From Xanthomonas vasicola (lineage in GTDB: Bacteria; Pseudomonadota; Gammaproteobacteria; Xanthomonadales; Xanthomonadaceae), in the NCBI RefSeq assembly GCF_000772705.2, contig NZ_JSBW02000014.1, positions 1 to 58,672 on the forward strand: 58,672 nt of DNA. The letters are read 5' to 3'. The notes beneath the pieces were generated by a model, which had not been told where the DNA came from, made no database searches, and saw nothing but the letters and a program-made list of their open reading frames with translations. Each line of letters starts with the position of its first letter. Positions within the stretch are counted from its first letter, which is position 1. Shown here one piece after another: positions 1-58,672 of this stretch. A program made the position numbers and the translations under genes.

Positions 1-434
1 CTGTTTGTACTTCTGCAATGTCGATATGAAAGTAGCCAATCGGATAGCTTTTAAACCGCTTCTTCGCGGCCTTGTCGCCCGTGATGTCGGGTAGCCGCGA
101 GATGCCATGGCGCTGCAGGCAACGGTGTAACGATGAGCGCGTCAGATGGGGAATGCTTGGCTGCAGTGCGTAGAGACAGTCGTCCAGCGGCAGCAAGGTG
201 TGCTTGCGGAAAGCGACAATCGCCGCCTTTTCCGCAACGGACAACACGGTGGGCCACGGCTGCGTCGGCCCGGTTGGCAAAATCGGCAACCGAGGTCCGC
301 TTCTTCCACTTCGCCACCGTCTTTTGATGGATGCCGTAACGCTTGGAAAGCGCTCTCAGGCGCTCTTGACTCTGTTGTATCGCTCGACGGATCGCTTCTG
401 TCGTAGTGGCGCTCCCGTGTATAACCTGTCCCAT
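1..434 (-). pseudogene. IS481-family transposase, frameshifted and cut by the window edge
   Basis: The product starts MGQVIHGSATTTEAIRRAIQ and has the helix-turn-helix segment RYGIHQKTVAKWKKRTSVAD, typical of Xanthomonas IS481 transposases. After residue 50 the starting frame becomes nonsense. Removing one base from the TTTT run (279-282, AAAA on the plus strand) restores a coherent protein: DLPTGPTQPWPTVLSV, then LLPLDDCLYALQPSIPHL, then YPIGYFHIDIAEVQ at position 1. The gene therefore carries a one-base insertion in a homopolymer. The DDE catalytic core lies mostly outside the window. A sequencing error in the T-run is possible. The start is the ATG at 434. Confidence 0.8.
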
Positions 435-488
435 AGTGCCCCTTCCACCCGATGGAAAATGGTGCACCATCAAATCCTGGGATCAAAC
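1..488 (-). mobile_element. IS481-family insertion sequence, right end, truncated by the window edge
   Basis: The minus strand carries an IS481-type transposase (separate entry) that begins at 434. Upstream of it a likely element end lies near 487, because on the minus strand the sequence opens with TG (TGTTTGATCCCAG), the usual terminal dinucleotide of IS481 elements. The other end lies left of the window, so the second inverted repeat and any target duplication cannot be seen. The family call rests on the transposase; the exact boundary is an estimate. Confidence 0.65.
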
Positions 489-551
489 ACCTAAACCAGT
501 CACCCGAACGGCGCTCGCGGGTGAACCACGAGCGCCGCGGTCAGCGAGACC

Positions 552-1151
552 TCAGCGATTGGTCGCAGGTGCGGTTGCTGGCGCAGGCTTGCCATAGTCG
601 CCGCGCCCCTCCATTCCACCCGGTCCGTGCCCGCCACGCCACTTGGACGCAGCATCGAACTCGGCCTTGCTCAGCTTGCCGTCCTTGTCGGTGTCGGCCT
701 TGGCGAACCATGCATCGCGATGCTGCTGCATGCGCAGTTCGCGGTCGGTACGGTCAACGAAGCCGTCCTTGTTGAGATCCATCTGGTCGAAGCGCGCGGC
801 GAACTTCGGGTCGGCTTTGGCTTCTTCGCGGCTGATACGGCCGTCCTTGTTGGTATCGAGCTTGGCCATCCATTCGCCAGGTCCGCCGCGTCCATCACGG
901 CCAGGACCACGATGATGCGGACGCTCGTCGCGCGACAGCTTGCCGTCCTTGTTGGTGTCCAGCGTATCGAACTGGGCAGCCAGGGCCGGATCTGCAGCCG
1001 CCTCGCTGCGGTCAATCACGCCATCGCCGTTCTTGTCGAGCTTGGCAGGACGCGCCGCATCGCCGGAAGCCGGCACGGTGGCGGCGAACGCGGCGCCGGT
1101 GGACAGCGCGGCCAGCACGGCCAGGGCGAGGAAAGGTTTGCGTGACGTCAT
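552..1151 (-). CDS. secreted EF-hand calcium-binding protein with five EF loops
   Basis: A 199-residue protein with a Sec signal peptide (about residues 1-23, ending AAFA) followed by five EF-hand loops at about 39-50 ([12 protein letters not shown]), 65-76, 99-110, 125-136 and 153-164 ([12 protein letters not shown]). Loops 2 and 3 are separated by a Gly/Arg/His-rich linker. All five loops keep the Asp at positions 1 and 5 and the central Gly expected for calcium binding, though loop 4 ends in Asp rather than Glu. The start is the ATG at 1151, preceded by AGGAGT; an upstream extension of the frame has no support. The product is probably periplasmic or secreted. Its physiological role is unknown. 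The gene lies alone between an IS remnant and the divergent bpt gene. Confidence 0.85.
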
Positions 1152-1349
1152 GAGACACTCCTGAGAGATGGTAACCACGCGGCACCTGCATTGGGCCGCA
1201 TCGCGTGGGTGGTGCGTGCGGATCATCCGTGCGCTGCCACCAACACCCACATCAACGAGCCACCGATGCGCGCGTTGACGTCCGGGCCGGGCGTATTCAT
1301 CCGGCGGATAGTCGCCGCTGCTGCGACGCGCAGGCGCTATCCTTCGGCC

Positions 1350-2105
1350 ATGGCCATCCATGCAGACACCCACGACGACCTGCGCCTGTTCCAGACCGGC
1401 GAGCATGCCTGTGGCTATTGGTCCGACCGGCAAGCGCGCGATCTGGTGCTGGATCCGCACGATCCGCGCCTGGGTGCTATTTATCCGCAAGCACTGGCCT
1501 GGGGCTTCCGTCGCTCCGGCGATCTGGTCTACCGGCCACACTGCGAACGGTGCCGTGCCTGTGTGCCAGTACGCATCGCGGTGGATGCGTTTCATCCCGA
1601 CCGCAGTCAACGCCGTTGCCTGGCGCGTAATCAAGATCTGGTCGTCCGCGTGGTGGCCGCCGAGCGCACCGACGAACAACTGGCGCTTTATCGCCAGTAC
1701 CTAAAGCACCGGCATCCCGGCGGCGGCATGGACGAGCATGGCGCCACCGAGTTCGACCAGTTCCTGATCGGCGGTTGGTCGCATGGGCGCTTTCTGGAGA
1801 TCCGCGAACCAGCCATCGCGCATTTGCCTGGCCGGCTGCTGGCTGTCGCGGTGACCGATGTCACCGCGCATGCGCTATCGGCGGTCTACACGTTCTACGC
1901 GCCGGAGGCAGCTGCGCGCAGCCTAGGCACATTCGCGATCCTGCAGCAGATCCAGTGGGCGCAGCGCGAGCGCCGCGCACATGTCTATCTGGGGTACTGG
2001 ATCGATGGCCACGCGAAGATGAACTACAAGCGCCGTTTCAGTGCACTGGAAGCCTACGATGGCCGCCACTGGCGCGGCTTGCCGGCACACGCATCGGTCG
2101 GTTGA
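1350..2105 (+). CDS. bpt: aspartate/glutamate leucyltransferase (bacterial protein transferase)
   Basis: A 251-residue member of the ATE1/Bpt arginyl/leucyl-tRNA-protein transferase family. It has the N-terminal cysteine-containing segment (TGEHACGYW) and the [11 protein letters not shown] motif at about 71-81, followed by the GNAT-like C-terminal domain ([18 protein letters not shown]). Bacterial members transfer leucine from Leu-tRNA to proteins with N-terminal Asp or Glu, feeding them to ClpS/ClpAP. Length matches the family (about 250). The ATG at 1350 gives the normal N terminus; an upstream in-frame extension to 1191 is not conserved-looking. It is a single gene, with the next gene starting 52 bases downstream. 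Confidence 0.93.
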
Positions 2106-2157
2106 ACCGCCGGATTGCGACATCGGCATGTCGCATCGCACATGCGAGAATCCGGCG

Positions 2158-3390
2158 ATGATCAAACCTCTCCTGCTGCTTGCGCTGACCGCCTTGTGCG
2201 CGTCCTGCGCTCACCGCGCGCCGTCGCCCAAGATGCACACCGACACCCTCGCCTCCCGGCCCGCTGCGGCCCAGCTGCGCATCGCCACCTATAACACCTC
2301 GCTGTATTCGGACGAGGCTGGCGGCCTGATCCGCAAGCTGCAGGGCGATAGCGCGCATGCGCGCAAGATCGCTGCGGTACTGCAGCGCGTGCGGCCAGAT
2401 CTGGTGCTGCTTAACGAGTTCGACTTCGACCCGGAACACCGCGCTGCCGATCTGTTCCAGCACCGCTATCTGCAGGTGGCCCAGCCGGGCGGCGGCGAGG
2501 CGTTGCATTATCCGTACCGCTATCTGGCACAGGTTAATACCGGCATGCCGAGTGGTCTGGATCTGGACAAGAACGGCAGCATCGGCGGCGAAGGGCGCGC
2601 ACGTGGCAACGATGCATGGGGCTACGGGTTGCACCCCGGCCAGTACGGCATGCTGTTGTTGTCGCGTTACCCGATCGACGAGCAGGCAGTGCGTAGTTTC
2701 CAGTTGCTGAAGTGGAGCGCGCTGCCCGGTGCAGTGCGGCCGATCGATCCGGCCACCAAGACGTCGTACTACAGCGATGCCATCTGGGCACAACTACGGC
2801 TGTCGTCCAAATCGCATTGGGATGTGCCGGTGCGCACGCCATTGGGTGTGGTGCATGCGCTGGTGTCACACCCCACCCCGCCGGTGTTTGACGGTGCCGA
2901 AAAGCGCAACGCCGCGCGCAACCACGACGAACTGCAGCTGTGGCGCGCGTATCTGGACAACGCCCCCGAGAGCCAACGCTGGCTCTGCGACGACAAAGGC
3001 AGCTGCGGCGGCTTGGCTGGCGATGCGCGCTTCGTCATCCTCGGTGATCTCAACAACGACCCGGTCGATGGCGCCGGCCGGCATGACGCGATCCGCGCGT
3101 TGATCGAGCACCCGCGCGTCCTTCAATACCCCACCCCACGCAGCGAGGGCGGCCCGGAGAAAACCGCCGAATACGCCACGCTGGGCATCGCTCACAGCGG
3201 CGACCCGCATCAAGTGACCGGCGACTTCGGCCCGCAAGCCGGCACCATGCGCCTGGACTACGTGCTGCCGTCGCGCCAATTCACCCTGATCGGCAGCGGC
3301 ATTTTCTGGCCGGCCAACCACGCACCGGAAGCGGCGATTGCCGATGGCAGCGACCATCATGCGGTGTGGGTGGATGTGGCTGGCAACTAA
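2158..3390 (+). CDS. endonuclease/exonuclease/phosphatase-family lipoprotein
   Basis: A 410-residue protein with an N-terminal hydrophobic signal (MIKPLLLLALTALCASC) that looks like a lipoprotein signal, although the lipobox is not perfect. The mature part has the EEP fold: LRIATYNTSLYS near the start, LVLLNEFDFDPE (metal-binding Glu), a central insert with an EF-like stretch (LDLDKNGSIGGEG), VILGDLNNDPVDGAG (catalytic Asp/Asn) and the C-terminal SDHHAVWVDV (catalytic His). It is probably an exported nuclease or phosphodiesterase; the substrate cannot be told. The start at 2158 is chosen for the signal peptide. The stop codon is followed in the same frame by an XVIPCD-like reading frame. Confidence 0.85.
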   Translation: MIKPLLLLALTALCASCAHRAPSPKMHTDTLASRPAAAQLRIATYNTSLYSDEAGGLIRKLQGDSAHARKIAAVLQRVRPDLVLLNEFDFDPEHRAADLFQHRYLQVAQPGGGEALHYPYRYLAQVNTGMPSGLDLDKNGSIGGEGRARGNDAWGYGLHPGQYGMLLLSRYPIDEQAVRSFQLLKWSALPGAVRPIDPATKTSYYSDAIWAQLRLSSKSHWDVPVRTPLGVVHALVSHPTPPVFDGAEKRNAARNHDELQLWRAYLDNAPESQRWLCDDKGSCGGLAGDARFVILGDLNNDPVDGAGRHDAIRALIEHPRVLQYPTPRSEGGPEKTAEYATLGIAHSGDPHQVTGDFGPQAGTMRLDYVLPSRQFTLIGSGIFWPANHAPEAAIADGSDHHAVWVDVAGN

Positions 3391-3420
3391 GAAAGCGTCC
3401 CGAGCCTCCGCACGTGCGCG

Positions 3421-3903
3421 TTGAACAAGGAAATTCGGAACCCGCTTCCGGCACAAAGGTCGTTGCAGCAGCACATTCTCAGCGAAGAGCGGCACGCGCC
3501 ATCGTTGAAGGACCCCACGCATCCAGGCTACCAACTGTTTACACAGGCGCAGGATCACGTACAGACCCTGGATCGCGAACATGGACGGCAAACGGATGCG
3601 CGCAGCGCCAATCTTGCGGGCTGCCTGGCGGTGCAATCCTGCAAGATGGGAATAGAACGCATAGACGAAGTGAGACTGAGCGACGATGCCTCGCGTGCAT
3701 TTGCTGTGCAGAACAATCCTTACTTGGCTGGATCGCACGACCAGTTGCGCGCCCATGTCGATACGGTCGTCGCACTCAATACAACGCTGAAGCAGAGCAG
3801 TCAGGCATGGACGCAGGCTGCAGCCGAGCGCGTGCAGGCAGAGCAGCAACGGAACCTGCAACAGGAACAAACGCAGGCTCCAGCAGCTCGAACCATGAGC
3901 TGA
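3421..3903 (+). CDS. stand-alone XVIPCD-domain protein (type IV secretion effector tag, toxin domain absent)
   Basis: A 160-residue reading frame that resembles the Xanthomonas VirD4-interacting protein conserved domain (XVIPCD), the C-terminal secretion tag of X-T4SS antibacterial effectors. Visible hallmarks are DPTHPGYQLFTQA at about 31-43, the IERIDEVRLSDDASRAFAVQ block (80-99), LNTTLKQSSQAW, and a Gln/Glu-rich tail. No toxin domain precedes it: it opens with TTG at 3421, only 30 bases after the TAA of the upstream lipoprotein gene, in the same frame. No immunity lipoprotein gene is adjacent. It may be the remnant of a longer effector, an orphan tag, or the end of an interrupted fusion. 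The start codon is uncertain. Confidence 0.6.
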   Translation: MNKEIRNPLPAQRSLQQHILSEERHAPSLKDPTHPGYQLFTQAQDHVQTLDREHGRQTDARSANLAGCLAVQSCKMGIERIDEVRLSDDASRAFAVQNNPYLAGSHDQLRAHVDTVVALNTTLKQSSQAWTQAAAERVQAEQQRNLQQEQTQAPAARTMS

Positions 3904-4035
3904 CCGGGCGAGAGTCGTCGGGAGTTCATTCCCTGGCGCCTCGCCTGTTAGCTACCAACTGACTTTTCAGAGCCAGCAAACCAGGTCTACGGTGCAGCAA
4001 TCTTTCGACTGCACCAATGCGAGTCGACAGGAAAC

Positions 4036-5238
4036 TCAGGCCTGCAGCTGAATCGTCAGCGCAGCCGCCGCAACGCGCGCCTTCTCGCGTGCAGCATCAA
4101 TGTTGTCCGCGCGTGCCAGGGTGACGCCGACGCGACGATGGCCGTCCACACGGGGTTTGCCGAACAGGCGTAGTGCGGTGTCCGGGTCGCGCAGCGCATC
4201 GGCCACGTTGTCGAACACAGGCACGCCGTTGCCATGCGCCAGCAACGCGCAGGATGCGGAGGGGCCGCTCTGACGAATCACGCCGCCATCTTCCGCGCCC
4301 ACCGGCAGGCCGAGAATGGCGCGGGCGTGCAACGCGAATTCGCTTAACTCCTGCGAGACCAGTGTGACCAGACCGGTGTCGTGCGGGCGAGGCGAGACTT
4401 CGCTGAACCACACCTCGTCGCCCTTGACGAACAATTCCACGCCGAACAGGCCCCAGCCGCCGAGATCGTCGGTGATGGCCTTGGCGATCTCCTGCGAGCG
4501 GCGCAATGCACCGGCAGACATCGGCTGCGGCTGCCAGCTTTCGCGGTAGTCGCCGTCCTGCTGCCAGTGGCCGATGGGGTCGCAATACGAAGTGCCGCCG
4601 GCGTGCCGCACGGTGAGCAAGGTAATTTCGTAATCGAAATCGATGAAGCCTTCGACGATGCAGCGGCCAGCACCGGCACGCCCACCGGTTTGCGCGTACT
4701 CCCACGCCGCATCGATATCGGCTTCGCTACGCAAGGTGCTCTGGCCTTTGCCCGACGACGACATCACCGGCTTGACCACGCACGGCAAGCCCACTGCCGC
4801 AATCGCCTCGCGGTATTCGGCGGCGGTGTCGACGAAGCGATACGGCGAGGTCGGCAGACCCAGTGTTTCGGCGGCCAGGCGACGGATGCCTTCGCGGTCC
4901 ATGGTCAGGCGCGCGGCACGCGCAGTCGGGATGACCTTCTGGCCCTGCTCGCGCTCCAGCGCTAACAGGGTTTCGGTATGGATCGCTTCGATCTCCGGCA
5001 CGATCAAATGCGGACGCTCGCTGGCGATCAGCGCACGTAGTGCGGCGGGGTCGAGCATGTCCAGCACATGCGAGCGGTGTGCCACCTGCATCGCCGGGGC
5101 ATTGGCGTAGCGATCGGCCGCGATCACTTCCACGCCGAAACGCTGCAGCTCAATCGCCACTTCCTTGCCCAGTTCGCCCGAGCCCAGCAACAACACGCGG
5201 GTGGCGGAAGGCGATAGCGGGGTGCCGAGGGTGGTCAT
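4036..5238 (-). CDS. purT: formate-dependent phosphoribosylglycinamide formyltransferase (GAR transformylase 2)
   Basis: A 400-residue ATP-grasp enzyme of purine biosynthesis that uses formate and ATP to make formyl-GAR. It shows the N-terminal pre-ATP-grasp segment ([19 protein letters not shown]), [13 protein letters not shown], the ATP-binding loop [35 protein letters not shown] with the metal-binding Glu residues, and the C-terminal [16 protein letters not shown]. Length is normal for PurT (about 392-400). The ATG at 5238 fits. It is monocistronic, divergent from the SPFH operon across about 130 bases. Confidence 0.96.
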
Positions 5239-5316
5239 GGGCGCAGTCCAGAACGAGGGGGGCCGCCATTCTAACGGCTGCTAAGGCCGACGCCCGACGA
5301 ACGGCTGTTGCTTGGC

Positions 5317-5334
5317 TGATATCATATTGATATC
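5317..5334. promoter_or_regulatory. paired GATATC operator candidate upstream of the SPFH operon
   Basis: Two perfect GATATC palindromes (5318-5323 and 5329-5334) lie 11 bases apart centre to centre, about one helical turn, within TGATATCATATTGATATC. They sit 33 bases before the ATG of the SPFH gene and are followed by a T-run. This spacing suits a dimeric DNA-binding protein. The operon itself encodes a small Arc-like ribbon-helix-helix protein that could bind here, but that link is inference. Confidence 0.4.
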
Positions 5335-5366
5335 TTTTTTATGACTTCACTAAAGGACTCGCCCTC

Positions 5367-6236
5367 ATGAAAGAGAAGCCGATCGGCTCGTTACCCGGCA
5401 TTCCCGTCGTCCTCGTCGCAGGCGCCGGCCTCATCGGCGCGGCCTGGTACGTGTTGACGATGATGGCCAACACCAGCGTCACGCCGGCCGCGTTCATCGC
5501 CGCAGTGCTGGTCGCGGCGGCGTGCATTTTCATGCTGGCCGGCATGTACACGCTGGAGCCCAACCAGGCCGCGGTCTTGAGCCTGTTCGGCAAGTACGTC
5601 GGCACGGTCAAGGACGCCGGCCTGCGCTGGAATGTGCCGTTCTACGCCAAGCGGCGCGTCAGCCAGCGCGTGCGCAATTTCGAAAGCGGACGACTCAAGG
5701 TCAACGAGCTGGATGGCAGCCCGATCGAGATTGCCGCGGTGATCGTGTGGCAGGTGCTGGATGCCTCCGAAGCGGTCTACAACGTCGACGACTACGAGAG
5801 CTTCGTGCATATCCAATCCGAAGCGGCGCTGCGCGCGATGGCCACCAGCTATCCGTACGACCAGCATGAGGACGAGCAGATCTCGCTGCGCAGTCATCCG
5901 GCCGAGATCAGCGAGCAGCTCAAGCGACATCTGGACGAGCGCCTGACCCAGGCTGGCGTGGACGTGATCGAGGCGCGCATCAGCCACCTTGCCTACGCGC
6001 CGGAAATCGCCCAGGCCATGCTGCAGCGTCAGCAGGCCAATGCCGTGATTGCCGCACGCTCGCGCATCGTCGCCGGTGCGGTGGGCATGGTCGAAATGGC
6101 GCTGTCCGAATTGCAGAAAAATGGCGTGGTGCAGTTGGACGAAGAGCGCAAGGCGCATATGGTCAGCAACCTGCTCACCGTGTTGTGTTCTGATCGTGGT
6201 ACCCAACCGGTGGTCAACGCCGGCTCGTTGTATTGA
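5367..6236 (+). CDS. SPFH/band-7 domain membrane protein (slipin/stomatin-like)
   Basis: A 289-residue protein with two N-terminal membrane segments (about 12-32 and 38-58) followed by an SPFH domain: [20 protein letters not shown], a furin-type [19 protein letters not shown] segment, then [19 protein letters not shown] and a helical C-terminal region. Family members form oligomers in lipid microdomains and scaffold other membrane proteins. It is the first gene of a tight five-gene set in which two of the four following genes overlap the gene before them (6527 and 6703). The start is the ATG at 5367. Confidence 0.9.
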
Positions 6237-6245
6237 GGCGAATCG

Positions 6246-6530
6246 ATGAATGTCATGGTGCCCCTGGTGGTTGCGCTTTCCGGCTTGCCCGCGCTGGCGA
6301 TCGCCGCGTCCATTGGTGCGGACGATGACGACCGCGCACGCGGCCTGGGCCTGCGCTGGGCGCTGATCAGCCTGGTGATCCTGGTCGGCGCCGCGTGCCT
6401 GTACTGGGCTGGCGACAACCGTGCCGGCATCTATGCGGTGGTGATCGGCATGATCATCGGCGTCAACGTGCTGATCGTGTCGATGGTGATGCACCTGCGC
6501 CGGCACGGCAGCCGCAGAGACGGCGAATGA
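6246..6530 (+). CDS. small membrane protein of the SPFH operon
   Basis: A 94-residue protein with three predicted membrane helices (about 3-24, 37-56 and 61-82) and a basic C-terminal tail ([10 protein letters not shown]). I do not recognise a named family. It starts 9 bases after the SPFH stop and overlaps the next gene by four bases (ATGA), so it is translationally coupled. Its position beside a band-7 protein suggests a membrane partner, which is inference. Confidence 0.8.
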
Positions 6531-6706
6531 GCGAAAAAAAGGCCTACCCGCTGCGTATCAACGCCGATGTGTTGGCCGCCGCGCAGCGCTGGGCCGACGA
6601 CGAATTGCGCAGTCTCAATGCGCAGATCGAATACGTGCTGCGCGATGCACTGCGCAAGGCCGGGCGGCTGTCGAAGCCGCAAGACGATAAGGAATCATCG
6701 ACATGA
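6527..6706 (+). CDS. Arc-like ribbon-helix-helix DNA-binding protein
   Basis: A 59-residue protein that fits the ribbon-helix-helix fold: a short beta strand (KKAYPLRIN), then two helices ([14 protein letters not shown] and [18 protein letters not shown]). Arc-like proteins bind DNA as dimers. The ATG overlaps the preceding stop (ATGA at 6527), and its own TGA overlaps the ATG of the next small gene. It is a candidate autoregulator of this operon, with the GATATC pair at 5317-5334 as a possible target. Confidence 0.8.
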
Positions 6707-6879
6707 ACAAGCGGTCGACCCCCCTAGCCATTGAGCTGAAACCGTCATTTATCGTCAACATTGCGCCGAGTGAAACCCAAGCCCAATCGAATACGCGGTT
6801 TGGCCAGGGTCGGAAGCAGCTCAACGTCGCCATGCAGAAACCACTATGTGTTGCGTTGCCTGCGTTAAAGGAGGTGTGA
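6703..6879 (+). CDS. 58-residue hypothetical protein in the SPFH operon
   Basis: A short reading frame whose ATG overlaps the stop of the Arc-like gene (ATGA) and whose TGA ends one base before the next ATG, so it fills the space between two coupled genes exactly. The product begins [20 protein letters not shown], has no membrane helix and resembles no family I know. The last codons (AAG GAG GTG) double as the strong Shine-Dalgarno sequence of the next gene. It may be a real small protein, a degraded longer one, or a spacer frame kept for coupling. Confidence 0.5.
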
Positions 6880-6880
6880 G

Positions 6881-7486
6881 ATGGTGGCGCGATCTGGCCA
6901 ATCCCACGGCAGCCCCATTGCGCCGGAGGCGCGTACGGGGCAACGCGTACGTCCGCCCAAGCGCGACTATGCCGTTGCTCCGGTGACGCGCTGGGGCTTG
7001 GTAGTCTGGCTGTGGCTGCCGCTGTTGACAGTCGCCGGCGTTATCGGCGCCGTACACGCAGACAGCCATAGCCACCCCGGCACACTCATTGCAAACCTGG
7101 GCATCCTGTTGACGGCGGCAGTGGTGTGTACCCTTGCGCATACGCGGCGCAGTATCCGGCTGGACCATAACAGCCTGATCGTGCGCTCGACATTTTTCAC
7201 CAGGCGCGTGCCACTGCGCGCAATACACCTGGACAACGCACGCATTGCCGATCTTGCCGAACACACTGGCTTCAAGCCTGGCCTACAGCTGTGCGGTTTC
7301 GGCTATCCCGGATTCAAGTCGGGGTATTACCGTAGCAAATCGGCAAATAGAGGCTTTTATCTGCTGACCCAGTCGACACGGGTCCTGATTTTGCCATTGC
7401 GGGAAAACGGCTTGGTGGTGCTCAGTCCTGAGCAGCCGCGCCAATTGCTCGAGGATCTACGACAGCTGGCCGTAAGCCATGCTTAG
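6881..7486 (+). CDS. bacterial PH-domain-like membrane protein
   Basis: A 201-residue protein with a basic, disordered N terminus (about 1-35), two membrane helices (about 38-60 and 67-87) and a soluble C-terminal part resembling bacterial PH domains (SIRLDHNSLIVRSTFFTRRV, then LLTQSTRVLILPL). It is preceded by AAAGGAGG at the right distance. It is the last gene of the operon that starts with the SPFH protein and is probably a further membrane partner. The PH-like call is from the pattern only. Confidence 0.65.
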   Translation: MVARSGQSHGSPIAPEARTGQRVRPPKRDYAVAPVTRWGLVVWLWLPLLTVAGVIGAVHADSHSHPGTLIANLGILLTAAVVCTLAHTRRSIRLDHNSLIVRSTFFTRRVPLRAIHLDNARIADLAEHTGFKPGLQLCGFGYPGFKSGYYRSKSANRGFYLLTQSTRVLILPLRENGLVVLSPEQPRQLLEDLRQLAVSHA

Positions 7487-7501
7487 CCCTACCCTGCTGT
7501 G

Positions 7502-8299
7502 ATGCACACGAACTCGACCCTGCTGCTCAACACCACCGCCATCGAGCTATTGCCTGCCGCCCTGATGCATGCGCGCAGCAATGCCGACGCACGCGTGCTC
7601 GCGAAGGCTGATTGGTTATTGCGACGCAAACGCGATGGGCGATATCTGGCAGCGCAGCTACCGCAGGGCATCATTCCGCTGATTCCACGGCTGGCACGTG
7701 AGCCTGGACTGGACGAAGCGCTGGATCGGCTGGACACCGCCGCTGGTCGCATTGGCCAGGCACACGACGGCGTACTTGCAATCGATGGATTGCAGCGCCG
7801 TCTGGCGCAGCTAGGGCTTGCAGCCGACACCTACACGCAACAGACCGGCCTGCAACTGATCGCCGAACCGGCTGCACTGCAGTTTGCCGGGCGCGATCGC
7901 TTCGGTCGGCCGCTGTGGCTGAGTGCCGGCGCTGCGCGCGCATGGCGACAAATGCGTGCGGCTGCGTTGCGCGCAGACATCGTGCTCGATACGATTTCAG
8001 GCTACCGCAGCCACGATTACCAACTGGGCATCTTCGAGCGCAAGTTCGCGCGCGGGCTCACCCTGGAGCAGATTCTGGCGGTCAACGCAGCACCAGGTTT
8101 CAGCGAACATCACAGCGGCAACGCGCTGGACATCGGCACACCGGGCGAACCGCCTGCCGAGGAATCCTTCGAAACCACGCCTGCATTCGCCTGGTTGTGC
8201 GGCAATGCGCACGCGTTCGGCTACCGCCTGAGTTATCCACGCAACAACCCGCATGGCATCGTTTACGAGCCTTGGCACTGGCGTTGGTCGGCGACGTAA
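7502..8299 (+). CDS. D-alanyl-D-alanine carboxypeptidase, VanY/M15B type
   Basis: A 265-residue protein whose C-terminal half (about 120-265) carries the M15B zinc peptidase motifs: SGYRSHDYQ, SEHHSGNALDIG (zinc His and Asp) and EPWHWRW (last zinc His). Such enzymes trim the terminal D-Ala of peptidoglycan stem peptides. The N-terminal 110 residues are helical and unassigned. No clear signal peptide is visible, so the location is uncertain. The ATG at 7502 follows an in-frame GTG at 7499; the ATG is preferred. Confidence 0.85.
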   Translation: MHTNSTLLLNTTAIELLPAALMHARSNADARVLAKADWLLRRKRDGRYLAAQLPQGIIPLIPRLAREPGLDEALDRLDTAAGRIGQAHDGVLAIDGLQRRLAQLGLAADTYTQQTGLQLIAEPAALQFAGRDRFGRPLWLSAGAARAWRQMRAAALRADIVLDTISGYRSHDYQLGIFERKFARGLTLEQILAVNAAPGFSEHHSGNALDIGTPGEPPAEESFETTPAFAWLCGNAHAFGYRLSYPRNNPHGIVYEPWHWRWSAT

Positions 8300-8364
8300 G
8301 CCGGCCGTACCTCATGCGCCATACGACACGACCGATCGTCGCGTCGGCCATGCTTGCAAGTGCG

Positions 8365-9000
8365 CTACTCCTGCGAGCGCGGTGTCGGCACTTTGGTCTC
8401 CACGCTGAAGTCGGCGATCTGCCACAGATAAAACGCGGCGTAGGTGCGATATGGGCCCCAGCGTTCGCCGCGGACGGCCAGTTCCTTGGGAGTCGGCATT
8501 TGCTCCTGCTTGTCCACGCGCTGCGCACCTTTGCGCACGCCCAGGTCGTCGATGGGCAGCAGATCGGGGCGGCCCAGGCGGAACATCAGCATCATTTCCA
8601 CCGTCCAACGACCAATGCCGCGCACTGGCACCAGGGCATCGACGATAGCGTTGTCGTCCATGAAAGCGAGCCTGCGTAGCGAGGGAATCTCGCCTGCGCT
8701 TTCGCGCCGTGCCAGATCGCGCAGGGCCAGCGCCTTATTGCCTGAGACGCCGCAGGCATGCAGGCGCTGCGCGCCGATCGCCACTTCCACCCGCGCCACG
8801 ATGGTGGATGCCGCCTTGCCGCTGAGTTGCTGAAACAGGATGGCGCGTGCCAGCGCATCCACCGGGTCGAACGGCTTGCGCCATCCCGGCTGCGGTGCGA
8901 TCCGGCCGATGCGCTTCATCCACGCGCCCAACGCGCGGTCGCGCCGAGCAAGATGTGCGAACGCAGCCTCCACATCGAATCCGCGGGCGTGGCGCGGCAT
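8365..9000 (-). CDS. DNA-3-methyladenine glycosylase, AlkA-type HhH-GPD protein
   Basis: A 211-residue base-excision enzyme. It contains the helix-hairpin-helix and catalytic Asp region: LVPVRGIGRWTVEMMLMFRL followed by LLPIDDLGVRKG, and the upstream AILFQQLSGKAASTI helix. It lacks the N-terminal Ada-like domain of E. coli AlkA, as is usual for the short class. It starts at 9000, a few bases after the DUF423 stop, so the two are probably co-transcribed. It removes alkylated purines from DNA. Confidence 0.9.
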   Translation of the reverse strand: MPRHARGFDVEAAFAHLARRDRALGAWMKRIGRIAPQPGWRKPFDPVDALARAILFQQLSGKAASTIVARVEVAIGAQRLHACGVSGNKALALRDLARRESAGEIPSLRRLAFMDDNAIVDALVPVRGIGRWTVEMMLMFRLGRPDLLPIDDLGVRKGAQRVDKQEQMPTPKELAVRGERWGPYRTYAAFYLWQIADFSVETKVPTPRSQE

Positions 9001-9002
9001 GC

Positions 9003-9374
9003 TCAGCGCCTCAAGGCGCCGATGGCCAACACCACCCAGCCCAGCATCAGGCTGCCGCCGCCAATCGGCGCCAAGCTGGTCGGCCAATGCAGCAACGCGC
9101 CGCCGACCAGGCTACCGGCGAACAGCAAGGTGCCCAGCAATAGCAGATACAAACCTATCCGGCCGAGCACACGCGTTTCGGCAGAACCCAGCACGGTCAG
9201 CACTGCGCCATGGCCGAACGCATACAGCGATGCAAGCTGCAGTCGCGACTGCACCAGTGCATCAGTCACGCCGTGCGAAGCGTAGGCCGACAGACCGACC
9301 GCTATGGCAGCCAGCAGGCCGCCGCAAAACGCCAGCAGCGAAGGGTATTTCCTACGACGATCGAGCAAAGACAT
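9003..9374 (-). CDS. DUF423-family membrane protein
   Basis: A 123-residue protein with four predicted membrane helices. It carries the family pattern GLLAAIAVGLSAYASHG, the QLASLYAFGHGAVL segment and GGALLHWPTSLAPIGGGSL. Function is unknown. The start is taken at 9374, with GGAAG eight bases upstream; the longer frame to 9452 would run through the terminator at 9406-9440. It stops two bases before the glycosylase gene begins. Confidence 0.85.
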   Translation of the reverse strand: MSLLDRRRKYPSLLAFCGGLLAAIAVGLSAYASHGVTDALVQSRLQLASLYAFGHGAVLTVLGSAETRVLGRIGLYLLLLGTLLFAGSLVGGALLHWPTSLAPIGGGSLMLGWVVLAIGALRR

Positions 9375-9405
9375 GCAGGCAACTTCCATGACAGCACCGT
9401 AGCGC

Positions 9406-9440
9406 AAAAAAAACGCGCCGCAGGACTGCGGCGCGTTTTT
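9406..9440 (-). terminator. intrinsic terminator of the SRPBCC gene
   Basis: An 11-base-pair stem (9413-9423 with 9426-9436, ACGCGCCGCAG) is flanked by A7 on the left and T5 on the right, so on the minus strand the hairpin ends in a long T-run. It lies about 30 bases after the stop of the gene that ends at 9471. The symmetry means it could also work on the plus strand. Confidence 0.85.
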
Positions 9441-9470
9441 GGTCTGGATCACGTCATCGTGGTGAGACGA

Positions 9471-10652
9471 TTACTTGATGGCCCAGTAGACGTCGTACGT
9501 ACCGTCCTGGGTGAACGACTTGTCCACACCGCCCTTCCAAGCTTCGTACGGACGATCGGTCACATCCATGCCGCTGGTCGCAGCCCATGCACGCAGCGAG
9601 TTACGCACTGCGTCCAGACCTGCCATGTGACCTGCATAGGTCGCAAATGCCGAACGGTGAGCCGGAACGCGCTGGTACTTCACCGGTGCTTCGGACGGGA
9701 TATTGAGCTTCAGCTCGTCGCCCGTTGCAGCCACTGGCGTTGCATCGACCGGTGCCGCGGCAGCAGCGTCGTCTTTCTTAGCGTTGGCCTTGGCGGTGTC
9801 TGCCTTGGCGTCGGTCTTCGGCGCGCCACCAGCACGCTTGCGCACCGGCTGCACGACGTCGAACGCGTACTTGTCGGAGGCGAAGTCGGTGGTCACGATG
9901 CGAACCGGACCAGCAGCCTCAAGGCCGTTAGAATCCATCACGCGCTTTATCCACTCCTGGTTGTCCTTGATCGACTTCTTGATCGTCTCGTTGTCACGAT
10001 CGATGTTGCCCGCGGTGACGACCAACAGGTCCTCGGCCGGCACATCGACGATCTTGAGATCGCTCAACACCGGCTTGCCGTCAAGCTCAGCGCGGTAGTC
10101 GAAGTTCGGAACAGTGGCCAGTGCGGTCGCCAGACGCGACAGACCCAGCTTCAGGTCGTCGCCCACGTGGCGGCTGACGTACAAGCCGGCGTAACGACCG
10201 AACAGGTTCCAGCCGTACTTGACGCTGTAGTCCTGGGTGATTTTGACATTCTTGTTGTTCTTGCCGGTCGGCACCAGGGTGAAATTGGTGACCTTGTCGT
10301 AGCCCTTGGTGGGATCGTCGATCGCGATCTCAACACGCTCGTTCTTGACGCTGTTGGTGATCTCCCAGCTGCCCTTGCCGATATAGCCCTCGGTGGAGCT
10401 GTATTCGACGCGTGCACCCTTGCCCTCTTCCGGGCCGGCCAGCTTCAGCTGGATCTTCGGGTCACGCAGCACGAGCGGGTTCCAATCCTTGAAACGACGG
10501 AAGCTGTTCACGGTGTCGTAAACAATCGTCATTCTGCGGTTGGTCTCAACACTCTCGGACATCTGCCGCTCCGAGGGCAACACCAAGCCCACCACGACAA
10601 ACAAGCCAGCCACGATCCCCAAGGCGATCAGGAACTCGATAATACGGGTCAT
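9471..10652 (-). CDS. membrane-anchored SRPBCC (polyketide cyclase-like) and GyrI-like effector-binding fusion protein
   Basis: A 393-residue protein with one N-terminal membrane segment (about 5-25), an SRPBCC/polyketide cyclase-like domain (about 30-190, containing WNPLVLRDPKIQLKLAG and GKGSWEIT), and a C-terminal GyrI/AraC effector-binding-like domain (about 205-393). The second domain is split by an Ala/Lys/Asp-rich linker (about 272-305). Both domain types bind small hydrophobic ligands. The membrane anchor suggests action on a lipid or drug at the inner membrane, but no substrate can be named. It is a single gene ending in a strong terminator. Confidence 0.75.
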   Translation of the reverse strand: MTRIIEFLIALGIVAGLFVVVGLVLPSERQMSESVETNRRMTIVYDTVNSFRRFKDWNPLVLRDPKIQLKLAGPEEGKGARVEYSSTEGYIGKGSWEITNSVKNERVEIAIDDPTKGYDKVTNFTLVPTGKNNKNVKITQDYSVKYGWNLFGRYAGLYVSRHVGDDLKLGLSRLATALATVPNFDYRAELDGKPVLSDLKIVDVPAEDLLVVTAGNIDRDNETIKKSIKDNQEWIKRVMDSNGLEAAGPVRIVTTDFASDKYAFDVVQPVRKRAGGAPKTDAKADTAKANAKKDDAAAAAPVDATPVAATGDELKLNIPSEAPVKYQRVPAHRSAFATYAGHMAGLDAVRNSLRAWAATSGMDVTDRPYEAWKGGVDKSFTQDGTYDVYWAIK

Positions 10653-10983
10653 TCAGGAGGTCTCCGGGGCCGATCCCACGGCCGGGTTGAGTGAAGCGAA
10701 GCCACCATCCTAGCAGGCTTCGAGACAGATGTTCAGTTGTGCGACGGGTAGCGCGGTCTTGCGGTGTCAGTCACCGCGCAACACGACGCGTGGGGGATGC
10801 GCAATCCCAACCTGCACAAGGGTTTGGGCGATTGCGCGCCGCTATCATGCACATCGCGCGCTGCGTGTGTGTGATGTTGCGGTTGCCGTACGGCATTGCA
10901 CGGCCCCATAGCGCGGCGTTGACGGGGCCGCGGTGCCCTGAATGCGAATCCCTGCCCGGCCGCAGGCACGCGCCGCGCCGACC
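10653..10983. other. intergenic stretch without a supported gene
   Basis: About 330 bases between the start of the SRPBCC gene and the end of the response regulator, both on the minus strand. A plus-strand frame (10691 onward) runs into the regulator and has Arg/Cys-rich, non-coding-like composition. The upstream promoter of the SRPBCC gene must lie near 10660-10720, but I see no clear box. Confidence 0.5.
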
Positions 10984-11625
10984 TCAGACCAACTGCAACT
11001 CGAACGCCTTCAGCACCGCGCGGGTGCGGTCGCGTACGCCGAGCTTGGAGAGGATGTTGGAGACGTGATTCTTGATCGTGCCTTCGGCCACGCCCAGCGA
11101 ATTGGCGATTTCCTTGTTAGAAAAGCCGCTCGCCATCAGCCGCAGGATCTCGGTCTCGCGGTCGGTGAGCGGATCCGGCCGATCCAGGCTGACGAACTCG
11201 TTACGCATGTGTTCCAGGCCCGAGAGCAGGCGCTGGGTCACTGCCGGCTGCACCAGCGAGCCGCCGTCGGCCACGGTGCGGATGGCGCCGACCAGCTGTT
11301 CCAGCGAGACGTCCTTGAGCAGATAGCCCTTGGCGCCGGCCTTGAGCCCGGCCAGCACCAATTGGTCGTCGTCGAAGGTGGTCAGGATGATCGTCGGCGG
11401 CAGCGTGCCGTTACGCGAGAGCATCTGCAGCGCTTCCAGGCCGGACATCACCGGCATGCGCATGTCCATCAGCACCACGTCCGGCTGGATCTGCGGAATC
11501 TGCTCCACCGCCTGCTTGCCGTCGGAGGCCTCGGCCACCACTTCGATCCCGTCGTCCAGCGCCAACAGCGAGCGGATCCCCTGGCGCACCAGGGTTTGAT
11601 CGTCGACCAGGCACACACGGATCAT
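10984..11625 (-). CDS. NarL/FixJ-family response regulator
   Basis: A 213-residue regulator with an N-terminal receiver domain (acidic DD at 8-9, phospho-acceptor Asp in PDVVLMDMRMP, Lys in GYLLKD) and a C-terminal LuxR-type helix-turn-helix (LTDRETEILRLMASGFSNKE, then TIKNHVSNILSKL). The ATG at 11625 overlaps the stop of the histidine kinase gene and is preceded by AAGGAG, so the pair is translationally coupled. Targets are unknown. Confidence 0.93.
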   Translation of the reverse strand: MIRVCLVDDQTLVRQGIRSLLALDDGIEVVAEASDGKQAVEQIPQIQPDVVLMDMRMPVMSGLEALQMLSRNGTLPPTIILTTFDDDQLVLAGLKAGAKGYLLKDVSLEQLVGAIRTVADGGSLVQPAVTQRLLSGLEHMRNEFVSLDRPDPLTDRETEILRLMASGFSNKEIANSLGVAEGTIKNHVSNILSKLGVRDRTRAVLKAFELQLV

Positions 11626-12821
11626 CACAACACTCCTTGGGTCACGGCCGCAGGCATCAGTGCCGGCGCGCCTGGAACAGCGATGCGCAGGCCGAAGCCG
11701 TCACCCCGCCGGGTTTGAATCTCGAGCTGCCCACCATACTGGTTCAGCCGCTCGCGCATGCCGCGCAGCCCGTTGCCGGGCGCGACCGCAGCGGCGCCGT
11801 GGCCGTCGTCACGGGCGTCGATCAGCACCGTATCGGCATCGCGGCGTACCTGGATCCACAGGTTGCGCGCGCCGGCATGGCGCACCGCATTGGTGATGAT
11901 TTCCTGGGTACAGCGCAGCAGCACGTGGGCGCGCTCGGGGTCGTCCAGGGTCAGCGGCTGGGCGATATCCAGGTGGATATCCAGCGACGGCACCTGGGTG
12001 ACCAGCGGGCGCAGCGCCGCCTCCAGATCGATGGCGCCGCTGTCGCGCAGATGGCTGACCGCCTCGCGCACATCGGTAAGCAACAGTTTGGCCAGCGTGT
12101 GCGCCTGGCGCACGTGCTCCTGGGCCTGGCCCTCGGTGATGTGGCCTGCCACTTCCAGGTTGAGACTGAGCGCAGTGAGGTGGTGGCCGAGCAGGTCGTG
12201 CAGCTCGCGCGAGATGCGGGTGCGCTCGTTGACGCGCGCGCTCTCGGCCAGCAGCGCGCGGGTGGCGCGCAGTTCGGCGTTGAGCCGGCGCTGCTCTTCG
12301 CGCGCATCGGTCTGCTGGCGGGCCACCAGGCTGGTGACGAAGATGAACATCGAAAAGCCGCCGTACAACAGCGACTGCATCAACGCCGCAAACAGAGTGA
12401 AGTCCGGACGCAGGTAGTAGAACACCGGCAGCACCGCCAGCTGGCTCAGCACCAGCCATAGCACGCCCACGCGCAGCGGCAGCAGCCACGGGATCACCCC
12501 GGCGGCGACCATCATCAGGATGCTGCCGAGCCCGGTTCCGCTCAAGTAGCTCACCGCCAGTGCGCAGATGGTGAGCAGCAACAGGATCAGCCGGTCGTAC
12601 CAGTGCGCGTGCCCTCCGCTGTTCAAGCCGCGGGTCAACCAGAAGTAGCTGGCGCCAAAGCCGATGAAGAATGCCGACATCATGACCGCCTCGGCCACGC
12701 TGCGGTGGTCGCCCTCTTCGGCCGGCGGCCAGTACGTGTACACCAACGGCATGACGATCATCGCCCAGGTGAACAGGCCGGCGAAGCGCAGGACGCGCGT
12801 ATGACTGAGGTATCCCAACAT
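11625..12821 (-). CDS. DesK/NarX-type sensor histidine kinase (HisKA_3)
   Basis: A 398-residue kinase with about five or six membrane helices in residues 10-165, a short coiled coil, the HisKA_3 phosphorylation motif ERTRISRELHDLLGHHLTAL and a compact HATPase_c domain (EIITNAVRHAGA, then GNGLRGMRERL). It pairs with the response regulator that overlaps its stop. The multi-helix sensor with little periplasmic sequence resembles DesK, which senses membrane state; the signal here is not known. Confidence 0.92.
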   Translation of the reverse strand: MLGYLSHTRVLRFAGLFTWAMIVMPLVYTYWPPAEEGDHRSVAEAVMMSAFFIGFGASYFWLTRGLNSGGHAHWYDRLILLLLTICALAVSYLSGTGLGSILMMVAAGVIPWLLPLRVGVLWLVLSQLAVLPVFYYLRPDFTLFAALMQSLLYGGFSMFIFVTSLVARQQTDAREEQRRLNAELRATRALLAESARVNERTRISRELHDLLGHHLTALSLNLEVAGHITEGQAQEHVRQAHTLAKLLLTDVREAVSHLRDSGAIDLEAALRPLVTQVPSLDIHLDIAQPLTLDDPERAHVLLRCTQEIITNAVRHAGARNLWIQVRRDADTVLIDARDDGHGAAAVAPGNGLRGMRERLNQYGGQLEIQTRRGDGFGLRIAVPGAPALMPAAVTQGVL

Positions 12822-13070
12822 GTCCGCATCTTAGGCGTAAGCGACCGCGCTGCCCTCTTGCCGGAAGTCATGCATGCGGGCTGGTGCTTGCGGGTACGGT
12901 CAATGGATATAGGAGCAGCAGCAGCGGCGGTGCTGCTGACGTGGCGATGCCCGCGTTCGCATGCCACGCGCCGGGCAGATCGCGTGCGCCGGGTCGCCGC
13001 TTCAGGCCACGCATGTAATAATCCGACGCAGATCCGATTTCGGGTCGACGCGTTACCTCACGGAGTCCCA

Positions 13071-13667
13071 ATGTCGATCGTCATCCGCGACGTGCGCGAG
13101 CACGAGCTCGATTCCGTCCTGGCCCTGAACAACAATGCCGGATTGGCGATCCTGCCGCTGGATTCAGCCAAACTGCAACGTTTCTATGAGCAGGCCGAAT
13201 ATTTCCGCGTCGCAGAGCGCGACGGCAACCTGGCCGGGTTTCTGGTTGGGTTCGGAAGTGGCAGTGCCCACGACAGCAGCAATTTCGCCTGGTTCCGGGA
13301 CCGTCATCCGGAATTCTTCTACATCGACCGCATCGTGGTCGCCAGCCGCCGCCGCGGTGGTGGCGTCGGGCGGGCGTTCTATGCCGATGTGCAGAGCTAC
13401 ACCGAGCTGCGTTACCCGCAGTTGGCCTGTGAGGTGTTCCTGGACCACGGCGCCGACGCGGCCTTGCTGTTCCATGGCAGCTTCGGCTTCCGCGAGGTTG
13501 GCCAGAACACCATGGCCGATGTGGAAGTGCGCGCCAGCATGCTGATGAAAGACATGTGCAGCTATCCGTGGGTCAAAGAGACCTATGGCGGCAAGTTGCC
13601 CGAAGACTTGCCGTGGGTGGGCCGGCCGCGTCATGCCGCCACCACCAACCCATCGACGGGGAGCTGA
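13071..13667 (+). CDS. GNAT-family N-acetyltransferase
   Basis: A 198-residue protein with the GNAT acetyl-CoA-binding pattern (YIDRIVVASRRRGGGVGRAF) and the following LACEVFLDHGADAALLFHGS strand-helix. The start at 13071 gives the expected N terminus (MSIVIRDVREHELDSVLALN); a longer upstream frame has no coding character. It lies 3 bases before minC and may be co-transcribed with the Min genes. Substrate unknown. Confidence 0.88.
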   Translation: MSIVIRDVREHELDSVLALNNNAGLAILPLDSAKLQRFYEQAEYFRVAERDGNLAGFLVGFGSGSAHDSSNFAWFRDRHPEFFYIDRIVVASRRRGGGVGRAFYADVQSYTELRYPQLACEVFLDHGADAALLFHGSFGFREVGQNTMADVEVRASMLMKDMCSYPWVKETYGGKLPEDLPWVGRPRHAATTNPSTGS

Positions 13668-13670
13668 GTA

Positions 13671-14417
13671 GTGGCAAGTGTGAATGTGGATTTTGAACAG
13701 GCCGGCGAACTGAAGATCGGCCAGGTGGGCATCGCCAACCTGCGCGTGCGCACGCTGGACGTGCCGCGGCTGGTGCAGGAAATGCGCGAGCGCGTGAGCC
13801 GCGCACCCAAGTTGTTCGGCCGCGCCGCGGTGATCCTGGATTTCGGCGGGCTGTCGCAGGTGCCGGACCTGGCGACGGCCAAGGCGCTGTTGGACGGTCT
13901 GCGCGAGGCCGGCGTGCTGCCGGTGGCGCTGGCCTATGGCACCAGCGAGATCGACCTGCTGTCCCAGCAGTTGGGTGTGCCGTTGCTGGCCAAATTCCGC
14001 GCCCAGTACGAGTCGGCCGCGGTGAGCCCGCCACCGCCTCCACCGCCGCCTGCACGTGCCGAACAGGCACCGCCGGCCGCGCGTCCTGCCCCTGGCCGGA
14101 TGCAGCGCACCGCGGTGCGTTCGGGCCAGCAACTGTATGCGGAGAACTGCGACCTGACCGTACTCAGTACGGTGGGTGCCGGGGCCGAGGTCATCGCCGA
14201 CGGCAGCATCCATATCTACGGTACCCTGCGTGGCCGCGCTCTGGCCGGCGCGCAGGGCAACCCTGACGCGCGCATCTTTTGCCGCGACTTCCACGCCGAA
14301 CTGGTCGCCATCGCTGGCCACTACAAGGTGCTGGACGATGTTCCCATGGACCTGCGTGGCAAGGCCGTCCAGGTCTGGCTGGAGCAGGATCAGATCAAGA
14401 TCGCTGCGCTTGATTGA
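13671..14417 (+). CDS. minC: septum site-determining protein MinC
   Basis: A 248-residue inhibitor of FtsZ ring assembly. The N-terminal FtsZ-inhibiting domain (about 1-110) is joined by a Pro/Ala-rich linker that includes an eight-proline run (about 121-128) to the C-terminal beta-helix domain (SGQQLYAENCDLTVLSTVGA, then DGSIHIYGTLRGRALAG), which dimerises and binds MinD. The start is the GTG at 13671, giving MASVNVDFEQ after conversion. First of the minCDE set. Confidence 0.95.
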   Translation: MASVNVDFEQAGELKIGQVGIANLRVRTLDVPRLVQEMRERVSRAPKLFGRAAVILDFGGLSQVPDLATAKALLDGLREAGVLPVALAYGTSEIDLLSQQLGVPLLAKFRAQYESAAVSPPPPPPPPARAEQAPPAARPAPGRMQRTAVRSGQQLYAENCDLTVLSTVGAGAEVIADGSIHIYGTLRGRALAGAQGNPDARIFCRDFHAELVAIAGHYKVLDDVPMDLRGKAVQVWLEQDQIKIAALD

Positions 14418-14452
14418 CGCGGCCCAACCACAGAAATATTCGGAGAAATCCT

Positions 14453-15262
14453 TTGGCTGAAATCATCGTAGTCACCTCCGGCAAGGGCGGCGTCGGCAAG
14501 ACCACCACCAGCGCAAGCCTGGCCTGCGGGCTGGCAAAGCGCGGCAAGAAAGTTGCGGTCATCGACTTCGACGTCGGCCTGCGCAACCTGGACCTGATCA
14601 TGGGCTGCGAGCGGCGCGTGGTGTACGACTTCGTCAACGTTGTGCACGGCGAAGCAACGCTCAAGCAGTCGCTGATCAAGGACAAGCGCTTCGACAACCT
14701 GTACGTGTTGGCTGCCTCGCAAACCCGCGACAAGGACGCGCTGACCCAGGACGGCGTTGAGAAGGTGCTCAAGGAACTGGCCGCCGACGGCTTCGACTAC
14801 ATCGTCTGCGATTCGCCGGCCGGTATCGAAAAAGGCGCGTTCCTGTCGATGTATTTTGCCGACCGCGCAGTGGTGGTGGTCAACCCGGAAGTGTCGTCGG
14901 TGCGCGACTCGGACCGCATCATCGGCCTGCTCGATTCCAAGACCCGCAAGGCCGAAGAAGGCAAGAGCGTGCCGGCGTTCCTGCTGCTGACCCGCTACAG
15001 CCCGGGTCGCGTGGAAGGCGGCGAGATGCTCAGCATCACCGACGTGGAAGAAGTGCTGGGGCTGAAGGCGATCGGTGTGATTCCCGAATCCGGCGACGTG
15101 CTCAATGCCTCCAACAAGGGCGAACCGGTGATCCTGGATGGCGAGTCACCCGCCGGCCAGGCGTATGAAGACGCAGTCGCCCGCATCATGGGCGAGGAGC
15201 GCCCGATGCGATTCACATCCGTGGAGAAGAAAGGCTTCTTCAGCAAGCTGTTCGGAGGGTAA
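14453..15262 (+). CDS. minD: septum site-determining ATPase MinD
   Basis: A 269-residue ParA/MinD ATPase with the deviant Walker A motif [12 protein letters not shown], the switch region DSPAGIE and a C-terminal amphipathic membrane-targeting helix ([13 protein letters not shown]). It recruits MinC to the membrane and oscillates with MinE. The start is the TTG at 14453, giving [13 protein letters not shown], with GGAG eight bases upstream; a longer frame from 14414 is unlikely. Confidence 0.97.
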
Positions 15263-15264
15263 GC

Positions 15265-15522
15265 ATGGGCCTGCTCGATTTTCTCAAGAGCAAGAAGAAC
15301 ACCGCCGAGACGGCCAAGAACCGCCTGCAGATCATCATTGCGCAGGAGCGCAACCACCGCGGCGGGCCGGATTACCTGCCGCTGATGCAGCGCGAATTGC
15401 TGGAAGTGATCAAGAAATACGTCAACATCGATGCAGATGCGGTACGTGTGGATCTGGTCAAGGATGGCGAACACGACGTGCTGGATATCTCGGTCGCCTT
15501 GCCGGAAGACGGCGACAAGTAA
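15265..15522 (+). CDS. minE: cell division topological specificity factor MinE
   Basis: An 85-residue protein with the membrane-binding and MinD-stimulating N-terminal helix ([20 protein letters not shown]), the [10 protein letters not shown] segment and the C-terminal topological domain. It stimulates MinD ATPase and sets the Min oscillation. It starts two bases after the minD stop and is followed by a strong hairpin. Confidence 0.97.
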
Positions 15523-15528
15523 GCGCAA

Positions 15529-15560
15529 ACAACGGCACCGCGTTCGCACGGTGCCGTTGT
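15529..15560 (+). terminator. hairpin terminator after minE
   Basis: A perfect 12-base-pair stem (15529-15540 with 15549-15560, ACAACGGCACCG) with an 8-base loop lies 6 bases after the minE stop. There is no long T-run, only GTTGT at its end, so efficiency is uncertain. Confidence 0.65.
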
Positions 15561-15590
15561 TGCATGTGACCCGACCGCGAGCGATTGCGC

Positions 15591-16082
15591 GTGACCACCA
15601 CCCCCACTGCAACACCCACCGCTGCCGATGTTCTGTGCGTGGCCGATATCGGCCTGGACGCACCCGCCGCGCTGCTCGCGCGCTATGGCTTGCGCCTGCA
15701 CCGTGTGGAATCGGGCGCGGCGATTCCTGGCAGTTTCTGGGGCGAACCGGAAGCCGGCATCATCGGCTGCGATGTGTATGTGCGCGACGACACGCCGGTG
15801 CATTCGCTCCTGCACGAAGCGGGGCACTTGATCGTGCTGCCCGCGGAAAAACGCGCCGCGGTCCATACAGACGCCACCGATTCGGTGGAGGAAGAAGACG
15901 CGACCTGTTACCTGCAGATCCTGCTGGCAGAGCAGTTGCCCGGCGTGGGCAGCGCGCGCCTGATGGCCGACATGGACAGCTGGGGCTATACATATCGGCT
16001 GGGCTCCACGCGCGCCTGGTTCGAGCAGGACGCGGAGAATGCGCGCAGCTGGTTGCACGCGCGCGGCTTGTTGCCGGCCTGA
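15591..16082 (+). CDS. small HEXXH-containing protein, putative zinc metallopeptidase-like
   Basis: A 163-residue protein of unknown function. It contains LLHEAGHLIV, a textbook HEXXH zinc-peptidase helix, at about residues 74-83, and an acidic SVEEEDATCYLQ segment about 20 residues later that could supply a third ligand. No signal peptide is seen. The GTG at 15591 is the most plausible start; a TTG at 15585 is in the same frame. It is downstream of minCDE but separated from them by a terminator-like hairpin. Confidence 0.65.
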   Translation: MTTTPTATPTAADVLCVADIGLDAPAALLARYGLRLHRVESGAAIPGSFWGEPEAGIIGCDVYVRDDTPVHSLLHEAGHLIVLPAEKRAAVHTDATDSVEEEDATCYLQILLAEQLPGVGSARLMADMDSWGYTYRLGSTRAWFEQDAENARSWLHARGLLPA

Positions 16083-16170
16083 TCCTGCGCTGAGCGCTGG
16101 AGCAGCAACCAAATCGTCGCGCGCAATCGTTAGGCAGGTGCCGAAAGCGCGCGCAGGGATTGTCGTGGAC

Positions 16171-16211
16171 GCGTGGTACATACCGCGCCGAGCACCGGTC
16201 GCCCGGCGGTG
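16171..16211 (+). repeat. short segment similar to the interior of the 140-bp MITE
   Basis: The stretch GTGGTACATACCGCGCCGAG and the following GCACCGGTCGC closely match the central part of the MITE copy at 56413-56552 (GTGGTACATGCCGCACCGAG followed by GCACCGGCCGC). The inverted ends are not present, so this is a fragment or a shared sub-repeat. Confidence 0.4.
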
Positions 16212-16235
16212 AGCTCAGTCGGTTTTTGGGGCGCT

Positions 16236-17525
16236 TTAGTGAACCGCTGCGGTGGCGCCGGACAGATCCAGCGTCGCCACCGTGCCCTGCCCTGCGTTGG
16301 AATCCAGCTGCAGATGCCAGCCGAGGTGTTCGCATAGCCGCCCGATCAATTCCAGCCCGATGCCACTGCCCTGGCGTGCGTTGCCGCGTGCCAAGCGCAT
16401 GTAGATGGCGCTGATCTCTTCCGGCGCCATGCCGTGGCCCGGGTCGGCAATGCGCACCACGCCGGGCGCAGATAGCGAGATGCGAATGATGCCGCGGTCG
16501 CTGTTTTCGATGGCGTTGCGCAGCAGGTTGCCGATGGCGGTCTGCACGATGGCAACCGGCGCAACCAGGCTGCACGGCGGCAGCGGGTCCACGATCAGCT
16601 GCAGATCCTTGTCGGCGCACAGGTGCGTGTGGTCGGTCACGATATCCGGCAGCAGCTGGTCCAGCCGCAACGAGTCGCTGCTGCGCACCAGCCGGCTCGG
16701 GTCCTTGGCCAGCACCAGCAGCAAAGTGATCAACTGTTCGACCGAGGCACTGGTCTGCCCGATGCGCTGCAACTGATGGCGTACTACCGGCGGCGTACCG
16801 GGCTGCTCCAGCGCCAACTCCACCGCATTGCCGATTACCGCGATGGGCGTGCGTAATTCGTGGCTGGTGCTGTCGATGAAGGCGCGCTCGCGGTCCACAA
16901 ACTGGCTATTGCGCTCGAGATAATTGTTGAGCGCATCGGCAATCACATAAAGCTCGGCGCTGCCCTGCGGCCCGACCGCAATCTGCTGCGCGCGTTGCCC
17001 CGGACGTAATGCGCCGATGTCGCGTGCCAGTTCCACCAGCGGGCGCACCAACCGGGCCATCGCGTAGGTGCCCATCAACAAGGTGATGCCAATCAGCGCG
17101 ATACCAGCGGCCAGCATCCAGCGGGTCAGGAATTTTTCCAGTGCTTCGAAGTCGGAGATGTCCAGCACCAGCGCTAGGCGCCCGGCATGCGCGGTGTCGC
17201 GCACCATCACCGCACTCTGGCGGCCGGCGATTTCCAGGCCGTCGTGCAAGCCTGGATGCAGGCTGCGCAATACCGGCGGTGTGCGCGCGACGTCGTCGAT
17301 GCGGTACAGCCGCAAGGTGTCCGAATCCTGCCAGTGGTAATCCGGATTCTGCACGCTGCGCTCGAGAATGCTGTCCAGTTCGGAATTCAGCAGTGAGCGC
17401 CACACGCCGTGTTCGGCACGTTCGTGCAGGTACTGCGCGGTACCGAACACCGCCAGCGTCATCAATAGCGTGTAGCCGAACAACCACACCAGCACGCGGC
17501 GACCCAGGGGACGCTGCTTAGACAT
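16236..17525 (-). CDS. colS: sensor histidine kinase, ColS/VgrS-like
   Basis: A 429-residue kinase with two membrane helices (about 10-30 and 135-155) flanking a periplasmic sensor domain, a HAMP-like segment (MARLVRPLVELARDIGALRP), the phospho-acceptor motif FIDSTSHELRTPIAVIG, and an HATPase domain with NLLRNAIENS and GSGIGLELIGRL. The start is the ATG at 17525, overlapping the end of the regulator gene by 8 bases. ColS-type sensors respond to metal and envelope stress; in this genus the pair is also called VgrRS. The naming rests on the partner regulator and on the eptA neighbourhood, and is moderately sure. Confidence 0.85.
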   Translation of the reverse strand: MSKQRPLGRRVLVWLFGYTLLMTLAVFGTAQYLHERAEHGVWRSLLNSELDSILERSVQNPDYHWQDSDTLRLYRIDDVARTPPVLRSLHPGLHDGLEIAGRQSAVMVRDTAHAGRLALVLDISDFEALEKFLTRWMLAAGIALIGITLLMGTYAMARLVRPLVELARDIGALRPGQRAQQIAVGPQGSAELYVIADALNNYLERNSQFVDRERAFIDSTSHELRTPIAVIGNAVELALEQPGTPPVVRHQLQRIGQTSASVEQLITLLLVLAKDPSRLVRSSDSLRLDQLLPDIVTDHTHLCADKDLQLIVDPLPPCSLVAPVAIVQTAIGNLLRNAIENSDRGIIRISLSAPGVVRIADPGHGMAPEEISAIYMRLARGNARQGSGIGLELIGRLCEHLGWHLQLDSNAGQGTVATLDLSGATAAVH

Positions 17526-18234
17526 CGCTGCTGTCGCCTGCGCCAGGCGCTTCGGCCGCATCCAGCTGCGCCAGCCGGTAGCCGAGCCGGGGCAAGGTGT
17601 GGATCAGTTTTTCTGCGAACGGGCCATCAACGCTGCGGCGTAGCTCGTAGATGTGCGAACGCAGCATGTCGCCGTCGGGCGGGTCGTCGCCCCACAGCGA
17701 TTGCTCCAGGCGTTGCCGCGTCACCGCCGCCGGGCTGTCCTGCATCAGCACTTCCAGCAACTTGCGGCAGGCCGGGTACAGATGCAGCACCTGGCCGGCG
17801 CGGGTGGCTTCCAGCGTGGCCAGGTCCAGGCGCAGGTCGGCCACTTGCAGCAGCTTGCCGCGCCGACGGCCATGTGCGCGCGCCAACAAGGCTTCGATGC
17901 GCACTTCCAGCTCGGGTAGCGCGAACGGTTTGGTCAGGTAGTCGTCGGCGCCAGCGCGAAAGCCGGCGATCTTGTCCGGCAGTTCATCGCGCGCGGTGAG
18001 CATGATCACCGGCAACTCGGATTGGTGCTGTTCGCGTAGGCGGCGCAGCACTTCCGGCCCGTCCATGCGCGGCATCATCCAGTCCAGGATCAGCGCATCG
18101 TAGTGCTGGGTGGTGGCCAGGTGCAGGCCGGTGATGCCATCGGGCGCGGCGTCCAGGGTATGTCCGCGCGCTTCGAAGTACTCGAACAGGTTGGCAACCA
18201 TATTGCGGTTGTCTTCAATGACCAGCAGCCGCAT
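17518..18234 (-). CDS. colR: OmpR-family response regulator, ColR/VgrR-like
   Basis: A 238-residue regulator: receiver domain (MRLLVIEDNRNMVANLFEYF, phospho-Asp in YDALILDWMMPRMDG, Lys in YLTKPFAL) and a C-terminal winged helix (RQRLEQSLWGDDPPDGDMLR, then LIHTLPRLGYRLA). The segment WGDDPPDGDMLRSHIYELR closely resembles ColR of pseudomonads. The ATG at 18234 is chosen because the receiver starts there. ColR is known to control eptA-type lipid A modification genes, and such genes lie divergently a few kilobases away. Confidence 0.9.
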   Translation of the reverse strand: MRLLVIEDNRNMVANLFEYFEARGHTLDAAPDGITGLHLATTQHYDALILDWMMPRMDGPEVLRRLREQHQSELPVIMLTARDELPDKIAGFRAGADDYLTKPFALPELEVRIEALLARAHGRRRGKLLQVADLRLDLATLEATRAGQVLHLYPACRKLLEVLMQDSPAAVTRQRLEQSLWGDDPPDGDMLRSHIYELRRSVDGPFAEKLIHTLPRLGYRLAQLDAAEAPGAGDSSDV

Positions 18235-18458
18235 GAGCGGGGTTCCAGGGCGGCCAGGCAGGCACAGTGTGCGCATCCTAACCGAGGCCAGCCAAACACA
18301 GCCGGTATCGCCGGTGCGGCCTTCCAATCGGTTGCGCTCCAATCCCCCGCACAACTGCGATGCCTGCGCTGCCCACTTCGATGCGGCGCACTTTGTTCCG
18401 ACAAATTTCCGACCCACTTGCCAGATAGTGTCTGCCCGCATTTACTCAGGGCGTGCGC

Positions 18459-20186
18459 GTGTCGCCTGCCATCTCTGCTTCCCCATCCCGCCAGCGCGCG
18501 CTGCTGGCCGCACTGCTTTTGATTCTCGTCAGCCTGCTGGCCGGCCTTGGCATGCGCCAGCCCAACCCGCCAGACGAACCGCGCTTCGTGCTGGCTGCGC
18601 GCACCATGGTCGAGACCGGTCAGTGGCTGTTGCCGCACCGTGGCAGCGAGTTGTACGCTGAAAAGCCACCGGTGTTCATGTGGTTGCAGGCTGCGACCTA
18701 CGCGGTGATACCGCACTGGCCGGTGGCCTTCCTGCTGCCGTCGCTGCTGGCCGCGCTGGCCACGTTGTGGCTGACCTGGGATATCGCGTGCCGGCTGTGG
18801 AATCGGCGCATGGCGGCCTATGCGGTGCTGGCCTTGTTCACGGTGCTGCAGTTCGGCCTGATGGCCAAGCGCGCGCAGATCGATATGGTGCTGGTGGCGC
18901 TGACTACCCTGTCGTTGTGGGGAATGTTGCGACACCTGCTGCGCGGGCCGGACTGGCGCGCCTGGACGCTGGGCCTGTTTGCCGCGGGTGTCGGCACGGT
19001 GACCAAGGGCGTCGGCTTTCTGCCGCTGCTGCTGTTGCTGCCGTGGATGGCGCTGCGACCCACACACGTGAGCGTGCTGCCGGCGCGTGCGCAGGCAGCA
19101 CGTAGCTGGTTGCTGGTGCTGCCGGCCTTCGTGGCAGGCACCGCGGTGTGGTTGGGGCCGCTGTGTATTGCACTGCTGCACAGCGACAACCCACAGCTGC
19201 ATGCCTACGCGCACGAGCTGTTGTTCAAGCAGACCGGCACGCGCTATGCGCACGCCTGGCATCACGTCAAACCGACCTGGTACTACCTGCAGGTGATCGC
19301 CACGTTGTGGTTGCCGGGCTGCCTGTTGTTACCGTGGTTGCTGCCGGCCTGGTGGCGGCGGCTACGGCGCGGCGACCCCCGCTATCTGCTGCTGCTTGCC
19401 TGGAGCGTGTTGGTGCTGCTGTTCTTCAGCGCCAGCCCGGGCAAGCGAGAGGTCTACATCTTCCCGATGCTGCCGGCGCTGTGCATTGCCGCGGCGCCAT
19501 TGCTGGCCGGGCTGTTGCGCCGGCGCGGCGTGCGAATGCTGCTGACCGGGTATGTGCTGCTGCTTGCCGTCGCCGGTTTCGCGCTGGGCGCCGGCATTGC
19601 GCTGCATCTGTACTGGGCCGAAAACACCGCAGTGAAGCGCGGCATGGAGCTCGCCTCGCTGCAGTCCGTGGGCATTTGGTTGATCGGCCTGGGCGCGGTC
19701 GGCCTGGCCGCCACTGCATGGTCGCGCGGCAAACGCGCTGGCACCGCATTAGTGGTGATGACCGCCGCGTTGTGGACGGTGTATGGCCTGGGCTTGATGC
19801 CGGCGCTGGATCCGTACAGTTCGTCCGCACGGTTGATGCAGCGGGTGGGCCAGCGCATCGGCCCGGACGCAGAACTGGGCATGCTGGCCTGGCGCGAACA
19901 GAACCTGCTGCAGGCCGATCGTCCGGTCACCGACTTCGGCTTCAAGGCGAGCTGGAGGGACCAATGGGCCAAGGCCGGCCCGTGGCTCGCGCAATCGCCG
20001 CACACCCGCTGGCTGTTCGTGCTCAAAGAAGCGGTACCGGCATGTATCGATCCGGCGCAACGCATCGATATCGGCGAGTCCAATCGCAACCAATGGGAAT
20101 TGCTGCCGGGCACGGCATGGCATGCCGGTTGCATCTCCACTGCGTCCGACGCCGAACAAACCGGTAGCGAAGGCGATGCAGACTGA
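18459..20186 (+). CDS. ArnT-like lipid-linked sugar transferase (PMT family membrane protein)
   Basis: A 575-residue integral membrane protein with about 12-13 helices. It has the GT-C/PMT acidic motif in the first loop (NPPDEPRFVLAARTM), EKPPVFMWLQA, and the ArnT-type segment SASPGKREVYIFPMLPALC. ArnT transfers 4-amino-arabinose to lipid A; whether this protein uses that sugar is not shown. The two GTG codons at 18453 and 18459 are both possible; the second has better spacing from the upstream AGG. It is followed at 100 bases by the PAP2 and EptA genes and is divergent from colRS. Confidence 0.85.
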   Translation: MSPAISASPSRQRALLAALLLILVSLLAGLGMRQPNPPDEPRFVLAARTMVETGQWLLPHRGSELYAEKPPVFMWLQAATYAVIPHWPVAFLLPSLLAALATLWLTWDIACRLWNRRMAAYAVLALFTVLQFGLMAKRAQIDMVLVALTTLSLWGMLRHLLRGPDWRAWTLGLFAAGVGTVTKGVGFLPLLLLLPWMALRPTHVSVLPARAQAARSWLLVLPAFVAGTAVWLGPLCIALLHSDNPQLHAYAHELLFKQTGTRYAHAWHHVKPTWYYLQVIATLWLPGCLLLPWLLPAWWRRLRRGDPRYLLLLAWSVLVLLFFSASPGKREVYIFPMLPALCIAAAPLLAGLLRRRGVRMLLTGYVLLLAVAGFALGAGIALHLYWAENTAVKRGMELASLQSVGIWLIGLGAVGLAATAWSRGKRAGTALVVMTAALWTVYGLGLMPALDPYSSSARLMQRVGQRIGPDAELGMLAWREQNLLQADRPVTDFGFKASWRDQWAKAGPWLAQSPHTRWLFVLKEAVPACIDPAQRIDIGESNRNQWELLPGTAWHAGCISTASDAEQTGSEGDAD

Positions 20187-20285
20187 ATGCTTGGTGCCGG
20201 GTTAACGGCCGAGCAACCCCGGTCCGACCGCTTTCCGACATCCGGGTTTCGAAGATGTCGGGCATTGACACAGGCCGACATCTTA

Positions 20286-21050
20286 ATGACAACGTTTCCC
20301 AGCCACGCGCCGACCGTGGCGCATACCGCCAACGGCATGGAGACGCACTTCTTTGTGCGCCATCTGTGGCTGCCCATGGCCTGCGTCCTGTTGGCAAGCG
20401 CGTTGCTGATGGGCGCCGGTGGCGACCAATGGGTTGCCGATGCGCTGTATCGGCTGGAAGGCGGGCACTGGCTACTCAAGGACCACTGGTTCACCAGTGT
20501 CGTGATCCACCACGTGGGTAAATGGTTGAGCACGGCAGCCGGGGTCGGCGTTCTGGTGCTGGCTATTGTTGCCTGGTGCAGGCCACGCCTGAAGGTGTTG
20601 CGCTGGCCGCTGACTTACTTGGCCGCCTCCGTCGCACTGGCGACCTCGCTGGTGTCGCTGCTCAAGTCGTGGACGGCGATGGATTGCCCGTGGGATCTGA
20701 GCCGCTATGGCGGTACGCAAGCGATGATCGGGCTATTCGAATCGCGCCATGGCATTACCGCGTCTGGTTGTTTTCCTGCCGGCCATGCCAGTGCCGGTTA
20801 TGCGTGGGTAGCGCTGTATTTTTGTGCGCTAGCGCTCGGTCCTGCATGGCGGTTCGCAGGTTTGTTTACAGGCTTGGCAGCAGGTCTCATTTTCGGTGTT
20901 GCACAACAACTGCGCGGCGCGCATTTTCTCTCGCACGACCTGTGGTCGCTGGCAGTGTGCTGGGTGAGCGCACTTGCACTGTACTGCGTGATGCTGCAAA
21001 GGCCGCGTCGCGCACCTGGCGTGACGTTGCTCTCGGGGGATGCTGCATGA
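20286..21050 (+). CDS. PAP2-family phosphatase, lipid A-type
   Basis: A 254-residue membrane protein with about six helices and the three PAP2 signature regions: KSWTAMDCPWDLSRYGG, CFPAGHASAGYAW and QLRGAHFLSHDLWS (catalytic His and Asp). PAP2 enzymes remove phosphate from lipid substrates such as lipid A or undecaprenyl pyrophosphate. Overlap with the EptA-like gene (ATGA at 21047) suggests they act together, for example removing a lipid A phosphate or recycling lipid products; that is inference. The ATG at 20286 is preferred over a longer frame. Confidence 0.9.
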   Translation: MTTFPSHAPTVAHTANGMETHFFVRHLWLPMACVLLASALLMGAGGDQWVADALYRLEGGHWLLKDHWFTSVVIHHVGKWLSTAAGVGVLVLAIVAWCRPRLKVLRWPLTYLAASVALATSLVSLLKSWTAMDCPWDLSRYGGTQAMIGLFESRHGITASGCFPAGHASAGYAWVALYFCALALGPAWRFAGLFTGLAAGLIFGVAQQLRGAHFLSHDLWSLAVCWVSALALYCVMLQRPRRAPGVTLLSGDAA

Positions 21051-22714
21051 GTACCTGGTTGCCGGAACCGCGCACGCGCAGTGGCCTGCGCGCGCTGACA
21101 TGGAGTACGCGGCCGACGGTGTCGACCGAAGCGCTGGTGCTGCTTTCGAGCCTGTTTTTCGCGTTGGTGTGCAATCAGTTGTTCTGGCGCACGGCCATGG
21201 CCACGCATCCGGGCAGCATTGGGTTTGCGATCTCGTTGATGGCGCTGCTGGTGGCCGTGCATGCGCTGCTGTTGGGCGTTTTGGTCTGGCGCTGGAATGC
21301 AAAGCCGCTGCTGACGCTGTTGCTGTTCACCACCGCCCTGGCCGCGCACTACATGGACAGCTATAACGTCTATCTGGATGCGGACATGCTGCGCAATGTG
21401 CTGCATACCGATCACAAGGAATCGCGTGAGTTGCTCACGCCCGGCCTGATCCTGCCGCTGCTGTGCTACTTCCTGATCCCGACCGCACTGCTATGGCGCA
21501 CACGTCTGCGCGCGTACAGCGTGGGCAAGGCGTTCCTGGTGCGGGTGGGCTTTCTGCTGGCCGTGGCGCTGGTAGGTGCCGCAGGCACCATGCTGTCGTC
21601 GCAGGATATTTCTGCGTTGATGCGCAACCACCGCGAAGTGCGTTACCTGGCCACGCCGATCAACTACATCGTGGCACTGCGGCAGAATCTCAAATCCGAT
21701 TCGCCGATGAAGCGTGCCCCCAAACAGCCGATCGAACACGACGCCATGGCCACGCCGCGTGCGCCGGGCAGCCGCCCGCGCCTGTTGCTGGTGGTGTTGG
21801 GTGAAACCGCACGTGCGCAGAACTGGGGCCTCAATGGCTACGCCCGTCAGACCACGCCGAAGCTAGCACAGGCCGGGGTGATCAATTTCCCGGACATGCA
21901 TTCGTGCGGCACTAGCACAGAAGTGTCGGTGCCGTGCATGTTCTCACCGTACGGCCGTCGCGATTACAACGAGGACATGATCCGTGGCCATCAGTCGTTC
22001 CTGCATGTACTGGAACACGCCGGTATTTCGACGCTATGGCGCGACAACCAGTCTGGCTGCAAGGGCGTGTGCGACGGGTTGGAGCTCCAGAAGCTGGACG
22101 ATGCCACCACGCAGGGCCTGTGCGCCGATGGCCGCTGCATGGACGAGATTTTGCTGAGCGATCTGGCTGCGCAGGTGCGGGCAAAGCCCGGCGACCGCGT
22201 CGTGGTGCTGCATCAACTGGGCAGCCACGGACCGAGTTACTTCGAACGTTACCCGGCGCAGTTCGAACGCTTCAAGCCCGTCTGCAAGACCGCAGACCTG
22301 GGCAGCTGCAGCCGCCAGGACATCGTCAACGCCTACGACAATTCGCTCCTGTACACCGACCATTTCCTCAATCAGGCCATCCATGCGCTGCGCGGCCTGC
22401 CGGACTACGACACGGCGATGATCTATCTCTCCGATCACGGCGAATCGCTCGGCGAAAAGGGCCTGTACCTGCATGGCGTGCCGTATGCCATCGCGCCAAA
22501 CGAGCAGACCCACGTGCCGATGGTGATGTGGTTCTCGCCGGAGTTCGCGCGCGATCGCGGGCTGGATGAAGCCTGCCTGCGCCACCGTGCAGGGCAATAC
22601 ACCGATCAGGATGCGCTGTTCCCATCGGTGCTGGGATTGATGCAGGTCAAGACCAGCGTCTACGCACCCGAGCGCGATCTGTTCGCCAAGTGCACCGGCA
22701 CGACGTTGCACTGA
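21047..22714 (+). CDS. eptA: phosphoethanolamine-lipid A transferase (EptA-like)
   Basis: A 555-residue protein with five N-terminal membrane helices (to about residue 195) and a periplasmic alkaline-phosphatase-like domain. It shows the nucleophile motif SCGTSTEVSVPCMFS (Thr291), LLVVLGETARAQNWGLNGY and YLSDHGESLGEKGLYLHG (zinc ligands). Several cysteines typical of EptA disulfides are present. It transfers phosphoethanolamine to lipid A, lowering negative surface charge and sensitivity to cationic peptides. Translationally coupled to the PAP2 gene. Control by the nearby ColRS-like pair is likely from precedent but not shown here. Confidence 0.92.
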   Translation: MSTWLPEPRTRSGLRALTWSTRPTVSTEALVLLSSLFFALVCNQLFWRTAMATHPGSIGFAISLMALLVAVHALLLGVLVWRWNAKPLLTLLLFTTALAAHYMDSYNVYLDADMLRNVLHTDHKESRELLTPGLILPLLCYFLIPTALLWRTRLRAYSVGKAFLVRVGFLLAVALVGAAGTMLSSQDISALMRNHREVRYLATPINYIVALRQNLKSDSPMKRAPKQPIEHDAMATPRAPGSRPRLLLVVLGETARAQNWGLNGYARQTTPKLAQAGVINFPDMHSCGTSTEVSVPCMFSPYGRRDYNEDMIRGHQSFLHVLEHAGISTLWRDNQSGCKGVCDGLELQKLDDATTQGLCADGRCMDEILLSDLAAQVRAKPGDRVVVLHQLGSHGPSYFERYPAQFERFKPVCKTADLGSCSRQDIVNAYDNSLLYTDHFLNQAIHALRGLPDYDTAMIYLSDHGESLGEKGLYLHGVPYAIAPNEQTHVPMVMWFSPEFARDRGLDEACLRHRAGQYTDQDALFPSVLGLMQVKTSVYAPERDLFAKCTGTTLH

Positions 22715-22825
22715 TTGGCAGCGCCTGCCACAAAGCCCGCACCAGTGGATGCGTGGCGGGCGTTGCCCTTGCCCTGAAACCCGGCGCGCTCTAGCCTTCG
22801 CCGGACTTCACTGCAAGGACCACCC

Positions 22826-24844
22826 GTGAATCCTCGTTTGCTGTTGCTGGCGTTGGCCGTGGCTGCCGGCACCCTGAGCTTGTCGGCCTGCCGCCGGGAT
22901 GCGGCACCGCCGGCCAAACCTGTCGCAACCAAGACCGCGCCGGAGGAAAGCGCCGACCAGTTCGTTGCGCGTATCAGCGCCGACTACAAGGCAGCCTATC
23001 CGGAAACCACCGCCGCGCAGTGGCTTTCGTCGACCTATATCAACAGCGATTCGCAATTGCTTGCGGCCAAGGCCAACGAGCGCTCGCTGGCGCAGTTGGA
23101 TCGCTGGATCGAACAATCCAAGCAGTACGTCGGCACACCGATGTCGGCCGACAGCGCGCGTGCGCTGCAGTTGCTGAAATTGATGAGCGCCCTGCCCGCA
23201 CCGCGTGACCCGGCCAAACTGGCCGAACTCACCCGCATCGCCGCCAAGATGGAAGGCGACTACGGCGCCGGCAGTTACTGCGTGGGCGACGGCGAGCAGC
23301 GCCGCTGCCGCCAGCTCGGTGAGTTGGAGCAAGTGCTGGCCAGCAGCCGCGACTACAACGAACAACTCGACGCATGGAAGGGCTGGCACAGCACCGCACA
23401 GCCGATGCGCAAGGATTATCAACGCTTTGTCGAGCTCGCCAACGAAGGCGCGCGCGGACTCGGCTTCGCCGACGTCGGGGTGCTCTGGCGCAGCGGCTAC
23501 GACATGCCGCCGGCGCAACTGGCCAGCGAAACTGATCGTTTGTGGGAACAGGTCAAACCGCTGTACACGCAGTTGCAGTGCTATGCGCGCGGCAAACTCG
23601 ATACGCAATACGGCAAGGACAAGGGCGAGGTCGCCGGCGGCCTGTTGCCGGCGCATCTGATGGGCAATATGTGGCAGCAGGACTGGAGCAATCTGTGGGA
23701 TCTGCTGCAGCCCTACCCCGGTGCCGGCGATCTGGACATCACCTCGGCGCTGGAAAAGCAGTATCAGGGCAACCTCACTGCGGTGCTGGCACGCAACACC
23801 GGCGGCGATGGAGGCGCGGCCGCACGCTTCAACGCCGAACGCGAAGCGCAACTGCGCACCGCCAAACAGATGACCGAGCGCGCGCAGGATTTCTACACCT
23901 CGCTCGGCATGCCCAAACTGCCGGACACCTATTGGCAGCGCTCGCAGTTCATCAAACCGCTGGACCGCGATGTGGTCTGCCACGCCAGTGCCTGGGACAT
24001 GAACATGGGCGGCGAACCAAACCAGAACATCGATGCGGACGTGCGCACCAAGATGTGCATTAAACCCACCGAAGAAGACTTCACCACCATCTACCACGAG
24101 TTGGGCCACATCTATTACGACCTGGCCTATAACCCGTTGCCGCCGCTGTTCCAGAACGGCGCCAACGATGGGTTTCACGAAGCGATCGGCGACACCATCG
24201 TGCTGGCGATGACGCCCAAGTATCTGCAGTCGATCGGCTTGGTGGGCGAACAACAAACCGGCCGTGAGTCGTTGATCAATTCGCAGATGCGCATGGCGCT
24301 GAGCAAGGTGGCGTTCCTGCCGTTCGGCCTGATGATCGACCGCTGGCGCTGGGGCGTGTTCGACGGCTCGATCACGCCCGAGCATTACAACCAGGCCTGG
24401 TGGGAACTGAAAGCCAAGTATCAGGGCGTGGCGCCGGTGAGCGCACGCGGCGAAGACTTCTTCGACCCCGGCGCCAAGTACCACGTGCCCGGCAATACAC
24501 CGTACACGCGCTATTTTTTGGCGCATATCCTGCAATTTCAGTTCTATAAAGGCTTGTGCCAGGCCGCCGGGCATCAAGGCCCGCTGTACGAATGCAGCTT
24601 CTACGGCAATAAGGACGCCGGGCAAAAGTTCTGGTCGATGCTGCAGCGTGGCTCCAGCCAACCGTGGCAGACCACGTTGAAGGAACTCACCGGCAGCGAC
24701 AAGCTCGACGCCGGCCCGATGCTGGAGTATTTCGCGCCGATGAGCGAATGGCTGAAGCAGCAGAATCAGGGGCAGATGTGTGGATGGCAGGCAACCGCTG
24801 CCACTCCAGCTACCGCGACAACTGCAGCTGCTGCAGCGCGGTGA
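22826..24844 (+). CDS. M2-family peptidyl-dipeptidase (angiotensin-converting enzyme homologue), lipoprotein
   Basis: A 672-residue protein with a lipoprotein signal (lipobox LSAC near residue 22). The mature part is an ACE-like M2 zinc peptidase: TTIYHELGHIYYDLAYNPLP with zinc His424 and His428 and catalytic Glu425, then GFHEAIGDTI with the third ligand Glu452, and a late YTRYFLAHILQFQFYKG segment. Full-length single-domain bacterial ACE homologues are known from Xanthomonas. It releases C-terminal dipeptides, probably in the periplasm or at the outer membrane. Monocistronic, ending in a hairpin. Confidence 0.92.
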   Translation: MNPRLLLLALAVAAGTLSLSACRRDAAPPAKPVATKTAPEESADQFVARISADYKAAYPETTAAQWLSSTYINSDSQLLAAKANERSLAQLDRWIEQSKQYVGTPMSADSARALQLLKLMSALPAPRDPAKLAELTRIAAKMEGDYGAGSYCVGDGEQRRCRQLGELEQVLASSRDYNEQLDAWKGWHSTAQPMRKDYQRFVELANEGARGLGFADVGVLWRSGYDMPPAQLASETDRLWEQVKPLYTQLQCYARGKLDTQYGKDKGEVAGGLLPAHLMGNMWQQDWSNLWDLLQPYPGAGDLDITSALEKQYQGNLTAVLARNTGGDGGAAARFNAEREAQLRTAKQMTERAQDFYTSLGMPKLPDTYWQRSQFIKPLDRDVVCHASAWDMNMGGEPNQNIDADVRTKMCIKPTEEDFTTIYHELGHIYYDLAYNPLPPLFQNGANDGFHEAIGDTIVLAMTPKYLQSIGLVGEQQTGRESLINSQMRMALSKVAFLPFGLMIDRWRWGVFDGSITPEHYNQAWWELKAKYQGVAPVSARGEDFFDPGAKYHVPGNTPYTRYFLAHILQFQFYKGLCQAAGHQGPLYECSFYGNKDAGQKFWSMLQRGSSQPWQTTLKELTGSDKLDAGPMLEYFAPMSEWLKQQNQGQMCGWQATAATPATATTAAAAAR

Positions 24845-24856
24845 CATATATTGCTT

Positions 24857-24885
24857 ATGTCATTGCCGGATCGCGGCAATGACAT
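24857..24885. terminator. inverted repeat between convergent genes
   Basis: A perfect 12-base-pair stem (ATGTCATTGCCG with CGGCAATGACAT) and a 5-base loop lies between the M2 peptidase stop and the convergent gene ending at 24922. Its symmetry and place suggest a bidirectional terminator, although no T-run follows. Confidence 0.55.
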
Positions 24886-24921
24886 GACGCCCTGCTGCTA
24901 AACGCGCGTCTGCAACCAAGC

Positions 24922-25326
24922 TCAATTGAGCTTGGCGCCCCCCTGCAGCCTTTCGCTCAACCTGGTCTTGAATTGCTCGAACTCCATGCCGTCGGCACGG
25001 GCTTCGGCGTGCGCGGCGTCCTTGAGCGCGTCCGAGTAGGTCAGCCGGACCGGTGTGCCCTGGCGCTCGTGCAACTCGGCGGCGCGCATGATCAGCGCCA
25101 GCACCTGCGCGGCGCTGGTGCTTTCGCCGGCGATGCGGCCATCCATGCCCAGCACCCATTCGCCGTCGCGGCGGACGATGCCGGCCAATAGCGTGCGTTG
25201 CTGGTCGCGGAGCTCGGCATGCGGCTCGATCAGGGAGACCGGCGCAGGATTGGCGGCGGCCTGGTTGCGCTGGCGCTCGGCGGCGCGCTTGCGGGCATCA
25301 CGGCGCAACTTGGAATCGGTGGACAT
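24922..25326 (-). CDS. conserved hypothetical protein
   Basis: A 134-residue soluble protein with a strongly basic N-terminal stretch (MSTDSKLRRDARKRAAERQR) and a middle part (LLAGIVRRDGEWVLGMDGRI) that looks structured. No family recognised. It ends convergently to the M2 peptidase and starts 16 bases after the stop of the drug transporter gene upstream on the same strand, so the two may be one transcript. Confidence 0.75.
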   Translation of the reverse strand: MSTDSKLRRDARKRAAERQRNQAAANPAPVSLIEPHAELRDQQRTLLAGIVRRDGEWVLGMDGRIAGESTSAAQVLALIMRAAELHERQGTPVRLTYSDALKDAAHAEARADGMEFEQFKTRLSERLQGGAKLN

Positions 25327-25342
25327 GCAGGCTCCCGTGAGG

Positions 25343-26596
25343 TCAGAGGTGGTCGGCCGGCTCCAGAGGCACTGCCTCGGTGGCCTGGCGGTGCCGTAAC
25401 CGGCGGCCGCTGCGGCGCTCCCAGCGCCAGAATAGCCAGCCCAGCAAGAAAAAGCCGGTCATGCCGATCGCCAGATGCTGGGGGTGTTCACTCAGCAGCG
25501 GCGACAACACCCCGGCTACCACCGTATTGGTCATCAACTGGGTGAAGGCCTGCAGCGAGGACGCCAGGCCGCGCTGCTGCGGGTACATGTCCAGCACCGC
25601 CAGCGCCAGGATCGGGAAGATCACCGCCATGCCCATGCCCGCCAGGAAGATCGGCAGCACCGCCCACGGCAAGGCGATCTGCGCCACCGCAAATGTGTAG
25701 GCCAGATTGACCAGCGCCGCCACACCGCAGCAGATGAAGCCGATGCGGACCTGCCGCACCGGATCCATGCGCCCGGCCATGCGCCCGGACAGGAACGAGC
25801 CCAGCGTCATGCCGCCGATGGTGGGAATGAACAGCCAGGCGAAGTCGCCTTCGCCCAACTTCAGGTGCTGCATGATCAGCACTGGCGCCGAGGCGATGTA
25901 TAGGAAGATGCCGGCGAAATTGAACGACCCCGCCGCAGCCAGGCGCTGGAAGCGCGGGTTGAAGCCGATGCGCACATAGTCCTGCAGCAGTCGCTTGAAT
26001 TGCAGCGGTGTGCGCGCTTCCACCGGGTGGGTCTCCGGCAGCCAGATCAGGGTGGCGACCAGCAGCACCAGGCCGACCACCACCAGAAACCAGAAGATCA
26101 ACGGCCAGCCGGCGCCACTGAGCAGGATCCAGCCGCCAATGATCGGCGCGATGGCCGGCGCAATGCCGAAGATCATCGACACCTGGCTCATCAGCCGCTG
26201 CGCATCCGGCCCATTGAACAGGTCGCGAATGACTGCACGCCCGACGATCATGCCCACGCCGGCCGACAGGCCCTGCAGCGCGCGGAACGCCAGCAGCGTG
26301 GGCAAGTCTTGCGACAGCGCACATCCGACCGAGCCGGCGATAAACAACGCCAGCCCGCCCAGCATCACCCGCTTGCGGCCCCAGGCATCGGACAACGGCC
26401 CATGCGCGATGCTCATCAGGCCGTAGGCCAGCAGATAGACGCTGACGGTCTGCTGGATCGCCACTTGGTCCACCGCCAGGCTGCGGCTGAGCTGGGAGAG
26501 CGCCGGGAAGATGGTGTCGATCGCAAACGGGCCGAACATCGACAGCCCGGCAAGCAGCAGCGCCATGCGACGGGAGGTGGGAACAGCAGAAGTCAT
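25343..26596 (-). CDS. MFS transporter, Bcr/CflA drug-resistance type
   Basis: A 417-residue, 12-helix transporter with motif A (GPLSDAWGRKRVMLGGLALF), the DHA1 motif around PAIAPIIGGWIL and a basic C-terminal tail. It exports drugs such as bicyclomycin or chloramphenicol in relatives. The ATG at 26596 removes an implausible 26-residue extension. It borders the rax cluster; an MFS gene in this position is the usual flank of raxSTAB in Xanthomonas. Confidence 0.92.
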   Translation of the reverse strand: MTSAVPTSRRMALLLAGLSMFGPFAIDTIFPALSQLSRSLAVDQVAIQQTVSVYLLAYGLMSIAHGPLSDAWGRKRVMLGGLALFIAGSVGCALSQDLPTLLAFRALQGLSAGVGMIVGRAVIRDLFNGPDAQRLMSQVSMIFGIAPAIAPIIGGWILLSGAGWPLIFWFLVVVGLVLLVATLIWLPETHPVEARTPLQFKRLLQDYVRIGFNPRFQRLAAAGSFNFAGIFLYIASAPVLIMQHLKLGEGDFAWLFIPTIGGMTLGSFLSGRMAGRMDPVRQVRIGFICCGVAALVNLAYTFAVAQIALPWAVLPIFLAGMGMAVIFPILALAVLDMYPQQRGLASSLQAFTQLMTNTVVAGVLSPLLSEHPQHLAIGMTGFFLLGWLFWRWERRSGRRLRHRQATEAVPLEPADHL

Positions 26597-26873
26597 GCGC
26601 AGGGTATCCGGACGATTCCCCAACGCGCAGGCACCTTTAGCAGTGGCCAGGCAAACGACCGCAGCGGCGAGCATGGGGGCAAATGATCCGACACTTTACG
26701 CCAACTGCCCAGATGTTCGGCCAGCGCCGGAGCGCACGCGCGGCATACAGACACCGGATCGCTGTCGGGGTCGCTTGGTGCCAGCACGGTATTTTCGTCC
26801 CGCCCAACCAAGCGGCCAGGCGCGCAGGCAAGGACACACCGGCCCTGCTCGGCGCCAGCGGCGAACGCCGCGA

Positions 26874-29030
26874 TCAGTCGGCGGCGGCCGAGCGCTCCTG
26901 CAGCCGCTGCCAAGCGGCGATCGGCTGATCGCTCACCACGCGTCCGCGTTCCAAAGTAATGACACGTGCCGCCATGCCCACGGTTTCGCGCCGATGCGCC
27001 ACGATGATCCGAGTGACCTGCATCGCCTGGATGGCGCGATTGACGCGGTGTTCGTTCATGACGTCCAGATGGCTGGTTGCCTCGTCCAGCACCAGGATGC
27101 GCGGCGACCTATACAGGGCGCGCGCCAGCAAGACGCGTTGCCGCTGCCCGCCCGACAACCCGGTGCCCGCCTCGCTCAACAACGAGGCGTAGCCGAGCGG
27201 CATCTGCTCCACCTCCTGGTGCACGCCGGCGATGCGTGCACAACGTTCGATCTGCGCCTGATCCGGCTCCGGGTCGAAGAAACTGATGTTCTCGCTGACC
27301 GATCCGGTGAACAGCAGATCGTCCTGCATCACCGTGCCGACGATGGCGCGATAGTGCGCCAGCGCCGCGTCGGCCAGCGGGCGCCCGCCGATCTTCACTT
27401 GCCCAGCACTGGGTTTCAACAGTCCGAGGATCAACTTCACCAGGGTGGTCTTGCCGCACCCGGACGGACCGGTGATGGCCACGCATTCCCCGCTGGCGAT
27501 GCGCACGCTGACGTCTTCGAGCACCGCCGGCGTATCGTCGGCATAGCGGAAGCCGATGCCGCACAGTTCGATGGTGGTGTCGTTCCAGGCCGGTGCATCG
27601 ATGCGCTGGCCGGCCTCCTCCCGCGGCTGATGGACGATGTCGGCCACCCGCTCCAGATGGACGCGCAACAGGCGGAACTCCACCAGGCGATCGATCAGCT
27701 CGGACAAGCGCGTGGCGAACTGCTCGCGATAGGCCATGAACGCAAGCAACATGCCGAGCGAAAGCTGCGCGCGCAGGATCGCGAACGCGGCGAGCCAGAT
27801 CACAAGCACCCGCTCGCATCCGAACAGCAGGAGCTTGATTGACGACTGCCAGACCTCGCCCTGCGCAAGACGCAGTTGTGCATTGGTCTGTTCGGCCAGC
27901 AGATGGGTCCAATCCATGCGCCGCACCTGCTGGCGACCGAACAGCCGCACGCCCTGGATGCCACGTACGCTTTCCAACAGATGGGTGTGCTGGCGCGCGT
28001 CCCACAACAACTGCTCGGCGGCGGCTTCGCGCATCCGCCCCAGCCACAGCAACCGCGTCGCTGCATACAGCGCCACCGCCACCAGCGTGATCGCACTGAG
28101 GCCGACGCTGTAGACCAGCATCAGGCCGAGGGTGCCGACCACCAGCACGCCATCCACCAGCGTCTGGGTGAATCCGGTCGTCAAGGTGCGTTGCACCTGC
28201 GTGATCGAGGCGAAGCGCGACTGGATGCCACCGAGGTGACGTTTCTCGAAATACGCCAATGGGAGCGAGAGCAGGTGCGCAAACACCTGTCCCATCCATT
28301 GAAAGCCCAACTGCGCCGACACGCTGGCGATCAACCATCCGCGCAGCAGGCCGATGCATGCTTGCAGTACCACCAGCAACAGGAACCCGGCGCCAAGGAC
28401 ATGGATCAGCCCGATGTCGGCCGACGGCACCGCCTGATCGATGATCCACTGCAGTTGGAACGGCATCCCCAGGCTGAGCACCTCGAGCGCGAACGCCAAG
28501 GCGAGCACCTGCCAGACCGCCCGTCCAAGCCCGTGGACACGACCGATCAACGAGGACAACGCCACTGCCGGCGCCGCAGATTGCGGACGGAAGTCGGCAG
28601 TCGGGCTGAGTTCCAGCGCGATTCCGGAGAAATGGCGAGCGAATTCGCCGGGCGTCAGGCTCCGTGGCCCGCTGGCCGGATCGTGGATCTGCAGACGGTG
28701 GGCGCCCACCCGCTTGAGCACGACGAAATGATTCAGATCCCAGTGCACGATGCAGGGCAACTGCAGATCCGGCAGCGCGTCCATTTCCAGCCGCAGCGCG
28801 CGCGGCTGCAGACCGAGCGCCTGCGCAATCGCGACCAGATTGGCCAGGTTGGTTCCCTGCCGCGACAGCAGGAACCGGCGGCGCAGTTCGGCTAGGCCGA
28901 TGTGGCAACCGTGATGGTGGGCGATCATGGCCATGGCCGCCAATCCGCATTCGCCGACTTGCCCCTGCAGGATCATTGGCAAGGCACGCACGCCGGACGC
29001 TCGGCGCAGCTGCGCCCACCAGCGGCTCAT
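26874..29030 (-). CDS. raxB: RaxB: peptidase-containing ABC transporter that matures and exports RaxX
   Basis: A 718-residue bacteriocin-type exporter (PCAT). The N-terminal C39 peptidase domain (about 15-140) has an intact QGQVGECGLAAMAM active site with Cys28, HWDLNHFVVLKR with the catalytic His, and IHDPASG. Six membrane helices follow (about 165-430), then an ATPase with Walker A GPSGCGKTT, signature LSGGQRQR and Walker B ILVLDEATS. PCATs cut after a double-glycine and export the peptide. The ATG at 29030 overlaps the stop of raxA. All catalytic residues are present, so the protein should be active. Confidence 0.95.
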   Translation of the reverse strand: MSRWWAQLRRASGVRALPMILQGQVGECGLAAMAMIAHHHGCHIGLAELRRRFLLSRQGTNLANLVAIAQALGLQPRALRLEMDALPDLQLPCIVHWDLNHFVVLKRVGAHRLQIHDPASGPRSLTPGEFARHFSGIALELSPTADFRPQSAAPAVALSSLIGRVHGLGRAVWQVLALAFALEVLSLGMPFQLQWIIDQAVPSADIGLIHVLGAGFLLLVVLQACIGLLRGWLIASVSAQLGFQWMGQVFAHLLSLPLAYFEKRHLGGIQSRFASITQVQRTLTTGFTQTLVDGVLVVGTLGLMLVYSVGLSAITLVAVALYAATRLLWLGRMREAAAEQLLWDARQHTHLLESVRGIQGVRLFGRQQVRRMDWTHLLAEQTNAQLRLAQGEVWQSSIKLLLFGCERVLVIWLAAFAILRAQLSLGMLLAFMAYREQFATRLSELIDRLVEFRLLRVHLERVADIVHQPREEAGQRIDAPAWNDTTIELCGIGFRYADDTPAVLEDVSVRIASGECVAITGPSGCGKTTLVKLILGLLKPSAGQVKIGGRPLADAALAHYRAIVGTVMQDDLLFTGSVSENISFFDPEPDQAQIERCARIAGVHQEVEQMPLGYASLLSEAGTGLSGGQRQRVLLARALYRSPRILVLDEATSHLDVMNEHRVNRAIQAMQVTRIIVAHRRETVGMAARVITLERGRVVSDQPIAAWQRLQERSAAAD

Positions 29031-30265
29031 CGCAGCGTGCCGTACACGTTGGACAGCGGCTCGAACGCCCACTGCGAGAAACGCCGCCATTCCAGTGCCA
29101 GCGTGCCCTGCACGCGCATGCCCGGTCGCAGGACCGCCATGCGTCCTGCACGCAGCGCGGCATCCCCGGCCAGGCGCACCCGCACGCGGTATAACGGTTC
29201 GCTCGCCGACGCGGAGTCGACCCGCGCCGGCTCGGGCGCCGCGGCGATCTCGACCACCCGCCCGGCAAACTGACCGTAATGCTGGTAGGGCAAGGCATCG
29301 AAGCGCAGTTGCACCGGCATTCCGGGGCCGATGAGCCCGGCGGCCCCGGAGGGCGCGTACAACACGACCTCGGTCGCTATGGACGTCGGCAGCAGATCGG
29401 CCAGCCGTTGTCCCTGCACAACCGCCTGCCCTCGCTGCAGCGGCCGCAGCGCCATGCGCCCGGCACGCGGCGCGCGCACTTCCCAACGCGACGCGGCAGC
29501 CTGCTCGATCGCCGCACGCCGGTCCTCTTGCAGGCCGGCACCGGCTATCGCCAATTGCTGGCGCAAGCTGGACGGCAATTGCTGCAACTCGGCCTGGGCC
29601 TGCGCAAGCGCATCGGCCAAGGCCATACGTTCGCGCTCCACTTCTAGGGTATGCGTGCGTTGATCGAGCACGTCGGCCTGCTTCTCGTCGACGAATTGCT
29701 GACTGACCAGGCCACGCGTCAAGGCGGTGCGATAACGCTGCTCGATCGATTGGGTCAGCTGCTGCCGATGGCGCAGCAAGTCCAGCTCGGCGTCGACCTG
29801 CTGCAGGCGATCACGCAGGCCGGCCAAGGCCCGCGCAGCCGCCTGCTGCTGCATGCGCCCCTGGGCACGCAGCTGCGCCATCGCCTCGACGGCCAGGCGC
29901 TGCTGCTCAGCCAGCACCGCAGCGGCACGCCGGGTCGGCCGCCCGCGATCGTCGCGATGCTCGGCCTCCAATACAAACAGCATCTGGCCAGCAGCGACGA
30001 CCTGGCCCTGCACGGCGCCGACCTGCACCACCACACCCGACTGCGGCGTGGTGAGTGCGATCATTCCGTCTGCCGGGACAACCGTGCCATGCAAGGTCTT
30101 GCTACGGGCGAAGCCCAGACGGAAGAATCCGATCAGCAGCAGGATCACCGCTGCCATCAGCAGGCCTACGCACCAACGCAGCGCGCGATGCTGGCGCAGC
30201 ACCACCGGCCCGAGCCGACTGCGCTGCCGGTAGTCCATTGCCTCGCGTCGGAACAGTGTCGTCAT
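29027..30265 (-). CDS. raxA: RaxA: HlyD-family membrane fusion protein
   Basis: A 412-residue periplasmic adaptor: one N-terminal membrane helix (about 32-52), a barrel-sandwich half motif (TTPQSGVVVQVGAVQGQVV), a long coiled-coil hairpin rich in Ala/Gln/Leu (about 115-260), the second lipoyl half (WEVRAPRAGRMALRPLQRGQ) and a C-terminal beta-barrel domain. It links RaxB to a TolC-like outer-membrane channel, which is not in this window. Start at 30265 (ATG); the end overlaps raxB by four bases. Confidence 0.93.
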   Translation of the reverse strand: MTTLFRREAMDYRQRSRLGPVVLRQHRALRWCVGLLMAAVILLLIGFFRLGFARSKTLHGTVVPADGMIALTTPQSGVVVQVGAVQGQVVAAGQMLFVLEAEHRDDRGRPTRRAAAVLAEQQRLAVEAMAQLRAQGRMQQQAAARALAGLRDRLQQVDAELDLLRHRQQLTQSIEQRYRTALTRGLVSQQFVDEKQADVLDQRTHTLEVERERMALADALAQAQAELQQLPSSLRQQLAIAGAGLQEDRRAAIEQAAASRWEVRAPRAGRMALRPLQRGQAVVQGQRLADLLPTSIATEVVLYAPSGAAGLIGPGMPVQLRFDALPYQHYGQFAGRVVEIAAAPEPARVDSASASEPLYRVRVRLAGDAALRAGRMAVLRPGMRVQGTLALEWRRFSQWAFEPLSNVYGTLR

Positions 30266-30356
30266 CCGCCCGCAGCCGCCGACGCCCGGCCGTGCTGCCC
30301 GCCTGCTCGGTAGTGCCGTCGGCGCGCCGCCGTGCGTTGCCAAGCCACGTGTCTGC

Positions 30357-31160
30357 TCATACCAGCAGGGCTCCATGCGAGGGCTCGCTTTCCCAGAAGG
30401 CAAGCTCCTGCAGCCGCTCGAACAGCGCCGGCGGCAACACACTGCGCCGGGGGACGTAATGCACCCCGCGACGGACACGATGCAGGCCTGGCATCTGCAG
30501 TGCGGTATCGAAGCGATCGGCCTCGGCCTGGACACCGGCATAATCGTGCGCGAACCCCGGCAGTTGCAGGAAGGCATAGACCTGCTCCATCGCCTGCGCC
30601 GGCCGCTGTGCCAGTGTGTCGTAGCGCAACAGCAGCAGGCGATCGGCATGGTCGCCGTAGAACGCCTGGCGCAACCCATCCAGCGCATAGCCGACCACGC
30701 CGCGCGGTGCGGTCAGCAGGTCAGCGCGCATCGAAACCGAGTCTTCCGGGTCGTAGCCGAACACCGCCGACAAGCGCAGGGGCTGGGTCTGCGCCAGGCG
30801 CTCGAAGCTATCGACGACCCAGCCGACATCGCGCACGCAACAGATGATGCGGCTGTGCGGGAACAGCGTGGCCAGACCCGACAGGCGACTGCACCAGGCG
30901 CGATTGGTATCGAACACCGTGCCAAGCCCCTGGCGATCCCGGTAATAGGCGTCGAATACCGAACGCAACAGCCGCGACCGCTGCGCGTCGTCGATCTGCA
31001 CGTTGGAGGGATGTTCCTCGCTCATGCCCATCAGCATCGCCGCATACAGCCGCGCGACCGGCGAGGTGACATCGGCATGCACTCGCGGGTTCTGCCGCAG
31101 TAATGCGGCCAGCAACGAAGAGCCTGCACGCGGCAGCCCGGAGATGAAATGGTAGTCCAC
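30357..31160 (-). CDS. raxST: RaxST: tyrosylprotein sulfotransferase
   Basis: A 267-residue sulfotransferase that uses PAPS to sulfate the RaxX tyrosine. The 5'-phosphosulfate-binding loop is at the N terminus (ISGLPRAGSSLLAALLRQNP); the 3'-phosphate-binding region (RIICCVRDVGWVVDSFERL) and a C-terminal part with YVPRRSVLPPALFERL follow. There is no ATG at the right place: the GTG at 31160, preceded by AGGGGAAG, gives M-DYHFISGLPRAG, the N terminus known for RaxST. It heads the raxST-raxA-raxB set and is divergent from raxX. Confidence 0.93.
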   Translation of the reverse strand: MDYHFISGLPRAGSSLLAALLRQNPRVHADVTSPVARLYAAMLMGMSEEHPSNVQIDDAQRSRLLRSVFDAYYRDRQGLGTVFDTNRAWCSRLSGLATLFPHSRIICCVRDVGWVVDSFERLAQTQPLRLSAVFGYDPEDSVSMRADLLTAPRGVVGYALDGLRQAFYGDHADRLLLLRYDTLAQRPAQAMEQVYAFLQLPGFAHDYAGVQAEADRFDTALQMPGLHRVRRGVHYVPRRSVLPPALFERLQELAFWESEPSHGALLV

Positions 31161-31594
31161 GTCGCGCTTCCCCTGTCCGATGCTGGTCGGCGGCGGCATG
31201 CCGGCTGAACGCATCGCTGACCAAGCTTGCATGGTGCGCCACAGCGCACGCGGACACGCTGCGCAAATACGCTGCGCTTTGCGAATGCCGACGCTCCGGC
31301 CATGCCATGGCAGCGCTTGCGGTGACCGGCATCGCACTGCCTTGTACCGCCGCGCACTTGGCAGATGCGACGTTCGTTGCCGCGCACACACCCTCGTGCG
31401 CCGGTGATGTGTCGCTCCGAAGACCGCGCACGCTGGTGCGCATGGTCGTACTCCGCGCGGCAGGGCCAACGGTCCAGCAGTCCAGACATATTTAGTCTCA
31501 CCGGCCACCGGGCAGATGGCCGAGCGGTCACGCCGCCGTCCCTTCGGGCAGCGTGACGCTGCGTACGAAGGGCACAACCTGCGAGGACGTCAAC
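31161..31594. promoter_or_regulatory. divergent intergenic region between raxST and raxX
   Basis: 434 bases between the two divergent rax transcripts. Minus- and plus-strand frames here have no coding character. The plus strand shows an AT-rich island (CATATTTAG near 31487-31495) within otherwise GC-rich sequence, which could be the -10 region of the raxX promoter, but no clear -35 can be assigned. The Shine-Dalgarno GAGG at 31583-31586 serves raxX. Confidence 0.45.
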
Positions 31595-31786
31595 ATGGAA
31601 CTATTGAAAAAATCGCCATCCAATGGCGCGGGATCGCTCCAGCGGTCGGCCGGCGCCAAGGGCCGGCTAGAGCCGCTGGACCAGCGTCTGTGGAAGCATG
31701 TCGGCGGTGGGGACTATCCCCCGCCGGGCGCGAATGACCACCACGACCCAACACAACAGCCGCCGCCCAAAAAAGGGAAACCTTGA
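31595..31786 (+). CDS. raxX: RaxX: sulfated-peptide precursor
   Basis: A 63-residue precursor whose leader contains AKGRLEPLDQRLWKHVGG and whose core begins GDYPPPGAN, matching the RaxX region recognised by rice XA21. Tyr41 in GGGDYPPPG is the residue that RaxST sulfates in X. oryzae. The GG pair just before GDY is the expected RaxB cleavage site. The C-terminal tail (DHHDP, then TQQPPPKKGKP) differs from the X. oryzae form, which has PKHDP at 48-52. The start is the ATG at 31595 with GAGG upstream. The mature peptide mimics plant PSY hormones, as established in X. oryzae; activity of this variant is inference. Confidence 0.95.
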   Translation: MELLKKSPSNGAGSLQRSAGAKGRLEPLDQRLWKHVGGGDYPPPGANDHHDPTQQPPPKKGKP

Positions 31787-31871
31787 TCCGACTGCACTGG
31801 CAGGATCGAGCGGGCGCTGCAGTCGCCGGACCACCGGTTAGCGGAGGTGACCGCGGCCCCTGAGGACTTGG

Positions 31872-31899
31872 AGACCGGACGAGGCGACTCGCCCGGTCT
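31872..31899 (+). terminator. GNRA-loop hairpin between raxX and the glycine riboswitch
   Basis: A stem of 7 base pairs (AGACCGG with CCGGTCT), one A/C mismatch and 4 more pairs (CGAG with CTCG) capped by a GCGA tetraloop. It lies about 85 bases after the raxX stop. It could end raxX transcription, but there is no T-run. Confidence 0.4.
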
Positions 31900-31954
31900 G
31901 CGGCGGTCGAGCGAGCCGCGCAGCATTTCGCCAAGCGGCTGGGCGCTGGCTATA

Positions 31955-32150
31955 CTAGCCAGGCAACACGGTGGGAGAAGCGGCACTGCCGCTGCCGAAG
32001 GCGCAACAGCCCGTAATCGCTCAGGCCCGATACCATCCGCAGTACAACTCTGGAGAGACCGGCCGATGCCGGCGCCGAAGGGGCACGAAACGCAGGCAGG
32101 CCATGCGCCTTGCCGCGTTTTTAAACTCTCAGGCAAAAGGACAGAGGGGC
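31955..32150 (+). promoter_or_regulatory. tandem glycine riboswitch (gcvT type) in the gcvP leader
   Basis: Two aptamer cores follow one another. The first has GGGAGAAGC, GCCGAAGGCGCAACAG and CGCTCAGGCCC (about 31973-32030). The second has CTGGAGAGACCGG, GCCGAAGGGGCACG and the near-consensus AAACTCTCAGGCAAAAGGAC (32122-32141). The tandem gcvT aptamers bind glycine and turn on glycine cleavage genes, here gcvP, whose ATG lies 104 bases after the second aptamer. No terminator stem is evident between aptamer 2 and the ATG, so control at translation is possible. Confidence 0.93.
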
Positions 32151-32253
32151 GCGAGGAAGACCGTCGCTGCGGCAGGTCGTGGTGCGCACATGCGCGTCAT
32201 GCCGGTTGCGGTGCGGGTCGACCATTCGTCTGCACCTGCCCCGGATGCCCGCC

Positions 32254-35187
32254 ATGTCCCAGACCCCGTCTTCCCTGCGCGACCTCGAACACCACAGCGC
32301 GTTCGTCGAACGCCACATCGGCCCCAACGACGCGGAAATCGCGCAGATGCTGGAGGTGGTTGGCCACGCGTCGCTGGATGCGCTCACCGACGCCATCGTG
32401 CCGGGCAACATCAAATCGCCGGCCGCGCTCGCGCTGCCCGACGCGATCACCGAAGAACAAGCGCTGGCCAAGATCCGCGCGATTGCCAGCAAGAATCAGG
32501 TGCAACGCACCTTTATCGGCCAGGGCTATTACGGCACCCATACGCCGAAGGTGATCCTACGCAACATCCTGGAGAACCCGGCCTGGTACACCGCGTACAC
32601 ACCGTACCAGGCAGAGATTTCGCAAGGCCGCATGGAAGCGCTGATCAACTTCCAGACCTTGTGCGCCGATTTGACCGGCATGCAGATCGCCAATGCCTCG
32701 CTGCTGGACGAAGCCACCGCCGCGGCCGAAGCGATGACGCTGGCCAAACGCTCGGCCAAGTCCAAGTCCAGCACCTTCTTCGTGCACGACGCGGTGCACC
32801 CGCAAACGCTGGAATTGCTGCGCACGCGCGCCGAGCCGCTGGATATCGTGTTGCGCGTCGGTACGCCGCAAGAAGCGCTGCAGGCCGAATGCTTCGGCGT
32901 GTTGCTGCAATATCCGGACAGCTTCGGCCATATCGGCGATCACGCCACGCTGGCCGATGCCGTACATGCGCAAGGCGGCCTGGTCGCTGTGGCCACCGAT
33001 CTACTCGCACTGACGTTGATTGCCGCGCCCGGCGAATGGGGCGCAGACATCGTGGTCGGCAATTCGCAGCGCTTCGGCGTGCCGTTCGGTTTCGGTGGCC
33101 CGCATGCGGCCTTCATGGCGTGTCGCGATGCCTACAAGCGTTCGATGCCGGGCCGTTTGATCGGTGTGTCGGTCGATGCTGCCGGCAACCCGGCGTATCG
33201 CCTCACCTTGCAGACGCGCGAACAGCATATCCGCCGCGAAAAGGCCACTTCCAACATCTGCACCGCGCAGGTGCTGCTGGCGGTGATGGCCTCGATGTAC
33301 GCGGTGTATCACGGCCCCGATGGGCTGACCCGCATTGCGCGCCGCACGCACCGCCTGGCTGCCATCCTGGCCGCCGCATTGCGTAGTGCCGGCGTTACCG
33401 TGGGCGAGCATTTCTTCGACACGCTGCACGTCAAGGCGATCGATGCCGAGGCCATCCACGCCCGTGCGCGTGCGGCCGGTATCAACCTGCGCGCCATCGA
33501 TAGCGAAGCGGTCGGCATCAGCCTGGACGAAACCACCACGCGCGCCGATGTGGTTGCGCTGGCGCAGCTGTTCGGTGCCACTGCCGATGTGGATGCACTC
33601 GATACCGCCACCGCCGATGCCTTGCCGCAGGGTCTGCTGCGCACCAGTGCCTTCATGACCCACCCGGTGTTCAACACCCACCACAGCGAACACGAACTGC
33701 TGCGTTACATGCGCTCGCTGGCCGACAAGGACCTGGCGATGGATCGCACCATGATCCCGCTGGGCAGCTGCACGATGAAGCTCAATGCCACCGCCGAAAT
33801 GATTCCGGTGACCTGGCCCGAGTTCGGCGCCATCCATCCGCTGGCACCGGCAGAACAATCGGCCGGCTACGCGCAGCTGATCGACGAGCTGGAAGCGATG
33901 CTGGTCGAATGCACCGGCTACGACGCAGTGAGCCTGCAGCCCAATTCCGGCGCGCAAGGCGAGTACGCCGGCCTGTTGGCAATCCGTGCGTATCACCGTT
34001 CGCGCGGTGAAGCGCATCGCGATATCTGCCTGATTCCCGAATCCGCGCACGGCACCAACCCGGCTTCGGCGCAGATGTGCGGCATGACCGTGGTGGTCAC
34101 CAAGTGCGATGCCAACGGCAACGTCGATGTCGAAGACATCCGCGCCAAGGCGGAAAAATATTCCGACCGTCTGGCCGCGCTGATGATCACCTACCCCTCT
34201 ACGCATGGCGTGTTCGAAGAGGACGTGGTGGCGATCTGCGAAGCGGTGCATGCGCATGGCGGCCAGGTCTACACCGACGGCGCCAACATGAACGCGCTGG
34301 TCGGCGTGGCCAAGCCCGGCAAGTGGGGCTCGGACGTGTCGCACCTCAACCTGCACAAGACCTTCTGCATTCCGCACGGCGGCGGCGGCCCGGGCGTGGG
34401 CCCGTGCGCGGTGAAGTCGCACCTAGCGCCTTACCTTCCTCGTGCCGGCATCCATGCCGACGAAGGTCAAGATGTCGCCGCCCATGGCGGCGGACTCAAC
34501 TCCGAAAGCGGAGCTGCCGGCTCCTTGCGCACTGGGGGCATGGTCAGCGCGGCGGCTTATGGTTCTGCCTCGATCCTGCCGATCAGCTGGATGTACATGA
34601 CCATGATGGGCAGCGCCGGTCTGCGCAAGGCAACGCAGGTGGCATTGCTCAACGCCAACTACATCGCCAAGCGTCTGGCCCCGCATTACAAGACGCTGTA
34701 CACCGGCCGCAACGGGCTGGTGGCGCATGAGTGCATTCTCGACGTGCGCCCGCTGGAAAAGACCAGCGGCATCGGCGCCGAAGACATCGCCAAGCGGCTG
34801 ATCGACTTCGGCTTCCATGCACCGACGTTGAGCTTCCCGGTTGCCGGCACGCTGATGGTGGAACCGACCGAAAGCGAATCGCAGCATGAGCTGGACCGCT
34901 TCATCGACGCGATGATCCAGATCCGCGAAGAGATCCGTGCCATTGAAGACGGCCGCCTGGACCGCGAGGACAACCCGCTCAAGCACGCACCGCATACCGC
35001 AACGCAGGTGTCGGCCAGCGAATGGACCCATGCCTACCCGCGCGAATTGGCGGCCTTCCCGCTGCCCAGCCTCAAGCAGCAGAAGTACTGGCCGCCGGTG
35101 GCACGCGTGGACAACGTCTACGGCGACAAAAACGTGATGTGCGCATGCATTCCGGTAGATGCGTATAAGGAAGACGCCGAGGCCTGA
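32254..35187 (+). CDS. gcvP: glycine dehydrogenase (decarboxylating), P protein
   Basis: A 977-residue PLP enzyme of the glycine cleavage system, combining both P-protein halves. Visible features: the [11 protein letters not shown] terminus, TEISQGR-like [29 protein letters not shown], and the PLP lysine (Lys702) in [20 protein letters not shown]. It decarboxylates glycine and passes the aminomethyl group to GcvH. The ATG at 32254 gives [17 protein letters not shown]. gcvT and gcvH are not adjacent. Controlled by the riboswitch upstream; ends in a strong terminator. Confidence 0.98.
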
Positions 35188-35217
35188 TCGCAGCACCGGC
35201 GACGTCAAACAAGAGAG

Positions 35218-35246
35218 CCCAGCCGGTAACGCGGCTGGGTTTTTTT
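35218..35246 (+). terminator. intrinsic terminator of gcvP
   Basis: An 8-base-pair stem (CCCAGCCG with CGGCTGGG) with a 6-base loop followed by T7, 31 bases after the gcvP stop. Confidence 0.9.
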
Positions 35247-35557
35247 ATTGCGCTACGCATGAATGGTGATCGCGATGCGCGCTCCACCATGTGGCCCTGG
35301 CACTGCGGTTGCAATGCGAGCCGCGAGCTCGCTAGTTCGAAAGAGTGTCCGTCGCTGTCGCTACAGATGTCATTACCGAAACATCTGCCTTGAGCGAGAT
35401 GCGACGCATAGATGAAGAATGAGCTCGCACGTCCGTTCGGCAAATGGCGCCTACCACACCCACCAACTGCTGCTCGGGCGCGGACGCCTAGTTTGCCTGG
35501 CCTACACGTGCCATCAGGATGATGACGGACGCTCACTCCCACAACAGACCCAAGCGC
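35247..35557. other. intergenic region without supported features
   Basis: About 310 bases between the gcvP terminator and the esterase start. Open frames on the minus strand overlap the esterase and have no coding character. The esterase promoter should lie here but no clear boxes are visible. Confidence 0.5.
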
Positions 35558-37192
35558 ATGCGTGAACTGAAATACTTTGGCGCCGTGCTGATGGCCGCCT
35601 GCCTGCTGATCGGCTGCGCACCACGTCGTCCCGGCGAAGTGCCGGCGCTGGTCCATGCGCCGGATGCACGCGCAGAGGTGGTGCAGACCGCAGCCGGTCC
35701 GGTACGCGGCGTTGCCAGTGCGCAGGGGCGTGCATTTTTAGGCGTGCCGTTTGCAGCGCCACCGGTAGGCGCCTTGCGCTTCCGCGCGCCGCAGTCGCCG
35801 ACCCCGTGGACGCAAATCCGCGATGCCACCCAAGCCGGGCCAGCCTGCCTGCCGCGGTATCGCTTCGGCCAGAAACATGTCTCCGAAGATTGCCTCACGC
35901 TCAATGTCTACGCACCGCCCGGCCCCGCACCTGCGCATCCACGCGCGGTCATGGTGTGGATCTATGGCGGCGCGCTGGAGCTGGGCAGCAATGTCGACTA
36001 CGACCTGAGCGCGTTGGCCGCGCGCCAAGACGTCATCGTGGTGGCACCCAATTATCGGTTGGGCGTGTTCGGTTTCTACGCGCATCCCAGCTTGCGTGGC
36101 GAAGGCGAAGGCGCCTACGCATTGCTCGATCAGCAAGCGGCATTGCGCTGGGTACAGCGCAACATCGCCGCGTTCGGTGGCGATGCGCAGAACGTCACCG
36201 TGTTCGGCGAATCGGCCGGCGCATGGAGCATCTGTTATCAACTTGCCTCGCCCGGCGCGGCCGGCTTGTTTCAACGTGCCATTCTGCAAAGTGGTAGTTG
36301 CCTGGCAAGCGATTCCAGCGTGCCGCAGCGCGAGGCAGAAAGCGGCGGTGTGCGCATGGCGCAGAAGTTGGGCTGCACGCAGACCAGCGATGTCGCCGCC
36401 TGCCTACGCGCATTGCCGGCCGACACGCTGGCCGATGCAAAACCACAACGACGCGGGCTGACCGGCAGCGACGCGTGGGCGCCGATGTCCGGTGGTGAGG
36501 TGTTACCGCTCCCACCGAGCGCTGCAATTGGCAACGGTCAACACGCGCAGGTACCCGTGCTGATCGGCAACAATCGCGACGAGGGGCGTTTGTTTGCGCA
36601 GCTGCTGTCGTACATCGGCAAGCTCAACCTGCGCAGCGGCTATGACGCGCGCGTGCAGCGCATGCATGCGTCGCCCGAGCCTATCCTGGCGCAGTACGCG
36701 GATGTCGCCGCGCAATCGCGCTGGGAGGCGTTCGCCGACATCGTCACCGATGGTGGCTTCGCCTGCCCCACGCGTCGGCTTGGGCAGGCATTGCGCACGC
36801 ATGCGCCGGTGTACGCCTATGAATTCGACGACCGGCAGGCGCCGTATGGTTTGTTGCGCCTGCCGTTTTCGCGTGCATTGGGCGCTTTTCATGCGTCCGA
36901 ATTGGTGTATCTGTTCCAGCGCCCATGGGTACTCAGTGGCGATGCGCAGTTCACTCCAGCGCAACAGGCGCTTGCCAATACGCTGCAGGATTACTGGGGT
37001 GCGTTCGCACGCACTGGCGATCCCAACGGTGGTGGGCGGCCACTGTGGCCGCGCTTCGATGGTGAGACACCGCTGACGTTGTCGCCGCACAGGATCGGCA
37101 CAACGCCCGACTTCGTGCAGCGTCATCGTTGCGCGTTCTGGGATGCGCATGCAGACACTGCGGCAACATCAGAGCAGCCATCGTCGCGGTAA
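35558..37192 (+). CDS. type B carboxylesterase lipoprotein
   Basis: A 544-residue carboxylesterase/para-nitrobenzyl esterase. Signal and lipobox: MAACLLIGC near residues 11-19. Domain motifs: GVPFAAPPVGALRF, EDCLTLNVYAP, WIYGGALELGS (oxyanion hole), the nucleophile in VFGESAGAWSICY (Ser), and a late His in GAFHASELVYLF. The Glu of the triad probably lies near NNRDEGRLF. Exported to the envelope. The ATG at 35558 fits the signal peptide; a longer frame from 35519 would hide it. Substrate unknown. Confidence 0.88.
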   Translation: MRELKYFGAVLMAACLLIGCAPRRPGEVPALVHAPDARAEVVQTAAGPVRGVASAQGRAFLGVPFAAPPVGALRFRAPQSPTPWTQIRDATQAGPACLPRYRFGQKHVSEDCLTLNVYAPPGPAPAHPRAVMVWIYGGALELGSNVDYDLSALAARQDVIVVAPNYRLGVFGFYAHPSLRGEGEGAYALLDQQAALRWVQRNIAAFGGDAQNVTVFGESAGAWSICYQLASPGAAGLFQRAILQSGSCLASDSSVPQREAESGGVRMAQKLGCTQTSDVAACLRALPADTLADAKPQRRGLTGSDAWAPMSGGEVLPLPPSAAIGNGQHAQVPVLIGNNRDEGRLFAQLLSYIGKLNLRSGYDARVQRMHASPEPILAQYADVAAQSRWEAFADIVTDGGFACPTRRLGQALRTHAPVYAYEFDDRQAPYGLLRLPFSRALGAFHASELVYLFQRPWVLSGDAQFTPAQQALANTLQDYWGAFARTGDPNGGGRPLWPRFDGETPLTLSPHRIGTTPDFVQRHRCAFWDAHADTAATSEQPSSR

Positions 37193-37251
37193 CTTGGCGA
37201 CATCGGCGTCATGCAGTCGTCATTCTCATACCAACGCGACAGGAGCCACTC

Positions 37252-38106
37252 ATGCCCGCATCCACTGCATCCCCCTGCGCACAGGTGCGACTGCGCAACG
37301 GCCGCAGCGTGCCCGCATTAGGCCTAGGCTCCTGGAATCTGGGCCAGGGCCGGCATGCGCCGCAGCAGGAAATCGAAGCGCTGCAACTCGGGCAGCAATT
37401 GGGCATGCAGCTGATCGACACTGCGGAAATGTATGGCAATGGCCGCTCGGAGCAATTAATCAGCCAGGCCATCGGCCGCGCGCAGCCGCCTTATGTGGTG
37501 TCCAAGGTATTGCCCAGCAATGCCAGCGCACGCGGGATTGCGCGTGCCTGCGAAGCCAGCTTGCAACGGCTGGGCGTGCGTACGCTGGATCTGTACCTGC
37601 TGCACTGGCGCGGCGGCAGTAACTTGGCCGAGGTGGTGGAGGCGTTCGAAGCATTATGCGATGCCGGCAAGATCCGCGATTGGGGGGTGTCGAACTTTGA
37701 TGTCGATGATATGGAAGAGCTGTGGGCAATCGATGGCGGTTCGCATTGCCTGGTCAACCAAGTGCTGTATCACGCTGGCAGCCGCGGCATCGAATTCGAT
37801 CTACTGCCATGGTGCGCCGCGCACGATGTCGCAGTGATGGCCTACTCGCCGCTTGGTAGCCGCGCGTTGCTCGATCATCCAGTGCTGCACGCCATCGGCG
37901 ACCGTCGTGGCGTGGCAGCAACCGCGGTAGCGCTTGCGTGGGCGATCCGCAGCGGCAGCGTCATCGCCATTCCCGAATCCGGGACACCGGCTCATGTGCG
38001 TGCCAACGCCGCCGCCTGCACGCTGCAATTGAACGCAGAAGATCTTGCCGAGATTGATCGCGCGTTCGCGCCGCCTACGCGTAAACAGCCGCTAGATTTG
38101 CTCTAA
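37252..38106 (+). CDS. aldo/keto reductase
   Basis: A 284-residue NADPH-dependent reductase with the (beta/alpha)8 motifs VPALGLGSWNLGQG, LIDTAEMYGNGRSEQLI (catalytic Asp and Tyr), LDLYLLHWRGGSNL (catalytic His) and the cofactor segment VIAIPESGTPAHVRANAAA. The start is the ATG at 37252 with AGGAG seven bases upstream, so the longer frame from 37129 is rejected. It follows the esterase by 60 bases and may share its transcript. Confidence 0.92.
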   Translation: MPASTASPCAQVRLRNGRSVPALGLGSWNLGQGRHAPQQEIEALQLGQQLGMQLIDTAEMYGNGRSEQLISQAIGRAQPPYVVSKVLPSNASARGIARACEASLQRLGVRTLDLYLLHWRGGSNLAEVVEAFEALCDAGKIRDWGVSNFDVDDMEELWAIDGGSHCLVNQVLYHAGSRGIEFDLLPWCAAHDVAVMAYSPLGSRALLDHPVLHAIGDRRGVAATAVALAWAIRSGSVIAIPESGTPAHVRANAAACTLQLNAEDLAEIDRAFAPPTRKQPLDLL

Positions 38107-38309
38107 AGCTCGCAATGGTCGCGTTCGTTGCGTAACGCACTACATGGCGGTACGCAATGTGTGACCAATGCAGCATGCAACCGCGACGCCGCGCAATGTT
38201 GACTATGCATGTGAGTATTCGTTCGCATGCAGACACATACACTTAACAGCACCACTCCCAGGCTCCATTGCTCAGCCCGCATCCCAAGCGCGCCAGAGTT
38301 GAGCCCCAC

Positions 38310-40418
<2,109 letters not shown>

Positions 40419-40980
40419 TCGCGCGCCCAGGGAAGGTCCGAGAACCCGGCTTAAAACCGGGGGACGCCACATTGGCCGCGCCGGCGGCCCTACGCCCCTC
40501 GGTTTTCGCCGCTACAACGCGTTTGCGGGGCAGCGGCGGGTTACCGCGCCCCATCCTATGGAGAGCGTCAACTGTTTCGCTTTAGCCAAAGCTTCGATAG
40601 CGCAAACGGCATGAGCATTTGCGCGATGTTCGCCACCAAGCCGCGATAGAGCACCCTGCCGCGAGCGACTTTTGCATGCCGCTCGCGTTCAGATCACGGG
40701 GTGGCGTTGATGATGATGCTCGGTCGATATTCGCTTACCGGATGACGATTGCGCCAAGCGGAGTCGCTTGGGATTGGCCGCATTGCAGAATGTGCCGCTA
40801 GTCACTTGAGCACGGTATGGAATCTCGTATCAACCCGACCTCTGGCGCAGCAAGTTTACCGCTGCCTGCAGCCGATCACGCGGCGTTACCACGCAGCCCA
40901 GCGACCGCCGACGATCGGCAACATGGAACTGCTTCCCGATTGGCTGGACTAACGCCCTGCCGCAACGTGGCGCGGGCCAG
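40419..40980. other. intergenic region after katE without supported genes
   Basis: About 560 bases with only short frames of random composition. A small hairpin (CCCGG with CCGGG around 40447-40463) may end katE transcription. From here the sequence changes from conserved gene order to an accessory region with broken genes. Confidence 0.45.
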
Positions 40981-41681
40981 CACGGCCGCCGTGCTTAATT
41001 GCGCAACTCCGGACGCAACGTGCAGCAAAAGCATACTTGCGCTTGCCGCGGCTCCAGTCGTAAACCGGGCGAATAAGCCTATATTTTCGATCATTCGGCC
41101 TATAGCGTTTCTATCAACCAATGCCGAGATTGGCGGCATTGGCCCCACGCTGAGCCTTTCCGGAAGCGCTGTGGTCTTCTCGCGCTCCAAGGCGACGTTG
41201 GAAGGCAGCGACGTGGGCATGGTCGGGATGCTCGATAGCCAGGCGCAACTTGTCAAAACCGGAATTTCCCGAAGCCTGCTGGGTTAAGCAGTGAAATGTT
41301 GCGCGAAGGGGCAAGGCGCGGAGGCCAACAAGCGCTTGGGTTACATCGTCGGCTCGGCAGTCAGGCTGATTGAGGGCACCATGGACAAAGAGGCTACGCA
41401 ACAATGGCTGACAGTGGCCTTCCATGCTGTTCTCGATACCGAGAAAGGTAAGAAATTGACGGAAAAAGCGAAAACGGATGCATTGGACATCGACGATGTC
41501 TGCGAGATTCACGACAGCCTTGTTGCCGCTGATCCTCGATTACGCAATCCGCTTGGCATCCCTGTCTTATTTGACGTAATCCATGTCTGGCGCGGATTGG
41601 ATGCCGGATGCCGCGCTGGTGAACCAGGTGTTGGAACGCAATTCCTCTTTCCTCAGCGTGGTTGAGAAAGCCTGGAAATGA
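40981..41681 (+). pseudogene. unidentified decayed coding region
   Basis: Protein-like sequence runs through several frames. From about 40990 a frame reads ...GIGPTLSLSGSAVVFSRSKA... to a TAA at 41285-41287, and the same frame continues immediately after with AKGQGAEANKRLGYIVGSAV and VCEIHDSLVAADPRLRNPLG. Near 41570 the meaningful frame shifts and reads SGADWMPDAALVNQVLERNS to a TGA at 41679. This pattern (in-frame stop plus frameshift) suggests a dead gene. I do not recognise the family. It precedes the toxin-immunity pair and could be the remains of an older effector or toxin gene. Confidence 0.35.
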
Positions 41682-41933
41682 AGACCGCAGCAAGTAATAT
41701 TGCAGACAGCGATATACATAATATCAGTCCTGCCGACGGCGACATCTCGCATGAGCCACGTCGCGCCTCAAGTCAGCCAACCTTCGGGCTGCTTACAGCT
41801 TTTGACATTGGCTTTCTTCGTGCAAGTATCGTCAGGACAGAAAAGCCCTAAGATCCCAACCTGCTCGATCCGGAGCTATCGGATGATTACAGTCTTCAGA
41901 TCTTTGCCAAGCCTGCTGCAGCGGGGAGACTAC

Positions 41934-42497
41934 ATGCAGTCGGCCACGTCTGTGTCTGTTGCCTCCCACAACGCCCAAGCACGCCACACCGCCCTTGCCT
42001 TCCTCACTCCTGCGCCCGTCCGACGGACACGAACGGGGACGCATTCGCTCAGGGCCAGCGCCTCAAGGCCGCAGGACGTAAACCCCGGGCAGCTGGATGC
42101 GCTTGGCATCGACCACGCCAGCCCAATGGCAGAGCCGAACAACTATGTGGACATCATTCCACTCGAGATCAAACGGCACATACTATACGGGGATGAATCT
42201 GGAAATGGTGGGCATATGTGGCCAGGACAGCAAGGAAAGAGCGTGTTCCCGCAGTCGTGGGGGGCAGATCAGATCATCCATCAAATTGGCGACATCGCCA
42301 CATCTCCTGAAACGACCTGGTATGCGCAAACTGGTAGTGGCGAAACCTATACGCGTCGGGGTGATCCAGCGAAGTGGGTCGCATTTGAAGTGCGCGGGGC
42401 TGTTCGTATTCGCGTTATTTATCAGCCGGCGATTGGGAAGGTCATTACGGCCTTCCCTGACGACACGCCAATGCCTTGGTTAAAAAAGATTGAATAA
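41934..42497 (+). CDS. EndoU-type RNase toxin with an effector-like N terminus
   Basis: A 187-residue protein. Residues about 80-187 match the bacterial EndoU nuclease domain of polymorphic toxins: EIKRHILYGD (His82), GNGGHMWPGQQGKSVFPQSW (His94), IIHQIGDIATSP, TWYAQTG, WVAFEVRGAVRIRVIY and GKVITAFPDD. The N-terminal 75 residues are Ser/Ala/Thr/Arg-rich and carry no Rhs, CdiA, MafB, PAAR or XVIPCD module; the composition resembles a type III secretion signal. The ATG at 41934 with GGGGAG upstream is preferred over a frame from 41700. The immunity gene follows by 4 bases. How the toxin is delivered is unknown. Confidence 0.8.
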   Translation: MQSATSVSVASHNAQARHTALAFLTPAPVRRTRTGTHSLRASASRPQDVNPGQLDALGIDHASPMAEPNNYVDIIPLEIKRHILYGDESGNGGHMWPGQQGKSVFPQSWGADQIIHQIGDIATSPETTWYAQTGSGETYTRRGDPAKWVAFEVRGAVRIRVIYQPAIGKVITAFPDDTPMPWLKKIE

Positions 42498-42501
42498 ATT
42501 T

Positions 42502-42756
42502 ATGATTAATCAACTAATACATGACCTTGGACGCAAATTCTCAGGCAGGCTTGAAAATTCCCTTGTCGATGGCGCCCTGAATTATATTGATCATGGAGAA
42601 AGCGCACTGGCATTCGAGATTCTATGCGACCATCTCTTGGAGCATAACGTCGATCTTGATCCAAACGAATATGAAGAGATTATGGAGCTGGTTTCACATT
42701 TGGGATTCGATCCAGGGCGTCCACCATTTATTCACTTGGCGGATTTAAGGACTTAG
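42502..42756 (+). CDS. MafI-like immunity protein for the EndoU toxin
   Basis: An 84-residue acidic protein (MINQLIHDLGRKFSGRLENS, then GESALAFEILCDHLLEHNVD) that resembles the MafI-family immunity proteins paired with EndoU toxins. It starts 4 bases after the toxin stop, so the two are coupled. The gene is clearly more AT-rich than its surroundings, pointing to recent transfer. It would neutralise the neighbouring nuclease in the cytoplasm. Confidence 0.75.
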   Translation: MINQLIHDLGRKFSGRLENSLVDGALNYIDHGESALAFEILCDHLLEHNVDLDPNEYEEIMELVSHLGFDPGRPPFIHLADLRT

Positions 42757-42883
42757 CTTTTTCGCTTGAAGAACATTCTCCTGGGCGGCAAGGCTGCCCA
42801 TGCACATTGAGTGAGTAGGCCGGTCGTGGGGCGTTCTTTTCCGGAGATCTCTTTCCTTGGCGAGGACAGACGGCGGGTCGTGG

Positions 42884-45034
42884 TTACTGTTGCCCACCAG
42901 TACCAGCCGCTAAAAGCTTGCCCAGCAGCTTGGAGCCGATGGTTGCCCGGTGCACCTTGGCCTCGGTATTTCCCAGGGCGCGCATCATCTCCTCCCAGCG
43001 TGCGCCCAGGTTGACTTCTCTCTCCGTCTTCAGGTGGACGGCGGCCAAGTCCTTATAGTGGAGCGCGCGCAGCCCGGCGGCGGTTACCGGTTTTTCGGTA
43101 TGTACATGGACGAACCAGGGCCGCGGGATGTCTCCATTGGACTGCGGCGCGTGCTCGATACGCACTTCAAATAGCCTGCCACGGTCGCCAATGTCGTCCT
43201 CCGAGCGAAGGCGGTTCGGCGCCGTGACGCGTGCCAGTCCATTCATCGCCAACAGGCGCTCCAGGTGTGGCGCACGTGGTTGCGGATCGGTCTTGAGCGC
43301 ATCGGCTTCGCGCCGTTCGAAATCGTGCTCGATCCTCTGGAGAAGACGCAACCGCGTGTCGAGGTGTTCGATGCGCCCGTCTCCTGCACGGAGCTTGCCT
43401 CTGAGCTGCAGCAGGCGCTCACTCGATCCGAACCAGCCCTGCATGGAGGTCCTGGCAGAATTGAAGGCCGTCGCCGCGTCATATCTGGAGTCGCCGATCA
43501 GGCGCTCTACATCGGTGGTATCCTTGCCAAGGCGCTTGGCGAGCGCGATGAAATCCTCCCCAAGTTCTGCCACTGACAACGACTCCAAGCGAGTGCCTTT
43601 GAGTACCTCGTCGGCCTGTTTTTGCGCTGCGCTACGCGCATCGATTGCCTGCGGCGCTGGCACTGCCGCCGAGCTGGAAGCATCAGGCGTGCGCTTGCGT
43701 GCCTTGCGTGACATGCTCGATTTGCCTGTTGTCGTCGTGGTTTTCGGCACGCTTGGTGTGATCGATGCCGGTGCTTGCTCGGGCGAAGCCGCTGCTGCGC
43801 CAATCAGCTGTCTGTCCTGGACGGCGAACTGGCACATATCAAGAATCGCCTGGCGTTGGTCGGCAAGTGCCTGTGCAAGATCGAGCATCGTTGGCCATAG
43901 ATGATCTCTGGCGTGCCCCCCTTCTTCGATGAGCGCGGCGGCATCCATACACAGCTGCGTCGCCGCTCGGCCACGCAGCTCGGCGTATTCGACAAGCACT
44001 TCCTTGTACATGGCCAGCATCTGCGGCGTCAGTGAGTGCTCGGTTGAGAGAAAGCGTTCAACATGAATCTTAGTCAGCTCCGTGAACGCTTGCCCGACCC
44101 TGGCTTCCATGCACCTGTCTACTTCATCGAGCGCGCTCAATCGATCCATCACCTGTGGCAAGCCGCAACGACTGGCTTGATCGAAAAGTCTTCTTGAATA
44201 TATTTCGTACAGCACTGCACGGACGGTTTGCATCCGCGTGTGACAAGACCCCATCGTGATCCTGATGATCGGCAGCTGGGCCTTCAGCACGTCGGGAGTC
44301 GCCCGATTCGTCATCGGCGACTTGATCCGTCGGAAAACCTCTTCCAATGCTGCAATGACATCAAGAAGATGCGTGCGTAACGCATGCCATGATTCCGGCT
44401 GCTGCAAACGGATGGCCTGGACATTAAACCGCGCATAATGGCTGCTTTGCGCAAGCGCAGAACCCATTTCCCGGGTCAATTTGTGATCGATCATTCTTTG
44501 GCATGACAAATAGTTCATCGCTGCGGCTTGTCCGAGAGACGAAACCAATCGATCCTCATGCGCTTCGATGTCGGAGCATGACATGCGGCGTTGAATCTCG
44601 AGCTCGCTCAGCGCCTGCAAGCCCTGTCGCGCGGATGCGATCGCCGATGCGCCGGACCTTAACCTTGCTTCAAGGGATCTTGTGTCTGCTACCCCCATTG
44701 GCGCCACGTTTGTGACCAGGTGATTGAACAGTTGCAGCCTGGCCGAAGCCGTGTGCAATACCTTGAGCTGATCTGGCCTTCCTGAGACAGGCGCCGGGTT
44801 GAAGGGCAGCGCCCTGACGCCCCTGGTGTTAGCGGATGATGCTGCGGGCGCACTGGCTCTGGACGCACTGGCCGGCCTGGGCGCTCTGATGGCAAGCCCA
44901 CTGAATTGCGCGGAGGGCGCCACTAAGTCGTCAGGCACGCTCGCGTTGGTTGACGCATCCTGTGGCGGCGCCGCTGGTTGAGCGGACTGCGCGGGATCCA
45001 CTGGGGTTTGATTGGTCGCTCGAACTCTCGGCAC
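42884..45034 (-). CDS. xopP: XopP-family type III effector, copy A (third in transcript order)
   Basis: A 716-residue XopP/HLK (RipH) family effector. Disordered N terminus (about 1-70) beginning MPRVRATNQTPVDPAQSAQP, a long helical body, a KSSMSRKARKRTPD basic linker (about 455) and a conserved C-terminal block ending EAKVHRATIGSKLLGKLLAA. XopP proteins enter plant cells and suppress immunity; targets reported elsewhere are the rice E3 ligase OsPUB44 and Exo70B. The start is GTG at 45034 with GGAGGA seven bases upstream. Compared with B and C it has its own segment at about 62-95 (RALPFNPAPVSGRPDQLK). Confidence 0.88.
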   Translation of the reverse strand: MPRVRATNQTPVDPAQSAQPAAPPQDASTNASVPDDLVAPSAQFSGLAIRAPRPASASRASAPAASSANTRGVRALPFNPAPVSGRPDQLKVLHTASARLQLFNHLVTNVAPMGVADTRSLEARLRSGASAIASARQGLQALSELEIQRRMSCSDIEAHEDRLVSSLGQAAAMNYLSCQRMIDHKLTREMGSALAQSSHYARFNVQAIRLQQPESWHALRTHLLDVIAALEEVFRRIKSPMTNRATPDVLKAQLPIIRITMGSCHTRMQTVRAVLYEIYSRRLFDQASRCGLPQVMDRLSALDEVDRCMEARVGQAFTELTKIHVERFLSTEHSLTPQMLAMYKEVLVEYAELRGRAATQLCMDAAALIEEGGHARDHLWPTMLDLAQALADQRQAILDMCQFAVQDRQLIGAAAASPEQAPASITPSVPKTTTTTGKSSMSRKARKRTPDASSSAAVPAPQAIDARSAAQKQADEVLKGTRLESLSVAELGEDFIALAKRLGKDTTDVERLIGDSRYDAATAFNSARTSMQGWFGSSERLLQLRGKLRAGDGRIEHLDTRLRLLQRIEHDFERREADALKTDPQPRAPHLERLLAMNGLARVTAPNRLRSEDDIGDRGRLFEVRIEHAPQSNGDIPRPWFVHVHTEKPVTAAGLRALHYKDLAAVHLKTEREVNLGARWEEMMRALGNTEAKVHRATIGSKLLGKLLAAGTGGQQ

Positions 45035-45138
45035 GGTGCATCCTCCGATATTGCCACCCATGACGCCCAGATGCGCCTGTTCTCTGCAGATGCGAGACCT
45101 GGTGGTCTAGGTGTGCGACGGCACGTGGACCGTTGTGG

Positions 45139-47283
45139 CTATCGCTGTCCACCAGAGCCAAGCGCCAAAAGCTGGCCAAGCAGCTTGGAGCCGACGGTTG
45201 CCCGGTGCACCTTGGCCTCGGTATTTCCCAGGGCGCGCATCATCTCCTCCCAGCGTGCGCCCAGGTTGACCTCACTGGCCGTCTTCAGATGGACGGCGGC
45301 CAGGTTCTTAGGGTGGGGCGCGCGCAGCCCAGCGGGCATCACCGGTTTATCGGTATGTATGTGGACGAACCAGGGCGGCGGAATGCTTCCATTCGACTGC
45401 GGCATGTGGTCGATACGCACTTCGAACAGCGTGCCACGGTCGCCACGGTCGCCCTCCGAGCGAAGGCGGTTCGGCGCCGTGACGCGTGCCAGTCCATGCA
45501 TCGCCAACAGGCGCTCCAGGTGTGGCGCACGTGGTTGCGGATCGGTCTTGAGCGCATCGGCTTCGCGCCGTTCGAAATCGTGCTCGATCCTCTGGAGAAG
45601 ACGCAGCCGCGTGTCGAGTTGTGCGATGCGCTCGTCTCCTGCGCGGAGCTTGCTTTTGAGCTGCAGCAGGCGCTCACTCGATCCGAACCAGCCCTGCATG
45701 GAGGTCCTGGCAAAATCGAAGGCCGTCGCCGCGTCGTGCCTGGAGTCACTGATCAGGCGTTCTACGTCGGTGGTGTCCTTGCCAAGGTGCTTGGCGAGCG
45801 CGATGAAATCTCCCTCGAGTTCTGCCACTGGCAACGACTCCAGGGGAGCGGCTCTCAGTAACTCGTCGGCCTGTTTCTGCGCTGCGCTACGCGCATCGAT
45901 TGCCTGCGGCGCTGGCACTGCCGCCGAGCTGGAAGCATCAGGCGTGGGCTTGCGCGCCTTGCGTGACCTGCTCGATTTGCCTGCTGTCGTTATCGGCACG
46001 CTTGGTGTGACTGACGCCGGTGCTTGCTCGGGCGAAGGCGCTGCTGCGCCAATCAACTGTCTGTCCTGGACGGCGAACTGGCACAAGTCAATAATCGCCT
46101 GGCGTTGGTCGGTAAGCGCCTGTGCAAGATCGAGCATCGTTGGCCATAGACGATCTCTGGCATGCCCCCCTTCTTCGATGAGCGCGGCGGCATCCATACA
46201 CAGCTGCGTCGCCGCTCGGCCGCGCAGCTCGGCATATTCGACAAGCACGTTCTTGTACATGGCCAGCATCTCCGGCGTCAGCGAGTGCTTGGTTGAGACA
46301 TAGCGTTCAACATGAATATTGGTCAGCTCATTGAGCGCTTGTCCGGCCTTAGCATCCATGCTCCTGTCTATTTCTTCCAGCGCGTTCAGTCGATCCATCA
46401 CCTGTGGCAAGCCGCAATTGCTGGCTTGATCGGAGAGTCTTCTTGCATATATTTCGGATAGGACTGCACGGACGGCTTGCATGCGCGTGTAACAAGATCC
46501 CATCGTCATCCTGATGAGCGGCAGATGGCCCTTCTGCGCGTCGGACGGCGCCCGATTCGTCATCGGCGACTTGATACGCCGGAAAACCTCTTCCAACGCT
46601 GCAATGACATCAAGAAGATGAGCGCGTAACGCATGCCATGGTTCCGGCTGCACCAGTCGGATGGCTTGGGGATCAAATTGCGCAAAGCCGGTGCTATCCG
46701 TAAGCGTCGCACCCAATTCCTGGGCAAATTTCTGATCGATCAGTTGTTCGCATGCCACATAGGTCATCGCTGCGGCTTGTCCGAGAGACGAAACCAATCG
46801 ATCTTCATGGGCTTCGATGTCGGGGGATGAAATGCGGCGTTGAATCTTAAGCTCACTCAGCGCCTGCAAGCCTTGTCGCGCGGATTCGATCGCAGACTTT
46901 CCGGTCCCGATTCTTGTTTCCAAGGCTCCGATATCCTTTGTATCCGTCCGCCCTATTGTTTGTGCCCAGTCGTTGAAGCGTATCAGTGTGGATGTGGCCT
47001 TGCTCAATACTTCGAAAAGATCTGGCCCTTCCGGAACTGACGGCGCGGCAAAGAGCGCCGCCATGACGTCCCTGGCGTTGGCAGAGGATGTCCCTGGAAT
47101 ATTGGCTCTGGAGGCTCGGACCGTTCTCCGCGGCCTGATGGCAAGCCCGCTGAGTTGCGCGGAGGGCGCCACTATGTCGTCAGGCACGCTCGCGTTGGTT
47201 GCCGCATCCTGTGGCGGCGCCGCTGGTTGAGCGGACTGCGCGGGATCCACTGGGGTTTGATTGGTCGCTCGAACTCTCGGCAC
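45139..47283 (-). CDS. xopP: XopP-family type III effector, copy B (middle)
   Basis: A 714-residue paralogue of copy A. The first 50 residues are almost the same as in A (MPRVRATNQTPVDPAQSAQP), but the next part (FAAPSVPEGPDLFEVLSKAT) matches copy C. The C-terminal block has private changes: HIHTDKPVMPAGLRAPHPK against HVHTEKPVTAAGLRALHYK in A and C. The start is GTG at 47283 with the same GGAGGA ribosome site. It lies 104 bases upstream of copy A in the same direction. No frameshift or early stop is visible. Confidence 0.88.
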   Translation of the reverse strand: MPRVRATNQTPVDPAQSAQPAAPPQDAATNASVPDDIVAPSAQLSGLAIRPRRTVRASRANIPGTSSANARDVMAALFAAPSVPEGPDLFEVLSKATSTLIRFNDWAQTIGRTDTKDIGALETRIGTGKSAIESARQGLQALSELKIQRRISSPDIEAHEDRLVSSLGQAAAMTYVACEQLIDQKFAQELGATLTDSTGFAQFDPQAIRLVQPEPWHALRAHLLDVIAALEEVFRRIKSPMTNRAPSDAQKGHLPLIRMTMGSCYTRMQAVRAVLSEIYARRLSDQASNCGLPQVMDRLNALEEIDRSMDAKAGQALNELTNIHVERYVSTKHSLTPEMLAMYKNVLVEYAELRGRAATQLCMDAAALIEEGGHARDRLWPTMLDLAQALTDQRQAIIDLCQFAVQDRQLIGAAAPSPEQAPASVTPSVPITTAGKSSRSRKARKPTPDASSSAAVPAPQAIDARSAAQKQADELLRAAPLESLPVAELEGDFIALAKHLGKDTTDVERLISDSRHDAATAFDFARTSMQGWFGSSERLLQLKSKLRAGDERIAQLDTRLRLLQRIEHDFERREADALKTDPQPRAPHLERLLAMHGLARVTAPNRLRSEGDRGDRGTLFEVRIDHMPQSNGSIPPPWFVHIHTDKPVMPAGLRAPHPKNLAAVHLKTASEVNLGARWEEMMRALGNTEAKVHRATVGSKLLGQLLALGSGGQR

Positions 47284-47398
47284 GGTGCATCCTCCGATAT
47301 TGCCATTCAATTGCCACGCATGACGCCCAGATGTGCCTGTTCGCAGCAGATGCGAGACTTGGTGGTCTGGGTGTGCGACGGGACGTTGACCGTTGTGG

Positions 47399-49543
47399 CT
47401 ATCGCTGCCCGCCAGCGCCGGCCGCCCAAAGCTGGGCCAGCAGCTTGGAGCCGATGGTCGCCCGGTGCACCTTGGCCTCGCTATTTCCCAGGGCGCGCAT
47501 CATCTCCTCCCAGCGTGCGCCCAGGTTGACTTCTTTCTCCGTCTTCAGGTGGACGGCGGCCAAGTCCTTATAGTGGAGCGCGCGCAGCCCGGCGGCGGTT
47601 ACCGGTTTTTCGGTATGTACGTGGACGAACCAGGGCCGCGGGATGTCTCCATTGGACTGCGGCATGTGGTCGATACGCACTTCGAACAGCGTGCCACGGT
47701 CGCCAATGTCGTCCTCCGAGCGAAGGCGGTTCGGCGCCGTGACGCGTGCCAGTCCATGCATCGCCAACAGGCGCTCCAGGTGTGGCGCACGTGGTTGCGG
47801 ATCGGTCTTGAGCGCATCGGCTTCGCGCCGTTCGAAATCGTGCTCGATCCTCTGGAGAAGACGCAACCGCGTGTCGAGGTGTTCGATGCGCCCGTCTCCT
47901 GCGCGGAGCTTGCTTTTGAGCTGCAGCAGGCGCTCACTCGATCCGAACCAGCCCTGCATGGAGGTCCTGGCAAAATCGAAGGCCGTCGCCGCGTCGTGCC
48001 TGGAGTCACTGATCAGGCGCTCTACGTCGGTGGTGTCCTTGCCAAGGCGCTTGGCGAGCGCGATGAAATCCCCCCCGATTTCTGCCACTGGCAACGACTC
48101 CAAGGCGATGCTTTTCAGTATCTCGTCGGCCTGCTTTTGCGCCGCGCTGCGCTCATCGATGACCTGCCGCACAGGCACTGCCGCCGAGCTGGAAGCATCA
48201 GGCGTGCGCTTGCGCGCCTTGCGTGACCTGCTCGATTTGCCTGTTGTCGTCGTGGTTTTCGGCACGCTTGGTGTGATCGATGACGGTGCTTGCTCGGGCG
48301 AAGCCGCTGCTGCGCCAATCAGCTGTCTGTCCTGGACGGCGAACTGGCACATATCAAGAAGCGCCTGGCGTTGGTCGGCAAGTGCCTGTGCAAGATCGAG
48401 CATCGTTGGCCATAGATGATCTCTGGCATGCCCCCCGTCTTCGATGAGCGCGGCGGCATCCATACACAGTTGCATCCCGGCTCGGCCGCGTATCTCGGCG
48501 TAATCGACAAGCACCTCCTTGTACATGGCCAGCATCTGCGGCGTCAGTGAGTGCTCGGTTGAGGACAGGCGTTCGATATGGACCTGGACCACTTGCTTGA
48601 GCGCTTCGCCCACCTCAGCGCGATGAAGGCTTTCGATTTCTTCAAGCTCCCACAGTGCGTCAAGCACCTGGGTTAGGCCGCAATCGCTGGCCTCCTCGGC
48701 AAGTCTCCTTGAATTTATTTCAACGAGCATCCCGCGGACGGTCTGCATCCGTTCATGGCACGCTCCCATCACCGCCCTGACGACCGGGAGATGGTCCTTG
48801 AGCGAGTCGCGTGGCTTCTGACCCGTCATCGGCGACTTGATGCGCTGGCAAACCTCCTCCATCGCTGCAAGCACATTCAGAAGATGCCCGCGTAACGCAA
48901 GCCATGGTTCCGGTTGTTGCAGACGGATGGCGTCAGCAGACAACAGCACCATCTCGACCCTTTGGGTCATCACATGGCCCAATTCGGTGGCCATTTTTTG
49001 ATAGATCATCTTATCGCATGCGTCGTAGTGCAGGGATGCGGCCACTGCGAAATGCAGCACCAGGAAATTCTCGTGTTCTGCGACGTTGTCGATCGGCATG
49101 CATTGTTGGATCTTCAGCTCGGCCAGCGCCTGCAAGGCTTGTCGAGCGGATTCGATAGCAGACTTTCCGGATTGGAGTCTTGCTTCCAGCGCTCTGATAT
49201 CCGCTGGTGCGTCACGTTCTCGTGCCAAGTCGTCGAAGCGTTTCAGCCTGGATGTGGCCTTGCGCAATACTTCGAAAAGATCTGCCCCTTCCGGAACTGA
49301 TGGCGCGGCAAAGAGCGCCGCCATGACGTCCTGTGCGTTGGTAGACGATGTCGCTGGAGGATTGGCTCTGGAGGCTCGGCCCGGTCTGCGCGGTCTGATG
49401 GCAAGCCCGCCGAGTTGCGCGGAGAGCGCCACGCTGTCGGCAGACGCGCTTGTGGTTGCTCCCGAGCCCGATGGTGTCGGTGCAGTTTGAATCAATTGCG
49501 CGGGATACGGTGCGGCCTGCTTGGTCGATTCAATTTTAGGCAC
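47399..49543 (-). CDS. xopP: XopP-family type III effector, copy C (first in transcript order)
   Basis: A 714-residue paralogue. Its N terminus is the most divergent (MPKIESTKQAAPYPAQLIQT), and its helical body differs most in about 100-330 (for example MPIDNVAEHENFLVLHFAVA). From about residue 350 it is nearly the same as A, with patches that match B (FDFARTSMQGWFGSS). The start is GTG at 49543 after GGAGGATGCACC. It is the copy nearest the PIP box at 49928-49952, so it would head an effector operon of three genes. No truncation is seen. Confidence 0.88.
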   Translation of the reverse strand: MPKIESTKQAAPYPAQLIQTAPTPSGSGATTSASADSVALSAQLGGLAIRPRRPGRASRANPPATSSTNAQDVMAALFAAPSVPEGADLFEVLRKATSRLKRFDDLARERDAPADIRALEARLQSGKSAIESARQALQALAELKIQQCMPIDNVAEHENFLVLHFAVAASLHYDACDKMIYQKMATELGHVMTQRVEMVLLSADAIRLQQPEPWLALRGHLLNVLAAMEEVCQRIKSPMTGQKPRDSLKDHLPVVRAVMGACHERMQTVRGMLVEINSRRLAEEASDCGLTQVLDALWELEEIESLHRAEVGEALKQVVQVHIERLSSTEHSLTPQMLAMYKEVLVDYAEIRGRAGMQLCMDAAALIEDGGHARDHLWPTMLDLAQALADQRQALLDMCQFAVQDRQLIGAAAASPEQAPSSITPSVPKTTTTTGKSSRSRKARKRTPDASSSAAVPVRQVIDERSAAQKQADEILKSIALESLPVAEIGGDFIALAKRLGKDTTDVERLISDSRHDAATAFDFARTSMQGWFGSSERLLQLKSKLRAGDGRIEHLDTRLRLLQRIEHDFERREADALKTDPQPRAPHLERLLAMHGLARVTAPNRLRSEDDIGDRGTLFEVRIDHMPQSNGDIPRPWFVHVHTEKPVTAAGLRALHYKDLAAVHLKTEKEVNLGARWEEMMRALGNSEAKVHRATIGSKLLAQLWAAGAGGQR

Positions 49544-50272
49544 GGTGCATCCTCCGATATTGCCATTCAATTTGCTCGCACACGACGTCCTGATGTCACC
49601 CAGTCCCGGAATGTGCGTGGAACGTGGTGGTGCAGTAAACCAGGCCTTGCGAGCCAGCAGCGACGCGTGTTGCCAATGCGTCGCGCAGTGATCGCGTTAC
49701 CTGTGCCATGGGGCTCGATCCGACTGCCTTCTCGTGCTGCATGTGGCGTGCCTGCGTCCCTCACTGCCGGCTCCGCCCGGCATGTTTTTGATCACGCAAT
49801 TCAGCAATGACGTGTGCAGCGAAATCCGTATTACCGTTTCAACGCAAGAAGCCCGACCCACTCATTTCGATGTGCGTGACATCGCTGCTTTAGTAAACCA
49901 CCGAATGCCGCGCTGTTGGCATGCCGCGCGAATGCGTGGTGACTGATACGAAGACGACCCGGCTGCGCACGCCGTTATTCAAGGACCAGACAAGGCTATC
50001 AAGGCATCCCCCAATCACTTGGACCTATCAAGACCCGTTACCACATCCGACCCCCTTTGGAGCGCGCTATGCACTTTGAGGTGAATGCGAAGCGACCTGT
50101 GGCGCGTCGAGACAAGGCGTGCGCTGCGGCCCAGGCTCGCCGCCTGGGCCAGTTGCACAACGCGGTATCGGCGCCCCACAGGGCACTTGTTTGAAAAACA
50201 CCTCATCAGGCAGTGCAAGAGATTCAGGCTCAACCCACGTCTTGCGCATGCACGTTGAGGTCGCCCCGAACT
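49544..50272. other. leader and intergenic region upstream of the xopP array
   Basis: About 730 bases between xopP copy C and the end of the PAS-AraC gene. It holds the PIP box (separate entry), a GC-rich inverted repeat (50128-50136 with 50142-50150, GGCCCAGGC, 5-base loop) that may end the regulator transcript, and only short frames with no coding character. Confidence 0.5.
49928..49952 (-). promoter_or_regulatory. PIP box (HrpX-binding site) upstream of the xopP array
   Basis: On the minus strand the sequence reads TTCGT, 15 bases, TTCGC, a perfect match to TTCGB-N15-TTCGB. About 30 bases downstream is TACTAA, close to the YANNNT -10 of HrpX promoters. It lies about 385 bases before the GTG of copy C and points toward it, with no gene in between. 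It is the only perfect pair I found in the region around the effectors. Function as an HrpX promoter is inference. Confidence 0.65.
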
Positions 50273-50998
50273 CTACACGGCCTCGGTTGAAAACTGCTGC
50301 GCATTCGCCAACGCACGATATTCGCGTGGCGTCATGCCCACTGCTTGCTTGAATTGCCGCGCAAAAGCGCTTTGATCGCTGAAACCGCAGGCATGGCCGA
50401 TTTCGGTCAGGCTCTTGTTTTCATGCAGTAGATGCATGGCCATCTGCAGGCGCAGCTTGGCCAGCACTTGTTGCGGCGTCAGTTGAAACACCTTGCGGAA
50501 CGAGCGTTGCAGCTTGGACATCGAAAACCCGGTGATCTCCACCAGAGCCTGCATGCGGACGTTCTGCGCGTAATTGGCGTTGAGATACGCCAGCGCTAGC
50601 CGCAGCTTTTCGTATTGCGATTCGTGGCCATCCTGCGGGCCCAGATCGCGCGAGATGCCGATGATGCCCTGCACCTTGCCGTTCACTAGCAACGGCCGCT
50701 TGCAGGTCAGGCACCAGCCGGGCTCACGGTTGGCGAACAAATGGAGCTCCAGCAGGTTGTCGATCACCTCGCCGGCCAGCACCTGCTCGTCCTGATTGGC
50801 GTAATTGGCACCCAGGCCACTGGGATAGACCTCGGCAACACGCTTGCCGATCAGTTCCTTGCGCGATTTCAGCCCCAGCCGCCGCAGCATGGTCTGGTTG
50901 ACGTGGGTGTAGCGGCCTTCGCGATCCTTGACGAAGAACAACACGTCCGGCACGGCATCGAACAACGCTTCCAGATCGGCAGGATCGATGCTCTTCAT
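50273..50998 (-). CDS. PAS-domain AraC-family transcription regulator
   Basis: A 241-residue regulator: N-terminal PAS/PAC domain (LEALFDAVPDVLFFVKDREG to GKVQGIIGISRDLG) and a C-terminal AraC helix-turn-helix pair (VEITGFSMSKLQRSFRKVF, then LTEIGHACGFSDQSAFARQF). PAS-AraC proteins sense a small ligand or redox state. The ATG at 50998 is chosen; a TTG two codons upstream is in the same frame. It is not an HrpX homologue by domain layout, and its targets are unknown. Confidence 0.9.
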   Translation of the reverse strand: MKSIDPADLEALFDAVPDVLFFVKDREGRYTHVNQTMLRRLGLKSRKELIGKRVAEVYPSGLGANYANQDEQVLAGEVIDNLLELHLFANREPGWCLTCKRPLLVNGKVQGIIGISRDLGPQDGHESQYEKLRLALAYLNANYAQNVRMQALVEITGFSMSKLQRSFRKVFQLTPQQVLAKLRLQMAMHLLHENKSLTEIGHACGFSDQSAFARQFKQAVGMTPREYRALANAQQFSTEAV

Positions 50999-51128
50999 GC
51001 GCAAGGGTTCATGCAGTGCAATGGGCTCGGGAGCGGGGAAGGCGCATCAAACGCGGCGCGTGATCGTAACAATCCGCCCCTGCCGCGCCATGATACGCCG
51101 CATGCGCGATCCGCCTGCGGCCGGGGAC

Positions 51129-51587
51129 TCAGCGCGAGGTGTTGCCTGCGTGCACTCCTGCCGATGCAGGCTTGGCATCTCCCGCCGCAGCGGTCGGGTT
51201 GCCGATGCGATCCAGTGGCACCTGTCGTGCACGCCAGCTCTGCACTACCGCCGCACCGGCCTGCGAGCCCACCTGCACGCGCAAGCGCGCACTGCCACCG
51301 GGCGCAATGAACTCAACGTCGCAGTCGCCAGCGGCCATGCAGCTATCGGCCGCGAGTGGATCCACCAGCTGCCAGCCCTGCTCCATCATCGCCTGCGCAA
51401 ACGCGCGATACCCCATGCTGGATGTCAGCGTGGCCGGCAATGGCACGCTCGCATCGTTGCCTTGCTCGGAAGACGCAACCGCCATCGGGGCGCGCGCAGG
51501 CGCAACGGCAGGCCGCGACGCGGCGCCCAGGGCGGGACTGCAGATCAGAGCGATTACCCACAATGCGGGGCGGAACGACGTGCGCAT
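51129..51587 (-). CDS. hypothetical secreted protein
   Basis: A 152-residue protein with a signal peptide (MRTSFRPALWVIALICSPAL, cleavage near GAA-S), an Ala/Pro-rich region, and a C-terminal part containing SMGYRAFAQAMMEQGWQLVD, two cysteines (CMAAGDC) and FIAPGGSARLRVQVGS. Unknown family. The ATG at 51587 is chosen for the signal peptide; upstream in-frame sequence belongs to the IS remnant. Confidence 0.65.
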   Translation of the reverse strand: MRTSFRPALWVIALICSPALGAASRPAVAPARAPMAVASSEQGNDASVPLPATLTSSMGYRAFAQAMMEQGWQLVDPLAADSCMAAGDCDVEFIAPGGSARLRVQVGSQAGAAVVQSWRARQVPLDRIGNPTAAAGDAKPASAGVHAGNTSR

Positions 51588-51639
51588 GCAAACGGTCCTT
51601 GCGGTCCTGGCAGGGAACTGGGAAGAGGAAGATGCGCTA

Positions 51640-52618
51640 GTTTGACATGCCTGTGATGCGCTGCGGCAATTGCATTTGGGATGCATTGGCCCGTGATCTG
51701 CACAGCGGCGTTGCAAGCGGTTCACGCCAAGCGTGCTCATCCATCGCACGGGATGGCATCGGATTGGTATAGACCTTGCGTCGGGCGCCAGGCTGCGGGT
51801 GATCCAGTCCTGCAGCGAGATGTTGTCCAAGCTGCGCACCGGCTCGATCACCACACAGCGTGGTGCGGGGGAAGGTGGCATCATCTGCACCGCCATCAGG
51901 AACGGCTGCCTGTTCTCCGATCCGCGTCAGGCCTTGCCGCCGTTGCGCTCGCCGCCAGGATAGGTATCGTCGATCTGCACGAAACTGGTCAGTTTGCGCA
52001 TGGCTTAGCACTCGGCCATGACCTGCATGATCTTGTGCTTCATCCGCAAGGCGCTTTTGTCGTTGATGCCCAGATGGCGCATCAGCTCCAGCGAGACCAT
52101 GTTGGTCTTGGTCGAGGTCAACAGCTGCAAGGCCAGCACCAGGTGCGCAGCGGCAGCTTGGTGCCTTGGAACATCGTGCCAGCGATCAGGCTGGTCTGGT
52201 GCCGACACGCACTGCACTGGTAGTAGATGATGCCGCCACGCTTGAAGCGCGAGCGCACTCGTCCGGCACAGCAAGGGCAGCGAAATCCCTGCAGCCACCG
52301 CCACTTGTAAAGTGCGCGATAGCACTTAGAGCAGCTAACAAAACTACTGCGCAGCCGCCAGGCGGGCGCGGCCGGTGCTCGGAATCCTCATGTACCACTC
52401 GTACACTCCGGTTCCTGTGCGCCGCCCGCACCCACCTGACGACTGCTCGCTACGTTTTGTTAGCCGCTCTTAGAGCGGCTAATAAAACACAGGAAGAAGT
52501 CGTGAGCAGATGATGGAGAATGCCAGCCAGAGCAACGCCAATTAGCCTCGGTGCTGTAGGACGCGAAGAACTCAGGCATCGACAATCTTGCCTGGAACTG
52601 CGCGGCATTGATGCTCAT
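51640..52618 (-). pseudogene. IS1595-family (ISXO2-like) transposase, split by a MITE and frameshifted
   Basis: The N-terminal piece (start ATG 52618, MSINAAQFQARLSMPEFFAS) and the main piece (52325 down: ALYKWRWLQGFRCPCC zinc-ribbon, ACRHQTSLIAGTMFQGTKLP, LTSTKTNMVSLELMRHLG, SFVQIDDTYPGGERNGGK) belong together but are separated by the MITE at 52329-52469 and about 65 extra bases. Further frame changes occur near 52150 and 51930. The element is dead. The left limit is approximate. Confidence 0.75.
52329..52469 (-). mobile_element. MITE copy 1 (141 bp) inside the IS1595 transposase
   Basis: A 141-base element with inverted ends (GAGCAGCTAACAAAA and, inverted, GAGCGGCTAACAAAA), flanked by TTA on both sides (52326-52328 and 52470-52472). 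It is the reverse-orientation match of the copy at 56413-56552. It encodes nothing. Right beside it, at 52473, another related end (GAGCGGCTAATAAAACAC) begins, so a second partial element or a nested insertion is present. A 3-base TNA target duplication fits IS5-family (IS1031-type) transposition, which is inference. Confidence 0.75.
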
Positions 52619-52785
52619 CACACCACCTCATTAGCTTCAGCTGACAGCAGCATCCACACAGCCCGACGCAGATCCTGCGACAGCCGGCTGAAGGCAAGGG
52701 CTAATCAGGCAGTTTATTGATTCGGGTTGATCTTAAAATTGATGCATGTTATAGATTAATTGCAGGTAAATCCAAGGAGACTAGG

Positions 52786-54012
52786 ATGAAATTTTGCGCA
52801 AAAATAGTATTTTTAAGCTTTTCTCTTGTTTCTCTTGTTTCTCTTAATTCGGCTGCTCAGTCCCGTGGCGTAAATGTAGAGAGTGACGAAGTCAAGGCTT
52901 ACGCAAGGAGCGCCATGGTAAGTCCTTCTGAGGCAGCAAGAAGAGTGAATCTTCAAGAAAGCTCCTCGAAAGATTTGGCAGCTTTAACGAGTCGTTATAA
53001 AGATCGTCTTGCAGGTGCCTATTGGGAGGATTCACCTGATTTCCGGTATGTTATCAGATTAAAAGGTAATAACCCGATTCCTCCAGTAAAGCTATCGACA
53101 AGGTTTGGCGATGTGCCTGTTGTAGTTAGAACCGGGGCTGGCAAGACTATGGAGGAAGTGCAGAAAATAATTAATGAGAACAAGGTGGCCATTGTCAAGA
53201 GTATACCCGGGCTACAGGGTTATTTTTATGATGAGAAAACAGGTGAGATTGTCTTGTATGTCTACGTTCCGGAGCCGGAAAAGGAAGGTATAAAGAAGGA
53301 GGTTTCTGCACTTGCAAGAGCGCTCGGGAATCCGGTCCGCATAGATTTCATGCCGGGGCCGATGCGGAATACAGCATACCTCCGGGGCGGCAACACACTT
53401 CAGGGTTCGAACGGCAACCAATGTACAACTGGCTTTATGGTTAGAGATGTTGCGACAAAAATGCCGGGAGTATTAACTGCTGGCCATTGCCCAAATACCA
53501 TGGTTTATTACAACTGGGTTCCTGCCGGACAACCTGGACAGGTAACTGCTATTCTGGACTTCAAAAAATAAATGTGGGATGCCAGTCATGACTTGCAGTG
53601 GCATAGTTTTCCAAGCATAGGTTATGAGGCATCATCGTCAATTACTGGATCGACCACTGATCCAGCTGGTATCGAGGCTATAATATTTTCAGGTACGGCC
53701 AGTGTGGGGCAGCGAATTTGTCATCGCGGGGTAAATACTGGGTTTTCTTGTGGAGTTGTATCGGCAACAAGTTTTGGCTTTTTGCCAGGGGCCTGTAATG
53801 GCCAGAATTGTGATAATTCTGCTTACATGGTCATGGTTGGAAAGGAGCTAGCTTGCTTCGGCGGTGACAGCGGCGGCCCAGTCTGGAGCTCATCTACCGC
53901 GTATGGGATTGTGACTGCTGCTGCATACGCCGGCGCTAATCCTGGGCAGTGCGGCTCACTTGTATATATGAGAATTGGGAAACTAATAGATGCTGGATTG
54001 CGTCTCTTCTGA
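52786..54012 (+). pseudogene. secreted S1-family (alpha-lytic/streptogrisin-like) serine protease, interrupted by an in-frame stop
   Basis: The ATG at 52786 (AAGGAGA upstream) opens a preproprotease: signal peptide (about 1-24), a propeptide of about 175 residues, then the catalytic domain with GVLTAGHCPN (His). An in-frame TAA at 53569-53571 interrupts it in an A-rich stretch; the frame continues at 53572 with SHDLQWHSF (catalytic Asp) and ACFGGDSGGPVWSS (Ser) to 54012. All three triad residues survive on the two sides, so a single change inactivates the gene. The whole gene is visibly AT-richer than its surroundings, a sign of transfer. Confidence 0.8.
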
Positions 54013-54104
54013 TATCGATGCGACATAAGATCTGCGTGAGTCGACATCCTCTAATACGATAGGCCGCTTCTCCCAGGTAAGGCCTCGCGTATTTACCTTG
54101 TGCA

Positions 54105-54135
54105 ACCGACACGCCGCGCCTGGCGGCGTGTCGGT
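54105..54135 (-). terminator. hairpin after the S9 peptidase gene
   Basis: A perfect 13-base-pair stem (ACCGACACGCCGC with GCGGCGTGTCGGT) and 5-base loop lies 7 bases after the stop of the minus-strand peptidase gene. No T-run follows, so efficiency is uncertain. Confidence 0.65.
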
Positions 54136-54141
54136 CGTCCG

Positions 54142-56262
<2,121 letters not shown>

Positions 56263-56412
56263 CGAGCTCTCCGGCAACGGCAAAACGTCGATGTTAGGCG
56301 TTGCTGCGGCGCACGCGCAAAGGCAGGAGGTCATGCGGCGCGACATCGCGCGTCACGCCGTCAATCGCTTGCCCATGCCGCATCCCTGCGACATGGGCGA
56401 CTGAGCGCTTTA

Positions 56413-56552
56413 GAGCGGCTAACAAAATGTAGCGAGCAGTCGTCAGGTAGGCGTGGACGGCGCGGAGTAACCGCGGTGTACGAGTGGTACATGCCGCACC
56501 GAGCACCGGCCGCGCCCGTCTGGCGGCTGCGCAGTAATTTTGTTAGTTGCTC
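56413..56552 (+). mobile_element. MITE copy 2 (140 bp) abutting the outer-membrane protein gene
   Basis: A 140-base element with ends GAGCGGCTAACAAAA and, inverted, GAGCAACTAACAAAA. It is flanked by TTA (56410-56412 and 56553-56555). It matches copy 1 in reverse orientation over its whole length. Its right-hand TTA is the TAA stop codon of the gene that ends at 56553. It encodes nothing; in RNA the inverted ends could form a stem. Confidence 0.75.
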
Positions 56553-57398
56553 TTAGAAGCGGTGCGACAGGCCTATGTAGACCTGCGTGTCGGGCGTGCG
56601 GTCGTTGAGGCCGAAATTGGCGCCCACATCCAGCTGCAACAGCGGGTTGAGCAGATACGACGCTGCGATATCGGCCGAGTATTGCTCGACGGTCTGCGCA
56701 GGATCGCGGTTGATCGAAGACCACAATTCCACCGCCATCGACAACTTCGGCGTGAGCGGATGCGCCAGATTGATCACGTTGACGATGGCGACATGCTTGC
56801 CGCTGCCATCGCTGTCGGCCAACCAATCCAGTTCCGGACCAAACGTCAGCGAGAAGCTGCTGGGCATCACGAAGTTGACCGGCAGCGCGAGGCCGCCTTC
56901 CCAGGTGTCGTTGCCCAGGCCGCTACGTGCGGTGGGTGCCTTGACGAACGGCAGCAACGCCACGCTGGCGGTGTCGCTCTCGTAGACGCGTGCCTTCATG
57001 CGCAGATACAGATCACCGCCGCCGCTCAGGCTGCTGCGTTCGCCGGTGGCGCGGTCGGTGGTCTTGACCTGCAGCTGCGGCGCCCAGTTGAGCTGCAGAT
57101 CGATACGGTCGCTGACGCCGTACTTGAGCGTGGGGCTGGTGAAGTACGAGGTTTCCGTGCGTGTGCCGGGCTGGCTGTCGCGCGTGTAATTGCCGATGTC
57201 GGTTTCCAGCTGCCAATCGCCAGCCGGCACGGTGCAGGTGGCATTGGACTTGGTCGGCCGATCAGTGCAGAGCGCCGCTTCGGTGGCGTCTTGGGCGTGC
57301 GCCTGAACTGCGAGGCTGCCCAGCGCTGCAGTGACGATGACGGCGAGCAACGATGCAGGTGTCTTGCGGAACGACGAACGCGAGGTGATGGTGGGCAT
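56553..57398 (-). CDS. outer-membrane beta-barrel protein of the MetA-pathway/phenol-degradation type
   Basis: A 281-residue protein with a signal peptide (cleavage near AHA-QD, about 35) and a beta-barrel of alternating segments typical of the Phenol_MetA_deg family (for example ETSYFTSPTLKYGVSDRIDL, then FGLNDRTPDTQVYIGL). It ends in Phe (GLSHRF), the usual outer-membrane assembly signal. Likely a porin-like transporter; substrate unknown. The ATG at 57398 fits the signal peptide. The stop codon is duplicated by the MITE insertion. Confidence 0.85.
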   Translation of the reverse strand: MPTITSRSSFRKTPASLLAVIVTAALGSLAVQAHAQDATEAALCTDRPTKSNATCTVPAGDWQLETDIGNYTRDSQPGTRTETSYFTSPTLKYGVSDRIDLQLNWAPQLQVKTTDRATGERSSLSGGGDLYLRMKARVYESDTASVALLPFVKAPTARSGLGNDTWEGGLALPVNFVMPSSFSLTFGPELDWLADSDGSGKHVAIVNVINLAHPLTPKLSMAVELWSSINRDPAQTVEQYSADIAASYLLNPLLQLDVGANFGLNDRTPDTQVYIGLSHRF

Positions 57399-57842
57399 TG
57401 CGGTGATTCCAGGGCAAAGCGCGGCACAGATCGCATGACCGTGCAGCGTTGAAGAGTGGGATGTGTGAGGCGTTACTACGCGCGGTATGGCGGCGCTGCG
57501 TCTTGGTCGGCGGTGCCGCAACTGCCTTTTTCAGGGCGGCGTCAGTGCGGTCGCTGTGCGTTGCGTACGCCCACTGCAGAGAAGTGCGCAGGCTTGCACT
57601 GCCAGACACCTGCCTGCCTTTGCGGCGTCACGCAGCGCGTGAGCGCGCCATGGCCTACAGCGTGGTTGGGATCAGGATCAGTCCAGGCATGCAGCACTCA
57701 TGGCGCACCGTTCGTGCGGTAGACGGCACGATAAGCAGGATCGGCATAAAGTCGCTATGCACGGCAGCTGCGCAGGGCGTAAAGCCGGCGCAAATGTTGA
57801 AAGCCGATGACTGGTAGCTGCGTATTTCTAAGGTCACACAGG
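57399..57842. other. intergenic region without supported genes
   Basis: About 440 bases. A plus-strand frame at 57449-57817 is Cys/Arg/Ala-rich with no Shine-Dalgarno and lies over the promoter region of the outer-membrane gene; I do not accept it. No repeats or hairpins stand out. Confidence 0.45.
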
Positions 57843-58106
57843 TCAGCTAGCCGGTGACTGCGCGTGAATCCATCCCATCACTGATGGATCAAGCCTCGCA
57901 TGCAGCAATGCGCGGCTTGGCGATGGCTCATGCACCCTGCATGCGCCATCCAACACCTGAGTTAGGCAGCTATGCGAGATCCCGCAAGAATTGACGAAAT
58001 GCTGGAGTTGCTCGGAGAGGTCTAGCGACTCGAACCAGGTCTGCGCCTTGGTGAACTGGTCCAAAATGCGGCTCGCTTTCTGGATCCCGATCTTATCGAC
58101 ATACAC
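57843..58106 (-). CDS. uncertain small hypothetical protein or gene fragment
   Basis: An 87-residue frame starting with GTG. The first half (KIGIQKASRILDQFTKAQTW, then FESLDLSEQLQHFVNSCG) looks protein-like and helical, whereas the end (from about residue 60) does not. No ribosome site is clear. It may be the remains of a larger gene broken in this accessory region. No family recognised. Confidence 0.3.
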   Translation of the reverse strand: MYVDKIGIQKASRILDQFTKAQTWFESLDLSEQLQHFVNSCGISHSCLTQVLDGACRVHEPSPSRALLHARLDPSVMGWIHAQSPAS

Positions 58107-58327
58107 GCGATAGAAGATGGGGATCTAAGAAGGGATTGTAAGATACATTGAGATCAACAAGAGCCAGAGGCCTAGCGGCATTACTTATTAGCGGCCACGA
58201 GGCAAGACCACATCAATTCTCATCGGCTCCGTAGTGTCGTACGCTGCCTAGCAATTCATTCAAGCCGAACCCGATTCGCGGGTCGGCTTAGTTCAGGCGT
58301 TAGCTGATGATGGGGAGATCGTAGCTG

Positions 58328-58500
58328 ATGAAGATTAAAGCTGTAACGGTGAATCGCTTTCGAGGCTACTCCGAGCCGGTTATTGTCGGACTAGACGACC
58401 TGTCCGTGTTGGTAGGTCGAAACGACATTGGAAAATCGACGATTCTCGAGGCCCTGGATGTCTTCTTCAACGAAGGTAAGGGCTGCATCAAGGGATGGTC
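58328..58500 (+). pseudogene. OLD-family/AAA ATPase gene, cut after the Walker A region by an IS
   Basis: The N terminus MKIKAVTVNRFRGYSEPVIV, then LVGRNDIGKSTILEALDVFF with the Walker A loop GRNDIGKST, is typical of OLD-type ATP-dependent nucleases, which act in phage defence or DNA repair. After about residue 52 (NEGKG) the frame enters unrelated sequence belonging to an IS and stops at 58546. The rest of the gene, if present, lies beyond the window on the far side of the IS. The gene boundary is approximate. Confidence 0.65.
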
Positions 58501-58672
58501 TGATCAACGCGACCGGAAAACGAAGCAACCGCATCCGCCGCGCTAAGGGCGCTCAAATCGCCGATTTTTTGCCGGTTTCGGCCGTTTGCGGGGTGTTGCC
58601 TGGGTTACAGGCACAGCTTCCCCGCAGCAGGCATTAACGCTTTGCGCGTCAGCCACAGATTCGACAGTGCAA
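58480..58672 (-). mobile_element. insertion sequence, left end, continuing past the window
   Basis: From about 58480 the sequence no longer encodes the OLD-like protein. On the minus strand, 58672-58605 encodes the end of a transposase (ALSNLWLTRKALMPAAGKLC, then L and stop), a pattern of IS transposase C termini. The 58480-58604 part would be the non-coding end of the IS. The junction could lie anywhere in about 58475-58500. The family cannot be set from this much. Confidence 0.55.
58605..58672 (-). CDS. transposase C-terminal fragment (truncated by the window edge)
   Basis: The last 21 codons of a transposase reading leftwards from the window edge, ending with TAA at 58605-58607. The segment ALSNLWLTRKALM resembles the C terminus of Xanthomonas IS transposases of the IS4/IS5 group. 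The rest is outside the window. Confidence 0.5.
   Translation of the reverse strand, partial: ALSNLWLTRKALMPAAGKLCL

What the first reader, a model, noticed from the sequence alone, without database searches (positions are those of the whole stretch)
26874..31786. Complete raxX-raxSTAB cluster for a tyrosine-sulfated, plant-hormone-mimicking peptide
All four parts are intact: RaxX precursor with Tyr41 and GG cleavage site, RaxST with its PAPS loop, RaxA adaptor, and RaxB with C39 Cys28 and full ATPase motifs. The layout (raxX divergent, between gcvP and an MFS gene) is the known Xanthomonas arrangement. Intact catalytic residues throughout imply the strain makes and exports a sulfated peptide.
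Basis: partly seen in the sequence, partly recalled or inferred. Interest (0 to 1): 0.85.

Follow-up and report, generated by a model that had tools for sequence, protein, structure and literature searches.

The report
Known Xanthomonas raxX-raxSTAB sulfated-peptide cluster
This stretch holds the already described Xanthomonas gene set raxX-raxST-raxA-raxB, which is predicted to make, sulfate, trim and export a small peptide that likely imitates a plant growth hormone (PSY); all four genes read through intact, and the arrangement is ordinary for the Xanthomonas species that carry it.

Summary
Window 26874-31786 encodes four uninterrupted genes: raxX (31595-31786, +), raxST (30357-31160, -, likely GTG start, 267 aa), raxA (29027-30265, -) and raxB (26874-29030, -), between a glycine riboswitch with gcvP and the mfsX transporter gene. 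RaxX matches the curated model RaxX_RiPP (109.7 bits, cut-off 40). All 7 solved-structure relatives of RaxST at E<=1 are tyrosine sulfotransferases. RaxB aligns with C39-peptidase exporters, catalytic residues included. Two one-mismatch PIP boxes stand between raxX and raxST in 8 of 8 regions examined (window included), so HrpX control is likely.

This is the cluster and site described by Liu et al. 2019 (PMC6637879); the genome is probably X. vasicola, one of their six lineages. The exported peptide is predicted to be D40-P63, Tyr41 sulfated. It resembles plant PSY hormones but has Asp48, where Pro is needed for XA21 recognition.

Side results: X. dyei, X. cucurbitae and X. prunicola also carry the cluster (not named in that paper's main text; unread supplements may list them). 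X. cucurbitae RaxX has a displaced tyrosine, a second GG and no PSY resemblance above shuffles: the only unusual thing here.

The parts
31595..31786 (+). raxX, 63-aa precursor; predicted leader 1-39, predicted product DYPPPGANDHHDPTQQPPPKKGKP with Tyr41
   Evidence: translation; NCBIfam NF038382 RaxX_RiPP 109.7 bits; leader register. The database copy P0003 uses TTG 31604 instead (60 aa); ATG 31595 aligns with the other species
30357..31160 (-). raxST, predicted tyrosylprotein sulfotransferase, 267 aa from GTG (frame open upstream to ATG 31232)
   Evidence: Pfam Sulfotransfer_3; 7 of 7 PDB relatives at E<=1 are protein-tyrosine sulfotransferases; start
29027..30265 (-). raxA, HlyD-type periplasmic adaptor, 412 aa
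   Evidence: Pfam HlyD_3 1.6e-15; 71-92% identical to seven relatives of the genus in aligned stretches
26874..29030 (-). raxB, C39-peptidase ABC exporter, 718 aa; overlaps raxA by 4 bases
   Evidence: Pfam C39, ABC_membrane, ABC_tran; alignment to 4ry2 at 3.6e-88; motifs
31373..31397 (+). PIP-like box facing raxX (one mismatch)
   Evidence: 8 of 8 regions examined; no zero-mismatch box in this region
31261..31285 (-). PIP-like box facing raxST (one mismatch)
   Evidence: 8 of 8 regions examined; no zero-mismatch box in this region
32040..32154 (+). glycine riboswitch of gcvP (right flank)
   Evidence: Rfam RF00504, 65.9 bits
32254..35187 (+). gcvP (right flank)
   Evidence: TIGR00461, 1443 bits
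25343..26596 (-). mfsX, Bcr/CflA-type MFS transporter (left flank); frame open to 26674, relatives align mostly from residue 27
   Evidence: TIGR00710 over cut-off; starts in relatives

Best explanation
The region is a complete raxX-raxSTAB cluster of the known Xanthomonas kind, whose products are predicted to sulfate RaxX on Tyr41, cut off its 39-residue leader and export a 24-residue peptide that likely acts as a mimic of the plant PSY hormones. Shown by sequence: the four intact genes, their motifs, order and site, and two conserved PIP-like boxes between raxX and raxST. Inferred: HrpX switches both transcripts on in the plant; RaxST uses PAPS to sulfate Tyr41; the C39 domain of RaxB cuts after Gly39; RaxB, RaxA and a TolC-type protein encoded elsewhere export DYPPPGANDHHDPTQQPPPKKGKP; plant PSY receptors would bind it. 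With Asp48 it is predicted not to trigger rice XA21. The genome is probably X. vasicola.
For: RaxX_RiPP match; RaxST relatives in PDB are tyrosine sulfotransferases; RaxB C39 residues and ATPase motifs; same order and site in 8 of 8 other clusters read; predicted peptide closer to nine PSY peptides than shuffles (7 of 1000 reach the best score, 0 of 1000 the mean), not so for twelve RGF peptides (395 and 522 of 1000); leader register in 8 of 8 intact precursors; PIP-like pair in 8 of 8 regions; one APS kinase and one TolC over cut-off in the genome. Published for Xoo: sulfation, GG cleavage, export by RaxB, HrpX activation (PMC8872720, passages and sections 11-12) and root growth by seven variant peptides (PMC6637879).
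Against: Nothing here shows expression, sulfation or export. The PIP-like boxes are imperfect, and the strict pattern is no commoner in the window than in shuffles (9 against 6.5) and absent between raxX and raxST. AXO1947 (PMC6637879) shows that open rax genes can be dysfunctional. The species is inferred, not named by any search.
Confidence: 0.93

Rival explanations
1. The genes are intact but the pathway is silent or inactive in this strain, through missense changes or lack of expression.
For: Xoo AXO1947 has open raxX and raxST that are dysfunctional by missense changes (PMC6637879); no expression data here.
Against: The motifs are kept and the PIP-like pair is conserved.
Confidence: 0.05
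2. The cluster is a double-glycine bacteriocin system whose sulfotransferase modifies an antibacterial peptide rather than a hormone mimic.
For: RaxB and RaxA rank high on bacteriocin-export models TIGR03796 and TIGR03794.
Against: Both are far below those models' cut-offs (481 against 853 bits; 71 against 156). The peptide matches RaxX_RiPP and PSY peptides.
Confidence: 0.01

Closest known systems
raxX-raxSTAB of Xanthomonas oryzae pv. oryzae and five other lineages (Liu et al. 2019, PMC6637879)
   Same: Same four genes, order, divergent raxX, and site between the gcvP riboswitch and mfsX; Tyr41; GG leader
   Different: RaxX allele: 63 aa, Asp48 instead of Pro48, tail DPTQQPPPKKGKP; otherwise no structural difference found
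RaxX of X. vasicola (P0006, labelled pv. zeae)
   Same: Shares the start MELLKKSPSNG and the end KKG-P
   Different: DYAPPGSNDRHDPPKPPPKKGNP instead of DYPPPGANDHHDPTQQPPPKKGKP
Plant PSY peptide hormones
   Same: DY at the start, N at position 8, HDP at 11-13; similarity above shuffles
   Different: Bacterial precursor with a double-glycine leader; longer, different tail
C39-peptidase bacteriocin exporter 4ry2 (PCAT1, name recalled)
   Same: Peptidase, membrane and ATPase domains align over residues 19-700
   Different: Gram-negative setting with a RaxA adaptor; the cargo is a sulfated peptide
Eukaryotic tyrosylprotein sulfotransferases TPST1/TPST2
   Same: Only PDB relatives of RaxST at E<=1; 5' phosphosulfate loop aligns
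   Different: Weak similarity (best 7.7e-5); bacterial

Membership tests
raxX-raxSTAB cluster | raxX, raxST, raxA and raxB all present and intact | tested here: met
raxX-raxSTAB cluster | Located between gcvP with its riboswitch and mfsX, raxX divergent from raxSTAB | tested here: met
raxX-raxSTAB cluster | RaxX with double-glycine leader and Tyr41 in a PSY-like segment | tested here: met
raxX-raxSTAB cluster | RaxST with PAPS-binding loop | tested here: met
raxX-raxSTAB cluster | RaxB with C39 peptidase and ABC exporter domains | tested here: met
raxX-raxSTAB cluster | PIP boxes before raxX and raxST (as reported in Xoo) | tested here: inconclusive
   one-mismatch pair in 8 of 8 regions; no perfect box
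raxX-raxSTAB cluster | Sulfated, processed peptide secreted | not testable with these tools
   needs mass spectrometry
XA21-activating RaxX (group A) | Pro44 and Pro48 both present | tested here: not met
   Pro44 present, position 48 is Asp (requirement in PMC6637879)

The most novel reading that the evidence does not exclude
The raxSTAB machine is a general loader of sulfated peptides whose cargo can be re-aimed at another plant receptor: in X. cucurbitae the same cluster at the same site carries a RaxX whose predicted exported part (DAPHGGDYPPMEYNKPPRNP) has a displaced DY, a second acidic-Tyr pair and no PSY resemblance above shuffles, and may imitate another sulfated hormone family such as RGF/GLV. 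The window's own peptide is an ordinary PSY-type member.
Probability: 0.15. Interest if true: 0.6.

Novelty: already known. Interest (0 to 1): 0.2.

Why it matters
An intact cluster puts this genome among the RaxX carriers and gives an exact peptide to test (D40-P63, Asp48). The comparison adds three carrier species not named in the main text of the 2019 survey, and one divergent RaxX (X. cucurbitae) that gives a direct test of whether every RaxX peptide is a PSY mimic.

Tried and rejected
RaxX outside Xanthomonas. A profile search of 369 genomes of the class matched only the window's own genome; none of the other carriers known matched, so the sample presumably did not hold them. A motif scan (GG, 0-2 residues, D/E-Y, frames of 35-220 residues) over loci L039-L116, which include the 53 RaxST-homologue loci outside Xanthomonas, found RaxX only in genome G282; the hits in L052 and L088 do not look like RaxX. 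RaxST homologues are common elsewhere: Dyella, mycobacteria, Acetobacteraceae and others; 22 of 297 genomes of the family, of which 18 at 49% identity or less; 1630 proteins at E<=1e-30 among the 7997 candidates scored. This agrees with Liu et al.

RGF/GLV mimicry by X. cucurbitae RaxX. Suggested by eye (KPPRNP against HPPKNN), but 166 and 176 of 1000 shuffles do as well (best and mean score), so it is not supported. PSY resemblance was not above shuffles either (840 and 510 of 1000), whereas each of the six other RaxX peptides tested exceeded PSY shuffles (0-7 of 1000 best, 0 of 1000 mean). The peptide was scored from its DY on, not from the predicted cut.

Recent foreign origin by composition: uninformative; the four rax genes have 63-69% GC, the window 63%, the flanks 64-66%.

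Mistakes of my own. The gyrB tree and the gyrB column for prunicola, maliensis, axonopodis and phaseoli are void because minus-strand loci were not turned; one search replaces them. In one search the G282 row was cut slightly out of frame, which does not matter for a nucleotide tree. One search found no matches because of a file-naming slip; one search repeats it.

Species by name: the window's own records may be left out of the named collection, so X. vasicola is inferred from the RaxX allele.
Full report
What is there. The window carries four open genes at 26874-31786. raxX runs rightwards (31595-31786, 63 aa). raxST, raxA and raxB run leftwards: raxST 30357-31160 from a GTG, raxA 29027-30265, raxB 26874-29030. 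raxA and raxB overlap by 4 bases; raxST and raxA are 91 bp apart. The raxST frame stays open upstream to ATG 31232. I prefer GTG 31160: four database relatives (P0019-P0022) are 267 aa long, AGGGGAAG stands just upstream, and it leaves a 434-bp control region against 431 bp published for Xoo. Against this, the closest database entry, P0018, is 291 aa long. To the right lie the glycine riboswitch and gcvP; to the left a Bcr/CflA-type MFS gene. Further left are a histidine kinase and response regulator pair (16236-18441), a PMT-family glycosyltransferase and an EptA-type transferase, which fits the gcvP-minCDE neighbourhood with raxRH, arnT and eptA in PMC8306577 (passages); minCDE itself was not looked for.

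Identity of the parts. RaxX matches NCBIfam RaxX_RiPP at 109.7 bits, cut-off 40, and no Pfam family. RaxST matches Pfam Sulfotransfer_3 and no NCBIfam family; all 7 distinct PDB sequences it reaches at E<=1 are protein-tyrosine sulfotransferases, the best at 7.7e-5, with GLPRAGSS on GVPRSGTT. RaxB aligns over residues 19-700 with the exporter 4ry2 at 3.6e-88, with Cys28, His101 and Asp117 on its Cys, His and Asp (that these are the C39 catalytic residues is recalled). The genome has one APS kinase and nine TolC-family matches, one over the cut-off, so PAPS supply and an outer-membrane channel are available.

The peptide. In 8 of 8 intact precursors (window, six species of the genus, G282), a cut after the last glycine of GGG puts Val at -4, Trp at -7 and Leu at -12. 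A cut one residue earlier puts His or Lys at -4, and Pro at -12 in seven of eight, though -7 is then still hydrophobic. The -4/-7/-12 rule is recalled knowledge of double-glycine leaders. The result agrees with the published prediction that mature RaxX starts at residue 40 (PMC6637879). The predicted product is DYPPPGANDHHDPTQQPPPKKGKP. Against nine Arabidopsis PSY peptides (listed in PMC11534595, passages), 7 of 1000 shuffles reach its best score and 0 of 1000 its mean; against twelve RGF/GLV peptides, 395 and 522 of 1000. Position 48 is Asp; PMC6637879 finds Pro44 and Pro48 both required for XA21, so XA21 activation is not predicted.

Control. No perfect PIP box lies between raxX and raxST; the strict pattern (spacer 13-17) has 9 matches in the window against 6.5 expected. 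With one mismatch and a 15-base spacer, each of the 8 intergenic regions examined (window, euvesicatoria, prunicola, maliensis, axonopodis, dyei, cucurbitae, G282; X. phaseoli left out) has one site facing raxX and one facing raxST at matching places; 300 single-base shuffles of the window region give 0.14 one-mismatch sites on average (spacers 14 and 16 were scanned too, and dyei has one extra site). PMC8872720 (section 11) reports PIP boxes before both genes in Xoo and activation by HrpX. HrpX control here is likely, not shown.

Distribution. 8 of 35 genomes of the genus, the same eight, have both RaxST and RaxX. One of 20 genomes of a sister genus group has RaxX too (G282), probably X. translucens or close kin: its RaxST is 79% identical to the window's, that of X. 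translucens 80%. Of 30 gcvP loci returned (from 35 genomes), 7 have rax and 23 do not, and in 23 of 23 mfsX begins to align 379-506 bp from the gcvP start. The main text of PMC6637879 does not contain the words dyei, cucurbitae or prunicola. Library searches found two reviews with raxX and cucurbitae, in separate contexts, and no paper holding raxX or raxSTAB with dyei or prunicola. The supplements of PMC6637879, and Table S2 of PMC8306577, which covers every named species in 41 genomes, could not be read and may list them. NCBI already annotates the X. dyei genes as rax. I therefore claim no first sighting.

History. Cluster DNA of the window is 92-93% identical to that of euvesicatoria, prunicola, maliensis, axonopodis and phaseoli, 83% to dyei, 78% to cucurbitae and 76% to G282. 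gyrB gives 94, 94, 87, 94, 94, 92, 92 and 87% in the same order. So maliensis has a near cluster in a distant genome, as Liu et al. reported, while dyei and cucurbitae have distant clusters in near genomes. Between prunicola and euvesicatoria the cluster (95.4%) is closer than gcvP (90.7%) or mfsX (93.8%). This fits repeated lateral exchange at this site, the published view; faster change in dyei and cucurbitae is not excluded, and no formal test was run.

Species. Among the 16 RaxX proteins found, the start MELLKKSPSNG is shared only with P0006, labelled X. vasicola pv. zeae; the KKG-P end is shared with P0006 and with P0003, the window's own cluster, which is shown without a name and starts at an internal TTG. 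The genome is therefore probably X. vasicola (about 0.8), a lineage already in Liu et al.

Verdict. Observation confirmed; interpretation supported; system, site and probably lineage already known. The one unusual relative is X. cucurbitae RaxX (L038:9379-9555, minus strand): leader conserved, GGGDAPHGGDYPPMEYNKPPRNP instead of GGGDYPPPGAN..., 36% identity to the window, no PSY or RGF resemblance above shuffles, and one database copy, P0009, two member sequences.

Papers: PMC6637879, parts 1-3 of 8 and passages; PMC8872720, sections 11-12 and passages; PMC8306577, PMC11534595, PMC12448352, PMC12942842 and PMC11292268, passages only. Luu et al. 2019 was not held.

Noticed in passing
L038:9379-9555 (minus strand), X. 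cucurbitae CFBP2542: Divergent RaxX: conserved leader, then GGGDAPHGGDYPPMEYNKPPRNP; a second GG, Tyr displaced by six residues, a second acidic-Tyr pair, no PSY or RGF resemblance above shuffles.
   Followed up: partly
L037 (X. phaseoli ATCC 49119) 9492-15844: Frames of raxX, raxST, raxA and mfsX are interrupted in this assembly while raxB is open; several breaks within 6 kb and a genome only 90% complete suggest sequencing errors, not tested.
   Followed up: no
L116:7919-14449 (G000:C53): RaxA-like (32%) and RaxB-like (49%) paralogues in the window's genome, resembling the PctAB system said to compensate partly for RaxAB in Xoo (PMC12448352 passage). The RaxB-like frame ends at 635 aa although the match runs on past it.
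   Followed up: partly
52390-52465 (+) and 56417-56492 (-): Two copies of the Xanthomonas small RNA sX9 on opposite strands, 4 kb apart.
   Followed up: no
22808-24847 (-) and 22826-24844 (+): Two fully overlapping long frames on opposite strands; the minus-strand protein has no Pfam match, the plus-strand one was not searched.
   Followed up: no
P0012 and P0013 (database proteins): 70-residue RaxX forms from metagenome-type sources with a long tail ending SPYYKPPHHHG; species unknown.
   Followed up: no
P0008 (database protein): A RaxX of X. axonopodis pv. vasculorum labelled as plasmid-borne although its longest contig is 4.8 Mb; probably a mislabelled chromosome.
   Followed up: no
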